This document shows positions 1 through 64,000 of a stretch of 64,000 nt of DNA, one piece after another (position 1 is the stretch's first letter; each line of letters begins with the position of its first letter). The notes beneath the pieces are model-generated. The model did no database searches. It had not been told where the DNA came from and saw only the letters and a list, made by a program, of their open reading frames with translations. The stretch is taken from assembly GCA_037833965.1 (NCBI GenBank), contig AP031352.1, forward strand, positions 7,606,501 to 7,670,500, in the 5' to 3' direction. The position numbers and the translations under genes are program-made. Source of the DNA: Marchantia polymorpha subsp. ruderalis. Its lineage: Eukaryota; Streptophyta; Marchantiopsida; Marchantiales; Marchantiaceae.

Positions 1-565
1 TATTAAATTATTAAAATATTTTTCTTTCATTTTAATTGATAAAATAATGCACATATTGAATTAGAAAATGTTGTTGCTACATATGATAGAATCATGCATC
101 ATGTTTCAACTGGAGAGACATATATGATGTAATTTTTTTAATAGACATCAACATAATGTAATAATGAGATAACATTCATAAATTATCAAACAAAAAATGC
201 TAATCTTTAATACTCTTGGTATAATTAAATATATACTTTCAAACTTTTCAATAATTATCACTCTGATATGAAATTGTGAATATAAACTTTATGATCTAAG
301 TAGCTATGTACAAGTAGAAAAAATAACCAATAAGCTTTACTCCATCTCCATAACCAGCGCAAGTACAAACTCTTTCTTTTTCAAAGTGCTTTCGTACAAA
401 TGAGCAAGAAGTTTTAAGACAGGTTTGGATTAGGTACTTCATGTAGTAGAGTTCTTAATTACAGCGATCTGAAGTTGTATAACTCATATGCAACAGTTAA
501 TCAAATCATAGTTAGTAGAAGTCATGAGTTTAACTTTAATCATCTCCATCCTAATCCCTAAGCTT
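1..565. other. AT-rich intergenic flank, no gene seen
   Basis: AT-rich sequence with many stops in all frames and no recognisable domain. It is the presumed host DNA, or older repeat, into which the large element to its right inserted. Confidence 0.5.
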
Positions 566-569
566 ATGC

Positions 570-945
570 TGTCGTGCGAATACGTATCGCCATACATCAT
601 ACATCGCTGACATGCTACTCACATACACATACACACACATACACACATATAAGGCGCGAGAGAGTACACACTCAAATGTCACAACTGAAATAAACGGGAG
701 ATTCCCCATTGGAATTCCCGTCGGTCGTTTACCCTACTGGCAAAACCGTCACCGTCACAAACATAGTCAAGCCAAACCCACTCCACACTCGGAGATTGCA
801 GGTCGATGCTCCCGAGCACTACTCCCAACGCGCTAGGCTTGACTCGAAGAACTGACGTTCTTCGAGCCGTCTCCGATCTATACCCTCTGACCTGAAACCC
901 TAGGCTCGACGCTACTTTTAGAAAAACACCAAAAACTACATCACA
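570..945 (-). repeat. Left (3') LTR of the DNMT element
   Basis: Positions 686-945 match 18,174-18,467 over a 260-bp module beginning TGTGATGTAG and ending TTTATTTCA on the minus strand. By eye there are roughly 20 substitutions between copies. The module is followed by a 118-bp segment (570-687) that occurs again at 946-1063. Ending the LTR at 570 gives TG...CA termini and a shared flanking ATGC; ending it at 686 gives no duplication. A TATA-like stretch lies in the 118-bp module. Confidence 0.65.
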
Positions 946-1063
946 GCTGTCGTGCGAATACGTATCGCCATACATCCTACATCGCTAACATGCTACTCAC
1001 ATACACATACGCACACATACACACATATAAGGCGCGAGAGAGTACACACTCAATGTCACAACT
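946..1063 (-). repeat. 118-bp module duplicated on both sides of the LTR core
   Basis: Near-identical copies lie at 568-685 and 946-1063 and flank the 260-bp LTR core. They share the GCTGTCGTGCGAATACGTAT start, a CA-rich middle and a TATAAGGCGCGAGAGAG stretch, and differ at only a few bases. The right-hand LTR of the element lacks this module. The arrangement could be an internal LTR duplication or the trace of unequal recombination. On the minus strand, a G-rich purine run that could serve as a polypurine tract lies just upstream of the 946-1063 copy. Confidence 0.75.
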
Positions 1064-1240
1064 TGCCCCCATAGTTGGCGGTCAGGTCCCTCTAACTCCC
1101 AAGTAGCCCTATCTACAACTACATGCTATACACTTTCGTGGGTGCGCGAACGAGTAGGCCAAGTGCTATGTTGCCCCATCGTTAGTCGCCTATCTGCAAT
1201 TCATAACATGTGAAGATCAAATCATCTACCCCTCTGAAGT

Positions 1241-1375
1241 ACATTGATGACAAACCCATCGTCCAGCCGGAACAACATCGATAGGCGGAGTTAGACACGA
1301 CATGTGCCATCCCCTAGAGCACATATCACACACCAACATACGGGCCGCCTGACCAGCTGACCCACACAGCATGCA
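1241..1375 (-). pseudogene. PHD finger at the C-terminus of the retroelement integrase
   Basis: The minus-strand frame starting at 1561 contains a textbook Cys4-His-Cys3 zinc finger. The spacing is C-x2-C-x11-C-x2-C-x4-H-x2-C-x14-C-x2-C, with motifs CMLCG, LVCDMC, GWHMSC and WVCHQC, and a Trp two residues before the last Cys pair. All eight zinc ligands are intact. PHD fingers read histone H3 tails, usually K4 methylation state. Here it sits where chromoviral integrases carry a chromodomain, so a role in choosing integration sites is a reasonable inference. The finger follows a short linker after the integrase C-terminal domain and ends the polyprotein. It lies in a different frame from the integrase fragment at 1591-2094, so this copy has a frameshift between them. 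Confidence 0.85.
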
Positions 1376-2094
1376 TCTTAAGCCAGCACGTACTATTGCT
1401 AAGCTTGGGTCCATAGTGCCATCTACGTTTGGGAGGTGGCATGGCGCACAATTGCGCACATGATCCTTCCAAACAACACCGTCACGACCCTCCAACAGGA
1501 GAACTCCAGAAGGTAACACCTCCCGCACTCGCAAGATTGTGCGTCTCGCCATCACATCCAATGTCGTCGGTGCACTCTGCTGTAGATAGACTAGTCTCTC
1601 ACATGGAATCTACAAAGCGATGGTCGATAACCTCCTCCCCGAATGGTTGCATATCGCAACGTATCTCTATGTTGAGCTATCGCAAGATTCTCAAACGTTG
1701 CACGCATAACTCTTCGAAAGAGCTCTGCACGCTGAGAACATACTCTCATCCACATATTCGAATCATCAAGGTTCACCACCTCGCTACACTCACGACGAAT
1801 CGATGTTGGCAAGTCTGGATCTCCGCCGTACAATAGAAAATATGGTGAGAAAGAAGCCAAGGATGCCTGCCGATTGAACCGATATCCCATGGCCAACCAT
1901 GGTAACTTAATATCCGAGTCCCCAAGATGACCTTTCTATATGCCATACTTGTGCAACGCCCTCTTCACCGTTTGTACAACACGTTCAGCTAAACCATCCG
2001 CCTCTGGATGATCTCGCGACGTGGTACCCACTATGCCTGGCACCATGCTGGTCCGTAGGAACTCCAACACCAATGCATCATCATGAACATCACG
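1376..2094 (-). pseudogene. Integrase remnant of the DNMT element (core truncated)
   Basis: The minus-strand translation shows the end of a retroviral-type integrase core: a HPEADGLAERVVQTVKRALH segment of the kind that carries the catalytic Glu. A region typical of gypsy integrases follows, with FLLYG and an IAQHRDTLRYA-like stretch (1591-1896), then an SH3-like tail reading into the PHD finger. The N-terminal HHCC zinc domain and the first two catalytic Asp motifs are missing between about 2040 and 2095, which points to an internal deletion. At least one in-frame stop (near 1930) and a frameshift (near 1590) further inactivate it. It was presumably a strand-transfer enzyme for integrating the element cDNA. 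Confidence 0.75.
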
Positions 2095-2287
2095 CTAATC
2101 CACACCACCATCCTCAACCTCAGGATCTGAAGATCGACCATCTATTCTCTGACTAGAGTAAGATGTCAGATGATACTCTCTGCTGGAGTTTCCACCTAAC
2201 CAACACATGAAGGTAGATGCATGCCAACCAGGCACCATCTCCTCGTCAACCTCACCATGCCATCTAGCTCCAGTGTCATCCTCCTGG
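2095..2287 (-). pseudogene. RNase H to integrase linker of the DNMT element, cut off by the nested insertion
   Basis: The open minus-strand frame from about 2287 to 2095 continues the RNase H reading frame found at 8389-8709. Once the nested element and one CTTGT copy are removed, the frame runs on without interruption. It encodes an acidic linker with no known motif and ends at a stop just before the deleted integrase core. Confidence 0.7.
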
Positions 2288-2292
2288 CTTGT
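2288..2292. repeat. Target site duplication CTTGT, left copy
   Basis: CTTGT directly precedes the 5' LTR of the nested gypsy element and recurs directly after its 3' LTR at 8384-8388. Five base pairs is the usual length for Ty3/gypsy integration. Confidence 0.95.
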
Positions 2293-2712
2293 TGTAACCA
2301 TCTTTAGTTAGTTAGAACTAAAGTAGAGGTTACTCTAAATATTGATGTATATACTTTAGTGTGCACTAGTCATAGCTGCCACGTCAGCGATCCGCGCACT
2401 TGGTAGGTACACAGTGGATGTGTTAGTTGACAGTGCCACGTTAGCAATCCGTGTGCTTGTAGGTAAGGATTGAGTGTGTTAGTTAGTGTGTTAGTTGGGT
2501 GCGCCACGTCAACGATCCGTGTGCTTGTTAGGGTTATCCGCCACGTCATCCATCCATTAGGAGTGGGATGGATGGTGGAGATTATATCTTATCTCCTTGT
2601 ACTTGTTGGTGAGAGCTATATAAGGGAGAGTAGAACCATTGTTGGTATCTCTTATCTTAAGAGTTTACGTTTCTATCTTCGAGTGAGCTTCTCCCTAAAG
2701 CCTAGTGTTACA
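2293..2712 (+). repeat. 5' LTR of the nested gypsy element
   Basis: This 420-bp LTR has TGTAACC...GTGTTACA termini and the same length as the copy at 7964-8383. It contains several CCACGTCA repeats, which resemble bZIP/ACGT-core sites, and a TATATAAG box at 2617-2624 that probably sets the transcription start. Confidence 0.95.
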
Positions 2713-2713
2713 A

Positions 2714-2725
2714 TGGTATCAGAGC
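2714..2725 (+). other. Primer binding site for initiator tRNA-Met
   Basis: TGGTATCAGAGC begins two bases after the 5' LTR. It is the standard complement of the 3' end of plant initiator methionine tRNA and primes minus-strand cDNA synthesis. Confidence 0.95.
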
Positions 2726-3325
2726 AACCTTGCTCTTTCCTTGAGTGTGGATTACCCCTCATGGAATAGCAAGTGAGTGATGATGGAGTGTAGTCTTGAG
2801 AGTGTATAGAGGTTGGCAGAGGTCATTCATCTACATGTAGAGAGAGGTGGAAGGGGAAAATTGTGGTTTGGCAGATATGGATGGGATTGACAGGAATCCA
2901 GTACCGCACTGGCCAATTTCTAACCTATTCGATATTCACCTACGTTGCATGGAGAAACATCATTTTCGGATGTACCTTGTGGCTTGTTGAGGTGCAGAAA
3001 ATATGACTATAGTGATGGAGTCAAGAGTGCCACTGATTCTTCCAATAGTTACTTATGGAGAGACTTGGGATTGTACTATATACATTCTATATTGATTGTT
3101 TCATGGATTTGAATCGCGAACCACCTGTCCCGGTTCGATTCAGCACTTATGTAGAGATTAGAACAGTAATAGACTGAAGAGGATATGGAGAGATTTGCTT
3201 GTGAGGAATTATGGAGAGGAGTACTATAGAGCTGTGATAGAATCACCTGCACCTTTTGTGACTTCTTTGTTGAGAGGTCACATAGTGATTATACTCACTT
3301 TGTATTAGAGGGAGTGTGAGAAAGC

Positions 3326-4578
3326 ATGGGGACATCAATTGATATGGGTGAGGTTCTCAATGCAATCATGGCGGAGATGAAAGAGTTGAGAAAAGCGATA
3401 GTAAATGGGCACACCAAGCAGCAAACCATGGAAGATAAAATCTTCGCATTGGAGAATGAGAAAGTAGAGAGAGAGAGAGAGTTGGAGAGATGGAAGTTGA
3501 ACCTCAAGTTCAAGCTTCCCAAGTTCAGTCAGAACCAACTCCTATTGATGCAGTAGAGTCAAATAGGAGACATCTTCAAGAGATTGAAGATCAAGCAAAT
3601 CTTTTGCTTCGAATGGGAAAATCCTGTAAGGTGGAAGCTTACAAAGGGAGTAGAGCAATGGGAGTGTTAGAAGGATGGATTATGAGGATGAATATTCATT
3701 TATTCCATTTTCATGTTTTTGATTATATTGCAGGAATGTTCATTATATCTTATCTTACGGATAAGGCTCTCACATGGTACACAATATGGGAGAGAATGCT
3801 TTCAGAACGAGGTGCTACCATTTCATGGAGTGGAATGCAGAAAGGACTTCTGCAAAATTTTCAAGCGGTAGATTCTCTTCAAACGGCAAGAATGAAGTTG
3901 TGGGATCTGAAGCAGAAAAGAGGTATTCATGAGTATATTGAAGAATTTCGTGATCTTCAAGTATCTATCATGGATATGAGTGGAGCTGAAGCCTTGGACG
4001 TGTTCAAATGAGGCTTGAAAGATCGAATTCGAAAGGAGGTGATGATAAGCAATCCATCTACTGTGAATGAAGCAATTGCAATTGCTCAACAAATTTCAGG
4101 TCCTTTTGGTGTTACACACGGTGAACCAGTCAGCAATTTTTGAGATCCATCTGGTCCAACACCGATGGAGTTGGGAAACCTTTGACGTAGAGAAGGTTTT
4201 GCACCAACAAGAGGACCACCACCAAGATTTGGAGTTGAAATTCGGCGACCAGGAGTTCCAAATTTGCAAGAAGGTTATGCAAATAACGGAATGGTTCGAG
4301 AAGGAGCTGGAGTTCGTGACAATTGTCAATGCTATGCATGTGGACGAATGGGTCACATAGCCAAGTTTTGTCGAGTTCGGCCGACACAACAAGGAGGACA
4401 GCCCATGCAGCGACGACCGTTCAACAATATGGAGGGGATAGAGTATGAAGAGGTGGAGGAAGCAGTTTCGGGAAACGAAGATCACCGTAATCTTGCCTTG
4501 CGGCCTTACTGGTTCTACAAAGCGAAGAAAAGGCGAGGTTGGAAGAAGGCAATGATTGGGAGCTCATGGAAGGAGTAA
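3326..4578 (+). pseudogene. Gag of the nested gypsy element
   Basis: The start at 3326 opens a charged, coiled-coil-like N-terminus. A retrotransposon gag capsid core follows (3490-4011; motifs LTWYTIWERML and LKQKRGIHEYIEEFRDL), then a CCHC zinc knuckle, CYACGRMGHIAKFC, around 4330-4370. The capsid forms the virus-like particle and the knuckle binds element RNA. A frameshift near 3490, an in-frame TGA at 4009-4011 and a second frameshift before the knuckle break the frame. A run of GA dinucleotides (about 3466-3482) sits at the first frame change. Confidence 0.85.
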
Positions 4579-5040
4579 GAAGCAAGCTCAACTCATTGTC
4601 ATTGATGGTTTCATGGAAGGACCCAAGAGGAGAGTTTTAATTGATCCTTGAGCAATTGAGAATTTTCTATCAAGGAGTGTTGCTATGAAGTTAGGTTTGA
4701 TGTTGATGAAGGACGTGAGTGAAGAAGTTGAATTGCCAAACGGGCAAACTGAAGTGATAGAAACACTACCACGTAGTGTAGAATTATCCATAGGTAGATA
4801 CAAGGAGAGCATTGAATGGAAAGTAATTCGTTTAGCTCGATATGATGTCATACTTGGAATGCCATGGATGGAGCAATATAATCCGAAGGTAGATTGGAGA
4901 AGAAAAGTGATTACAAGTAGTGGATGGAAGATCTATGGAGATAGAATTAGATCTCAGAATAGAAATTTACCCCTCTTTGTGATGGGTACAGCATCCATTT
5001 CTAGAAATGATGTATGTTTCCTTGAACTTATAACAGATAT
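4579..5040 (+). pseudogene. Aspartic protease of the nested gypsy element, active site lost
   Basis: The region after the zinc knuckle reads as a retropepsin. A VLIDP-stop-AIENF sequence stands where the catalytic D-[ST]-G-A motif is expected (4639-4665), followed by [16 protein letters not shown], the conserved flap/C-terminal motif of gypsy proteases. The stop falls inside the catalytic motif, so the enzyme cannot be made. Its normal role is cleaving the Gag-Pol polyprotein. Confidence 0.8.
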
Positions 5041-5977
5041 TGGGTCCACGGACAAACCTTACATCCCGGAGTCCTTGAACGACATTTTTATGAAGTATAA
5101 AGATGTTTTTCCATATGATCTACCTGCAGGATTACCACCAAAGAGGCGAGTAGATCACAAGATTGAGGTGATACCTGGAAGTACACCAACTTGCAAAGCT
5201 CCATATCGTTTGGCTCCAAACGAATTGGAAGAATGCAAAGCTCAAGTGGAGGAGATGTTGAGCAAGGTATTCATTCAACCAAGTGTTTCACCTTATGAAG
5301 CTCCAGTACTCTTTGTGAAGAAGAAGGATGGATCCATGAGACGATGTATCGATTATCGCGGGTTGAATCAGCAAACGGTGAAAAACAAATATCCATTACC
5401 TTGTATGGATGATTTGTTTGATCAACTTCAAGGAGCGAAGTACTTCACCAAGCTAGATTTGAGAAGCGGCTACAATCAAATTCGAATTGCAGATGAAAAT
5501 GTTCACAAGACAGCTTTTCGTACTAGGTATAGACACTTTGAGTATCTAGTGATGCCTTTTGGTCTCACTAATGCACCAGCTACATTCATGAACGATATCT
5601 TTCACCCTTATCTAGATAAATCTGTCATTATTTTTCTAGATGATAAATTGGTGTATAGCAAAACTTTGAGTGATCATAGAAGTCATTTACGAGAGGTACT
5701 TCAAGTTTTAAGAGACAATCAATTGTATGCCAAAGCTTCAAAATGTGAATTTGGCAAGTCAGAATTAGATTACTTGGCTCATAGAGTTACAGCTACAGGA
5801 ATCCAAGTGATGAGTGAGAAGATAGATGTCATTCAGAAATGGATAGCACCTAAGGATCAAACTCAATTGAAGAGTTTTCTAGGGCTCACTGAATTCTATC
5901 TTAGATTTGTGAAAGGTTTTGCTCGCCTAGCTCAGGCCTTGACTTCCATGTTAGAGAAAGGTCAAAAATGGAGATGA
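5041..5977 (+). pseudogene. Reverse transcriptase of the nested gypsy element
   Basis: An open frame covers the RT fingers, palm and thumb: [17 protein letters not shown]-type sequence ([10 protein letters not shown]), [14 protein letters not shown] with the first catalytic Asp, [15 protein letters not shown], and [11 protein letters not shown]. The last is the YxDD box, here with Lys where Ile is usual. It ends at [17 protein letters not shown] and a TGA at 5975-5977. The catalytic Asp residues are present; the Lys next to them and the stop suggest a dead polymerase. Confidence 0.9.
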
Positions 5978-6588
5978 GGAACATCTCAAGAGTTGGTTTT
6001 TCAAGCATTGAAAGATGCTTTGTTACACGCACATATTCTCAAGTGGTATGATCTTAACCGTTCTATCAAGTTGGCCACTAACGCATAAGGTACAACAGTA
6101 GGTGGCATACTTCAACAAGAATGGGAGTATGGATGGCATCCAGTTGCTTTCTATTCTCAAAAGTTGATGGCGGCGGAACAAAATTATCACACGACAGAAC
6201 GAGAGGAGTTAGTCATCGTGTTGGCAACCAAACATTGGAAGCATTACTTGGATGATAAGAAGTTTGTGGTGGAGACTGATCATAAACCCTTGGTTTATTT
6301 GAAAACTCAGAAGGATCTGTCCAAACGACAAATTCGATGGTTAGAGTGGCGTCAACCATGAAGATTGTGTACGTGGAGGGAAAAAAGCGAGTGGCGTCAA
6401 CCATAAAGATTGTGTATGTGGAGGGAGAGAAGCAACTTGCAGATGCTGTCACACGCATACCTTGTTTGAATCATGTTGCAGAAGTGAAAATTCAGGCGGA
6501 TTGGTGGAGCAAGATGTCACAAGCCACAAAGGAGGATGAAGAGATCACTCGGGCACTACAAACTGGAAAGGCTTAGAAATCTCGAGGT
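5978..6588 (+). pseudogene. RNase H of the nested gypsy element, with an internal duplication
   Basis: The frame continues after the TGA into a gypsy RNase H: AFYSQKLMAAEQNYHTTERE, ETDHKPLVYL and RQIRWLEW. The expected first-Asp segment is damaged (SIKLATNA followed by TAA at about 6086). A 45-bp tandem duplication at 6344-6433 and the resulting stops wreck the C-terminal part. Another TAG at about 6574 separates this from the integrase. Confidence 0.85.
6344..6433 (+). repeat. 45-bp tandem duplication in RNase H
   Basis: Units 6344-6388 and 6389-6433 both begin GAGTGGCGTCAACCAT and differ at about four positions, all G/A or C/T changes. The duplication is in-frame in length, but the units carry stop codons in the RNase H frame. 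Confidence 0.95.
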
Positions 6589-7950
6589 TTGGCGTTTTAC
6601 AATCAGCGTATATGGATTCCACAAGATCACGATTTGCGCACAATGATTTTGGCAGAAAGTCATGATACAGCCATTGCAAGTCATGTGGGAGTAGAGAAAA
6701 CCGTGGAGAGTATACAACGAGTGTACTATTGGCCCAAAATACGTGAGGATTTGGAGTCTTATGTTCGAAGTTGTTTTGCTTGTCAACAAAACAAGGCAAG
6801 TAATCAAAAACCAACGGGTTTATTACAGCCTCTTCCTATTCCCGAACAACGGTGGGAACATGTCACTATGGATCTTGTATGTGAGTTACCAAGGATTTCG
6901 TTAGGACATGATTCAGTGGTGGTTTTTGTGGACAAATTGAGCAAGATGATTCACATCAGGCCAACCACAAAAACAGTAACAGCTCCACAACTAGCTCAAT
7001 TGTATCTAGATGCAGTTTTTGTGAATCATGGCTTAAGCAAAGTGTTAATCACGGATAGAGGTACTCACTTCACTAGTTTATTTTGGAAAACTTTGTTTAG
7101 TTTTTTCAAAACAAAACTAACAATGTCAACGGCCTATCACTCTCAAACTGATGGACAAACTAAGAGGGCAAATAGAACCATAGAGGGTATGCTACGAGCA
7201 TTCACATTAGAAAAGCAAGAAGAGTGGGACAACCTTTTGCCACTTGTGGAATTTGCATATAACAATTCTGTTAATGCATCCACAAAAGTGTCTCCATTTT
7301 TTCTTATGTATGGAGCTCATCCTATAACTCCTTCAAGTTTGATGAGACTTCCCAAAGAAGAGGAGTTTTCGACCAAAGTTGCAGCAGTTAACGAATTTGT
7401 GGAGCATATTCACCGAGGATTACATCAGGCCAAGGAAAAGTTGGTGATAGCTCAAAATTGGCAAAAGCAGCATGCCGATGCTCATCGTAGAGAAGTGGTT
7501 TTTGAGGTTGGAGATCATGTTTGGTTATCTACAACAAATTTGTCTCTTGTAGGAACACCAAAGTTGAACTCTAGTTTCATTGGTCCATTTTTGGTTTTGA
7601 AGCGTGTTGGTGAAGTGTCATACAAGTTGGAACTTCCGTCACATATGAAAATACATCCAGTATTTCATGTGTCACGATTGCAAAAACATGTACCACGACC
7701 AAAACAATTCACCAACCAACCAGCACCACCTCCTCTTCCAACCTTGATAGCAGATCATGAGGAGTTTGAAGTAGAAAAGATACTCAAGAAACGTATTCGA
7801 GGTCATAAATATCCCAAAGTAGAGTATATGATTCAATGGAAAGGCTATCCATTGTATGAATCAACTTGGGAATCAGCTAAAAATTTAGCAAATGCACCTT
7901 TGATAGTTCAGGAGTTTGAACGTATGTGCAACGAGGACATTGCATCTTAA
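6589..7950 (+). pseudogene. Integrase with C-terminal chromodomain, nested gypsy element
   Basis: A long open frame of 453 codons. It contains the HHCC zinc domain (H..H about residues 24-28, then CFACQQNK), the DDE core with TMDLV (first Asp) and ITDRGTHF (second Asp), a GPFLVLKRVGEVSYKLELP-type C-terminal domain, and a chromodomain (about residues 390-445; EFEVEKILKKR, EYMIQWKGYP, STWES). Chromodomains tether integration to methylated-histone chromatin. At the third catalytic position the motif reads DGQTKRANRT: Lys stands where the conserved Glu is expected. A single G-to-A change accounts for this and should abolish strand transfer. The frame itself is otherwise intact. Confidence 0.92.
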
Positions 7951-7963
7951 AAGGAGGGAGGTT
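7949..7963 (+). other. Polypurine tract of the nested gypsy element
   Basis: AAAAGGAGGGAGG directly before the 3' LTR start at 7964, and directly after the integrase stop codon, is the expected plus-strand primer. Confidence 0.85.
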
Positions 7964-8383
7964 TGTAACCATCTTTAGTTAGTTAGAAATAAAGTAGAGG
8001 TTACTCTAAATATTGATGTATATACTTTAGTGTGCACTAGTCATAGCTGCTACGTCAGCGATCCGCGCACTTGGTAGGTACACAGTGGATGTGTTAGTTG
8101 ACAGTGCCACGTCAGCAATCCGTGTGCTTGTAGGTAAGGATTGAATGTGTTAGTTAGTGTGTTAGTTGAGTGCGTCACGTCAGCGATCCGTGTGCTTGTT
8201 AGGGTTATCCGCCACGTCATCCATCCACTAGGAGTGGGATGGGCGGTGGAGATTAGATCTTATCTCCTTGTACTTGTTGGTGAGAGCTATATAAGGGAGA
8301 GTAGAAACATTGTTGGTATCTCTCATCTTCAGAGTTTACGTTTCTATCTTCGAGTGAGCTTCTCCCTAAACCCTAGTGTTACA
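7964..8383 (+). repeat. 3' LTR of the nested gypsy element
   Basis: This 420-bp copy of 2293-2712 has a TATATAAG box at 8288-8295. It is followed by the CTTGT target duplication at 8384-8388. Confidence 0.95.
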
Positions 8384-8388
8384 CTTGT

Positions 8389-8990
8389 GCATAGGTTCCA
8401 ACTCAAACCATCAGCATCGAGGTTCGCAACTCCAGGTCTATGCACTACCTGAAAGTCGTACTCCTGTAAGATGAGAGCCCACCGTGCAAGCTTCCATGTG
8501 AGCTTGTCAGACTCCATCAACCACTTGAGCGGCTGATGATTAGTAACAAGGGTGAACTGCGTATCAAACAAGTAACACCTGAAGTGTGCCACAGCCCACA
8601 CCGTTGCCAAGCACTCTCCCTCGTACAAACTATATCGCGACTCCGCTGCATTGTTCGAACGACTAGCGTACGCAACCACAAACTCCTTGCCCTCATCATC
8701 ACGCTGCGTCAACACCGCTCCAAGTCCGACATACTCCAATCAGTGTGCAACTGGTATGGACGACCTTTGATAGGTCTCCTCAAGATGGGAGCGGCCATCA
8801 ATCTGGCCTTGAGCTCAACAAAAACTCTCTTCTGCTCATCTCCCCATTGCCACTCCTGATCTGACTTCAGCAACTGGTTCAAAGGCTTGGCTATAGCACT
8901 TAATCCCTTCACATACCTCCGGTAGTAGTTCGCCAAACCCATGAATGCACGAACTCTACTCACATCCGTGGGATGAGGGAGTGCGTGCAA
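8389..8990 (-). pseudogene. RT connection and RNase H of the DNMT element
   Basis: The minus strand reads the gypsy RT thumb (VRAFMGLANYYRRYVKGLS, 8709-8990) and then RNase H (GLGAVLTQRDDEGKEFVVAYASRS, YEGECLATVWAVAHFRCYL, LARWALILQEYDFQVVHRPG; 8389-8739) ending at DADGLSWN. A frameshift near 8720 separates the two parts. The RNase H catalytic Asp/Glu region is recognisable. The nested element at 2293-8383 interrupts the frame immediately downstream. Confidence 0.88.
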
Positions 8991-9864
8991 TAGCCTCCAC
9001 CTTTGCTTGCTGAACTTCTAAACCACCTGGGTATATCACATGACCCAAGTACTCAACCTTCTCCTGGAAGAACTTACACTTCCCAGGATGTAACCTCAAA
9101 CCATGAGCCCTCAACCGCTCAAACACAATCTGCAAATGTATCTGGTGTTGCTCCACAATGTCACTAAACACCAAGATATCATCAATGTAACATCTCACAA
9201 AATCCAACCCCGCCAGAATTTTGTCCATAACCCTCTGAAACTCGGCATGTGCATTCTTCAACCCAAAGGGTAAGAATCGCCACTGATACAAACAATCCTT
9301 GCCGTGGGAGTTGACACCCCAAAACGCTCTCTTGGTCTTGTCCTCCTCCCGAATTGGCAACTGATGGTATTCTGATCGGAGATCCAAAGTACTAAAAATC
9401 CCCGCATGTCCCATCACATCGAAGATCTCCTCGGGTGTTAGGCATGACATGCTTATCGGACTTCGTCTGTCGATTGATAGGACGGTAGTCTCCACACATG
9501 CGCCTATCCGTGTAGTTGCCATGTACATCCTTCTTCACCGGCATGACAGTGGCTAATGCATACTCACCATGCAATAACTCCACTAGTCCAACGTCCAGTA
9601 GGTCCAACGTCCTACTTTGAATCAATTCCTCTCCATCTCATTGTATCGATAAGGACGACGGAAGATTGGCGTATCACTAGCCAATTCTATCCGTATACCG
9701 GGTCCAATCAACGCACCCAACTCTTTCATACTGAAAGCAAAACAACTCCTACAGTCTCGTAGGAATTGTGTCAATCGTCGCCTCTCTCCTCCTGTGATAT
9801 GGGAACCAATCAATGGCTCCCATTCCTCCTCCATACACACACTAGAGGGAGGCGACACTATCAA
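8956..9864 (-). pseudogene. Reverse transcriptase of the DNMT element
   Basis: Three overlapping minus-strand frames cover one RT. 9622-9864 holds the N-terminal part (FRRPYRYNEMER). 9392-9625 holds VMPVKKD and MCGDYRPINRQT. 8956-9528 holds STLDLRSEYHQLPI (first Asp), LPFGLKNAHAEFQRVMD and RCYIDDILVFS (the YIDD catalytic box), then YLGHVIYPGG. The catalytic Asp residues are all present. Two frame changes (near 9620 and 9460) break it. It follows the methyltransferase in the same frame, so the two were probably one polyprotein. Confidence 0.9.
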
Positions 9865-10109
9865 TGGTTGCTACACTACATCTTGCAAAGAAGGGTTCTC
9901 CATACCTTCCTTCGTAGACACCTCCACATGAGAATACTCTCCATCTGCATGGGCTACAACTCTAGCAAGTCCTCTCGTCACGTCCCATGAAGTCCAAGGA
10001 TGACAAATATCTCGCCTGTCGCCCCCGGCCATTGCCACTACCGTACCGGTAGGCAATGAGTTAACAAGTGATGTACTAACCACCAAATCAACGCGCAAAC
10101 GGCGTTGCT

Positions 10110-11100
10110 CCACCAAACCCAAGCTCACAATCCACGTCAAGCAGTTCATGTCCATAGCTTGACCCAAAACCTGACGAAGCGAAGCCTCTGAAACTGAAGC
10201 AGCTGCGGTCACATTAGTCATAAATCCCATCGCACGCTCTTTCTCATCAACGTTGGGCTCCACCAACTGATGTACAGTACTATCCCACAGTAGTCCAGGT
10301 CCACCATCACGATATGCATGTGATGTTGGATAACTAACCAACGTAGGTAAAGTCATCCGAGGCTGACCTACGCGGTTCACCAACGCCATAGTTGACCTAT
10401 CAGCTACCCTCACCACCTAAGAGTGTCGGAAAACATCCAAGATACTGTCAACGGTGAGTGTAGGATCATGCTGCACTGAATCATAGGTATGACGCAATAT
10501 CTAACGTGGCAAAAGGTTTGTCCACCATAAACGTGCACGATGAGCACGTGATCCAACCCGCGCACCATCCAACAGTACTGCTGATCCAATCCATGCTCGG
10601 ACCTGATGGACACTCGCCATCAACTGAACCCGAGTGTCACCCAACAATGGTACGTTCTCCAGAATGTATGTTGGAGAACGTGTCTTGTGCACCTGAAGAT
10701 GACGTAACACTCGCATCACCTCCCAAAACATCCGAGATCTAGGTTCATGCAACCTTGTCCCATGTCCAGCGCGTGTGTGTCCCTTACATGGCCAGCCCGC
10801 AATCACCATATCCATATGACCAACGCGGTCAAGGTCCGGCGCCCCCAGCAACGAAATGTCTGAAGGCAACGCCTTCTGGTATACTCGAACCGCTGATCGC
10901 GGCAATAACGAAGGAAAACGCTGCATCGATTGTGCAACATGTCGTGAAGAGACTCGACGTGCAGTCTCGTCCTTCTCCACATACAAGTATCTCCGTACGA
11001 GAATACCTTACTGCAACACTACAGCCAAAAATGTGCTGATGCCACCAAAAAGATCCAGCAAACAAACGCCCTCTGGGAATATTTCCATGCAATATGTGTA
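10110..11100 (-). pseudogene. C5-cytosine DNA methyltransferase domain inside the retroelement
   Basis: A single minus-strand frame carries the DNMT motifs in canonical order. Motif I is GVCLLDLFGGIS (SAM binding, about 11,041-11,075), motif II YVEKD, and motif IV AGWPCKGHTRAG (catalytic Cys codon 10,786-10,788). Motif VI is YILENV (about 10,650), motif VIII RVGSRAHRARLWWTNL, and the motif IX/X region ERAMGF...SEASLRQVLGQAMD (about 10,150-10,250). The AHRAR signature and short motif spacing look most like the DNMT3 group; the order is not permuted, which argues against DRM. The PC-Cys and ENV residues needed for catalysis are kept. The frame is interrupted by TAA at 11,008-11,010 and two TAG codons near 10,500 and 10,420. 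It sits between protease and RT, in frame with RT, so it is part of the pol polyprotein and not a neighbouring gene. Confidence 0.9.
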
Positions 11101-11369
11101 GTAACCAATGGTGATAGCGTGCTAGAACCACATACTAGGCGATCACCTGAAGCTCTCTCTGCCTCTGCTGGTAAAGAGGCTTCACTCCAAGCCTTCTTCA
11201 CCAACCTAGCAGCCTCCAACTGTAATGCCTGACAAGAACTTTAAAGTGGAACATCTAAGGGTGAAGGCACCACCGCTGCGAAACTCACAACTTCCTTCAC
11301 ATCCTCGTAGACTGAGGTATCGTCAGCCGACATGTTCTCCTCTAACAAGTCATCAGGCCAGGTAAGCAC

Positions 11370-11876
11370 TCAACTGAAACCCGCAACAGATGCTAAGACC
11401 GCAGATGAAGATCCAAGAGGTCGATCCCGACAAATAAATCTCATTGGCATCTCGCTCAGACGTCCATCACCAGACTTCCAACCAGGACAACAGGCAGCTG
11501 TCTCCGTCCAATAGTTCATCCAAAAACCCATCGGATATAACACAGCTCCACCAACAAGCACATCATATGACTCTGTTGATGTAATCACCGCACGAACTCC
11601 AAACTGCGAGCTATCATGAGCATGATCAAGCCTCAACTGCACCGATATGCTCTCCCTTGTCATAAAATAAGACCTATCACTGGCACCACCAAGTGAAGTC
11701 TGGATCTGGAATGGGCAAGGTTCTAACTCTGACCTCCAAATACCCAAACTAATGCATGCAGCCTTGTCCAACATCAAGGGCTGTGCACCAGAATCCAGCA
11801 AAACTCTGGCTGGACATAGACCTGTCCGATAGAGCTTACTAAGCGAAATAAGCCACCTCGGTTGTCCACCATACAC
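11370..11876 (-). pseudogene. Aspartic protease of the DNMT element
   Basis: The minus-strand open frame contains ARVLLDSGAQPLMLDKAA, a good retropepsin active site (D-S-G-A), and SYDVLVGGAVLYPMGF, the matching C-terminal flap-region motif. It lies between gag and the methyltransferase and would cut the polyprotein. The frame ends at 11,370, about 250 bp before the methyltransferase frame opens, so a frameshift or a spacer separates them in this copy. Confidence 0.85.
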
Positions 11877-12298
11877 ACACCAAGGACAATACTTTCACGA
11901 TCAATGGCTGGTCGAGCTGGTAAGTACTTCATCCTTGCCGCTGCCGCCTACCAAATCGTCTCCTCGAACAATGTAGACGTTGAGGATGGGTTCTCAACCG
12001 TATCCTCATGTATCTCGGCACTCGTAGCAGTGACTCTCCCACGCTCACACGACGTGGCTGCTACCCGAAATACTCGAGCCAAATCAATAATAGAGTCCAT
12101 CAACTCCATGGCTGAAAACAATGGAGATCGCAAGACTGAAGTGGCCATCCGCATCACTACACTAGATAGCACGTATGCGTCCACAACAGATGATGTAAGA
12201 ACCTCAGTTCTCACTCCAGTGTCACTAGGCGGTGCAGGTCTCATAGATGAACTGCTAGCCACCTCCGACAATAAAAAGAACTGGGGAATTCTAGACCG

Positions 12299-12337
12299 AC
12301 GTCCACCCTCACCCCTTTGAGGGGTGAGGGTGGACGT
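12299..12337 (-). promoter_or_regulatory. 18-bp perfect hairpin immediately after the gag stop
   Basis: ACGTCCACCCTCACCCCT is followed by a 3-nt loop and its exact complement. On the minus strand the gag frame stops with TAA at 12,337-12,339, overlapping the hairpin edge. The -1 frame (ending 11,948) is open through the hairpin and onward. A strong stem at a gag/pro junction fits a role in translational recoding or RNA folding. No classic slippery heptamer is visible just upstream, so the role is inferred. Confidence 0.6.
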
Positions 12338-14705
12338 TAGTCATCCAACTCCACAGTCGCACCACGTGGCTCTGAAGCGCAAGCACCACCTCTGGTCACT
12401 GCAACTGATGCCTCAACCTGTGCCGCACTGGCCAAATAGGAGAAATCCTCTCCCTCGTAAGATGTGGAAGTGCTCGCCCCCAAAATAGCCATAGCAGCAA
12501 GTCTCTGCTCCAATTGCTCAATCCGGACAGCCATAGCGCTCTCTGTGGCTGAAGTAGCACTTGCTGCGGTACGCTCAACGGCACCGGTACTGCAACCTCC
12601 GGGCTGACTCTCACTGAGGGTTACCTCTGATGGTTTTGCGGTAGCGCATCATGGTTCTAGAAGACTAGGATTCATCCTCACACTCATGTCCCAAACACCT
12701 TCTATCAAAAACTCTCCATGTATCACTCCAACTCACACACAAACTCTACTCACCTCACTCTCTTCACATAAACGCGAACACACGTCGATACTCCAAGATA
12801 AAAAAAACTTCACTCCTTCATTCCTGAAACAAGTCCTCACACTTGACTCTCCAAACTTGCTTGAGAGATGCTACTCTACCTCTCTATTTATACTACTTGA
12901 GAAGTTACCATAGTAACATGTGGTCATTTCTCCTAACTTACTTTTACCTAGGCAAGTTTGATTAACCCTCTCTATGTGGCAACATGCCATTGGCCTAGCT
13001 AAACCTTCTAGAAGTTTCCGGAATCCAAGGTTGAGGTGGCGACATGCCATTGGAAGCTTTTAAACTTCTACAAGCTTCTTAGCCACTAAGTCAACACTAG
13101 ACTTAGTCTAGCCAATCATCTTTCATACATTTTAGTCTAACCAATTAAATCCAAGCTTTTAGTCAAATATCTAATCCCTTGGAATCTAGAACTTTTGTAT
13201 AAGAAAAAATAGAAGTGCTCACCCCTTGTAAAAGACAAAATAGAACCGCTCACTCCATTCTTCTAGAACTCCGCTAATCATTCCGCCAACTATAGACATT
13301 GTATCTAAACTTAGTTATAACTAACTAGTTTAGTCATAACTGGCTAGACTTAGCTATCCCTTGGCTACTCATCCTTAATCACTTGACCACTTCTAAGACT
13401 TAGTACATATGTGCAACACCCAGTCTTACAGTACCTCTACCGCCTCTGCCACCTCGACCTCGTGGAGCATCACTGCCACGACCTCTACCTCCAGATCTCA
13501 ACTCATGATGAAGGTCAAAACAACGTTCTCGAGGGTGACCCGGTCGATGACAATGATCACATGTCACCTGTGCCGGCTATGGCCTAGCCTCTGAAGTTTG
13601 TCCCTCTCTCTCCTGGGGACAATCCTTCCTCATATGACCACCTCCGCATGTCCAACATGACGGTCCTTGTGGCTGGCCAGAAATGAAGGCAGTGGTGGTC
13701 ACGCACTAGGCTCTCTGTGACCTGAAGGATGTCGTGTATGACCTCCACGACTCCCACTACCACCACCCATGGGACGAGACTGTGTTGTATTGTGTGAGAT
13801 ACGCGAGGTAGTAGTCGTGTCCCTCGCAAATGTAGACGTCATCACCCTCTCCACCATGTTAAGCTCAATCTTCTCTGAAAGAGCAAACACATGGGCTAAT
13901 ATGGGTGATGAGTCGCTCATGAGAGTAGCATCACACACTCTCCTCCGCAACTCTCTGTCTAGATACCAATACCAGTACTGGACAGCCTGTGCCTCAGTCA
14001 CACCGTGAGTAACCAAAATTAGTCGTCGCATACAAGTGTATGCCTCACAAAGACTCTCATCAGTCTTCCGCTCAAACTCTTGGAGGCTCCTCAACTTTTC
14101 CGTTTTCACCCCCTGATAATTCTTCCTCAACCTCTGGAAGAACTCAGGAATGGGGCTAAACGAAGGTACACCACTAGCATCTCCCCTCGTGCTGCCACCA
14201 GCAATGCAAATAGTACCGCTCCTGGTACTGGTACCAGTTGCGCCAACTGCTCCACTGGTACCCTCGCTGATGCTACTACTCGCACCTCCACGGGTACCCA
14301 CATCACCCTGGGTATGGATAAGTAGTTTGGAGATCAATGGCGCCTCCATGCATCAATCTCCGCAGCATAATCTCTCCCAAACTCATGATAATCGTCCATG
14401 GGAGGCCCCTCCAAATGCTTGAATAATCCCTTCCTCACAAAGAAGGGTGTAAACAACGTGGGGTTACACAGAAACTGCATATCACACCACGTGTCAAACT
14501 CTTGATTAAAATCATCGAGCTCGATGGTGCCCACTGCACTAGAGTAACGTCGAGGGCCCTTCACGGCCCCATACATCCGGTCCATGTCCCAAATCAATGG
14601 GGTTGGAACACTGGACGATATCACCACCAAAGACTTTGTGTCTGCAACATTCTGGTACTCCTCGGCAACAACTGGCGAGATAGGTGAAGGTAGCCGATAC
14701 CTCAA
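12337..14705 (-). pseudogene. Gag of the DNMT element
   Basis: The minus strand from 14,705 reads a gag N-terminus, then a capsid-like region (13,699-14,349; FFQRLRKNYQGVKTEKLRSL, FERKTDESLCEAYTCMRRL, LDRELRRRVCD). Two zinc knuckles follow near 13,620-13,660 (CWTCGGGHMRKDC, one residue short of CX2CX4HX4C) and 13,520-13,561 (CDHCHRPGHPRERC, canonical), then an RGG-rich stretch. After an 840-bp solo LTR insertion the frame resumes in register with a short coiled coil (MAVRIEQLEQRLAAM) and stops at 12,337. The capsid and knuckles package element RNA. Frameshifts near 14,340 and 13,700 break the capsid region. Confidence 0.8.
12591..13430 (-). repeat. Solo LTR (840 bp) inserted in gag
   Basis: On the minus strand this segment begins TGTAAGACTGGG and ends GGTTGCA, with GTAC on both sides (12,587-12,590 and 13,431-13,434). 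Deleting the segment and one GTAC brings the RGG-rich zinc-knuckle frame straight into the coiled-coil frame, which supports the borders. It has a TATAAATA box at 12,886-12,893 (minus strand) and resembles neither the gypsy LTR nor the outer LTR. It is probably left by LTR-LTR recombination of a third element family. Confidence 0.75.
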
Positions 14706-15361
14706 CCCACTCCGCGTAAATCCACCGTGGTCCTCAACATGATCATTAGACTGCTCCGTGATGACGAAACTTCAACTGGCACCACTGCCAGATCTCCACC
14801 CAATAACCCTATGTGCACCTAACGTCGTGCCGCGCTGAGCTACTCTAGCCCTACTAACTAAGAGGTATGGGCAACCTAACCTGTCATCACATCAAGAAGA
14901 CTTTCACGGTCTACTGGTCATCACTCCAGTCTCACCGTGAAAAAAACATAGATAGGTCAGCCGGTTATCAAGTCCAGCCCCCTATCGACAGCACACAGGA
15001 GTAAAACTACTTCTGAAATCAGTGTCACCCCTACACGGGCGCGCACCAAGAAACAAGACTGGAGAGGATCCAAACACAAGCAAACAGCTAGCAACTACTC
15101 TCCAGTCTAAAGGAAACACAACACAAAACAAGACAACACACACGAGACATCGCATTGCTTCGCAATCCCGATTCGATCTCCATCGCCTGCTATCAACTTC
15201 CGCCTCCAGCGCCTACAATGACATCACGTCCACTAAGTCGCGTGGAGAATCTTCACGCTGGACTGTCACACTCCACCTTAAATTGAAGACTATAGTAAGT
15301 GAGACCAAATGCAAATTTCAAGCCTCTTCAGATGAGGTTCTTATAACTCTGAACCCCTAAA

Positions 15362-15405
15362 CTCTTTTTTTTTCTTTTTTCTTTTTTTTTTCTTTTTTTT
15401 TTCTC
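15362..15405 (-). repeat. A-rich tract (minus sense)
   Basis: T-rich on the plus strand with isolated C residues; on the minus strand it reads as a roughly 40-nt A tract broken by single G bases. It lies downstream (minus sense) of the coding-like segments at 16,545-17,170, so it could be the remains of a poly(A) tail. Simple slippage is the alternative. Confidence 0.6.
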
Positions 15406-16544
15406 TTGTCAACTCACATTGACTTCATCAAAGATAATGATGTCTCACAATTTTACAAGCCTCCCTACAAATTTTGTTTGCAAAGAGTCACCATACTCCT
15501 CTTGCTAATTAAACTTTCTACCCCTATAATCTCAGTAACTGTAATCTGCTAGAATTGTAGTTGAATATCCATCCTATGTACCTGAGTTATGAACTGACAG
15601 TACAACGTGAATACTAAACTGAGGAGAATATATGAGAACTTTGCTATAACTTGTTGCTAGCTACGAGAGCTTCAGAGGTAATCTACAAGCTCCCAACAAC
15701 ATTCTAAACAGATGTTTATGAAACTTCATCCCCATTCAACCCTTCATTAACTACATTCGTCCATGATAGTTTGTTATCTGCACTCACATTCAGTGCACTT
15801 CAAGCTACTAATAAGTCTAATCTTCAGAAAGTATTGCGAAGAGATGCTTTACTTCTACTGTCTTGATCCAAAAGACTGTATAAGAATACAGTTTTGAAGC
15901 AAATCCTTACAGATCTTTGCACAACGTGATATCACGAAGAGACCTCTTGCTATCTTGTAGAACTAAGACATAAGAATTTTCATGCCTGGAATACTGATTC
16001 TATGAGAGATAGAGCTAGTTTTGTTAACTATTCTATCAACGGCTCAAAGAATTCAAACCTTAATACACATGGTGGTAGTCTAAACCTCTCAAAAGGCAAC
16101 AATCTACAAACACTTACACCACCCAAAATATTAATTACTGTAGGCCTTTTTAATTACTGCAGGTTTGAATAGTTCGAGTGATCATACTGACGTAAAATGG
16201 CAGGTTACAAAAACACCAATGAACAGTAGCTATCACGCTTGTTCTAACCTTCAAAAAACTGTATCACATACGAGTTCCTACATTATATTTTTGGCTCTTA
16301 AATAGATCCAAATAGTGTAATGTCAAAGCCTCTCGGCCGAAGATCTCACGTCCACCCTGGACGTGAAAATGAACATGGAATGAAAAGAAAGAACGAGAAA
16401 AACTACATTAGGCAGATCCTCTCCTTGTACTGCCAGTGAAGACCACATTCAACCCATAGAGGTGCTAGCTTAGAGTCTTACGACCACAGACCCGCGTCTT
16501 GGATGACAAGTGACTGTGAGATAGAACTATGCGGGATAAGAAAC

Positions 16545-17170
16545 AAAAGATTGTTACTCTCTCTTGGGAATACCACCAAGAGTTGCACCTGGGGTGAGCC
16601 CATTGCTATTGTAGCCACCTGAAACATTGACTCTTCCTCCATCTCCGAAGTAATCTGTCATCCCCCTGCCCATATGCATATGGCTGTGTATTGCAGCCTC
16701 CAGAATCCTCGAAACTCGCATCAGCATGAACATTCACGTTCAGATCCACACCCGATGAGGCTTTACTTCTGGATGTGTCGGATGTTTAATAGATAGACTT
16801 GCTCCATTGTTCAGATTTCCACTTACATGTGATCTCCTGACAACGAGGAGAATACACTCCTCCTTCACACTTCAAACTAATTTGCTATCCTGATTTCACT
16901 TCTTTTCAAACTGAATTCTAGTTAAAATTGACAGCTGCCTTTGATTGATGTTCCAGCTTCTCGTTACAAACGATGACTCAATACTACGGAGTACGTCGTG
17001 AAATTTACATCGGTCCGCAGACCTGGAAGCAAAGGATCAGACGATCCTATGGGAACTAACAGCTCATTGGTAGGAGATAGAAGAATGGGATCTCAAATCC
17101 TGTAACTTGTGAAGTCCAGCAGCTTCTTCAAAAGCCGATAGCAATTCGTCATCATACGACTGTTATCCTA
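16545..17170 (-). pseudogene. Fragments of an unrecognised protein in the leader
   Basis: The minus strand shows several coding-like pieces in register except for small frameshifts: SYDDELLSAFEEAAGLHKL (about 17,100-17,160), NELLVPIGSSDPLLPGLRTD (about 17,010-17,080), SGVDLNVNVHADASFEDS (about 16,700-16,760) and TDYFGDGGRVNVSGGYNSNG, ending IPKRE-stop near 16,555. Composition is like a plant nuclear or regulatory protein C-terminus, but I do not recognise the family. It may be a host gene fragment captured by the element, or a lost accessory ORF. Confidence 0.35.
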
Positions 17171-18173
17171 ACAGTTCAAACCTCCATGCACAACAATTCG
17201 GTCTTGTCCAGCCTTCACAGCTGTGCGCAACGAAGTAATTTCTGAATTCCCTCCAAAAGAATCTCGGAAGAGAAACTACTGCACAAAACCCCCGCTGGAA
17301 AATTTTGCACTAATCTAAGTATCTGGTTAAATCTGAGAATTGCGGTGTCACTGCTCTCAGATTTCGTCACTACCTACTTTTAGATTACGGCACTACCTGC
17401 TTGTGAGCTGACTGAACTTCCTAACTGCGCATGCAGTAACCTGGAGAGGATTCGGAAAGAAGTATGAGAAAAAAAATGTGTTTCTTACAACTCCATGTGC
17501 TGGACATGAACGAATCCGTGAGGTCATTCTTCTACAAGTGTTATTCGCAGTTCTGAATCAACTAGTTCTTGTAGTCCCACGTGACTGTACCTCATTCCAT
17601 TACAACTTTCACGTTCCCGAGCAAATCTAAAACCTAGCTTTCTGTACGATGAACCGATTCCAGTTCTGCCAACAGATTTGTTAAATTTTGACGAAGGAAC
17701 TTTCCAATTCTACACGTCCCAAATCAAACCAAAGGCAGAGGTTGCACTACACCATGTCCGCACGAAAAGTACTAAGGATTTGCATCAACATGGCTTGGTT
17801 TGCAAGATCCAAAGATTGTTAAATCAGAGCACTAAATCTCCCTCGGTACTGTGTAGAAACGTCTTGACGTCTTACACTCCTTCTGGCTCTTCTTAATTCG
17901 CGGAATACACTAACTCCAAATTGTCAACTCAATATTGATGATAAATCAAACAACCTGTTTCCAAACTTCTCCTTGTCAAATCTGGTCCGTCGTCGAGGCC
18001 CCAGGCCTCCCACAGGTAGCCTTCTGCACGACGCAATCTTTCGTTTCCAATTCAATCCATGAGTCGTAACTCGGTGAAACCCTTCTCAATAATTTGCAAA
18101 TTGACATCCGGTCAACCAACCTCAAACAAGAATCGAACGACACATCTGGTGTGTATGCAATGAGTTCTTCGAG

Positions 18174-18467
18174 TGAAATAAACGGGAGATTCCCCGCTGA
18201 AATTCTCGTCGGTCGTTTACCCTACTGGCAAAACCGTCACCGTCACAAACATAGTCAAGCCAAACCCACTCCACACTCGGAGATTGCAGGTCGATGCTCC
18301 CGGGCACTACTCCCAACGCGTTAGGCTTGACTTGAAGAATTGACGTTTTTCGAGCCGTCTCCAACCTATACACTCCGACCTGAAACTCTATGCTCGACCC
18401 TATACACTCCGACCTGAAACTCTATGCTCGACGCTATTGTTAGAAAAACACCAAAAACTACATGACA
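18174..18467 (-). repeat. Right (5') LTR of the DNMT element
   Basis: Matches 686-945 across its length, with TGTCATGTAG at the minus-strand start and TTTATTTCA at the end. It has gained a 34-bp tandem duplication (18,365-18,398 and 18,399-18,432), which explains its 294-bp length. It lacks the 118-bp module present at the left end. Confidence 0.8.
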
Positions 18468-20280
18468 ATGCTCCTTCTACATACTATGCTTTTGTTATTG
18501 ACTTAAAAATGCATTTTTTCACTGTAGATCTCCAACAAATGCATCCAACTCCGCATGTGAAAACATGTTATGTTGTAGAATTTTTTTGTTTTAAAATAAT
18601 GTCCAAAATTAACATCTACATTTCTTATCAAAAATATGGTATTATCTAAACTAACATCAAACAATAAACCAACATACTTTGTAACTTTTAGATATTTAAG
18701 AATTCATTTAACTCTCTCCTAATGAACCTTATACTGGACTTGAATCTACTTACTTTTCTTATAGTTAGATTGCTACCTGATCTAGTGAAATCATCAAAAA
18801 ACATGATATTTCCTACTATTTTATCATAAGGAATGTTAGATATATCTCATTTATCCTCATCAATAGTAGGACATTGAGCATTAAAACATTGGAAATGAGT
18901 TGCCAACATAACGCTCATTTCTCAAACTTTGTGTTTTTCATGTTGAGTTTTGCAAGCATTTGCTTGGTGTACTTGGTTTGATCCAATCATAGCTTAGAAT
19001 GATATGTCAATAGACACGACGTTGACTAAATTTCAAACTTTTTAGTTTGATCTTTAGACTAAAATTATATATTTTGCAACTCATCAAGGAATGTTAATGA
19101 TGTATGACTTGTACATGATGTTTGTTCTTATTGTATTTATTATGTAAAAAATATTTCTTTATATAATTTTAATATCAAATAATTCATTTTATGAGAATAA
19201 TCAATCTTGTAATATTGAAAATATTTGATTAGTTAAAATTTAAATATTTTATAAGATCTAAACTAAATGTTTGAAGTTAGATTCATACATGATATGATAA
19301 AAAAATTATTTCTTTGTTAATATTAAAATACAAATAGTTTTGAGTTGAACTCTTAAACAAATGTTTGATATAGAATTAAATTATAAAATTATGTTATGAT
19401 GACAGAATCATAATAAAACATATAAGATAAAGAGCAATACCATCTATGATAAAATCAACTAGATTATAACACATAAATAATATGTACTTCACTCTCGTTT
19501 GCAAGAGTAACTTGTTAATTGTCATAGATAATGTTGATTTAAAATTTTGTGAACATTATATGATGGCAAACATCAATATGCAATACAAGACTTTGATATT
19601 GGTTATTAAACAATTACTTGCATGTGAACAATGCAATTTATTCAATTATCATTGCATGTGTATGAAACTTTGACTCCAATTTATACCCAACTGGAATCAA
19701 AGTGTTAATCCAAAAAAGTAATATTTATATATAATACTAAAATGTCAAACATATTTTTATGTATATATACATATGATATTGTACTCTAATCTGTTCAAGA
19801 TTTTAATTATATGTACTTGAATAATAATTTCATTAAATATTTTCGATTTTGTTTTTTAATTATAATAAAATAATTTTATATTACATTCCAATAGAAATAA
19901 AACTAATTTCATCTTAGTAAGTGGAAAAAAACACATTATTATATTAAACAACTGAGTTTACACATCTCTTGCATCTTCATTGGAAAATTTCCAACTCTCG
20001 TGAAAATAGAAGAGATTGGTGGTCAGAAAACATAAGAAAATCTAAGATACATTGACAACAATTGCATAAAATGTAGAACTTTTCTTCCTCCTTAATGTGC
20101 AAATTTTGAAACACAGTAGCATTTTGGTGATATTGGATTTCACGACACAATTATATTTTAAATTCTGCGCCCTTGCACCGTTTCTGATCCTTTGGTCTTG
20201 GTATCTAACCCTTACTAAATCTATAGATGATAGACTCTTTCTATTATTTATCATTTGAGTGTCAATTCCATATATCACAT
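18468..20280 (-). mobile_element. AT-rich decayed repeat block with a Ty1/copia relic
   Basis: At about 18,640-18,960 the minus strand shows traces of a copia reverse transcriptase C-terminal/RNase H connection (IPYDKIVGNIM, then ILKYLKVTKYVGLLFDVS) broken by many stops. The rest, to 20,280, is AT-rich with no recognisable coding sequence. Confidence 0.45.
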
Positions 20281-20634
20281 TCAACGGGAATTCGCATATT
20301 CTCGAACAGATTGTATGTGGCCTAGCCAGTACATCCAGCAAAACATAACCCGCAGGGGAGGCAAAGTGAATTCAACTATGACATGGATAAGACTTGTAAA
20401 AATATCTACAGAACTTAGATATGCTGCGCATGAACTACTGTACTGTCTCCCAACACCAAACTTTCCTCTACATATCGCCCCAGCAAATCTAGGATTTTTT
20501 TTATCTTCCCACCTCACAAATCGTAAAACACCTTTCACCAATCTCTTGCTCTTTATACTCTTCATAATGACTTCCCTAGTCTGCGCTTCAGCTTTGCTAT
20601 TAGACACTGTAAACCACAACTCGTTGAGTTCCAT
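20281..20634 (-). CDS. Unrecognised open reading frame
   Basis: An ATG at 20,634 opens 117 codons on the minus strand, higher in GC than the surroundings. The product is basic (SIKSKRLVKGVLRFVRWEDK) with a hydrophobic C-terminal third that could hold a membrane span. No domain is recognised and no splice partner is evident. It could be a small lineage-specific gene, an exon, or chance. Confidence 0.2.
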   Translation of the reverse strand: MELNELWFTVSNSKAEAQTREVIMKSIKSKRLVKGVLRFVRWEDKKNPRFAGAICRGKFGVGRQYSSSCAAYLSSVDIFTSLIHVIVEFTLPPLRVMFCWMYWLGHIQSVREYANSR

Positions 20635-20655
20635 ACACTTAGTTCCACTTTCCAA

Positions 20656-21463
20656 TCCGACAACAGCACACTATCTTCCATCTTTATGAGATTCAAAATT
20701 CTGGAGCCTTGGTGCATTCAATGAACAGACATATACAATGAATACTCACTCATCAATGGAACCAGTTCGTCGATTCTTTTTCACACTTCCAGTAGTTGTG
20801 ACAGGCAGAGACATGTATTCAAACACATACGGCGTAATCGAAATGTCGTCATGCGGTAAAGGTAGGCATCACGCAGTTGAGGAAAATGAAATAAAGGCTC
20901 AGGTAATGACATTACTTACAACGTCACGATGATATGCAGGTGCACGGGCAAAGTAAAACAGAACATGGAATAATGAACGACGGTTCACCATTACGGAATG
21001 AACGAACATGTGAGAAAAATACATCCCTACAAAATTGAGTTGCGACTATAATCTTAGCCCGTTAAAAAGCGGGCTTTACAATGTAGAAGGAATATGCTGG
21101 TAAATGTGTAATTCTAAATTAAGATGTGGACGGCATATCCATACCCCAATATATATATGTATATGTACAAAAGCTAAAGCACATTCCCTCACTCGTCGAC
21201 AAAGTTGCTGCTAGAATTACGTGAGTCTAAAAAATCAGCTAAACGTAAAGCGCAAAAATGTGAAGTGTAAAAAAAATTTGCAAATAAAAATATTGGGCTT
21301 TAAATATTCGTCATAGCACTACATTTTAGCTCCGAATTTCTTCCCAACGCTTCCTCAAAATCTGCAAACGGTCAGCTATATTGGAAGTGCTACGAGTGCC
21401 CAAAACAGCTCTTTACTACTTCGAAGAGAAAAGGTGGCGTTTACTGTAATCACTGGGACCGTC
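20656..21463. other. Intergenic, probable 3' region of the LRAT gene
   Basis: No coding signal. The part next to 21,463 lies just downstream of the LRAT-domain gene stop codon on the minus strand and should contain its 3' UTR. Confidence 0.4.
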
Positions 21464-23017
21464 TCAAGAGTTTTTGCAATGGTCGACTTCGAGTAACTCC
21501 TTAGAATCAGCGACGTCTGCCACCTGTGCATGCGTGGGTACTGCAGCTTCAATTGCTAGCAAGCATGGGCCTGGTAAACCTTGGACAGAGACACTTCCAG
21601 TACGAGCTGCGTCCAGAGCTCCCAAAGCAGCCACCTGAGACCAACCCAGATTAACCGCCAAATCTTCCACAGCAACTTTCGCTACATCTTTCCTAATACC
21701 GATATCAGTTGCATATCTACAAAAGAAGTACACTCCTGCTGATACCGCAGCTGCGCCCCAGGGGTTTGCCATCATGAACCTCAAAGGGGACGAAATCACC
21801 GCAGCGAAAGGAGCACCAAATACCGACGCAGCTTGACCACTACGCCCAATGAGATTCTTTTCGACTACCAGAAGGCCCGTCTTGCAATAGATGGCAAAAT
21901 CCTCACAGTTGTTATGAAAGATATGATAACATCCGAAGCCATTGTTTAGTAAGTACTCCGCACGGTGAAGGACAACTTCGGCTGGGTCAGTCTCAGCCAG
22001 CGTGCAAGTTCCTCCCCGCGCTTTCGCCAAGAAAGTTATTGTTTTCTCCCCATACTCAAACCGATACAAAGGACAACCGGCCAAGAAACAAGTCAGACAG
22101 GACTCAACAACACCATTGCTCTCTCCGTGCATACCGCATTCCGTGCAACTGTGTGTAGCTGAGTCAGGCCTTGAGCTTGCAAGGAAAACATCGAGATACT
22201 GATTTCCAGTTCCTAACTCCTCATTCCGTCCCCTCGTAAAATGTACGACTTTATTCCCTCCGCAGTAGATTCCTGTGCAACATAGACGCGATGCTGTTCA
22301 TCAGTATCAAATACACTCCCTTCTCACAAGGAAGAAAGAAGCAGGCCGAGAAACAGCACAAGAATACACAAGGCATCTCCAAGTTGTCCCGAAAGCGTTG
22401 GTGTTAATAAAAAACAAAGAAACTACAACGCGCTCTGTCACCGATCTGCGCAATCCATAAGATCAACATGCTTTAAGTGGGCGCGCTTTCCAAGATCCCT
22501 CCACTACGCAGGCTACAAAAGCCGTGCAGACTTCCGATAGTAGTTGTCCATCAGTCCTTCACAATCTCTGTACTCGTGGTAAGACTATTTGGAGAAAGCC
22601 ACGACTCAAACAAAACCCTAAAGAGGATATCACGAAGTCTGACGAAAGGCAATAATAAGGAAGACAGTTGATGTCCATCGACGATCACCAGCAACTATCC
22701 GTCTCTAGAGACAATAATCAAAAGATGATCCGACCATTGATGTCTGGCACACCAGTCCACACAGCGGAAAATTCTCCTCGAAAGCACAATTCAGAAGCAG
22801 TGAACACCTTTGCACTACCGTGCACTGAGAGACACAATCCTCGTTAGTCTTCAACAAGTCTTCCTCAACAACCCCTTCCTTCAGTTCCAACACATAAACT
22901 ACAACAAATCGCACTCCACATACCATGATGCGCATAAGTATAGGCCGATCGCCAGGAGTAGATATGGTCTCCAGGCAAGAGGTCCTCCTTCAGAACTCTG
23001 TTCGACAAAACGCCCAT
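21464..23017 (-). CDS. LRAT-domain protein, LEAD-SENSITIVE 1-like
   Basis: Two exons, 22,924-23,017 and 21,464-22,272, with a GT-AG intron of 651 bp, encode 300 residues. The start at 23,017 gives [20 protein letters not shown], the conserved N-terminus of plant LRAT-domain proteins; the upstream in-frame start is less likely. The LRAT/NlpC-P60-like papain fold is clear: HHGIY with the catalytic His at about residue 30-31, VVHFTRG (second His), and [14 protein letters not shown] with the nucleophile Cys at about 154. A hydrophobic Ala/Gly-rich stretch at about 190-210 may anchor it to membrane. Vertebrate LRAT relatives are acyltransferases or phospholipases; plant members such as Arabidopsis LEAD-SENSITIVE 1 are linked to heavy-metal response, but their substrate is not established. 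All catalytic residues are present and the frame is clean, so this looks like a live gene. Confidence 0.92.
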
Positions 23018-23720
23018 TCCTCCTCGCCCCTGAGTACCGATTCGAACTTCCGCTCGCGCGACAATGCAAGCCCCCTCGGCAGTAGCTGCTAGCACGCAGC
23101 AACAAACCTACCTTTGTCGCTGCTGGGCTAGCAACCCACGCCGCAGGAGAAAAATCCCCGCAAACAACACCTTCTCGACACAATCCTCAAACCAAATCCT
23201 CCGTTTGATAAGCAATCAGCAAAGCGAGGCTTCTCTACTACTCTCTCCCGCTAGTTTGTACCAAACGGCCCCTGGATTTAAACCAAAAGGACACAACACG
23301 CTTTCAGATGATCCGATCCGACCCGTTAATAGATTTGCTCAACAACGTTACGCTTTCTTTCTTCCTTCCCTCCTTTTTCGTCGAATGTCCCACGACACTT
23401 CCAGATTCTGATGCCCTGTCTCCTCCCTTACGTCAAAACTAGACACATTGAATTTGCCATACCCACAATTGACACTCAGCTCGGTCTCCAATCACACTTC
23501 GTATTTTGCGCGTCGGCTCTGGGATTTGCTGGAGATAGCGGTGGCGGGGGAGGTGGCAGAGGTGTCTTTGAGCGCAAGAAATGGTATCCCCAATCAGAAT
23601 TGGCGCCTTCAGCATCGCCAGACTCGCCACCCAGTCAGCAAATTACACCCGGGAGTCTCGGTTCTGGGAGTGACGTGACGATCTCTGGTTTGAAGTAAGC
23701 TCGCAGTACTGTCCATTACT
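23018..23720 (-). promoter_or_regulatory. 5' flank of the LRAT gene
   Basis: Higher GC than the neighbouring intergenic DNA, with no convincing coding frame. It is the likely 5' UTR and promoter of the minus-strand gene. No clear TATA box could be assigned. Confidence 0.4.
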
Positions 23721-26700
23721 TTGACATCTATGCACCAAGCGACAAATCAACCCTGTTCCGTACTCCATGTCTTTCTACTCGCGTACCGGTAGTATAGAAT
23801 TGCTGCTTTTTGCCAGTACATAATCAAGAATTGAGCGGGGCCAAGTGGATAACATAAGACAGACAAATATCCCTCTTAAGATTCAAGGTTTAGACGAATT
23901 TAGAATGCTAATGAGTAATATTATACCCTGGACGTAGACCTGAAACTCTGTGCTTTGATGTCATTTATTGTGTCGTGGCACGTGGAAACCAGATGCATGG
24001 CGTGGTTATCGTTAATTTGTCCAAACTTACAGATTGAGCACTTGAATAATCTACACAGACACTGAATTTTTTTCAACTATGAGATACTCATTTATTACAT
24101 TTGGGATCTAAATATATTAATTTTTATCGTTTCATTGAATAATTGTGACAATAGTCTTACCTTTTATCTTTGACTTTTTTTCTTCTCTTCGTCATTCTCT
24201 AGTATCATTTAAAATTTTCTTATATTATACATTTTTTCCATTTATGCATGAGCATCAATTCAGCTAAATAAAGACAAACATACATATGATTATGATCATC
24301 ATCGATTTTCTTTTAACAGATTATCATCATTACGCTATTAAACGATGAACGGAAATGAATAAAGCATTGTAGAATGAAATTATTGTGCGGCATGTGATGC
24401 TTTCCATAGTGACATGGTTAGATACTTTTCAATGTTAAACACAACGTTTACACATTACATTAACTAATTACTCTTTAATTATGATAATTAATTCCAGTAC
24501 ATATTTTGATTTACATCAACTTAACACATGCATATGAGCTTTGTGTGTACATTCTCACAATAGTGTAATTTTAATCATTTCACATGTAGATATAATAACT
24601 TCAATGGGCTAATCTTCATTTTTTGATAGTTGTGTCTATTGTTTTTTAGATTGAATCATAATAAAAAAAAATAAAAAAACACATACCGACATTGAAGTAT
24701 GTGGTTCACCATTGAAGACTATGTACACTACAACACAAGAAATTTTTACCAATGAAAATTCGAAAGTATCATAGGAATCTTTTGTTAGCTCTAGTATAGT
24801 GACAGCTTGACCTAAATGTTAACTAGTATTAGATTAACCTAAATTAATAGATTTTTTTATTGACTACTAACAATCTGCTCCCTTATCACATCGTGAAGAT
24901 AGTACCTTTCACAACCTTTATAATTAATCTACAAAAATTTCTTTAAAGATTTGTAACATAGTACTATCTTTAAACTATAACTAATTATATCTAAGCCGAC
25001 ATCAAAACATAATAATGTAAAAATATATAAAGTTAAAAAATTTGCAAGTAAAATCTACATTGTGCAAAGTAATACAATATTTTTTTAAATTTCTAAAATA
25101 ATAACATTAATTCACACATCAGCTGTATTGATGCACAACCTGAAAGTAACGCAATGTAATTTAAAACTTTTTAAAAGAATAACTATTATTACAACGTTAA
25201 CGAGATTTAATTCACAATCAAACTTGATTAATTCTTACATTTCATCACAAACTTCATTCGATAAAATGAGACTTGATGTCTTTCATTCTGCTATATATCA
25301 TTTGATGTCATAATTTAATTTGTAGCAAGATGTAACGCACATGGTTTGTTTTTTAGGCAAAACCATTTTGCGTGTGTTAAGTAGAATTCTTGACCTTGGA
25401 TTCTCAAAGGATTCAATCACAATGCATATTTTGGCAGTCTAACAATGAGTATTGACGGCCTATTGTTTTAATCTCATCTCAACGATAAGTCTTTTCAACC
25501 TAATAGTTTTCTTTTCTTGCTTTTGTTGTTGCTAAATATATAATTTTGTTGTGGAATGAGCTATGCATTTATGCAAAGTGAATTTTCAACCGATAAATTC
25601 ACCATTAAGTATAAACACATACTTAGTTGTAGAGATTTTCTTGTACAAATCTTGTCCATAGCTATCATTGACATATTATGCAAGGATTTGAAATTGTTTT
25701 ATAAATCATCATATAAAATTTCATAATTTTGAATATTTTTCAAAATAAAAATCCAGTTCAGTGCTTTAAAATACATCCTTTTTTACTTTAACATGTATCC
25801 ACTCAAATTTTTCATAGCCAAAACAATATCTAATCTTATTACATTTATGAGATGCATATGTGTACTCATGATTTTGTTATAATAAATGAATGACACGTTT
25901 GTCTTCTCAATGACATTGATAAAATAGTGAGTTGCATAAAATTTGAAGCATGTTGTCAATAATGTCTATATACTAAATTTTTGATGTTAAACATGTAAAG
26001 CATAGTTATGTTGAATCTTAACATAATATTATCATCTATATTCAATTCAAACATATTTTGTTTGAGCTTCGTTCAAGTGTTTTTGAAAGTAACATTCCAG
26101 TAGATAAAATTGTGTTCCCATATAATGTATAAATCAGACTTAAATCAATAGACATAAGACACTATCAAACATTTTAATCATAACAAATTTATTATCTACA
26201 ATTCAATAGGGTTGATTGATCTTAACAACAAAACTATTAAATATTAAGAAAATAAAAATATACCCCTTAATCTATTAAATGTAACAAACAAAAACCCATT
26301 TTAAAATCCATACATCATCGATATTTTTCAGAGTTGCATAAAATATATTTTTGACATCATAATTCATTTTTTTTAGCAAAATATACTTCTAAAAGTTAAA
26401 ATTTCAGCCATATCATCACAAAAATTCATTAGTTTGATCTTCACGCCACGATTCTTCTTAAAGTCACCATTGTTTTTCTCTAATACTATATTATTTTATT
26501 TCGTTTATTCCTAAACTTTGATTTATTTCTAGATTTTACATGCTTGCCATCGTTTTTATTCCAAAAATACCAAGATAAATTATAATTTTTTCATAATTAT
26601 TTTTTAAAATAGTATATCTTCATCAAATGCACAACTTTCAATGATTATCAATATTTGTAATTTCTTGGTTTGATCAAAATCCCTTTTTTTGGCATGGATT

Positions 26701-28613
26701 CAAATAGACATGTAGTAAATGGTAATTTATCCTTTGAATCTTGCGATATTTATAGTATTTAAAAGTTAATAATCTGAAAACAATTGGAACTATCCATGAT
26801 AACACAAATAGACTCTCAATGATTGTAGAATATAAATGATATTTTCTTTACCATCTAACATTGAAATTAAGTCAAAATTGAGATAATCATAAGGTTAGCT
26901 TCTTATTTGGTTAGTATCATACATCTCATGGCTTCAAAATGTTGACATTGATTTAATAGAAGTTGAAAAAAATGTATTGACATGGTGAAAAAAAACTGTC
27001 TTCTAGAAATTGTCGATAATCTAGTTGATTTAAAGTGTGAGCAACTGTATAATGTTAGTATTTTTAAAATAGCATTATACATATTAAAAAATCATTTACA
27101 CATAAAATACAAGAGAATCAAATGCACAAAATAAGGCTATGTCTACCTAAACAAATTTTATTTTTTTATAAAAAATCTGAAAGTTAGTTTAATAAAGAAT
27201 TATAACCAGTTCTAAATAATTAAATTATCTCTATTTAAAACATTTTATTAAACAAAACCTGATATGATTATCAAAAAAATTACTCTTTTTTTTCAAATTC
27301 TGAGATTTTAATCTCTTTAATAAAACATAAATCATTATAATAAATTTAACATATACATTTGTACGATTACACAAATTAAAGCTGAGCTATAATTTTAATA
27401 ATTATTTTTTTTGGGAATGACATAATTGCCAGTTTTCCTTCTATATGATACTCGTGTGAAATCAACATATACATACAATGTTTTCTACATTTTTGATAAA
27501 TATATAAAGAAATATAAAATCTAAGATGTTAGTATATTTGGCGTAATATGTGACATGAAAGATTGAAACAATTATTTTATAAAAAAATGAATATCAAAAT
27601 GATATACTTAATAATAACATATACATGTAAGGCCCAACAAGATCGATTAGTACGCACGATAGTCATAACAAGGAGATAACGGTGATTCACCTTCCACATG
27701 TTACGTTCACGAGCAAGAGTAGAAACTTCATTAAAACACACTTGTATACACGGCCTTCATAGCCAATCTTTTCTCTTTTCTACTCGCTTCTAAAGTGCAA
27801 CTCCAAACTGTACATAGTGAATGTCTACTCTCTTCTATACAAGAAATTATAACTTGCATATCCTAGCCACAGTTAACTTCTCTAACCATGAATATGGTTA
27901 GTTAAGATAGAGTTAACTTAACAATACAATCTACTTATATTTCAAAAAGAAAAAAAGATTCCATAAATATTCAATAGAGATAGTATTTATAATATTTTCC
28001 TAAGCATTTTGAATTATGTTGTCTTATCTAATTAATTTGAATTGTCTTGTCTTATCTTTAACAATCTATGTTCAAAGTTGATGTTTTACATTAAACATTG
28101 ATAGCCAATGAAATTTTATAAAATTCTCCAAAAATTCAAGATTTTGATGAAGTTATTTTTCAACACAAAAATCATAATTTAAATATAATTAGTATTTTAG
28201 CATATATAAATTTTTGCAACACAATTTGCAAACTTGTATTGATTGCACATGTTATATATTGTTTTCAATCGTGAATGTTTTGATTAAATATTTGAATGAA
28301 TTTAAAAATTTTAAATTCAATATGTAATAGTATATTTAAAAAAATGAATACATAATTTAAATTCATAAAATATAATTTACATAAAATGAATTTTTATTTA
28401 ATTTGATGTATATCAAATTACTATGTCTGTAATTATTGTATTTCAAAGATATTTTCACATATTAAGTACATGTTTATTATGAAGTTTTTGGATATTGTAT
28501 TGGAAATTTTCTTTATGTTGAACATGCTTATGAGGTTTATGCTTGAGTTCAGCCTACGCTACATTATTCTCTTAATTAATTTTCTTATCGTGAAAGTAAA
28601 TTTGATAATTTCA
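23721..28613 (-). mobile_element. AT-rich repeat graveyard with copia RNase H relic
   Basis: Very AT-rich with stops in every frame. At about 25,325-25,800 the minus strand retains a Ty1/copia RNase H pattern (KYVFTLNGEF, KFTLHKCIAHSTTK, IRLKRLIVEM, ENPRSRILLNTH), in the usual order but with many stops. Elsewhere only low-complexity sequence was seen. At 27,627-27,930 a less AT-rich patch begins TGTAAGGCCC and contains a CTAACCAT/ATGGTTAG hairpin (27,882-27,901); it could be a solo LTR. Confidence 0.45.
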
Positions 28614-28617
28614 GACT

Positions 28618-29231
28618 TTCTCCGTCTCAAAGTTATTGTCCAATTCACAGTTTTTTTGCGTCCCATCTTTATTGTCCTATTGTTATTGCGTTGTGTTTAG
28701 ACCGTTTAGACGCTCTCGAGCGTTGGTGTACAGTGCCAATGGACAGGCAATGTTATCCGGGAGAAGTCCTTGTCGCGCCAACTTCAAGCTGTCAAATCGT
28801 TAGAGCATCCCAACATGAATTCATACACCGCTCGGCGCTGTCCATTAGTCAGATTCTTCTGCTTCTGAGGCACGGACGTCCCCTCACAGAACGCATCATC
28901 GGCACCGCCTTGCATTCATCCAAAAGAGATCCATTCGAGGGCGAACCTTGATCGACGTTAAGTTGATAACCTCCACTACCGACACCTTGATTGGCGGACG
29001 TAGGAACGATCATTGTTTATCCACCAGTACTTTGGCAGATGACACGCAGTTACGAAAGTGGTTTTGGCGCCAAAACTTTTGCTTGCAAAGAGTGCCAAAG
29101 TTCAAAGTTTTGGGAACCGAAAAACACTTCTAAAATTTACATTTTTGCATCGCAAAACAACAAAAAAAGATTATTTGAACTTACTCCCGGTGTTTTAACA
29201 AAAATTGTATAATAATTATGGGACGGAGGGA
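28618..29231. mobile_element. Mariner-like terminal-inverted-repeat element with GC-rich core
   Basis: The left end, CTTTCTCCGTCTCAAAG, is matched in inverted orientation by GGGACGGAGGGAATA at the right end. CTCCGTCYCA-type termini are typical of plant Tc1/mariner and Stowaway elements, whose target is TA. The right side keeps a TA; the left TA is not clear. The core (about 28,690-29,050) is strikingly GC-rich for this region and holds an 86-codon plus-strand ORF at 28,691-28,951 with no recognised domain. No DDE transposase is visible, so it is probably non-autonomous. Confidence 0.5.
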
Positions 29232-30100
29232 ATACTTGTTATATGATAAATTGAAGTCTTTGAAATAAAACTTGTATGAATTATTCATGACAACTTCTTA
29301 CGATAAAGCATATAAGCAGACATAACAAACAGTACTGCTTGCAATAACTTTAAATGTTTTGAAAATTTGATGAATAATTATCACATGCTAACAAAGAGGT
29401 TGGATCACTTTTTTATATGTGTTTTCTTGTTAGATGAATATTTTTATGGGTGTAATCACATTTTTTGTCAAACATGTAAGTGTTATATGATGTGTAGAAA
29501 TGATTTCGGTGATCGTCGATATAAATTCAATTTCCACCAATATGAGTTAATTTCCACAAAAGGAGAATATTTTCACAAGGGATGATATGAAAGAGGTTTA
29601 TTTGTAATGGCAGAACTTCTCAACACGCATAAAAAATGGCTAGAGCTAGACATCGTGAAAGTGTAATGCTGAATTCATTGATATTTTTTTGTAAAACTGT
29701 TATGAATCACTGTTGAAGAGATTTCTTTCTTGATGAATCAGAGGATGTGCATTTGCAAGTACTGTATCCGAGAAGATACATTAGAATTTTGCGGCCTGAA
29801 AACACATAGCATGCATAAGTAGAGAGTACCATAAAAATTACAATTCCTCAGATCAAGAACATAGGTCCACAACCGCTGTCGCGATGCAAAGGAATGTGTC
29901 AAAAGTGCTTTCTTTCTATACATTCTAAGTTCCAGCTCGCAACGGGATCAGCCTTGAATGGAAGTGCAGTAAAGCACACAACTTTTTTGTACAGTTCAAT
30001 GTCGAGTCTCATACACACGCCACAGTTAAAACACAAATGTAAAGATCATCGGAAATGTCCAACCAGGTTTGAAGTTATGATACCCTATTTAATGATTATA
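29232..30100. other. Intergenic, nothing recognised
   Basis: AT-rich with only short, unremarkable ORFs and no domain, repeat or RNA signature. Confidence 0.4.
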
Positions 30101-31824
30101 CTGGGGAATCTTTTGGAGGACCGGCTACGGAAAGTCTATGTAGGATGGCCTGGGAGTAGAGAGTTGGCTTGAATTGGAGAAGGTACCGGAGTGTAAACCA
30201 CGGTCATGACTGGTTAGCAGACTCGGTGCAGAGGTCAGACTCCAGGCACCGTATACTGTATTATAAAATTTCCTCTTGTTGCAGGTCCGGTCAGAGCTGC
30301 AATGTGTTTGTCCGGTCAGGCGGGAGGAAAGGACCAGGTGAAGCAAGGGTACGGCGCCACATATGCGAGAGATTTTTACGAGCTGCCCGTTGCGGAGACT
30401 AGGTTGAACATCACATTCCATGAATATTTCCGTTGACGGCTGGCATTTCAATGCCAAACGGCTACTTTTCATGGGCAGTGGGAACAGGGAACGAACTGCC
30501 CGGTTGTTCTTAAAGGCAACGGCGTTTCGTACGATAACAGATTCTGTCAGACCAAACGGGAAAGAAGGATCTTTTTGTGTATGTGGATTGGCGGTACAGG
30601 GCAGGAGCCTCGTCGTGCTTATTGCGGCATGATGATCGACTCACGTTTCCGACTGCCCTCCCTCCGCCGGAAAGAGGAATTGCGCTTTGCTGCAAGGCAA
30701 GGCCGGTCAAGGCTGGAATGTGCCGTGGCTTGGAATGGACACGGAGGAGGAGGAGGAGCCTGGCCGGGCCCGCGATGACGATGATGAGTATACTGATGGA
30801 TGGATGGTGGAGAGCAGCAGCGGAAGGAGGAGGAAGAGGGTGGATGTACGGGGATGGACGGATGGAGCGATCCCGGGTGCGGGTGCAGGTTCGCGGGCTT
30901 CATGGGGCGATCGCGGCCGCGAGTCAAGACGTGCGAAGAGCTTCGGGCCAGAGGAGCAGGCCCGGACCCGAAACTGCGTTTCCCCGCTCGAAATCTGATC
31001 TGCTGACGGTGCTGCTGCAGCGCTGCCTCGCCTGCCTGTCTGTCTGTCCGCCTTCTGTGAGGCGACTCCGGGAGAGGGAGCGAGGCGATGTGGATGTGAA
31101 CATGGCTGCCGGAGATCGAAGGAGTTTGTGTGAGCAGCAGCAGGAGGAGGAGGGAGGAGGAGACAGCAGCACTGTTGCTTCTCTCGCTGCTGGATTGCGT
31201 GTGGTTGTCATCATATGAGTCTGGAGTTTGGTTGGACGTTGCGGCTGGGTTGGAGTGGGGGTGGGCTTCTGATGAGGGAATGAAAAGCTGAGAGCCGAAG
31301 TCCGTAGCTTGGCGCTGCTCTGAGAAGAGGAACCCACCGGAAGAGGAACAGAGAGCAGATGAGGCTTACCGAGTAAGCGTAAGTAAAGCCGAAGATGCAT
31401 GCTTGCGATCTCCGGAGTCCGACGCTGCCAGCGATCCATACTTTTCTCCCGTCCGGAGAACAGGTGTCGAGCCAATAGAGTATAGATAAAAGAGAGCGGA
31501 GGCCTACGGATTGGTGGCCTGCTATTTTGTTTTTCTTTGCCCTTTGTCTTGTCTTCGTTTTTGCACATAAGCCTAGAGGGCTTGTTCGCGTATCCGCTTC
31601 CCAGTACCTTGCGAGTTCATAGTTTTCTTTTCTTCTCGGGGTATCGATTTACAACAAACATGCCAGTGCATGTCTGTTGGACAGAGAGACATTGAGTGAG
31701 AGAGATAGCGAGAGTCGAGAAGTCGGCGTCTTCTGCTTCCTCTTCTTCGGGACCGTTGTATCGTTCGTTACTAAGGAACTCATCATAAGAGCATACACGA
31801 TCTACTCGACCGGGGTTGCATATC

Positions 31825-31859
<35 letters not shown>

Positions 31860-32141
31860 CTCTGTGCCTGGTCTTATTAGATGAGGAGAAGTGCAGCCTT
31901 ACTCGTGGTAGCGAAGCGAAGTTCCAAACCGAAGGAATTGACCAACATGATGAGTCTTGCGCCACACTCCACCCTCGTGTTCCGCTCTGGTGCTTGAGCG
32001 AACTCGGGCAGGAGCCGATCATAGAGAAGATCTCAGGACAGTGGGGGAATTGCTGCCCCTATTCCACAACTTCGAACGCAGCAAATTGAATTTCGTTCTC
32101 ATTGTTCTATACGAGGAAATTGTGCCATCTCTGGACTTTTG
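30101..32141 (+). promoter_or_regulatory. GC-rich 5' flank and leader of the RING-H2 gene
   Basis: GC rises sharply between about 30,100 and 31,500. Long ORFs overlap here on both strands (for example 30,577-31,218), but they lack domains and are rich in GGA/GAG codon repeats, as in plant 5' UTRs. The region directly precedes the start codon at 32,142. Promoter, 5' UTR and possibly a UTR intron are the likely contents. Confidence 0.45.
31825..31858 (+). repeat. GA/CT microsatellite in the RING-H2 gene leader
   Basis: About 16 uninterrupted GA units roughly 285 bp before the start codon. GA/CT tracts in plant leaders and core promoters are known GAGA-binding (BPC) sites, so a regulatory role is possible. 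Confidence 0.9.
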
Positions 32142-35100
32142 ATGGACAGAGCACGGAGTTTGACGGATGTTGCAGTAGATACTGCACCACTGCTGAGCAA
32201 CGGGAGTCCGAGTAGCAGCGATGATGGAAGAGGAGGAAACGGAAATCGGCGAGGAACAAGAGTGCAGGGTGCAGCAAGATATTTGCGCCGAGCCAGCAGC
32301 AGTAGGTTAATGAGGGAACCATCGATGCTTGTGAGAGAATCGGCGGCTGAACAGTTAGAGGAGCGGCAGAGCGACTGGGCCTATTCAAGGCCCGTTGTAG
32401 TGTTGGATCTAATATGGAACTTAGCATTTGTTGTGGTCGCCTTCGTGGTTTTGATACTGAGTAAGGAAGAACATCCGCGTACACTGTTACGGCTTTGGGT
32501 TCTAGGTTATGCGTTGCAGTGCATTCTGCACATGCTTTGCGTGTGCTGTGAATACCGTCGACGATGCCATCAGAGGAGAAGCGGTGCTCATTCCGCCTCC
32601 ACGTCTTCTCATCCTTCATCTGCCATCACGAACGAACCAGAGGCTGATGCTGGCTCAGAGTCGGATGAAGAAGAAGGTGGTGCCGAGCACGCGAGGTACT
32701 GATCCGATTCATTCTCAAGGCTTACTTGTAATCGTTTTATGCTCCTTGGATCCTGAGTATGACACCAATAAGGGGAAGACTCGCTCTACTGTCGGAATCT
32801 TCGAATGATTTTTCATTCCCTGGTCTATGTAATCCCTCTATGTGGCTCTGCAATCATCGCTGCTTTCTGCCCTCTTCAGAGTGACTTTTCCCTACCGGAA
32901 TTGTTGTTGTTGATTGTCGTCATCCTGTTGAATTTGCTTTATAATGCCGTATGTAACGTCATACCGCCGAAGCCATGCACTTGGACTGCCATGGGTTACC
33001 TCCCCTGTTCAAATTTATCTTGTTCGGGAACCTCTACGTCAAGAACTATATTCGCGTGCCCACATGTGTGCCGTTTCTTTGAGTAGATCTAGAGTCGCAG
33101 TTTGGATTTCTTCACGTCACAAAACTAGTCTGGATACCGATTGCCAACAATTGTCGAGTCTTCGCGCTCATCAGAAAGTAACCTCCTCTTGGCGATTGAT
33201 TTTTTTCTAAAAGTAGTTCAATCGAGTTTCAAGCTCCTATTGGTCAACGTGAGCTGTCTGAATTGAGTTGATAGAGTATACAGTATGGAGATCCTTCCTA
33301 TCCGGTTCTTTTGGTTCCGAAGCTTTTTAGATGCTACTGTCGAATTGGAACGAAGGTTACACTGTCGGGGTGGGACGCTCCACGGGAGTTTTATCGCTCT
33401 GAGAATCTCTTTCCTTTTCTTGATTCTTTTGTTCTCTGGGCTGAAAGAAGTAGAATGCACAGGAACTAGAACGCTTATTCCTTGAACTCAATCGTGGGTT
33501 TATATACATTCATTTTCTCTCCAGGCATAATGGCCGTATGGGGTTTCAATTGGAAATTCTGGTCTTCCTTCTCACACTACTTTTGATTGGAATAGTACAA
33601 TGACGATGGCCTTATGGTCCATGATCTGCTTTGCGTGTAAACCCTCCATTAGTGCCCGTTCTTAATTCAGTGCCCGTGCTTGAATTTTAATGTTGTTTCG
33701 CAGGATAATGTTCACGCCTTTGGGTCATGTCTTTCTACGTACTTTTTTGCACTGATTCGGTGGAAGTCTACTGCTTTACTAGCTGTGAGGAAGCTTCGAA
33801 AGTAATGATTGTTGCTTTGACATCTAGTGAGTGGGATCTTGTGTAACTTCTTGCTGGAATCCTTGGAGGGAGAAGGTCGCGATCTCTTTGAGGTCTTTTT
33901 TATCCTTTTGTTTCTGTATGGGCTTGTTGAACCACTGTGACTGAAGACAGTAATCATGTAGGTGGCTTGCAGTATAGTTCCACGATAGAAAGTCTTCTCG
34001 ACTACGAAGTTGTCCCATAATTTTCATCTAGAGTACGGCGGTCAAATAACAAGTCGTTTATTGTGTGTTATTCTTTGGAAATATATTAGTTAACGTCAAT
34101 TATGAACACTTGCGAGATTCCTCTGTTGAGAATTCTCTACTTGAGTACTTCCTACCTGATATCGAGTTTCCTCGTATTTTCAGCATGGCCAAACGGTTGG
34201 AATCCTTAAACACGATGTTCTCTTTCGTATGGTGGATTATCGGATTTTACTGGATCACCGCTGGTGGTCAAGCTCTTACACACGATGCCCCTCGTCTTTA
34301 TTGGTAAGTTCCTGGTTTTCTCTTTCTTACTGCCACTCTGCCATTACTCAATGCATGCATCAGCGGTCAAGCTCCGTTAAGCTTTTCCAAATTGCAACTA
34401 GGATATTCAAGCATTAGTTGGAGCTTACTGGTTTTCAAAGCCATGGGAATCAGAACTTGACTAAACACTAACAAACTATTGGAATCCTTCTTGGTGGCAG
34501 GCTCTGCGTTGTATTTTTGGCATTCGATGTATTCTTCGTGGTCTTCTGTGTGGCTTTAGCCTGTGTAATTGGCATAGCCGTCTGCTGTTGCCTACCATGC
34601 ATAATTGCCATCTTGTACGCCGTTGCAGATCAGGTCAGTAATATTCATCACTTTTTCATCTTCAGTGACGCGCATCAGCAATGCCTTTTTGTCTTGATGC
34701 TTCAGATAATTGTCGATAGCATGTGACGTGAGAGTCATCCCCTCTGCTTACTCACCCGCTTATTTCATCTCTGACGTGTGGCGCTTCCACTGTTGAAGTA
34801 GTGCTTATGTTTTCGAATGATTCTTGTATAAATTTTAGGAGGGTGCAACTGAAGAAGATATCAATTCTCTTCCAAAGTATAAATTTCGGCGGACAGGACA
34901 TGACAAATCCAATGGGGACAAGTCCCAAGGAGGTATTATGAGTTTGGTTGGACCCGCTTCGGAAGATACGACTGAACGGGCTTTATCTCCAGAAGACGCG
35001 GTAAGTTTACCATACAGGCTGCTTGATTTGTTTTCTCACACGAGATTTGTACATACTAATTTTGTTATCACCTAGATTATCAACGTGTCCTCCTTGTTTG

Positions 35101-35342
35101 CTGTGTTGACTTTGCTGATGTATTTCTGGGTTGTTTTTCAGGAGTGCTGTATTTGCCTCTCAGCCTACGATGATGGTGTAGAACTGCGGTTGCTCCCATG
35201 TACACATCACTTTCATTGTGTTTGCATCGACAAGTGGCTAAGAATCAATGCCACTTGTCCATTGTGCAAATTTAATATCATACACGGGAACAACAACAAT
35301 TCCACTGGAGCTGCTAATGGAGCGAGGAGGGAAGAGGTTTGA
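32142..35342 (+). CDS. Membrane-bound RING-H2 E3 ubiquitin ligase (At1g12760/At4g11680 type)
   Basis: Five exons (32,142-32,695; 34,184-34,303; 34,501-34,633; 34,839-35,000; 35,142-35,342), all with GT-AG junctions and continuous frame, encode 389 residues. The N-terminus is disordered and Ser-rich, then comes the family signature [20 protein letters not shown]. Hydrophobic spans lie at about 85-107 and 114-136, a third at about 193-212 ([13 protein letters not shown]), and one or two more in the Cys-rich segment [19 protein letters not shown] (about 226-262). A RING-H2 finger at about 325-366 has all eight ligands ([18 protein letters not shown]). It should transfer ubiquitin from an E2 to substrates at an endomembrane; substrates of this subfamily are unknown to me. 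Length and exon phase match plant homologues, so it looks functional. Confidence 0.95.
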
Positions 35343-37050
35343 TTGACTCCGATCGTTTTAGCCGTATTATCTCTACATACACAAGAGGCGTCTGTGGTGC
35401 GGATGCCCGGTGGCCGTGCATAGGAGAAAACCGTCTTTGTTCTTCTGCAGAAGGTGAAAGCTCTAGGCTCTAGAGCTGTCTGCAATTGCAGCTCATCTGT
35501 CCAAATTCAAGCTCGGAAGTCGCTCATCAATCGTTAATGATGGCAACAACCCCTACGGGATGAGACAGGATGTAATTAGCTGTTAGCATAGGTTCCTTCC
35601 TCATAGAATGGTATGGGCAATTTTTTGTATTTTGTAAACTTTTTCCCATTTAGGCTGTAATTTATATTCCGAACAGATTCAAAGCTGTGTTGAGTACCTA
35701 TTTCCTTCGAATTTCCTCATTATTGTACCGGTATTGTGACCTTTATGATAGCCTCGGGATTGTCTCCCCAACCTGCTGGCCGTAGCCATTTCTTAAGCGC
35801 TAAAGCTTGCCGGCCTTCTCTTTATGCTGGAGGTGCTACTGATTGGGTGCCGTGAATCAATAACTACTCTTTCGGTAGTGCGTTGAGAATGTTGTTTGTT
35901 TGAGGATAATAGACATTAGAAAGTCTGACACACGTAGAATTTGATCGGGATTTGTGATAGGACAAGTCCGCTACTCTTTTAGCCGGTTGATGTAGGTGGG
36001 CCTCTCCCATTCAATACCAAGGTAGGTTTCTGCCTCAGTTACTTAGTATTATGTTTTGTTGTGATCACCAATTAACACTGGAAAAGTGCCTTTTGTTACG
36101 GGGAAACACAACCAATTGTGTTTGTATATGATAATAGTGTGGATGGTTCTCGTGTAGCGAGGATGGCTTTTCTGGCTAGCCGCCCTTCATATGCTTTGTC
36201 AATACGAGTTTTCACAACAGCAGCAGTTTTGGTTTACAAGTCACAGGGCGTGCTTGTATATGTTTTTTAGATTTAATCACGTCCATATATTTGAAGTATG
36301 TATTTTTCTTGGCATCATAGGCTTATTTTGCTTGGTATACACACGGCTCCTGTAACAAATCCTACTTTGGTTTACTTGAACCTCACAAGTACCACAAAGC
36401 CCGTTTGAGGATCTTTTGACTACACTATATTTTGTGAGATCATTGTTAGCTTGAGATAGTTTCCCTGATGTTTTGCCTCTTGCTGAGCTATTTAGTTTCG
36501 TGAAAACTTCAGCTTTCTGAACACAGTTTAACCAGGTGGTTATGGGCTAGCTTTCACTTTATTTGATGAGAGATTCAAATAAACGTCACTGTGAAGTGAG
36601 GTGACTGTTAGAGCTAATTTGATAGGAAGCAATGAGTCGACGATTTGTTTGCCGGGGAGTGGAAGTTGACGCATCGATGAGATCACGTTTCACCGGAGAT
36701 AGTTTTCTGGGGAAGAACGCATGGAACGAAAGGAGCGATGGAAGAATCATAGACAGAAGAGGCCAATGAAGGGGAAGTAAACTCGGCCCTTTGGCCTTTG
36801 GGTGAAAGAGAATAGAGAAAAGTTATGGTGGTGGTGACGTCAAAGAGCTGTGTCTCAAGTTTACAATAGTTTAAATAACAGGTGCAATATTTCCGCTGAC
36901 AAGTCGTTTAAAGAGAAGGGATCTATTCGTACTCCAAGAGCTTAACCGTATCTCTGAAGCAATCAGCGTCATAGTAGCCGTTGAAGGTGAGTTTACTAAC
37001 ATTGTATATCCTTCATGGTACAAATATTCAACCGGAAGAAGGACAATTGT
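35343..37050. other. 3' flank of the RING-H2 gene and intergenic DNA
   Basis: The first few hundred bases are the likely 3' UTR. The rest has moderate GC with no convincing frame, domain or RNA gene. Confidence 0.4.
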
Positions 37051-37069
37051 ACCTGTATGAACCGGGGAT

Positions 37070-37417
37070 GGAGGAAATTACTTGATGGACCCCTTGGAAA
37101 CTCAATCTTCTCGAAGTGAACCATTAGGTTTCAATTTACCCGACGGGAGCCGTATCCCATGTTCTTACTACCTACTGTGCTGCTTTATAGAGTGGGGAGT
37201 GTCCGCCACTGTCGGGCCAGAGTATTTTGGCGGCTAGTTCGCAGCCATGTCTAAGGAACGGTGGCCACTAGGCCACCGGAACCTTATGAGTCTAAATGAC
37301 TCCGGATATGTTCTTGCAGTGACTTCATGTTCTACTCGAAATAACCCAAGATAGTATTGGAACATCACCAAATGCGGGGAAGTGAAATGTGTCGGGTCCC
37401 ATCAAGTAATTTCCTCC
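37070..37417. repeat. Inverted-repeat-bounded segment
   Basis: GGAGGAAATTACTTGATGG at 37,070-37,088 recurs as its exact reverse complement at 37,399-37,417. Partly matching GGGG/CCCC sequence continues on both sides. The 348-bp unit could be a small foldback or MITE-type element; no target duplication was found. Confidence 0.6.
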
Positions 37418-37573
37418 CGGGGATCAGAACATGTAGACACCATGATTAACCAAACCGGATTGTGGGCGGTAATTTTTTTACATTGTATTTAGCCCAAGTC
37501 CAGTGAAAGAATATTTGAGAAAATTTTGCAATCAATGAACTTATTTTAAAATATGTCTTTAGCAAAATTCGTT

Positions 37574-37614
37574 CCTTTGGGTTCAAATAGTTTAAAACTA
37601 TTTAAGCCCAAAGG
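37574..37614. repeat. 41-bp near-perfect palindrome
   Basis: The arms starting CCTTTGGG and ending CCCAAAGG pair at 19 of 20 positions (one of them G-T) around a single central base. It sits in AT-rich intergenic DNA with no adjacent gene. Confidence 0.85.
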
Positions 37615-38280
37615 TAAACATAAAAGTAAACATTTCTGTTCATAATTTGTAAATGAAAGTATCCAATATTGAAAACAATCTAGCACACACTATTTTTACC
37701 ACATGTTATTTCACCACGTAGATGAGAGGAGGGTAAAGAACCGTTTATTTTCATTGTTTAGTAGTGTAGACAATAACTTTCAGAGACATTATGATTGCAA
37801 TGATGTGAGTATGTTTATTATCTGCACGGGAGATTTTTGAAAACTTTTTGGTTGATGAAAATGGATCTTTATTCTAAAGAAAGTTAAGTAAGAATGATAA
37901 AATATGATTTCCATTGGCTTGCTTGACAAGAATATTGACGAGGTACTCTACGTCATCTTCGTTTTTAGGTTTTAATATGAATGTAATTATCAACATTTTA
38001 TATTTTTAGACATATACAAAAAGTATATTTTTTGTCATAACATTGATATTATGTAGACACATAAAAGCACATTTTGATATATGTTTGAAAAACATGTCCA
38101 GTGAAATATTTCATTCTACCCAATGTTTTTATTGTTTTAACATATCTATGTTTGATTATAAACTAATTTCATATAATGTATATGTATGGTTAAGATTTTA
38201 TCTCACGAAGACAGAAACAACACTAAAGAATCAAGTAGTGTCATGAATTAACATTCTATTGAGAAGTTTTACGACTTAGT
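37615..38280. other. AT-rich intergenic, nothing recognised
   Basis: No coding or repeat signature beyond AT richness. Confidence 0.4.
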
Positions 38281-39240
38281 CATATGTCATTCCCAAAAGA
38301 GACTGCAATTGCTAAGGTCAAAGGCGACACATTGCAGGGTGAAATCACACTCAAATCCTAAAATTCATCTAATAAGTCTCTAGAGAAGCTGCACGCGACT
38401 CTGCAATTGATATTCACGGGAAAAATTTCTCAAGCTTACCCACTCTATTCGCTACACCGAGCTTCAAATGTACAGATTTGCTTAAATCTTGAACTACACT
38501 ATGCATCACTTAGAACGTTCAAATTGGACTCTCTACTTCAGATGCGGTATCTTCGAAAAACTGTAGCAACTCGCTCACAGTGACAAAACGCACAATTTAC
38601 AAACGCGTGGAGGAATGCAGACTGAAAACTGAGAAATTAACTAATGAAAAAGTCCTCCAAAGGGAGAGCCTTGGTCTTACTTATTCACAACTAACACCCG
38701 GAGTCATCACCCGCCAATTGCGAGCTCCCATCATGTGCGACGTCAGCTGAGGCGGCAGTTGCCACCTCAGCTGAGCTCATATCTACTCCGATCCTACTCA
38801 AAACGGCTGACCGTTCCAATTCAAGGTTCTCCTTCGTCTACTCCAAACCAGAGATGAACGAATTGAGCTCCCTACCTAACTGCCGATGTCATGCGACTAC
38901 GCTGGCTCCCAATTCCTTCACTCGACGCTTCAGCTCCACCACGCGCTTGAATTTACTCTCAAATCCCTTCTAAGACAATTCCCATTTGTCTCAAGGTACT
39001 TACTTTTACTTCTTCACAATGCAAATCTCAATCCGAAGGCCCTTCTTCTTCAAAGCCGAGGGTGTCTAAGGCCGAAGTCTGAAGTCCAAAGGTGTCTAAG
39101 AACGAAGGCCATTCTTTGCCGAAGTCCGAAGTCCAAAGTCTCTTCTCCCAAGTCTGAAGGCTCTTCGGCCAAAGTCCCTTCTGCGCCTTCGCCTATCTAT
39201 ACCAGTCACTTCGAACATTTATAACTCAATGACCCCTTAT
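38281..39240. other. Mid-GC intergenic patch with CGAAG-type repeats
   Basis: GC content is higher than the flanks. At about 39,030-39,190 imperfect repeats of the CCGAAGTC/TCTGAAGG type are clustered. The 112-codon ORF at 38,886-39,224 owes its C-terminal Ser/Lys-rich part to these repeats and shows no domain. Possibly a decayed LTR or a satellite-like patch. Confidence 0.35.
38743..38774. repeat. Hairpin with CAGCTG-containing arms
   Basis: TCAGCTGAGG and CCTCAGCTGA form a 10-bp perfect stem; the 12-nt loop can add three further pairs (GGC/GCC). Each arm contains a CAGCTG E-box core. Confidence 0.85.
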
Positions 39241-40240
39241 CCGTTTCAAGAATTCTTGGGCTCATTAGAACAAACGTGCCGAGCTTTATCTATCGAAACA
39301 CTTTTTAAGTCAATTCGTTATTAATTGAAAAAGTTATAAGGTATTTACTATATCAGATCATAACTCATCTAATTCAACTTTATTTCCTATAAGTAAAAAC
39401 ACTAACTTCAAAGAGAGTGAGCCAAATGGTTTCCACTACTCCTAACTTGACCTCTTTCACAGAATCCACTATTTAGTCTATTTCAAACTGTTATTATTTT
39501 AAAAGTTTAAAATTCCTAGTCTTCTACTTATCAAGTTTATTTTCTTTGAAAATAAAAATAAAAATAACGTTTCCACAATATGATCTTTTGTAAAGAGCAT
39601 TATGCAATACACAAACTAATGATATGCTAATATATTTATAGTTTGATCTATATAATTAAAATGAATTATCATTTTTCTGTCATTATTATCATATTGGATC
39701 ACTATTACATACATTTGAAATCATACTTGTTTGATTTGATGAAAGTGTTTTTGTACTTTTGCTATGATAGCTTTCTTAGATTGTGATAAAATGAAGATGT
39801 TTAATACTAGGTTTGATTCACCTAAGTACAAATCTAATGTTTTTCCTTGAATTCAAAGTCATAAAATAATAGTCTAATGTTATGATCTGATTTTGTTATC
39901 AATATGAAAATGTTATATGATTCTACTTTCTCATATAATAATCCAAATTCAATATAATCTTACAAATTTTTGTTAAATCATAATATGTGAATAATTTATA
40001 TCATCATCATCATTATAAATTTTAAATAAATTAAAATTATTTGGATTAATTAGACCTTTTCTAGATGTGCTATTTTATACTTTGATACTCCTTGGTATCA
40101 TTTTTTTAACAAAAAAATTGTGTTTTATTGTAACCTATTTTGAAAAATATAAATATAATGTATATAGAATAAAATCTGAAAAAGCTTGAAAAAAAAAGCT
40201 TATTTACAAGTTTAGAAACAACCTACAATTTTTTCTTTCA
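39241..40240. other. AT-rich intergenic, nothing recognised
   Basis: Low-complexity AT-rich sequence with no supported feature. Confidence 0.4.
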
Positions 40241-40249
40241 AGCTTGCTC

Positions 40250-41238
40250 TTCACGTCCAAGGTCCTCGGTCATAGTTTGATGACAGGCACTACATTGCAC
40301 AAACATGAATTTTTTGTCACAAAGATCTTTCTTCATTAACATGTCCAAAGTAAATTACATCAGCGGATCATTGATGAGGTTATCATGCTCATAATTGTAA
40401 TTGTAACTTGTTAGTGGTGATACTCTGTACAAGGCTGTAAGATCAAGCTTACGAATGGCTTGTGAGCGTGTTTGAAATCAAAGACACCGATTGAGAAGAC
40501 GAATACGAAGCCAGAAAGTTGCGTGACAGCTACAAGTTGGTTACAGTCTAGGCGGGAGAGAGCTGAGTTTTGCTAATTGCGCAAGAATAGCTGCGTCTGA
40601 AACCATGCTTGCTGAAGCTGTGCAGACAACGTAGTATCGGTCGTCATGTTTCTACTTCGATCCTACTGATTTCCATCCCCGACTCCTTATCATTACCTGT
40701 CCAAGATCTCTTCTTACAACTCATCCCCATGGTCGCCATGTTTGATTCTTGTAAAATCTGAATTGATTGATCAACCCACCGCCGAGAACTTCGTCTCGTC
40801 GAGTCTTCAACGTTTCAACTACTTCAGCTCCTCAAATTCTCTCTAAGACACAATCAATCAAATATCAACTGCCTCAACCGTTTACTCCGGTGGTCCAATC
40901 TTGTACACAAAACAGATTATGGATAAGCAAGAGAATCACAATTCTTTCTGATTTTCACCAATCGATCTCATCCGGTCCGTTCCTCCTATGCGCAGCCCAA
41001 ATCTTCTGCCCAATTTGCAAATGAGAACCACCACAACATTCTTACTTTTAGCACTTAAACTATCGATTATAGGTTTCGCTGTAGTACCAATTGTTACAGG
41101 AAACATGAGAATCTACATATCCACAAACTAAAAAATTGACGATAAAGAAATATGTGATTCACCACTCTCGAGCTTCGTCAAAAACAAAGTTTTTACCAAA
41201 AAATCTACAATTGTTCGAGGAGAACTGTGTCTTGCTCC

Positions 41239-41240
<2 letters not shown>
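40250..41240 (-). mobile_element. Probable 5' relic of an LTR retrotransposon
   Basis: On the minus strand, CCTGTAACA is followed by TTGGTACTACAGCGAAACC near 41,065-41,090. This resembles an LTR end followed by a mutated initiator tRNA-Met primer site. The sequence below it has mid GC and a short frame starting MATMGMSCKK (about 40,738). No gag domain can be named. Confidence 0.35.

Positions 41241-41242
<2 letters not shown>

Positions 41243-41270
<28 letters not shown>
41243..41270. repeat. TA dinucleotide microsatellite
   Basis: About 13 uninterrupted TA units. Confidence 0.9.
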
Positions 41271-41271
<1 letters not shown>

Positions 41272-42931
41272 ACAGTCGAAATTCTAATTCTAACTAGATA
41301 AGACTAATTTTAAATCTAACTTGAATTATACTCAAGCCTTGTGTTACTACTAACAAGAATTTCATCTATTGAGAATAAAAATGAGATAAGATTTTGATGA
41401 TATTTAATTATTATGAAAATAATTATATGTATTTATGAAATATATTTTTTTATTGAATTTTTACAAATGATGGACATACACATCCTGATAGTGTTGATTT
41501 TTGAATGAAGAATTTTGGATATAAATCATCTAGATCCTTAGGAGTGAAATGTACATACTGTAGTGCTTGCTCCAGAAGCATTATTTTTTATAACTTATAG
41601 AAATTTAGATGCTATTATTTATGACACTCTATATGATTACGTTCATGTTTAAGCATATTGATATTATGTTATATCCTTTATTAGTTATGAATTTGATAAT
41701 TGTTGGAGTTTGGATTTTGCATAACTGGATCATATACTATAGTACATAAACATGGGTGTTAATCATGATGTAACATTTCATCTAAGTGAAATAAGTTGGA
41801 TGGAATTGTCTAGCAAGACTAAGATAGCTAGCCACTTATGTGTGATTAGCTTCCGAGCTTAGCTGATTTGATGAAACATAAGAAATGTTGACTAATAACA
41901 GTAATGAATTTTTTGGACAATTTCAAGCTTCTTGTGATCTAGCATTGAAAACTCATCAAATGACCTCAAGACTCAAGACGATGTCTTAAGTTAATGATCC
42001 AACAAGTTGAGTTGTTCAAATGGTGAAGTGAGAACTAACAAATTTTGGTTTCAAAAAAATTATCATAGTTGTTCTTGATAATCGATATAGCCACCAAACA
42101 TCTCCAGCAATATATTCATTGTTGTTTTTATTATATGATAGAGTTCAGACATATGTGTAGTTATTTTGTCTAGAGTCAACTGAAGTCTTGGATTTAGATA
42201 CTCTTGATGATTGATTAGGGTATAAGTGAAATTTGACATATGTTGCAATCTTGAATGATTATGTAACTTGACTTGATAATTTCCCGCATAAAAAAATGTA
42301 TGAAGTCATATACTATGTTTAAAAGATGTTATTATTTAAAATCTCAGTTCGTTATGTCTGACAATTTGTACAAGACATTAGAAACTTCATATATGGAGCT
42401 ACAATAGTTGTAAGATGAAGGCTTACAAAAGGCTGAAAGCATGTCTTTTGATCCATGAGTAGAGACCAAGAGGTCTATCCATACTTACGCAATGTTGTCA
42501 ACTTTGAATATCATGTCTATTGTTTTGATTTTACAGGAGGATAAATATGTGTCGTTCTTATTCAAATCATGAACTTAGATTTAGTATACTATACAATATG
42601 ACGTAATAATTTGTCAATGCTTTTACGTGGAGTGTAAAGTATTCCGAAGTGCAATCCGGGATGTCATGTGACAAAGTTCTCCAATTGTTGATGATTGAAA
42701 GATATCAACAATATGCTTGACACTGGTTTTTATGTTGCATTGATGCAAGATTCTACTCATTTGGCATCCTTAAAGGTGACACCCTTGCATATGTAACATT
42801 ATGCGTACAAGATTGTACGCATACATGTGTTAAGATCCTCCCTAATACATACGTGTGTTTCATTAGCTTCTATTCTAGAAGATGAATTGACGATCCTCAT
42901 GCACCTGTCATAACAAATGTATACTAAACAT
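41271..42931. other. AT-rich intergenic, nothing coding
   Basis: Only short ORFs. A small perfect palindrome, ATGCGTAC/GTACGCAT with a 6-nt loop, lies at 42,801-42,822. Confidence 0.4.
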
Positions 42932-43089
42932 AATCATGAATTACACAGTTTCGAAACCATGACAAGACGTTTTCACAAGCAGTTTAGGCCTCCTGCACAG
43001 TTTTCATCATAATCATGAATTACACAGTATCGAAACCACGACAAGACGTTTTCACAAGCGGTTTAGGCCTCCTGCACAGTTTTCATCAT
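42932..43089. repeat. 79-bp tandem duplication
   Basis: Units 42,932-43,010 and 43,011-43,089 start AATCATGAATTACACAGT and differ at about three positions. The pair lies downstream of the DnaJ-like gene and has no coding role. Confidence 0.95.
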
Positions 43090-43736
43090 TCCAATGCTGT
43101 TGATCTATGCTGTTGACCTCTGTTGATGCTGAGCTGCTAACTAAATGATCGGAATTGACCCGAAGGCCCTCGAGCCACTTCCGAGTCAATACAGCTTGGA
43201 ATTTATGATATTTGCTAATATGTAAAAACATCTGATTGACGAAAATTCCGCTAAGAATCCCGAGAGACACCGTGCCCATTCGCTCAATTTTTATCAACAT
43301 ATGGTCGATCCATTTCTAACCGTTCTACTGTACGATACTATTTTCTTCACATTAGTAGCGTATAGGCAGGGCCGTCTACGATCTTCGGGCACATTCTGAA
43401 CTCCATCAGCCTTAATAAGAAATGTCACACCGTTCAATATCGGATTACTGTGACTTCTGATGTGCGACGAGCAACACGAATTGATAGTTTCTTGCTCAAC
43501 TTCCGTGAATGGTCGTATAGTCATCTGATGGCATCAGCTTCTGTGACAGCATACAAGGCATTCCAGAAGTATCCATTGAGGCTTGCAAATTTCAAGGATG
43601 GTGAAAATGAGTGAAGCTTCCTGACAGCTAGTATATTCACAATTCAACACCATGTAATTCCCTTGCTCGAGGTTCTAAGCGCTCCCTCGATACATTTGAA
43701 TAAAACTTGATAGGAGTTTTAGCCAGTGTAGACATA
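43090..43736 (-). other. 3' flank of the J/thioredoxin-like gene
   Basis: Moderate-GC sequence directly after the stop codon at 43,737 (minus strand); probable 3' UTR. The ORF at 43,294-43,524 has no domain. Confidence 0.4.
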
Positions 43737-46700
43737 TTATTTGACCGTAGATCTTTGAGCAGGCTCGTTCCTTCTTCTAAGTCCATCAGACATGCCCACT
43801 GATTTTTCAAAATTTGACATCTCAGTAGGGTTTCTCTGCGGTGTCGCCTGTAGCTCATCTTTCTTGTCGACGCCGACTTCTGCTACTTCACTTGAGGCTG
43901 TAGCAGGACTTGCCTGCATGGATTCACCAAAATCAATCACTTCAGCTTTATAATAAGGCAACTGAACTCCGCAGGTACTGATACAGTAAGAAGTGATCTA
44001 GAAATTTCCAAGTGAATATTGATGATGTAGATTACCTTGTATCTGGTACTCAGAACCCAGGTAGTTGTATAGAAGAGAGCAATAAACAGAAGAAGTGGAA
44101 TGAATTTGGGGTCCTCTCTGAAATCTTGTACTAAGTAAACGAAATTCCTGCCCTTCTCAAAAAGTTTCTCCTTCTTATCTGAAACGAAGTCTTGAGTTTT
44201 TGCAGCGAAGGGAACGCTTTCCTCGGCAATCAGCTCTGGAGCTTTTCCCCTCTGCAAAAAAGCTTATGTTTCAGACACTCCTGCTTATGAACGGTGATGG
44301 GTAAGAACAATCTCATGGCAATAACACATTTAAGGAAAACTTACAAAGCTGGGCAGCTCTTCTGTGTCCCCCTGATACACCATATTAGATATCCAAGATA
44401 TAATCTGCAGGCAAAAGATTGAGCATGATTTAGTTCAAGCACTGAGAATAATAACCAGACATGTTTGGTGCTAAAGAGTTGCGATCATTTCAATAAGATA
44501 GGTTAGATTTACCACCTCGGCTACTTCAGACGAACCATTGTATTTTGTCACCAACTGACGTGCAAATTTCATTTCCTCTTCGGACTGTCTCTGCCAAGTC
44601 GTTTTCGGCAACCATTTCTTATGTTCATCCTCTCCCTTTTCTTCCGTCACTTCTCTGAGGTAGCGAATCAGAAATACTCTCGGACGGTTTTCTATCTCAT
44701 AGTTTTGTGGACCACAAGCTTCGAACATACTTTCTGAATTCAAGTAGAAATAACAAAAGTTCTGCATTCAAAACCAAAGAATCAAAGAAAGTGATGGGCA
44801 TGATAATACTATTCTCGTTACTAATATCCTGGTATACAAATCTGAAGACTATAGATCCCGCACATGGTGAGAAATGCTCAGAAGAACAGACAGGGAAGGA
44901 GAAACTAATGGATGAAGGAGGACTAAATGAGAGTGTAAAGAGCAGGACTAATAGTTCGAATTTCCTTCTGTATACGGAGACCCTCTGTCTAGTGTATTTC
45001 ATATACGAACAGCAATATCACCAAATTGTGCACGGCAACTGCCGATGCGAAGTCATCGGGAAAGGTAAGTACATGACCCAGCATGATAACTTTCCTAGTC
45101 TCCTCCGATGGTTTGCAAAAACTAAGTAGTGCAAGAAAGAAACAAAATTAACATACTTTCTGTATTTCACCATCAAGCCATGCTAGACGAAGTCGATTCT
45201 CTTGATAAGCCTTAATCGCGATTTTAGACGTTGACTCTCTGTCTTCACCAAGTTTGAGTTGCTCTTGAACGCCCCTGAGCGCCTGCTGATAACAAAAATA
45301 AGCAACTCTGCATGACCTGCCTGACAAACTAAGAGCACGAATAAGTGTTACAATGGCACACTATTCATTCCAACACGAAACCCCCTACCTAATGCTTCGT
45401 ATTCGATTAAGTGTATAAAAGAGATAGATAGGCAAGCTCTTACACTCCTCATTTGATCGAGTTTCGAGCTTTGTTTTCCAGCAACAATGACGCAGTACCA
45501 GATTCTGGTTTCATTTCCTGCCAGTGAGTAACTTGACGCATCACAACCCAAGCTTCTCGCTGTGATGCTCCTCAATTGTGGAAGCTCTGCATGATGTCAG
45601 AGAGACCTCAAAATTATTAGTTCCAGTAAGACATGGCACCAAACTTACAGTACCCTGGCAAGAGTCCTTCTACAAAGTAGTCACTGCAGAAGCACTGACT
45701 TCAGAAACAGCCGTTACCGTTCCTCAAAGCTGAAAGACAACTACCGGCATTGACTTCTTTTGTCACTATTCTTCTGGAAAAAAATTTACACCAAAGTGTG
45801 AATAATGTGCATATTGTTGTTGGGCATATCCTCAAAGAAAATGTGATTAAAAACAACAACCGCTTCCCTGTATCAAGTATTCAAGGAGCAGCGACGCATT
45901 GCAACAAATGTTTCATGAGAAATAGTTGAGAGGCAGACTTCATAACATACTCTGCTGTCAACTTTAGAAATCTAATCCACCCACTCACCATATGTCTTGT
46001 GCATTTCCATTAATTCCAAAAATTTTGAAGAGTTCAACTTCCCTGCATAAATCCGACAAGCAGGATTAAGTATCTTGATCTTACCAAACTATACCTAATC
46101 CAGAAATCAGAAGATTCGAGTATTATGTATCTTGATCGTAATTCAGATACACCAAGCCAGAAAAGAAGGGCACATCTCCAAGAGCACACGAGAAAAAAAG
46201 AAACATGAAGTTTATATATAACAGTTCGTGAAATACGAATACCTTATGATGAGCATTGTAATCAGAAAAAGGAAAACATCTAACTTGACCACCACTGAAG
46301 AAGACTGTTCTTCCTTGTAACCCCAAATCCATGGAAGGTTAGTGGTAAACTACCATGATGAACGACAGGCTTTAGATCTGGGTCTTTTATAAATACAAGA
46401 GCCGGTGCTGTCTCCACTCCAATCCTGTCAGCAACTTTATTATCAGATTCAAGAAAAAAATATGGCTATACGATCAATTATCAACCATAATAGGTCTTAA
46501 TTCTAAACAGTTGTTTGTCCTCATACCTACGAAAGAATGACTCACCCAAAACCAGATCTTGCCCGAATGAACTCAAGAGTAAGCACATCCTCTTGCAGTA
46601 CAATACAAGCAGCAGAGATATCCATTGATACTACTTCAAAGAAGAACTTCTATTTCAAAGCGAACCATGAGAAAGCGAATGTACTCACTCTTTTCTCCAA

Positions 46701-49700
46701 AAATCGCCTTCACTCTCTCGCCAGAGGACCATTGCAAACACCGCATACTCCCGATAAACTTTAGCTGCCTGCCTCATATACGGTGCGGCACGCTCTCCTG
46801 AATATGAAAATGCGATCACTTTGACCTGATTCGTGTGTCAAGACTTGTCAAATCAGACTCAAATTTGTTGACGTGCCTCACGAGACGAAACATGGACCAA
46901 CTTGCACACAAGCTTAAGCTAGAGATACTCCGAAGACTGGGCAAAGATAATAACCTTATGGGGTCCAGGTTTCTGAATGATGTCAGCCATCTGGAAGAGA
47001 ACAAGACAACTGACCACAATATCAGCATAAGTAAATGAGTCCGACAAGTGCAATGTAATAATATACATCTCTATTAAGAGAATCAAAACAGAAGACCTGA
47101 GTCAAGTAATAACGGAATATACAGGAGAATATCTTAGCTTAGAGAGGTCAAGTTGATGTGACAGGCACTTTTTAATAGTTGTACTTAAATGCTTGAGTTC
47201 GAGTTACCAAAGTCTTGACACTGTAGTACATGATCCGAGGGAGCTTCAGTAGTCGCGTACCAACCCAGTCTGTAATTGCATCCGCTGTCTTTTCTCCATA
47301 ATATCTAGAAAAACAGACTTGGTCAATTGAGTTGCCAGTTTCACTTCTGTACAAATGTGATATGTGAGTCCCAGGAACTTATCTGACAAGTGAAACGGGA
47401 TTCATATTTTCTGTCTCTGCCCACATTTTCGAAAGTAAAAAGGACGTCGTAATATGCATGACTGCGTCTACACGACTGCCTCTTGAAACAGAAAAGGGGA
47501 TGATATAAGCCGCAGAGTAACCAAAGGTTTCAACCTGTTGAGACACTCCAACTTTTGGCATGATGGCATGACAGCAACAATTGCGGGCAGACCTGCAAAT
47601 CAGTTAACAATCAGTGAAATGTGAATAACGAATCCAAATTGCTAAAGCTTTGCGGAATAGTCTTGAATCATCAGATATAACCAAATGCAGACCGTACAAA
47701 TCAATTCCTCTTCTTACCGTTTCTAAAGAAAGGATACCCGTTGAGCCAGTTTCTTTCTGCAAGAATTAGTGCCAAGGGTAGTTCGCCAAGCTCCAGCCTT
47801 CCGACCCTTACCACACCCTCCAAAGATTCTTCTGTTACAATTAAGGATAATTCATTAAGATCATGGCAGAATGCTTTACCATCGACTTGCAAATTACGTC
47901 GTGAACAATACTACATACATTTAGAGCTGCATACTTAAGCGGAGTTCCTATTTCTGCGATCAAAACAACATTACTTGTAGTTATAATGACAACTTCTAGT
48001 TATAGTAGATATTGAAGAAACCATATATTTAGTACGATCAAACTGAAACATCCACATCCGGAAGCCTGAAGAATACCCTTCAATTATGGTAGCAGACTCT
48101 TCACGAAGAACTTGCATTGCAAAGATTCTAACGAGGGCTACAACTACATGTTTCAGAACCCGCTTTGCCAAAAATAGGTTTTGACTTCTAAAAGGCTTCA
48201 CTATGGTTCACAGATATCTACGTTAATTAACGAGCATAGCAACAGCGTGCGCAGATTGAAGTCACTTTCAGTTAACACAGAGGTCTTACCTATCTTATCC
48301 CATATTGACGCAAATCGCTTGGAATTAGGGTTGACGTCTGAATAGATCTGTGATTTGAATACACTTGATTAGTGCTGATATGTCATGTCTTCGAAGAAAA
48401 TGTACACGATGATGTGCTACTTTAGTTCTGGGAAATTGAATCATACTTGATACAGACCTGAGAAAAATAGAATAATAAGGAAATGTCACAGGAGACCTTG
48501 ATAGACTCTAGCCAACGAAATCTGCTAATTGCTAAAGTATACATCTGAGTAGTGTTTGATCAAAGTAGTACTTGTATTAACCACGGCTGTGAGCTCATCA
48601 TCACCAGGTCCCCAAAATTGGAATACGTCAAGCTTTCTGCCGTTGCTACTATCTTGTCTCCTGTGCCAAACGAGATGAATATTTGCATCTTTAATCAAAC
48701 AATCAAGAATCTGAGTATATTTGTGACTTCATTTATCTCCACATAGAAAGAAGTTGCTTTGCACGTGGAAGATCGATTGCAGCGTCACATATCTCACTGT
48801 TCACCACAAATCCATTAGAAGCTCATTTACCTGATATTCTGGACTCCCATAACGGAAACTGGATGTCATCCCGCTGAGCCTCTCCTTCATACTTCTGAAT
48901 TGCTTGTAGAACATCTTCCTGCATTGATAGATTTTCTCAGCGGAAGGCTAGAAACCTGAGCTAGTAGAGCTCAATACTTTAAAATGGAAATCAAAGCTAC
49001 CTTTGCAGAAGAGAACTATATCAAATAAAACGTTCATCAACCTCCAAGTCGTCAATATTGAAATAGTCGTAATCTCTACGAGTCAGATTGTTAGAGAGCA
49101 GTTGGTACGCATGTTCAATCTGCAAAAAAAGTCCACGGTTATTTGTCAATGACATGCGAAAACCGTTGAAGGCGTCAACAAGTTTCGTCCCATTAACGCA
49201 TTCAAAAGTGCATCGTTCAAAGTCTGAAACTTATAGTTAATCTCAGAGTCAGTCTCTTTCCATATTTAGCGGTTAACTAGTGCTTTGAAAAAGTAAAAGT
49301 TCCAAGCTGACTTTTATCAGAGTAACTACAAATTTTTCTTATGGCTTGAGTAGGTTTGGTAGGCATCAGCAACTTCCGGTTTTTGAATTCGGACCTCAGT
49401 TTTAAGTTTGAGCGATGAGCTTTCCATACATTGCTAGAACACATCATGTAGAAGTACATTTTTTGTAGATATGATTATTCTCAGTAACTGATCAAACCTT
49501 TGATTGCAGGATTACCGGACAATCTGCATGGAGTTAGCACTCTAGCTAAATATTGAGTTGGAGTGTTCTAGAGTTTATCTTAATGTTGCTGCTCATAGCC
49601 CAGGCGGAGTGGTATCAAGCTACAACAGTAAATAGTAGTAGCATCAGGCACTGCTGGTAATAAATATGGAGACATCCTAATCAACTGCTGCAAAAGATTT

Positions 49701-51278
49701 CAGAATCTCAAATTGACAAATCCAAGTAGGTGCATAGAGTGAATACGCACCCATCCATCGTGCTAACCTAAAAAATGAAACGATCACTATGGAATGGAAC
49801 AGTATTTCCTACCTGAATGATTCGCTTGATTTCACTTTGATTGTACAGCGTATCTGCTGGCCTGGAAAGACATTTTAAAATATGTAAAAGGATCTACATA
49901 AGAAAAAACGAAACTATAATAGTGACGCTTTCTTGTCTCGAATTTCTAACTTAGCAAATACGATTCCAGCTGCTGTGGAGTATGTCTGACAATTGACTGC
50001 AAATGTAGATGCAGTTTTTCAGTCAAGTAAGTCCTTTAGTATTACGATTTAAATGCTCGTCAAAGCAAATGGAAAGAACAGAAGAAGCGACCACAGGAAG
50101 TCCACTTACCAAGTGCTAAAATGTTGTTCGTAAGCTGTCAGTATGTCAGCTTCTGTTGCATTCATCTGCAAACCAAGCTCTACAGCAGGCGGTGAGAATA
50201 TCAGGTACGATTTGTCTTCTGTATGAATTCTTTGTCTTCTGTACGTATTAACTCTTTACTCGTTTCACAAATTCGACAAAGATTCCACACTTTTATCAAC
50301 TAACGCTTGATTGTTTAGAACGTCATTAGTTGATTTGTTCGCGCTAAGTGCAGGTCAGTTTAAAATTCAAGATGACGGTATGTGCTCAAGAACCCCATGA
50401 ACCAAATCCTGACGATATGCAAGACCACAACGCGTAAAACAGGAGGCTCCTGATATTCAGATGCTTGAGATACAATGTCTTAACTTTTCTATGTTATTCA
50501 CGGCAGTCCAAGTATGCGCAAGTTAGAGCTTTGAGAGAACAGAAGCTCATTCAGGTCCACCGAAAAAACATCAAGCGTGTATCACCTTCCTCCACTAAAA
50601 CATTCTGTTAAGTGAGAGAATTTTAGGCTGAGGTTAATGGAAGAATCCCTCTACAAGTGGAACTGAGGATCACGAAAAGCAGAACAGACTGTCAGCTTGC
50701 GCAATGTGACTCTTTTGGCTCGCAAAGAAACTCGTAAGATGATCTCTAATGAACAACTCGTAATATGAACACGACATTCCAAAATTGAATGTAAAGGTTG
50801 ATTATGTCACAATCTCCAGACAAGAATGATAAATCTTCTCCATACTGTAGCTTTCACCAGATTCACAATAAACGTAACATAGCATACGTCCTCGCAGCAC
50901 TACATTAATACTGAACCCGATCCGATGTCACTCTGAATTTTATAAACGTCGAGACCATCTTTCAAATTTCCGGCTAGCAAGCGCCTAGAGGATACGGAAT
51001 TCTAACAAAGACAGCCTGTTCACACTTTTTGGTACATTACTCAGCAATTCACTTCATTGCTAGATATAATGATCGAGCAAAACTGGAAACAGTTGACCGA
51101 GACGCTTCCAGTTGCGAATGTAATAAAATTTGAGAAAACCACCATAAGTTCCAATTTGATCTGTGATCGGGAAGGGGTGTACAGGACACCAGAACTTACG
51201 ATCATAAGGAGATCCAACAGCAAAGTCAGTCAGCACAGCCAGTGCTAAGACTCCCACCCACATTACTGACTGTTGCAT
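43737..51278 (-). CDS. ER-type J-like/thioredoxin-fold membrane protein (DNAJC16-like)
   Basis: A model of 20 exons, all GT-AG and in phase, encodes 698 residues. Exons: 51,200-51,278; 50,110-50,179; 49,813-49,861; 49,042-49,119; 48,831-48,918; 48,572-48,660; 48,290-48,347; 47,718-47,831; 47,535-47,592; 47,208-47,304; 46,955-46,990; 46,689-46,825; 46,354-46,424; 45,989-46,042; 45,444-45,586; 45,157-45,282; 44,513-44,761; 44,345-44,404; 44,036-44,251; 43,737-43,961. A signal peptide (1-22) leads into a J-like domain (PYDQLGLQMNATEADILTAY...AYQLLSNN) in which STWPAD replaces the HPD loop. Thioredoxin-like folds follow (about 125-260 and 262-360: LPAIVAV, VETAPALVFIKDP with the cis-Pro, no CXXC), then a third weaker one, a span at about 602-619 (FIPLLLFIALFYTTTWVL) and a cytosolic tail. 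The architecture resembles animal DNAJC16. A role in secretory-pathway folding is inferred. Losing HPD predicts it cannot stimulate Hsp70 ATPase. Confidence 0.85.
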
Positions 51279-51900
51279 TGTTGAGGCTGAGATCACGTCT
51301 GGGCAATTGCCTCGGACTAAAAGCAACACCACCCCTTCAAGTAGTGTTCGTAGAAACGATCGCCTTTACCTCAACTCCACAACCCATATAATGAACCTCC
51401 GGATGCCTCACCAGCAAACTGGGTTCCTCAATATTTGGAGATGCATGATCTGCCGGCCTGAATCAGAAACGACAGAGGATTTCGTTCCTCACTTAAGAAT
51501 TGGTTTTCTCACATCAACGCCGAATAAAACGCGGCACGTCAGCAGCCAAAAACGAATCATTCGGGATGATTCAGCTGTCCTTGAATCTGTAAAGATTCAT
51601 GGACGACCTGTGCCCTTCACCATCACGCTCCAAAGATGCGAGGAACATTCTACTTGCACATGGTACATACTGTACTGTACATCCATTTGGTCTCTCTGGA
51701 CGACTCACTTCTCGGAGACAACGCTACAAACGCCAGCCACTTTGTCAACAAAGCCGAAACATTAAAACGCTGAAGGTTTAAAATCATCTGATAATATGAT
51801 TTTCCCACATAATCAGATGCTGCGGATTCAAGCCCTCTTCCCATCATTCATGTCACTAGGCTGAAATAATTATCCAGGCACCATTCAAAGCTTGACATTT
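51279..51900 (-). promoter_or_regulatory. 5' flank of the J/thioredoxin-like gene
   Basis: Moderate GC, no domain-bearing frame. Likely 5' UTR and promoter of the minus-strand gene. The 152-codon ORF at 51,307-51,765 on the opposite strand shows no recognisable protein. Confidence 0.4.
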
Positions 51901-52115
51901 ACTGAGAATTTTAATAATGTGTGTGATCATTACATTTATACTTATTCTTCCAACGTAATAGAGAAGCTAGTGATCCCGCTTACTTAACCGGCACGTAAAT
52001 ATTTGATTCACCTCAATGAATCTACATCTCCCTAACACAGAGCAAATAATTATTTGTGTCGTAGAGATCTTATACTAGCATTTTCGTATAGCGTTCGCTA
52101 AATGATTCATTAACT

Positions 52116-52146
<31 letters not shown>

Positions 52147-53815
52147 CACTATCCACAGTAGATTAAATTAAAATTTAATATATTTTTAATGATCAATTTC
52201 TTGATTCATGTCTTAAAATCCGTAAACTCTTTTGCTGACATAATTACATAACACAAAAATCTAGAAGAAACTTAAACCGATATATTTTTGTAAATTAGCT
52301 CAACCAAAACTATATATAATATTTGTACACTCTACTTTACGATGAACTGCACTTTAAGCATTTTGATAAAAGCATCTGTAGAAAATACAATGAGTTATTA
52401 TACTAAACAGTTGTTATCGAAAAACATGATATCTTTTATTGATGTTCTTTACTCCAATGATCTTTCATCCTCTAAATGAAATTAGATGTAAATCACTCTC
52501 ACTATCCAAATGAAATTCACAATTTCATGCATTAATCTTTTCCACATGACAAGATTTTTAATCAAATTGCCTTATACTTTGCTTGTGCTATTGCTATATA
52601 GTTAGTCTTTTTCATGAAAATATTTATGCAGTTTTGCAGTATAAAATTTTAACTAATGGTTTTGTCTTCAAGTGTAAACACAAATCAACTTATTCAATTT
52701 TTTCTATCCAAATATTGTTCATTATCAACATTTACATTGCTAGTCAGGGAATTGGATGAGCAACAAAATCGAAAACTATCATACCCTTAAAATATTTGGA
52801 AATTCATGTCACAGCTTTTCAACGTAAATGTACTAAAGTTGATTGTCTTATTTCTGCCTAGAGCAACAAAATTATTAAATCCAATGCAGATGATAAAATT
52901 AGGAGACTTTAGTATGAACAGAGCTTTGGCTTTATTTGAATATTATCTAAGCTGCAAATATGTTTCATCCACAAATATTATTCAAATTAAATGGCCGCTA
53001 ATTCATTATTTATCTTTAAATATATTAACTAGATTCAAGTACATTTTATATTTTTTTGATCTCATGAAAACACTCGTTTTTATTATTTTTGGATATCAAT
53101 ATTTTTTTTTAATTTTGATTTACAAAGAACATAAAACTTCCTATGGAAATAAATTCATCAAAATTATATTACAATAATTAAATTTCTATTCATTTGAATT
53201 TAACTGAAAAAACTTAATATTGTGCTTTACAAGCATATTATTGCTAAATGTGATATTAAGAAACTACAAATAATAATTTATCTAACAATTCAAATATAGA
53301 TTTTGGTGTTACTTGAAAAAAATCTGTTTGATTGATAAGAAAAATGTGAATTCTAATTTAAATCATTTATAACTAAAAATAAAGCTTTTGGTTAATGTAT
53401 TTACAACACTTACTTCTTCAAATTTTAATATAACAATAGAGCACATTGTTTATAGAATATATCCGACTTAGATTATTTATTTTATTTCAAGAGAATATGC
53501 ACAACCATTGAAAAATGCATCACTAATCAGTTATATTTTAATTTTAAAAACATCATGTTAATTCCATTATAAAAAAAATTATCTATAAATTTAAAATGTT
53601 CACATATCTTGTTAAAAACTCATGTGATAAACTTGATTGGCTCAACATACAATTTGTGTTTTCTAATGATATTTTATTTATTTACTCAAAAATATCATTA
53701 TACTCAAAATTATATATTGTATCATTATAGCTTATTATGTTTTTTTAAATAAATATGCAATTTGTATCAAAAGCCATTTGTTGATAGCAAAAGTACATTT
53801 TTTTGCTAGTTTGAG
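51901..53815. other. AT-rich decayed repeat block
   Basis: No live gene. A TA microsatellite lies at 52,121-52,147. The stretch 52,340-53,160 looks like heavily decayed retroelement sequence, but no domain can be assigned with confidence. Confidence 0.35.
52121..52147. repeat. TA dinucleotide microsatellite
   Basis: About 13 TA units within AT-rich DNA. Confidence 0.9.
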
Positions 53816-53879
53816 TTTCAACTTGGACGTGTAACTTCATGAAAAATGGATAAACTTTGTAGTTTAATGTCAAAAATAA

Positions 53880-55200
53880 ATTCATAGATAACTTGAATAA
53901 TTATGAATAAAAAACACAAATGCACTTCTGGAAGAGGCCATTGGAATTTTAAAATAATGAGCACTAATTTTGTGACGATGATTATCAAACCAGCTTGTGG
54001 CACTGAAGATGACATGCCATCGAATTGCAGATGTATTAGGACAAGTTGATTTCATCTTGTCAATAAACTTCTGTTGTAAAAGCGGTGCGAGATCATATAT
54101 ACTAGTGTTGTATACCATGCACCTCCATTGAGCTTCAAGTATAACTTCTGTAGAATAATGTACAATTGATGGAAAATATACCACACACACATGAAACCTT
54201 TTATTGAACATTGTTGAAGATAGATGATAACACCAACAACAACATGACAAGTCATGTTTTGAGCTCCGTATGACGATACACCAATTAATTAATTTCTACA
54301 GTTGAAAGAGAGTACATCAAATAATTTGTATAAAATTTTAAACTGTGACAAATCTGTATGATAATTGTAAAACGTTATTTATATAAGATTCAAATTATAA
54401 AGTTAGCGTCGCCAAACAAAACGAGCACGAATATCTATGTATGAAGTATCCATGCAAGTTGAAACATCCAACGCAATTGAGAACGTTCATACCATGCATA
54501 TGATATTAGAAATGATCTGGAAATTCGCATCGCATTAGACGTGTACAAATGTAGCAAATTTTCAAATCATTCATTCAGCCAAGTTTTGAGATCATGGCAA
54601 CTTACTTTGTTCCCTTAAGCGTCAATGCAATCTGCTTAAGACTAATACCAATGCCAATGTATTTATTTGCAAGCTGGTATGTCTCAACTTGCATGGGATT
54701 TTGATAGTCACAAAATAGTTATTTGTGTGAGTATCTAGCACGCATTGCGTTCTCAAAGGTTTGGACTTCAAAATTTTCAGTATTCCATAACATTTTTTTG
54801 ATGATGAACTCAACTATGCTTTTGTCAATGGTGTAGGTTACATGGTCAGTATCTCTATCCAAATGTCATAGAAGTGTGTTCACGCAGGATACCTAAACGG
54901 CAAAGTAAATCAACATATTTTCTTTAAAGAGGTCATGATACTCCTCCCAATGTATTGGGTGCTCGCTTTTGAAATAAATGCGATAATTTTTGAGACACTG
55001 GACCAAATATCCTCTTTATGATTGCTACTGGACGTTTCACATCAATTTTATTGTCACGATCAAATGTTGTACAAAATCTGCATGCAACGGCAATGACCAG
55101 ACTTGTGATGACATTTGTTTTTGAATGTAAAAGCTATATTCTTGTTGATGAGACAAATTGAAAGATGTCATGAGAGTTGAAATAGCTGGTTTTGCTTTTC
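53880..55200 (-). pseudogene. Decayed hAT-like transposase
   Basis: Minus-strand frames carry pieces in the order expected of a large hAT-like transposase: GPVSQKLSHLFQKRAPNT (about 54,950-55,010), NFEVQTFENAMRARYSHK (about 54,720-54,780), VETYQLANKYIGIGISLKQI (about 54,620-54,690), then DKMKSTCPNTSAIRWHVIFS with following WFDNHRHKISAHY (about 53,940-54,080). The pattern LM/DKMK-TCP---A-RW resembles the C-terminal part of hAT transposases known from moss and oomycete genomes. Multiple stops and frameshifts make it a relic. The identification is by motif memory only. Confidence 0.45.
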
Positions 55201-55259
55201 CAACCATTTGTTGTTGTGAAACTATTAAATAAACAATTTTGAGATTAATGATTCACTGG

Positions 55260-57300
55260 ATTTGATATATTAATCATCTATTTTTTAATGACTAATGTAC
55301 ATAACCTGGGCATGACAGATTACAGAAGGAGCACTATTATAATGATCGGAGTGAGAGTATACACATATGACTTGGAGTACAGGCCCCTTGTCACGGAATA
55401 ATAGTGTTCGCCTTGTGGTGTTTCGAGAGTGGTAATCCCAATCAATGTGATGTCAATGATAAAATCTCGTCAATGATAAAATTTCGTCATAAAGAAAGAT
55501 TGGATTTCATACAATGTGACGATTTAACGAGTTGATCCTTCGAGCGTTTAATTTGAAATTCGTGCTACGTATGGAAAGAGTGTCACTTGCATGAATTAAG
55601 GCATCACATGGTCAGTGTTTTGTCAGGTAAATTAGATACGGCGTGGAAGCTAAGGTTTACTAGACTAGGCTTGTAAGTGTTTTATGCATCATTAGATTTG
55701 AAAGTAAGGTTTGCTTGAACCTTGTAGCTCCATACACCTTCACCCAACCGAAGCTTCTACTGTCAGGTTTAAGAGTTGCTGTCCAACCGTACAAAGTTAT
55801 CTTACAACCTATAATATTCAAGTCTAGTTCTGGCTGTAGCCAGCAGAAAGCTCGGTATCAGAAGTAATGATAATATACTACAGTACTCTAGAAAGTCGAG
55901 AATCACTGGATTTTGGGATGGCGAGAGCATAGAGGGTGACTAAATATTAGCTTCCAGAAGGGAGTCTGTAAGGACAAACCAAATGTGATCCTGCTGAATT
56001 GATGCGGCGTCTTCGAATCTCAACATTTGGAGCCTCTCTTCCCTCAAGTAGGTTTTACTGTCTATAGAAAGTAATACCGTATGCCTTCCCTTTGGAATGC
56101 AAAAAGTAACAAGGAGATCTGGAATCTTTTGTTCGTGTGGATGATGCTTTCCTCCGCACCGTTGTTCGAAAACGGGCCCTAGAAATACGGGTTCACCAAA
56201 GAGACAGTCATATCAGAAGTGTAATACGATTTAAACCCATTGTATCACAATTCATTCAGGTGGTGCTAATGAATTGAATTGATTCATGAAATTTGCTTGA
56301 AGTATAACTATTTGCAGAGATTTAGTCCCTTGGACTCATATCTAATTCATTGAGGTCCCTAAAACCTCCCGTTGTACCTCAATATTTCTTGCCCCAAGGC
56401 ATGGAAATGAACTAGATGAGATTTCTGCCGTAAAGTTCTTACGAACCCATCATAAATAAGTACCACATATGTCGAGGTTTTATACCAAGGGGTACATGTC
56501 GTCAGGATACGATGGATCGTATACAGACAAAGCGTGAGAAGGGAGAGTGTTTATGACCCCTAATAAATTGTTGCCATTTATTAAGTTTCAGAACGCCATG
56601 AATCCAGTTCGCCAGTTTTGTTTGTGACACACGTAAAATGTCCTTGACATGCTAGTGATTGTCAGTTTTGATCAGCCATGCTGTCAACTGATTATTTTGT
56701 CTGGGTTCATTGGGGCCTAACAACTCATTTCAGAAGCTGATGATGGATAGATATGACAGAGCATCTTTGATTCTCTGCATGGATCATATCATGCTAGAGC
56801 GCAATCCCTTCTGCTGATCCTTTTATGTATCGGCCAGATCAAAGTTTCCTTGCTTCAATCCTGTTCATAATGTGTAACACGAGCGTCCTCCCCGAGAGAT
56901 GGATTGAGAATCAATGCCTCGGCCGAAGGCTACACTTGTCTGTACCAATTGTTTCTTTTCAAAGTAATGATAATTTAGACTTATAGGAAGGGAGTGACAG
57001 ATTCTCCAAGCAGACTTCTAACACTTGGGAAGAAAGGTCGTTCAATACACATTCCACTAAGACCAATTGTAATTGACGATTGAGAATATTAAGAAATGGA
57101 AGGTAAACTCTAAGTTACCTTCTGGTGCGCAAAGCGCAGTCGCTCTTCCTAGCCTAATTCTGAATACACGACGTATCTTCTTCTTTGAAAAAAGACTTGA
57201 CTATAAGATACCGAGCTGCTAATACTTCACAATTTTTATTTTTTTATTTTTATTTTTTTTGTGCTTCGGAAAGAAACCAGGAGTTTCATATCTGAACAAG
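55260..57300. other. Mid-GC intergenic block without a clear gene
   Basis: Less AT-rich than its flanks, with no long frame, splice-compatible exon set or RNA gene recognised. It may be an old inserted element whose coding capacity is lost. Confidence 0.35.
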
Positions 57301-60300
57301 CGGGCATACCGCTATAGTAAATGATGTCGCCTTTTATTTTTGTTGACCTCAAATTTATGCAATAGACATTGTCTAAACTTACATCTATGGGCGAAAATTG
57401 ATACAGAGGAAGTGAGATAGAAGAGTAGTGCTATTATAAAAGACAACATATGGTAGTCAGTAATCAAACAGCCTGACATGTAAGAACATAGCCTGTATTT
57501 AGATGTCATTTGATCGTAATTTGAAAGATTCGAAAATAATAAATTTGTACTCTAATCAACTCGGCTAAAATCTGATTGCATATTAAATTGTTTGCATTTG
57601 TCTAAGAAATATACTAACATTAATAACTGATTTTTGTACGCTACTGATTGCTTACTCAGTTCATCATGGTTTATGTATGCGGGCATTCCATTATCTCCAT
57701 AATACTTTCCCATTACACAACATTAATATGGTCCAATATATTGCGTAGGAGCCACACCGATGATCTGATAACTTCTATAACTTGCCTCAACAATCCAAAA
57801 GAGGATTTTCTCAAAGGTGTAGGACATTTGAAAGTTTAAGCCATAATTACGAATTTTAGAAAAACAGAAGTAAATTGAGTTTAGATAATATTTGTTAAGT
57901 ACAGCCAGTATAAAAGATAGATGTAAAAATCTATCAACTTATTGATATTATGATCTTATTTTTCTCATGAGTAATCAATAGGTCTAAAATGTAAAATAAT
58001 CCTTTCAAATATTGTTGCACATATCTTTTTCTTGTAAAGACTCATCAATTTTTATATGTATACTTTGAGCTCTCTAAGCAGTTTCACATCACTAGCTCCA
58101 CCATTGAGAATGTACCTCATGCCGGTCATTATTTTTCATTGTAACTTTGGATTTGGTTTAACATAGCAATCAAATGTCGAATATGAATGACAGGGGTTAA
58201 TTTCTGTATCTAAATGGATAAAATAAGAAAAATTAAACGTACTTAATGATGCAGAAAAGTCAAATAATTGTTTGTTAAAAATAAAATTTCAATTACATAC
58301 TTGTAAACCTAACTTACAAGTGATGATACTTGTGTGTATTTTACACATTTGTGTTAATATTATAACACTTGTGTTCAGAATGACAATGAGATTTTTTATT
58401 AGAATTTTATTTATTATTTTTTATTTGAGTTTAATAAATATGAACTGGAAAGATCTTATCATGTGAAATTCTAGTAATCACTTTCAAATCATTTCACACA
58501 TTCAGTAAAAAGATAAATGGTTGGAATATTATGAACATGTTTATAAACACTATATTGAAAGTCCTTCACAATATTTACGCGGTCGCGACAGATCCAAATT
58601 AATCACAGAATATGCGGGGGAAGAGATACATCCGTGAATAATCCATTTTGAGGCTACATCCACGTAATATACAAAGTGTTAAAAAAACCCCTAACTTGTG
58701 TCATTGAAGATTTATCCTAACCCTTTTTTATAAAGATGAAAACGAGTTTGATTAATTAGAGTTGATAACAACGTTACTTAACTCATAATAAATTCTTTCT
58801 TGACTCATGTCTTGGACGATGACCTAATTAAGCTATATGATTTTTATGCAAAAACATCTAGATGGAAACCTATCTTGCAATTGCTCTGTGAAGTACATTT
58901 GACTAGATTTAATCCGTAGTCAAGATATGACTAAGAAATCATGTGTAGAGGTTACATAATTGCTAGCGTATTCTGCTTCTACTCATATGCAAAACCTGTA
59001 ATATAACACAATATCTTGAAAAAAAATCCATAAGAATCATTTTAGTAAATGCTTCAGCAAGATTGAGTTTACTATTAATCTTGGTTAGCTCAATCATTTC
59101 AACACAACTTGGTAAAAAAACGGTACATGATGTTTATATCCTTAACTATATTATTCATCATCTAAGCCTTAGCAATATGTAAAACATTATGACCATTGTG
59201 ATCTTAAAACAAGTTAGAGAAAATTTTCATGTATATTTTTAGATTTGGTTTATATAAACTATTACTTTTCATAACAAAAGAAATGTTACAACAAGTGTAA
59301 ATCATCAAATATATAAAATTTTTGTAACTCTAATGTAAAACATCTTAGACATTAAGCTTTTCTCTACATTATATAATTAGAAAAAAACCGATGAAAACTT
59401 GTAGTGAGGAGTTAAAGTAGTATTCAAAGTCTTATAATTTTTTTTTGTATAAAAGTTGCAAATAACTTTCTAGCACCTTAATCTTGTGATAATCATAGCT
59501 TTTTATCTTTAAACTTTTTTGAGATCTCCATTTCCAAATCCTTATGCTGCACTAAAGTCCATGATCATTAACTTAAAACTCAAAAGGACTTTTAATTTAA
59601 TAACATCAAAGTTGTGTATAGTTGTAACAAATATGTAATTTATATTGAATTATTGATTCATAAAACCAAAAATCTAATAGTAAAAATTTTCATGTATACA
59701 CAAGAATCAAACACATTCCTCCAGGAAATTTCATGAAATCATCCAACTGCTAGTTCAATTGTTTAAGAACTTGCTTTGATTCATATAAAAATTTGCAAAT
59801 TGCAAACCTCATGTTTTTGGTTTTTTACCATAAAATTATCTTGTTTAAATTATTATAAAACAAATTTGTGATATCAGTGACTTAATTTAGAATCAGATTA
59901 TACAAAGTCACAAGTACACATACCAGGTGAATATTAACCTATTTAGCAACTAGAAAATAGATCCCATTGTGATCTACAGTTTTGTTTGTGTGTGATTTTT
60001 TTGCCATCAGTTTGACATTATAGATTTTTTGAATTTTTTTAATCAAGATCATGGTAAAATTTTCAATTCAAGTATTGATTCTTTGAAACTTCATGAAACT
60101 TTTAAGATTTATCGTTAATCAATAATTACATATATCTGCACATTGTTACATAATACTCAACTTTTTTTCAACTAACATTTAACTTCATCATATGGAAAAA
60201 GTTCATTTTTTCCTGAAATTAAAGTCATTTCATCATCATCATTAATGTACATATTGTCAACTTTCAGTTAAATATTGTATAGGAGAACATATAGAGCATT

Positions 60301-63300
60301 CATACTTACTTTTTTGGATGATTCTTTTTATTCTTCTTGAGATTGTATGTATTGAAATTCAACAATACCTCATGGTATTGAATCTAGTCAATTTCAAAAA
60401 TTTGCTTCTCTATAGAAAAAAAATTCTAGTGTCTCATCATCAAAATAATTAAGTTGAATCACATTGGATGTTATTTGAGGAGAAAAAAAGGGTATAAAAA
60501 AACAGAGATTCAACTTCATGCTCATGCTCTTGAATGTTATTTAAAGAGATTGTTTCTATTACTATGAGATTCTTAAGTTTTTTTTGTTATTCTTTTTCTG
60601 GACATGAAAATATAATCTTTAAAAAAATAAACTTCAACTAAATAATTGTCACACCCTATTATTTTTCAGATCACTTTGACATAAAAAGATCTCATTATAA
60701 GTAAAAATTCAGTTTTAAATAATTTTCTTGGATAAAAAGAAATATGCATGACATACAAATATTATCAAATAGTTATAATCTTCCGGTTTTTTTAATATTT
60801 CAACTCAAATAAAAATATGTAAATATTCTACAAGATTGAAAAAGATTGTTCGATAACCTGCCATTTTCATAGATTCTGCCTAATACTCATGAGATAAACC
60901 TGATTAATTCAACTAACTCAATCAAATAATATATTATACACTCTAGTTGTGTTTGAGTATATCACCCCGCAATACCATTCTATTGTGAAATATATGTATA
61001 TGTTATAGTGAGATTAAATATATATATGTGTTTATATTTACAATACATTTCAAATTTTCCATAAGTGTACTTTTTCCATTTCTTGATTGCAAAATTTTCA
61101 TTTTCTTGTCATTTCACTCATCACAAGTAACATGAAATCACATACAAACATTGTCAACATTAAAATGCATAGACACAACCAACATCATACATACATGCTT
61201 CATTGTTTTAAGCTACATTCACAAGAAAAATCAAGACTTATGAAAAAACCCATGAGAGTTTTTGTGATTTCTATTATATTACGAACATTGAACCAACTTC
61301 AATAATTAAGATCAAGTTTATCTTATTTATTAAAAGATCTTATTTACCTACTAAAAATTTAACTATATATTTATGTAGTGAAGATTAGAAAATTTTATAA
61401 TCAAAATAATTATTTTGCAAAGATTTTTAGAGTGAAATCTAACATAATTCACTTATAAACTAGAGTTAATTAGGATAATATGGTAATCAAAACATGATTA
61501 AAATAAACAGACTAATTATTGCAATAAATGCACATATTAAATAAAATTTTAGCATACTTTGCTACAGATAAAAAAATATTGTTGGAGGTCACATTTTTTT
61601 CTTAGATCAATACTCTAGTCAATACGCTAGCTTAGAAATATCTCTTTTTAGTGGTTGCATTTTATTTTAGCTTGTACATCTACTTGTTATCAGCAAAAGT
61701 TTGATTTTTTGAAAATTTATTTATAAAATAATTGCATTTTACGATCCAAAGCAATCTTCAGTTCAAATTTTTGAAAAAAATTTCAGTTTTTTTCATTAAA
61801 AATAGGTACAAGATCATTGCATTGCAATAATCATAATCAATCTTAATATCATGATTTTAAAGAATGGTGAATAAGTTCATATTATATATTTTGTAGATGC
61901 TTTTATTTTATTTGATGATCTTCCACTAGAAATTTTTGCTTGAACTCTTTTGTTTGATATAATTATTTAACCATGCTGATAACAATTTTCTATCTCAATT
62001 CCTCTTAACTTTTTAATTTCTGTTCAATTTGTATGTTCATCTTGCATTACATAAATAAATAATAAATTTGAATTTTGATAACATAATTTGCCTCTGATAT
62101 TTCTCGGGAAACAGAAGAGGTTTTGAAAAACCTGATACAATGCTCAAAGGCCGAGATAGATCTTTCCGTTCTAAATAAATCAAAACAAAAACCCTAAACG
62201 CAGATCATTCTGGTTATCGCAGCAAACAAGAATTATCCTTATTATTTTGAGCAAACATCACAAAAAAAATTTTGATGTTGAAATTTATAACTGTGCTTTA
62301 TATGTGTTTACACTTAGTATGATCTTGGTGGAGTTTGGATACTCAAGAAAATTTATGTTTTGTTGTATGAACTTGACGCCTTTGGCAAGAGCAAGAGAAA
62401 AAAATGAGGCACAAGACGGCTCCAGCTTGTGTTACAATTTAAAATTTGCTATTGGTTTGTTGCTTGAAGCAATTATTTTGATTGTTTAGCAGAAAAAATG
62501 CCTTGCGCAGCAGATCAGCATCTACAATTATGTTTGATCACTTTATTTTCAAAGTCTTAGATTCATATAATTCGGGCCAACGTTTTCAAAATTTCAAAAT
62601 GATCTTGCATTCAAAGAACAATCTTCAAGGATCATGCGTATAGGGACTACCACAGTATAATATCTCTGGCACGACAAAGAAATTTTGACTTTAATTTTTG
62701 AAAAGCACTACCATCTTAGATTGAACTTGAGTCATATTTAACGTGACAAAGATTAAATCAAAAAAGAGTTGGATTGTGGTGTTTAGATTACATTTATTGA
62801 TTTGAAATGTGTCATCATCTAAAATTCTTGTTGTTAATTTTTTGGCATGTAAAGGTTTTGAGAATCTTTACACAAAATGGTAAAGTTTTTGAAAATCTTT
62901 AACTAGCTAACATATCCAAAAGTTTGAGTGAAACAATCACTAAAGCATCAAGGTTTTTCATGTGCAATTTAGCAGATTGATTGAATAAATACATAAAAAA
63001 ATTATAATTCTATATGTATGGATTGTGATGTGATATCTTGATGAGGTGATCAAACTATCTACAATCCTACATTTCAAAATACAACATCGTCATTGTCAAC
63101 ATTTAAAATACAATAATATGGATCAATTCAGGTGGAATGAATAAAACAATAAACTTCTTTTTTATAATCATTACAAGATTATATTAGCCAAAGAATAGAA
63201 AATGCAAGAAGATTCAAAAATAGTGAAATTTTAGCACTTGTAGACCCCAATTGCATAAACAAACATCAACAGCAAATGCAACAACATGTGACTTTTACGC

Positions 63301-63654
63301 TGATTTTTACTAAATTTATTTAAGATAGTTATTTGATAATTCATCATAATTTTAAAAGATTGTATTTCATTTACATGCTTATGTGTAAACACACGTGTAT
63401 ACAATTAGTCCACTCATCATTCAACATTAAAAAAATTCACACCCCAAAAAATTTGTAAACCTAAATTTTTCATTGATGAAACATCTTTTTAGACCAAGAC
63501 TTCAAAATTTTACTGCTATTTTCTGTTTGAAATATTTAAAAATTACCACGATAACTCATGATAATTACTTTTTAACTTGTTTTAATTATGATTTATATTT
63601 GCATATAGGACTACATCACTAAAAAATATAACATAAAAACTTGATTTAGCTTAA
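57301..63654. other. AT-rich repeat graveyard
   Basis: Stops in all frames and long A/T runs. Faint copia-like words such as LNLAEAFTKMI and EAEYASNY appear on the minus strand near 58,950-59,080, but in the wrong relative order for one element. No live feature is supported. Confidence 0.4.
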
Positions 63655-64000
63655 TGTTATCATCTTTAGTAAGTAAAGTTTACTAAATATATAGATATAA
63701 TTGCATTATATCATATGAATTATACGCATCACGTCAGCAATTTATGTGCAAGTATGTTAGTTAGTATTAGTTGAGAGCAATTCATAAGCAATTTGTGTGA
63801 TTGGTAGATTCATCCGTCATGTCATCAATAGGTAAGATCTTTATAAAAAATAGAAAAACCATTAAAACTATCTCTACTTTTTAGAGTTTTGTTCCATTTT
63901 TTAGTAACATACTCTCTTTATCTCTTGTGTTACACTTGATTACATCTTCTAAAAGATTTTTTGTTTATGGATTGAAATAGCAACTTGCTATTGGAAAAAT
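63655..64000 (+). mobile_element. Decayed copy of the nested gypsy LTR, cut by the window edge
   Basis: 63,655-63,934 begins TGTTATCATCTTTAG and ends CTCTTGTGTTACA. It follows the gypsy LTR at 2293-2712 through recognisable landmarks: the ACGTCAGCAAT repeats, the CCGTCATGTCATC stretch and the TCTTGTGTTACA end. It is about 280 bp instead of 420 because of deletions. Most substitutions are C-to-T or G-to-A. After the LTR the sequence still loosely follows the gypsy internal start, so an element probably continues past the window. Confidence 0.8.

What the first reader, a model, noticed from the sequence alone, without database searches (positions are those of the whole stretch)
10110..11100. 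A DNA methyltransferase gene built into the pol region of a plant LTR retrotransposon
Seen: one minus-strand frame has DNMT motifs I, II, IV (with the catalytic PC-Cys), VI (ENV), VIII and IX/X in standard order. It lies between a retropepsin and an RT and is in the same frame as the RT. Known: retrotransposon-borne cytosine methyltransferases have been reported from charophyte algae and dinoflagellates (de Mendoza and colleagues, 2018). Inference: this would be a land-plant case, of DNMT3-like type. The element could methylate its own cDNA or insertion sites, either to persist quietly or to mimic host chromatin.
Basis: partly seen in the sequence, partly recalled or inferred. Interest (0 to 1): 0.93.

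Follow-up and report, generated by a model that had tools for sequence, protein, structure and literature searches.

The report
Retrotransposon carrying its own DNA methyltransferase
The window holds a decayed copy of a repeated jumping gene, most likely from the liverwort Marchantia, whose coat-protein reading frame ends in a DNMT3-type DNA-methylating enzyme; intact copies keep the enzyme's catalytic residues and likely make it along with the coat protein to mark their own new DNA.

Summary
The window copy is decayed, but its family is repeated: two capped searches give 163 DNMT places, at least two of them host genes, and 24 of 123 scored matches lie in 1351-1365 aa open frames. In 20 of those 24 read, the key motif residues are intact. 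The domain is DNMT3-type by sequence and predicted fold, with dN/dS 0.13 between subfamilies.

Two corrections. (1) The DNMT is not in pol proper: it ends a Gag-protease-DNMT frame, parted from the same-frame RT-RNaseH-integrase-PHD frame by one TAG in the plant-virus readthrough context, in 33 of 33 copies read. (2) Instead of ordinary LTRs there are split direct repeats, with 4-bp target duplications in the two copies whose ends were both read.

Relatives occur in other bryophytes, green algae and environmental contigs; DNMT and integrase trees share clades, suggesting an old shared history. DNMT-bearing retrotransposons are already known (de Mendoza 2018), so this is a new variant. Methylation of the element's own cDNA is my best, untested mechanism.

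The parts
18174..18467 (-). A1, 5' terminal repeat segment of the window copy (starts TGTC)
   Evidence: 18174-18371 matches segment A2 of the L035 copy at 81%; ends read from sequence
18468..18471 (.). 4-bp target-site duplication GCAT, 5' side
   Evidence: Sequence; repeated at 566-569
14586..18173 (-). Long 5' leader
   Evidence: Between A1 and the first Gag match; 15215-14586 aligns to intact copies
12334..14585 (-). Gag region, broken over several frames
   Evidence: tblastn of the L031 ORF1, 84-90%; Retrotrans_gag in the intact copy only 0.01, below cut-off
11370..11894 (-). Protease region with DSGA motif
   Evidence: Open piece; weak Pfam Asp_protease_2 0.11; DSGA in 20 of 20 copies
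10110..11070 (-). DNMT3-type C5 cytosine methyltransferase domain, decayed here
   Evidence: tblastn 84.7% to the L031 copy over 11085-9874
9871..9873 (-). Conserved in-frame TAG between the DNMT and RT frames
9865..9870 (-). CAACCA, fits the type I readthrough context CARYYA
   Evidence: context defined in PMC5382211 (passages)
8384..9870 (-). RT and RNase H (start of ORF2)
   Evidence: Pfam RVT_1 9.5e-29, RT_RNaseH 3e-31
1594..2292 (-). Linker and integrase remains; a stretch matching about 570 bases of an intact copy is missing
1235..1594 (-). Integrase C-terminus and PHD finger
   Evidence: tblastn 90.8% to ORF2 residues 923-1042 of L031; PHD 9.2e-11 in that copy
948..1060 (-). B1 repeat
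   Evidence: 94% to B of L035; ends read
686..945 (-). A2 repeat
570..685 (-). B2 repeat, 3' end of the element (...GACA)
   Evidence: 95% to B of L035; sequence
566..569 (.). 4-bp target-site duplication GCAT, 3' side

Best explanation
This is a repeated retrotransposon with a Gypsy-type RT-RNaseH-integrase whose Gag-protease frame ends in a DNMT3-type cytosine methyltransferase, which is predicted to be made with Gag, enter the particle and methylate the element's own new DNA, so that fresh copies would arrive already marked as silent. Shown: the order Gag-protease-DNMT / TAG-CAAYYA / RT-RNaseH-integrase-PHD, many intact copies, intact catalytic motifs, purifying selection, DNMT3-type sequence and predicted fold, split direct repeats, and 4-bp target duplications in two copies. 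Inferred: ribosomes mostly stop at the TAG (so DNMT is made at Gag level) and sometimes read through to add RT-integrase; the protease frees DNMT in the particle; DNMT acts on double-stranded cDNA before or at integration; the PHD finger reads a histone tail and guides insertion to chromatin where such a mark does little harm.
Against: No activity, particle, expression or readthrough was measured. CpG is not depleted in three element copies (0.71-0.74, against 0.74 for the window and 0.55 for the nested Gypsy element), so there is no footprint of heavy CG methylation of cDNA. The C-to-T excess in young copies covers CG, CHG and CHH, as host silencing would give. Three of 40 DNMT-integrase relatives whose motif IV is covered lack the catalytic Cys, and 20 of 40 read GWECQD, not GWPCQD. 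Other relatives also miss residues: motif VI Glu in 12 of 151, motif VIII Arg in 22 of 150. 26 of 131 RT matches have no DNMT match within 5 kb; the lists were capped, so whether those copies lack it is open. 27 relatives with RNase H and integrase show no DNMT in the same protein; their ORF1 was not seen.
Confidence: 0.5

Rival explanations
1. The DNMT acts in the nucleus on chromatin around the insertion site or on sister copies, guided by the integrase PHD finger, and so limits its own family to keep the host viable.
For: PHD C4HC3 residues invariant in 9 of 9 aligned ORF2 proteins, related to CHD4, BHC80, KDM5, ATXR5 and UHRF1 among 100 PDB sequences. The DNMT fold is the de novo type.
Against: PHD and DNMT are in different products if the TAG stops most ribosomes; they share a product only after readthrough. 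No chromatin data here.
Confidence: 0.2
2. The DNMT is no longer (or not mainly) an enzyme but a DNA-binding or assembly part of Gag, as DNMT3L is a helper without activity (recalled).
For: Some relatives lost the catalytic Cys while keeping the domain (P0105, P0120, P0077); 20 of 40 carry GWECQD.
Against: Motifs kept in 20 of 20 intact copies here; Cys kept in 37 of 40 and 120 of 124 covered relatives.
Confidence: 0.12
3. It methylates the element RNA, or marks cDNA against DNA-targeting defence, or acts on DNA viruses (idea in PMC6338049, passages seen).
For: The domain is placed with Gag, beside packaged RNA.
Against: Sequence and fold nearest DNMT3; tRNA-C38 (DNMT2-type) enzymes only at 1.2e-4 to 2.2e-3.
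Confidence: 0.1
4. The TAG is not read through; the RT frame is translated by reinitiation or from another RNA.
For: Readthrough was not measured; 7 of the 8 relatives aligned begin with Met, one of them from a transcript assembly (P0050).
Against: TAG-CARYYA in 33 of 33 copies; ORF2 is in the same frame and begins directly after the TAG in the copies here.
Confidence: 0.15
5. A chance insertion of a host gene fragment in one copy.
For: The window copy is decayed.
Against: Order protease-DNMT-RT in 20 of 28 element loci of about 3.3 kb; the other 8 lack one or both neighbours within the piece. 105 of 131 RT matches have a DNMT upstream. The host DNMT3-like gene is only 30% identical (L001).
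Confidence: 0.01

Closest known systems
KnitGypsy-Dnmt3 of Klebsormidium nitens (de Mendoza et al. 2018, PMC5890265; section 9 read, other passages searched)
   Same: Dnmt3-type domain in a Gypsy-type element; intron-less, under purifying selection; repeat structure described there as DIRS-like with Gypsy domains
   Different: Described as inside the Pol polyprotein ORF of an alga. Here a land plant, DNMT on the Gag side of a conserved TAG, and a PHD finger on the integrase. Its sequence was not among my listed hits, so homology is untested
SymbioDIRS-Dnmt3 and SymbioLINE-Dnmt of Symbiodinium (same paper, passages)
   Same: Retrotransposons carrying cytosine methyltransferases
   Different: DIRS with tyrosine recombinase, or LINE; here a DDE-type integrase domain
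DNMT3-bearing elements noted by Sarre et al. 2025 (PMC12344493, 12 of 26 passages shown)
   Same: DNMT3 inside retrotransposons of streptophytes and dinoflagellates
   Different: The one passage I saw that names Marchantia is about 4mC enzymes
Chromoviruses (Gypsy elements with an integrase chromodomain; recalled)
   Same: A chromatin-reader module at the integrase C-terminus
   Different: A PHD finger instead of a chromodomain, plus a DNMT

Membership tests
Ty3/Gypsy pol | RT-RNaseH-integrase order with a DDE integrase domain | tested here: met
   RVT_1, RT_RNaseH, Integrase_H2C2, rve in that order in L031 ORF2
Canonical LTR retrotransposon | The same long direct repeat at both ends | tested here: not met
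   A1...B1-A2-B2 instead: in the window copy B occurs twice and only at the 3' end; in the L035 copy the 60 bases read before A1 are not B; 37 of 40 scored 3' ends have B2 directly after A2
Integrase-made insertion | Short fixed target duplication | tested here: met
   4 bp in 2 of 2 copies with both ends read: GCAT (window), ATCT (L035/L051)
DIRS | Tyrosine recombinase, no target duplication | tested here: not met
   rve integrase and no recombinase match in the ORF1 and ORF2 scanned; 4-bp duplications
DNMT3 | Closest to DNMT3 by sequence and fold, motifs unpermuted | tested here: met
DNMT3 | Groups with cellular DNMT3 in a tree | tested here: inconclusive
   Only two cellular rows, one partial; they pair (100/100) on a branch of 2.47
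DRM | Rearranged motif order | tested here: not met
   Motif I precedes IV, VI, VIII, IX; entries named DRM2 matched only in part, at 1.2e-6
DNMT1/MET1/CMT | Closest to DNMT1 or CMT | tested here: inconclusive
Active C5-MTase | Catalytic Cys, motif VI Glu, motif VIII Arg | tested here: met
   20 of 20 copies; activity itself not testable here
Type I stop readthrough | UAG followed by CARYYA | tested here: met
   33 of 33 distinct copies read; of 520 TAGs in four copies 7 fit, four of them this site itself
Type I stop readthrough | Measured readthrough | not testable with these tools
   Needs a reporter or ribosome profiling
KnitGypsy-Dnmt3 | Common descent of DNMT and pol | not tested
   No listed hit was named Klebsormidium

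The most novel reading that the evidence does not exclude
A single ancient green-lineage family of mobile reader-writer elements: a DNMT3-type writer, made at Gag dosage through programmed TAG readthrough, and a PHD reader on the integrase have travelled together from green algae to bryophytes, with the DNMT moving between two places in the polyprotein, and each new copy installs its own silencing mark. This would replace independent recent capture by one old co-inherited system.
Probability: 0.35. Interest if true: 0.87.

Novelty: new variant of a known kind. Interest (0 to 1): 0.74.

Why it matters
[quoted passage not shown] Here is a repeated, apparently young one in a genome that is most likely that of a genetically tractable bryophyte. 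If active, a transposon that methylates itself reverses the usual arms-race story: silencing would be a service the parasite brings along. Intact copies and a likely host with published methylomes (PMC5784723, passages) make this directly testable. The DNMT-plus-PHD pairing in green algae and bryophytes also bears on whether plant transposons captured DNMTs many times or once.

Tried and rejected
Chance frame or host fragment: rejected. Ordinary LTRs: not found by self-comparison of 20 copies, though those pieces did not reach A1; the window copy and L051 settled it. DRM, DNMT1/CMT and DNMT2 assignment: weaker than DNMT3; the structural list is not exhaustive and a family missing from it is not excluded. 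CG depletion as a footprint of self-methylation: not seen. Viral source of the DNMT: best viral structural match a phage enzyme at 1.4e-15, against 8.2e-19 for DNMT3A in another library, so not strictly comparable. One IMG/VR scan with P0022: nothing. A Copia RT search served no purpose. PMC9033089 looked relevant but the phrase was DRM2. Searches for a print report of a Marchantia DNMT element. I looked at passages of five papers found (PMC12344493, PMC5784723, PMC6338049, PMC9033089, PMC10952607) and at listings for the rest, and found none; subscription papers are mostly not held.

Pairing of RT and DNMT matches was first done with the capped lists (79 of 131) and again after one search was answered (105 of 131). 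The window's own DNMT is in neither capped DNMT list, which shows that absence from them means little.

In one search, and for the window copy, 17 of the 20 copies were used; L043, L045 and L046 were left out because ORF2 breaks early. One row pairs P0023 with P0052 on the guess that they share a contig (same source and contig length).

Full report
OBSERVATION. The minus-strand frame 11100-10110 carries C5-methyltransferase motifs in standard order with three in-frame stops. Pfam DNA_methylase matches the open piece 10504-11007 at 3.6e-8, over its cut-off. The neighbours are a protease-like frame (DSGA; Pfam only weak, 0.11) and RT/RNase H (9.5e-29, 3e-31). Between the DNMT and RT frames stands one in-frame TAG at 9873-9871, followed by CAACCA.

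THE WINDOW COPY. Comparison with intact copies and the sequence itself lay it out on the minus strand: A1 18467-18174, a long leader, Gag, protease, DNMT, TAG, RT-RNaseH to 8384, then 2292-1235 (integrase remains and PHD), and B1-A2-B2 down to 570. GCAT flanks both ends (566-569, 18468-18471). A plus-strand Gypsy-type element sits inside it at 2293-8383, with 421-bp LTRs 96.4% identical and a 5-bp duplication CTTGT; its C-terminus looks like a chromodomain by eye. About 570 bases of the integrase region are missing, counted on an intact copy (7740-8310 of L035).

THE FAMILY. PF00145 against the window's own genome (241 Mb, 9 contigs) scored 123 of 290 candidates, all over the cut-off; 24 lie in open frames of 1351-1365 aa and none in a longer one. 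A DNMT protein query scored 117 of 656, again with no frame over 1365 aa. Together they give 163 distinct places. At least two are host genes by eye: a DNMT3-like gene (L001) and a DRM-like gene (L002). I fetched 20 of the 24. They fall into subfamily A (14 copies) and B (6), about 81% identical in ORF1 and 94-95% where ORF2 is full length; 14 of 20 have a full ORF2 of 1042-1045 aa. The genome is most likely Marchantia polymorpha: its copies match M. polymorpha proteins at up to 96.6% over full length and 100% over 240 aa, against 76% for the one M. paleacea fragment compared. That is an inference.

ARCHITECTURE. ORF1 is Gag (weak Pfam, 0.01; two zinc-knuckle-like motifs by eye), protease and DNMT; ORF2 is RT, RNase H, integrase and a PHD finger (9.2e-11). 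The two are in one frame, parted by TAG. In 33 distinct copies, the window's included, the codon is TAG 33 times and the next six bases are CAACCA 32 times and CAACTA once (20 copies; 23 loci and the window; 11 copies are in both sets and were counted once; 5 of 28 loci gave no junction). TAG-CARYYA is the type I readthrough context of tobamoviruses (PMC5382211, passages). One A and one B copy agree at 9 of 9 bases here while the flanks agree at 45/60 and 46/54. Of 131 scored RT matches (3200 candidates) none lies in a frame beyond 1059 aa, so no fusion of ORF1 and ORF2 was seen. These copies are related by descent, so they are not 33 independent events. Readthrough itself is inferred. 105 of the 131 RT matches have a DNMT match within 5 kb upstream; 26 do not, with capped lists.

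REPEATS. Self-comparison of the 20 copies shows no ordinary LTR. The 3' end is B1 (about 119 bp), GC, A2 (about 290 bp), B2; 37 of 40 scored 3' ends have B2 directly after A2. A1 lies at the far 5' end: of 11 A1-A2 pairs that I can make from the 40 rows, 9 are 10.7-12.0 kb apart and two are 15.9 and 29.7 kb. For the L035 copy both ends were read: A1 and A2 differ at 1 of 292 sites, and ATCT flanks the element. Termini TGTC...GACA and 4-bp duplications fit a DDE integrase; the B1-A2 joint GACAGCTGTC is a perfect palindrome. The KnitGypsy-Dnmt3 figure legend also reports DIRS-like repeats with Gypsy domains (PMC5890265, section 9).

RELATIVES. Three protein searches gave 44, 205 and 209 proteins, of which 44, 120 and 120 were listed (two of them scored only the candidates sharing most words). 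Named land plants in the lists are all bryophytes: Marchantia polymorpha, M. paleacea, Riccia sorocarpa, Calypogeia fissa, Sphagnum fallax, S. troendelagicum. Named algae: Cymbomonas, Volvox, Tetrabaena. Of the 166 proteins held, 55 show RNase H and integrase together: 22 have DNMT between them (type II), 4 have DNMT before RT in one protein, one is a partial Marchantia model, and 28 show no DNMT, one of them the Marchantia ORF2 whose DNMT is in ORF1; the ORF1 of the other 27 was not seen. The DNMT tree holds the type II rows together (95/92) and pairs the two cellular DNMT3 rows (100/100, branch 2.47), while three DNMT-RT single-frame proteins stand loose. The integrase tree repeats several of the same type II clades, though there type II is not one clade because P0042, a long branch, stands apart; distances correlate (r 0.64). 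I read this as one old association with a change of place; horizontal spread or two related captures are not excluded.

AGAINST MY READING. No CG depletion. C-to-T type changes in young copies are raised in all contexts (CG 4.3, CHG 2.6, CHH 2.8 per kb against 0.5 for transitions at A:T, 13 copies), and the window copy is highest in CHG (82 per kb against 37-42): this fits host silencing as well as self-marking. Three of 40 covered DNMT-integrase relatives and four of 124 others lack the Cys (one by a gap), motif VI and VIII residues are missing in some, and GWECQD replaces GWPCQD in 20 of 40. 26 of 131 RT matches lack a DNMT partner in capped lists.

MECHANISM. The Gag-side place is the new clue: if most ribosomes stop at the TAG, the cell makes many Gag-protease-DNMT chains for each RT-integrase, putting the enzyme in the particle where cDNA forms. 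I therefore favour methylation of cDNA, with the PHD finger guiding integration. De Mendoza et al. proposed cDNA methylation for DIRS elements (PMC5890265, passage), so that idea is theirs; the dosage, stop and PHD parts come from this work. Everything after the domain order is inference.

The late answer raised the RT-DNMT pairing from 79 to 105 of 131.

Noticed in passing
window 2293-8383: A plus-strand Gypsy-type element (chromodomain-like end by eye) nested in the DNMT element; 421-bp LTRs 96.4% identical, 5-bp duplication CTTGT, so it came later.
   Followed up: yes
L035 828-1178 (and like places in other subfamily A copies): A small acidic ORF of 116-119 aa about 1.06 kb upstream of ORF1 in 10 of 14 subfamily A copies (83 aa in L038, not found in L032, L034, L041); unknown role.
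   Followed up: partly
L035 9388-9397: The B1-A2 joint is a perfect palindrome GACAGCTGTC, made of the element's own end and start sequences; looks like a circle junction.
   Followed up: no
proteins P0038 and P0040: Type II relatives carry a further C-terminal Rossmann-like stretch with SPWF, perhaps an N4/N6 methyltransferase remnant (recalled resemblance).
   Followed up: no
proteins P0077, P0105, P0120: Relatives without the catalytic Cys; P0077 is named Volvox reticuliferus and P0120 Tetrabaena socialis. The DNMT domain is kept but likely inactive.
   Followed up: partly
type II proteins: Motif IV reads GWECQD, Pro replaced by Glu beside the Cys, in 20 of 40 covered.
   Followed up: no
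L001, L002: Host genes by eye: a DNMT3-like and a DRM-like methyltransferase, only distantly related to the element's.
   Followed up: partly
window 8384-12590: In the decayed window copy C-to-T changes are about twice as frequent in CHG as in CG or CHH (one copy).
   Followed up: partly
protein P0171: Labelled as from a Candidatus Obscuribacterales MAG but 48% identical to the element DNMT; likely a mis-binned contig.
   Followed up: no
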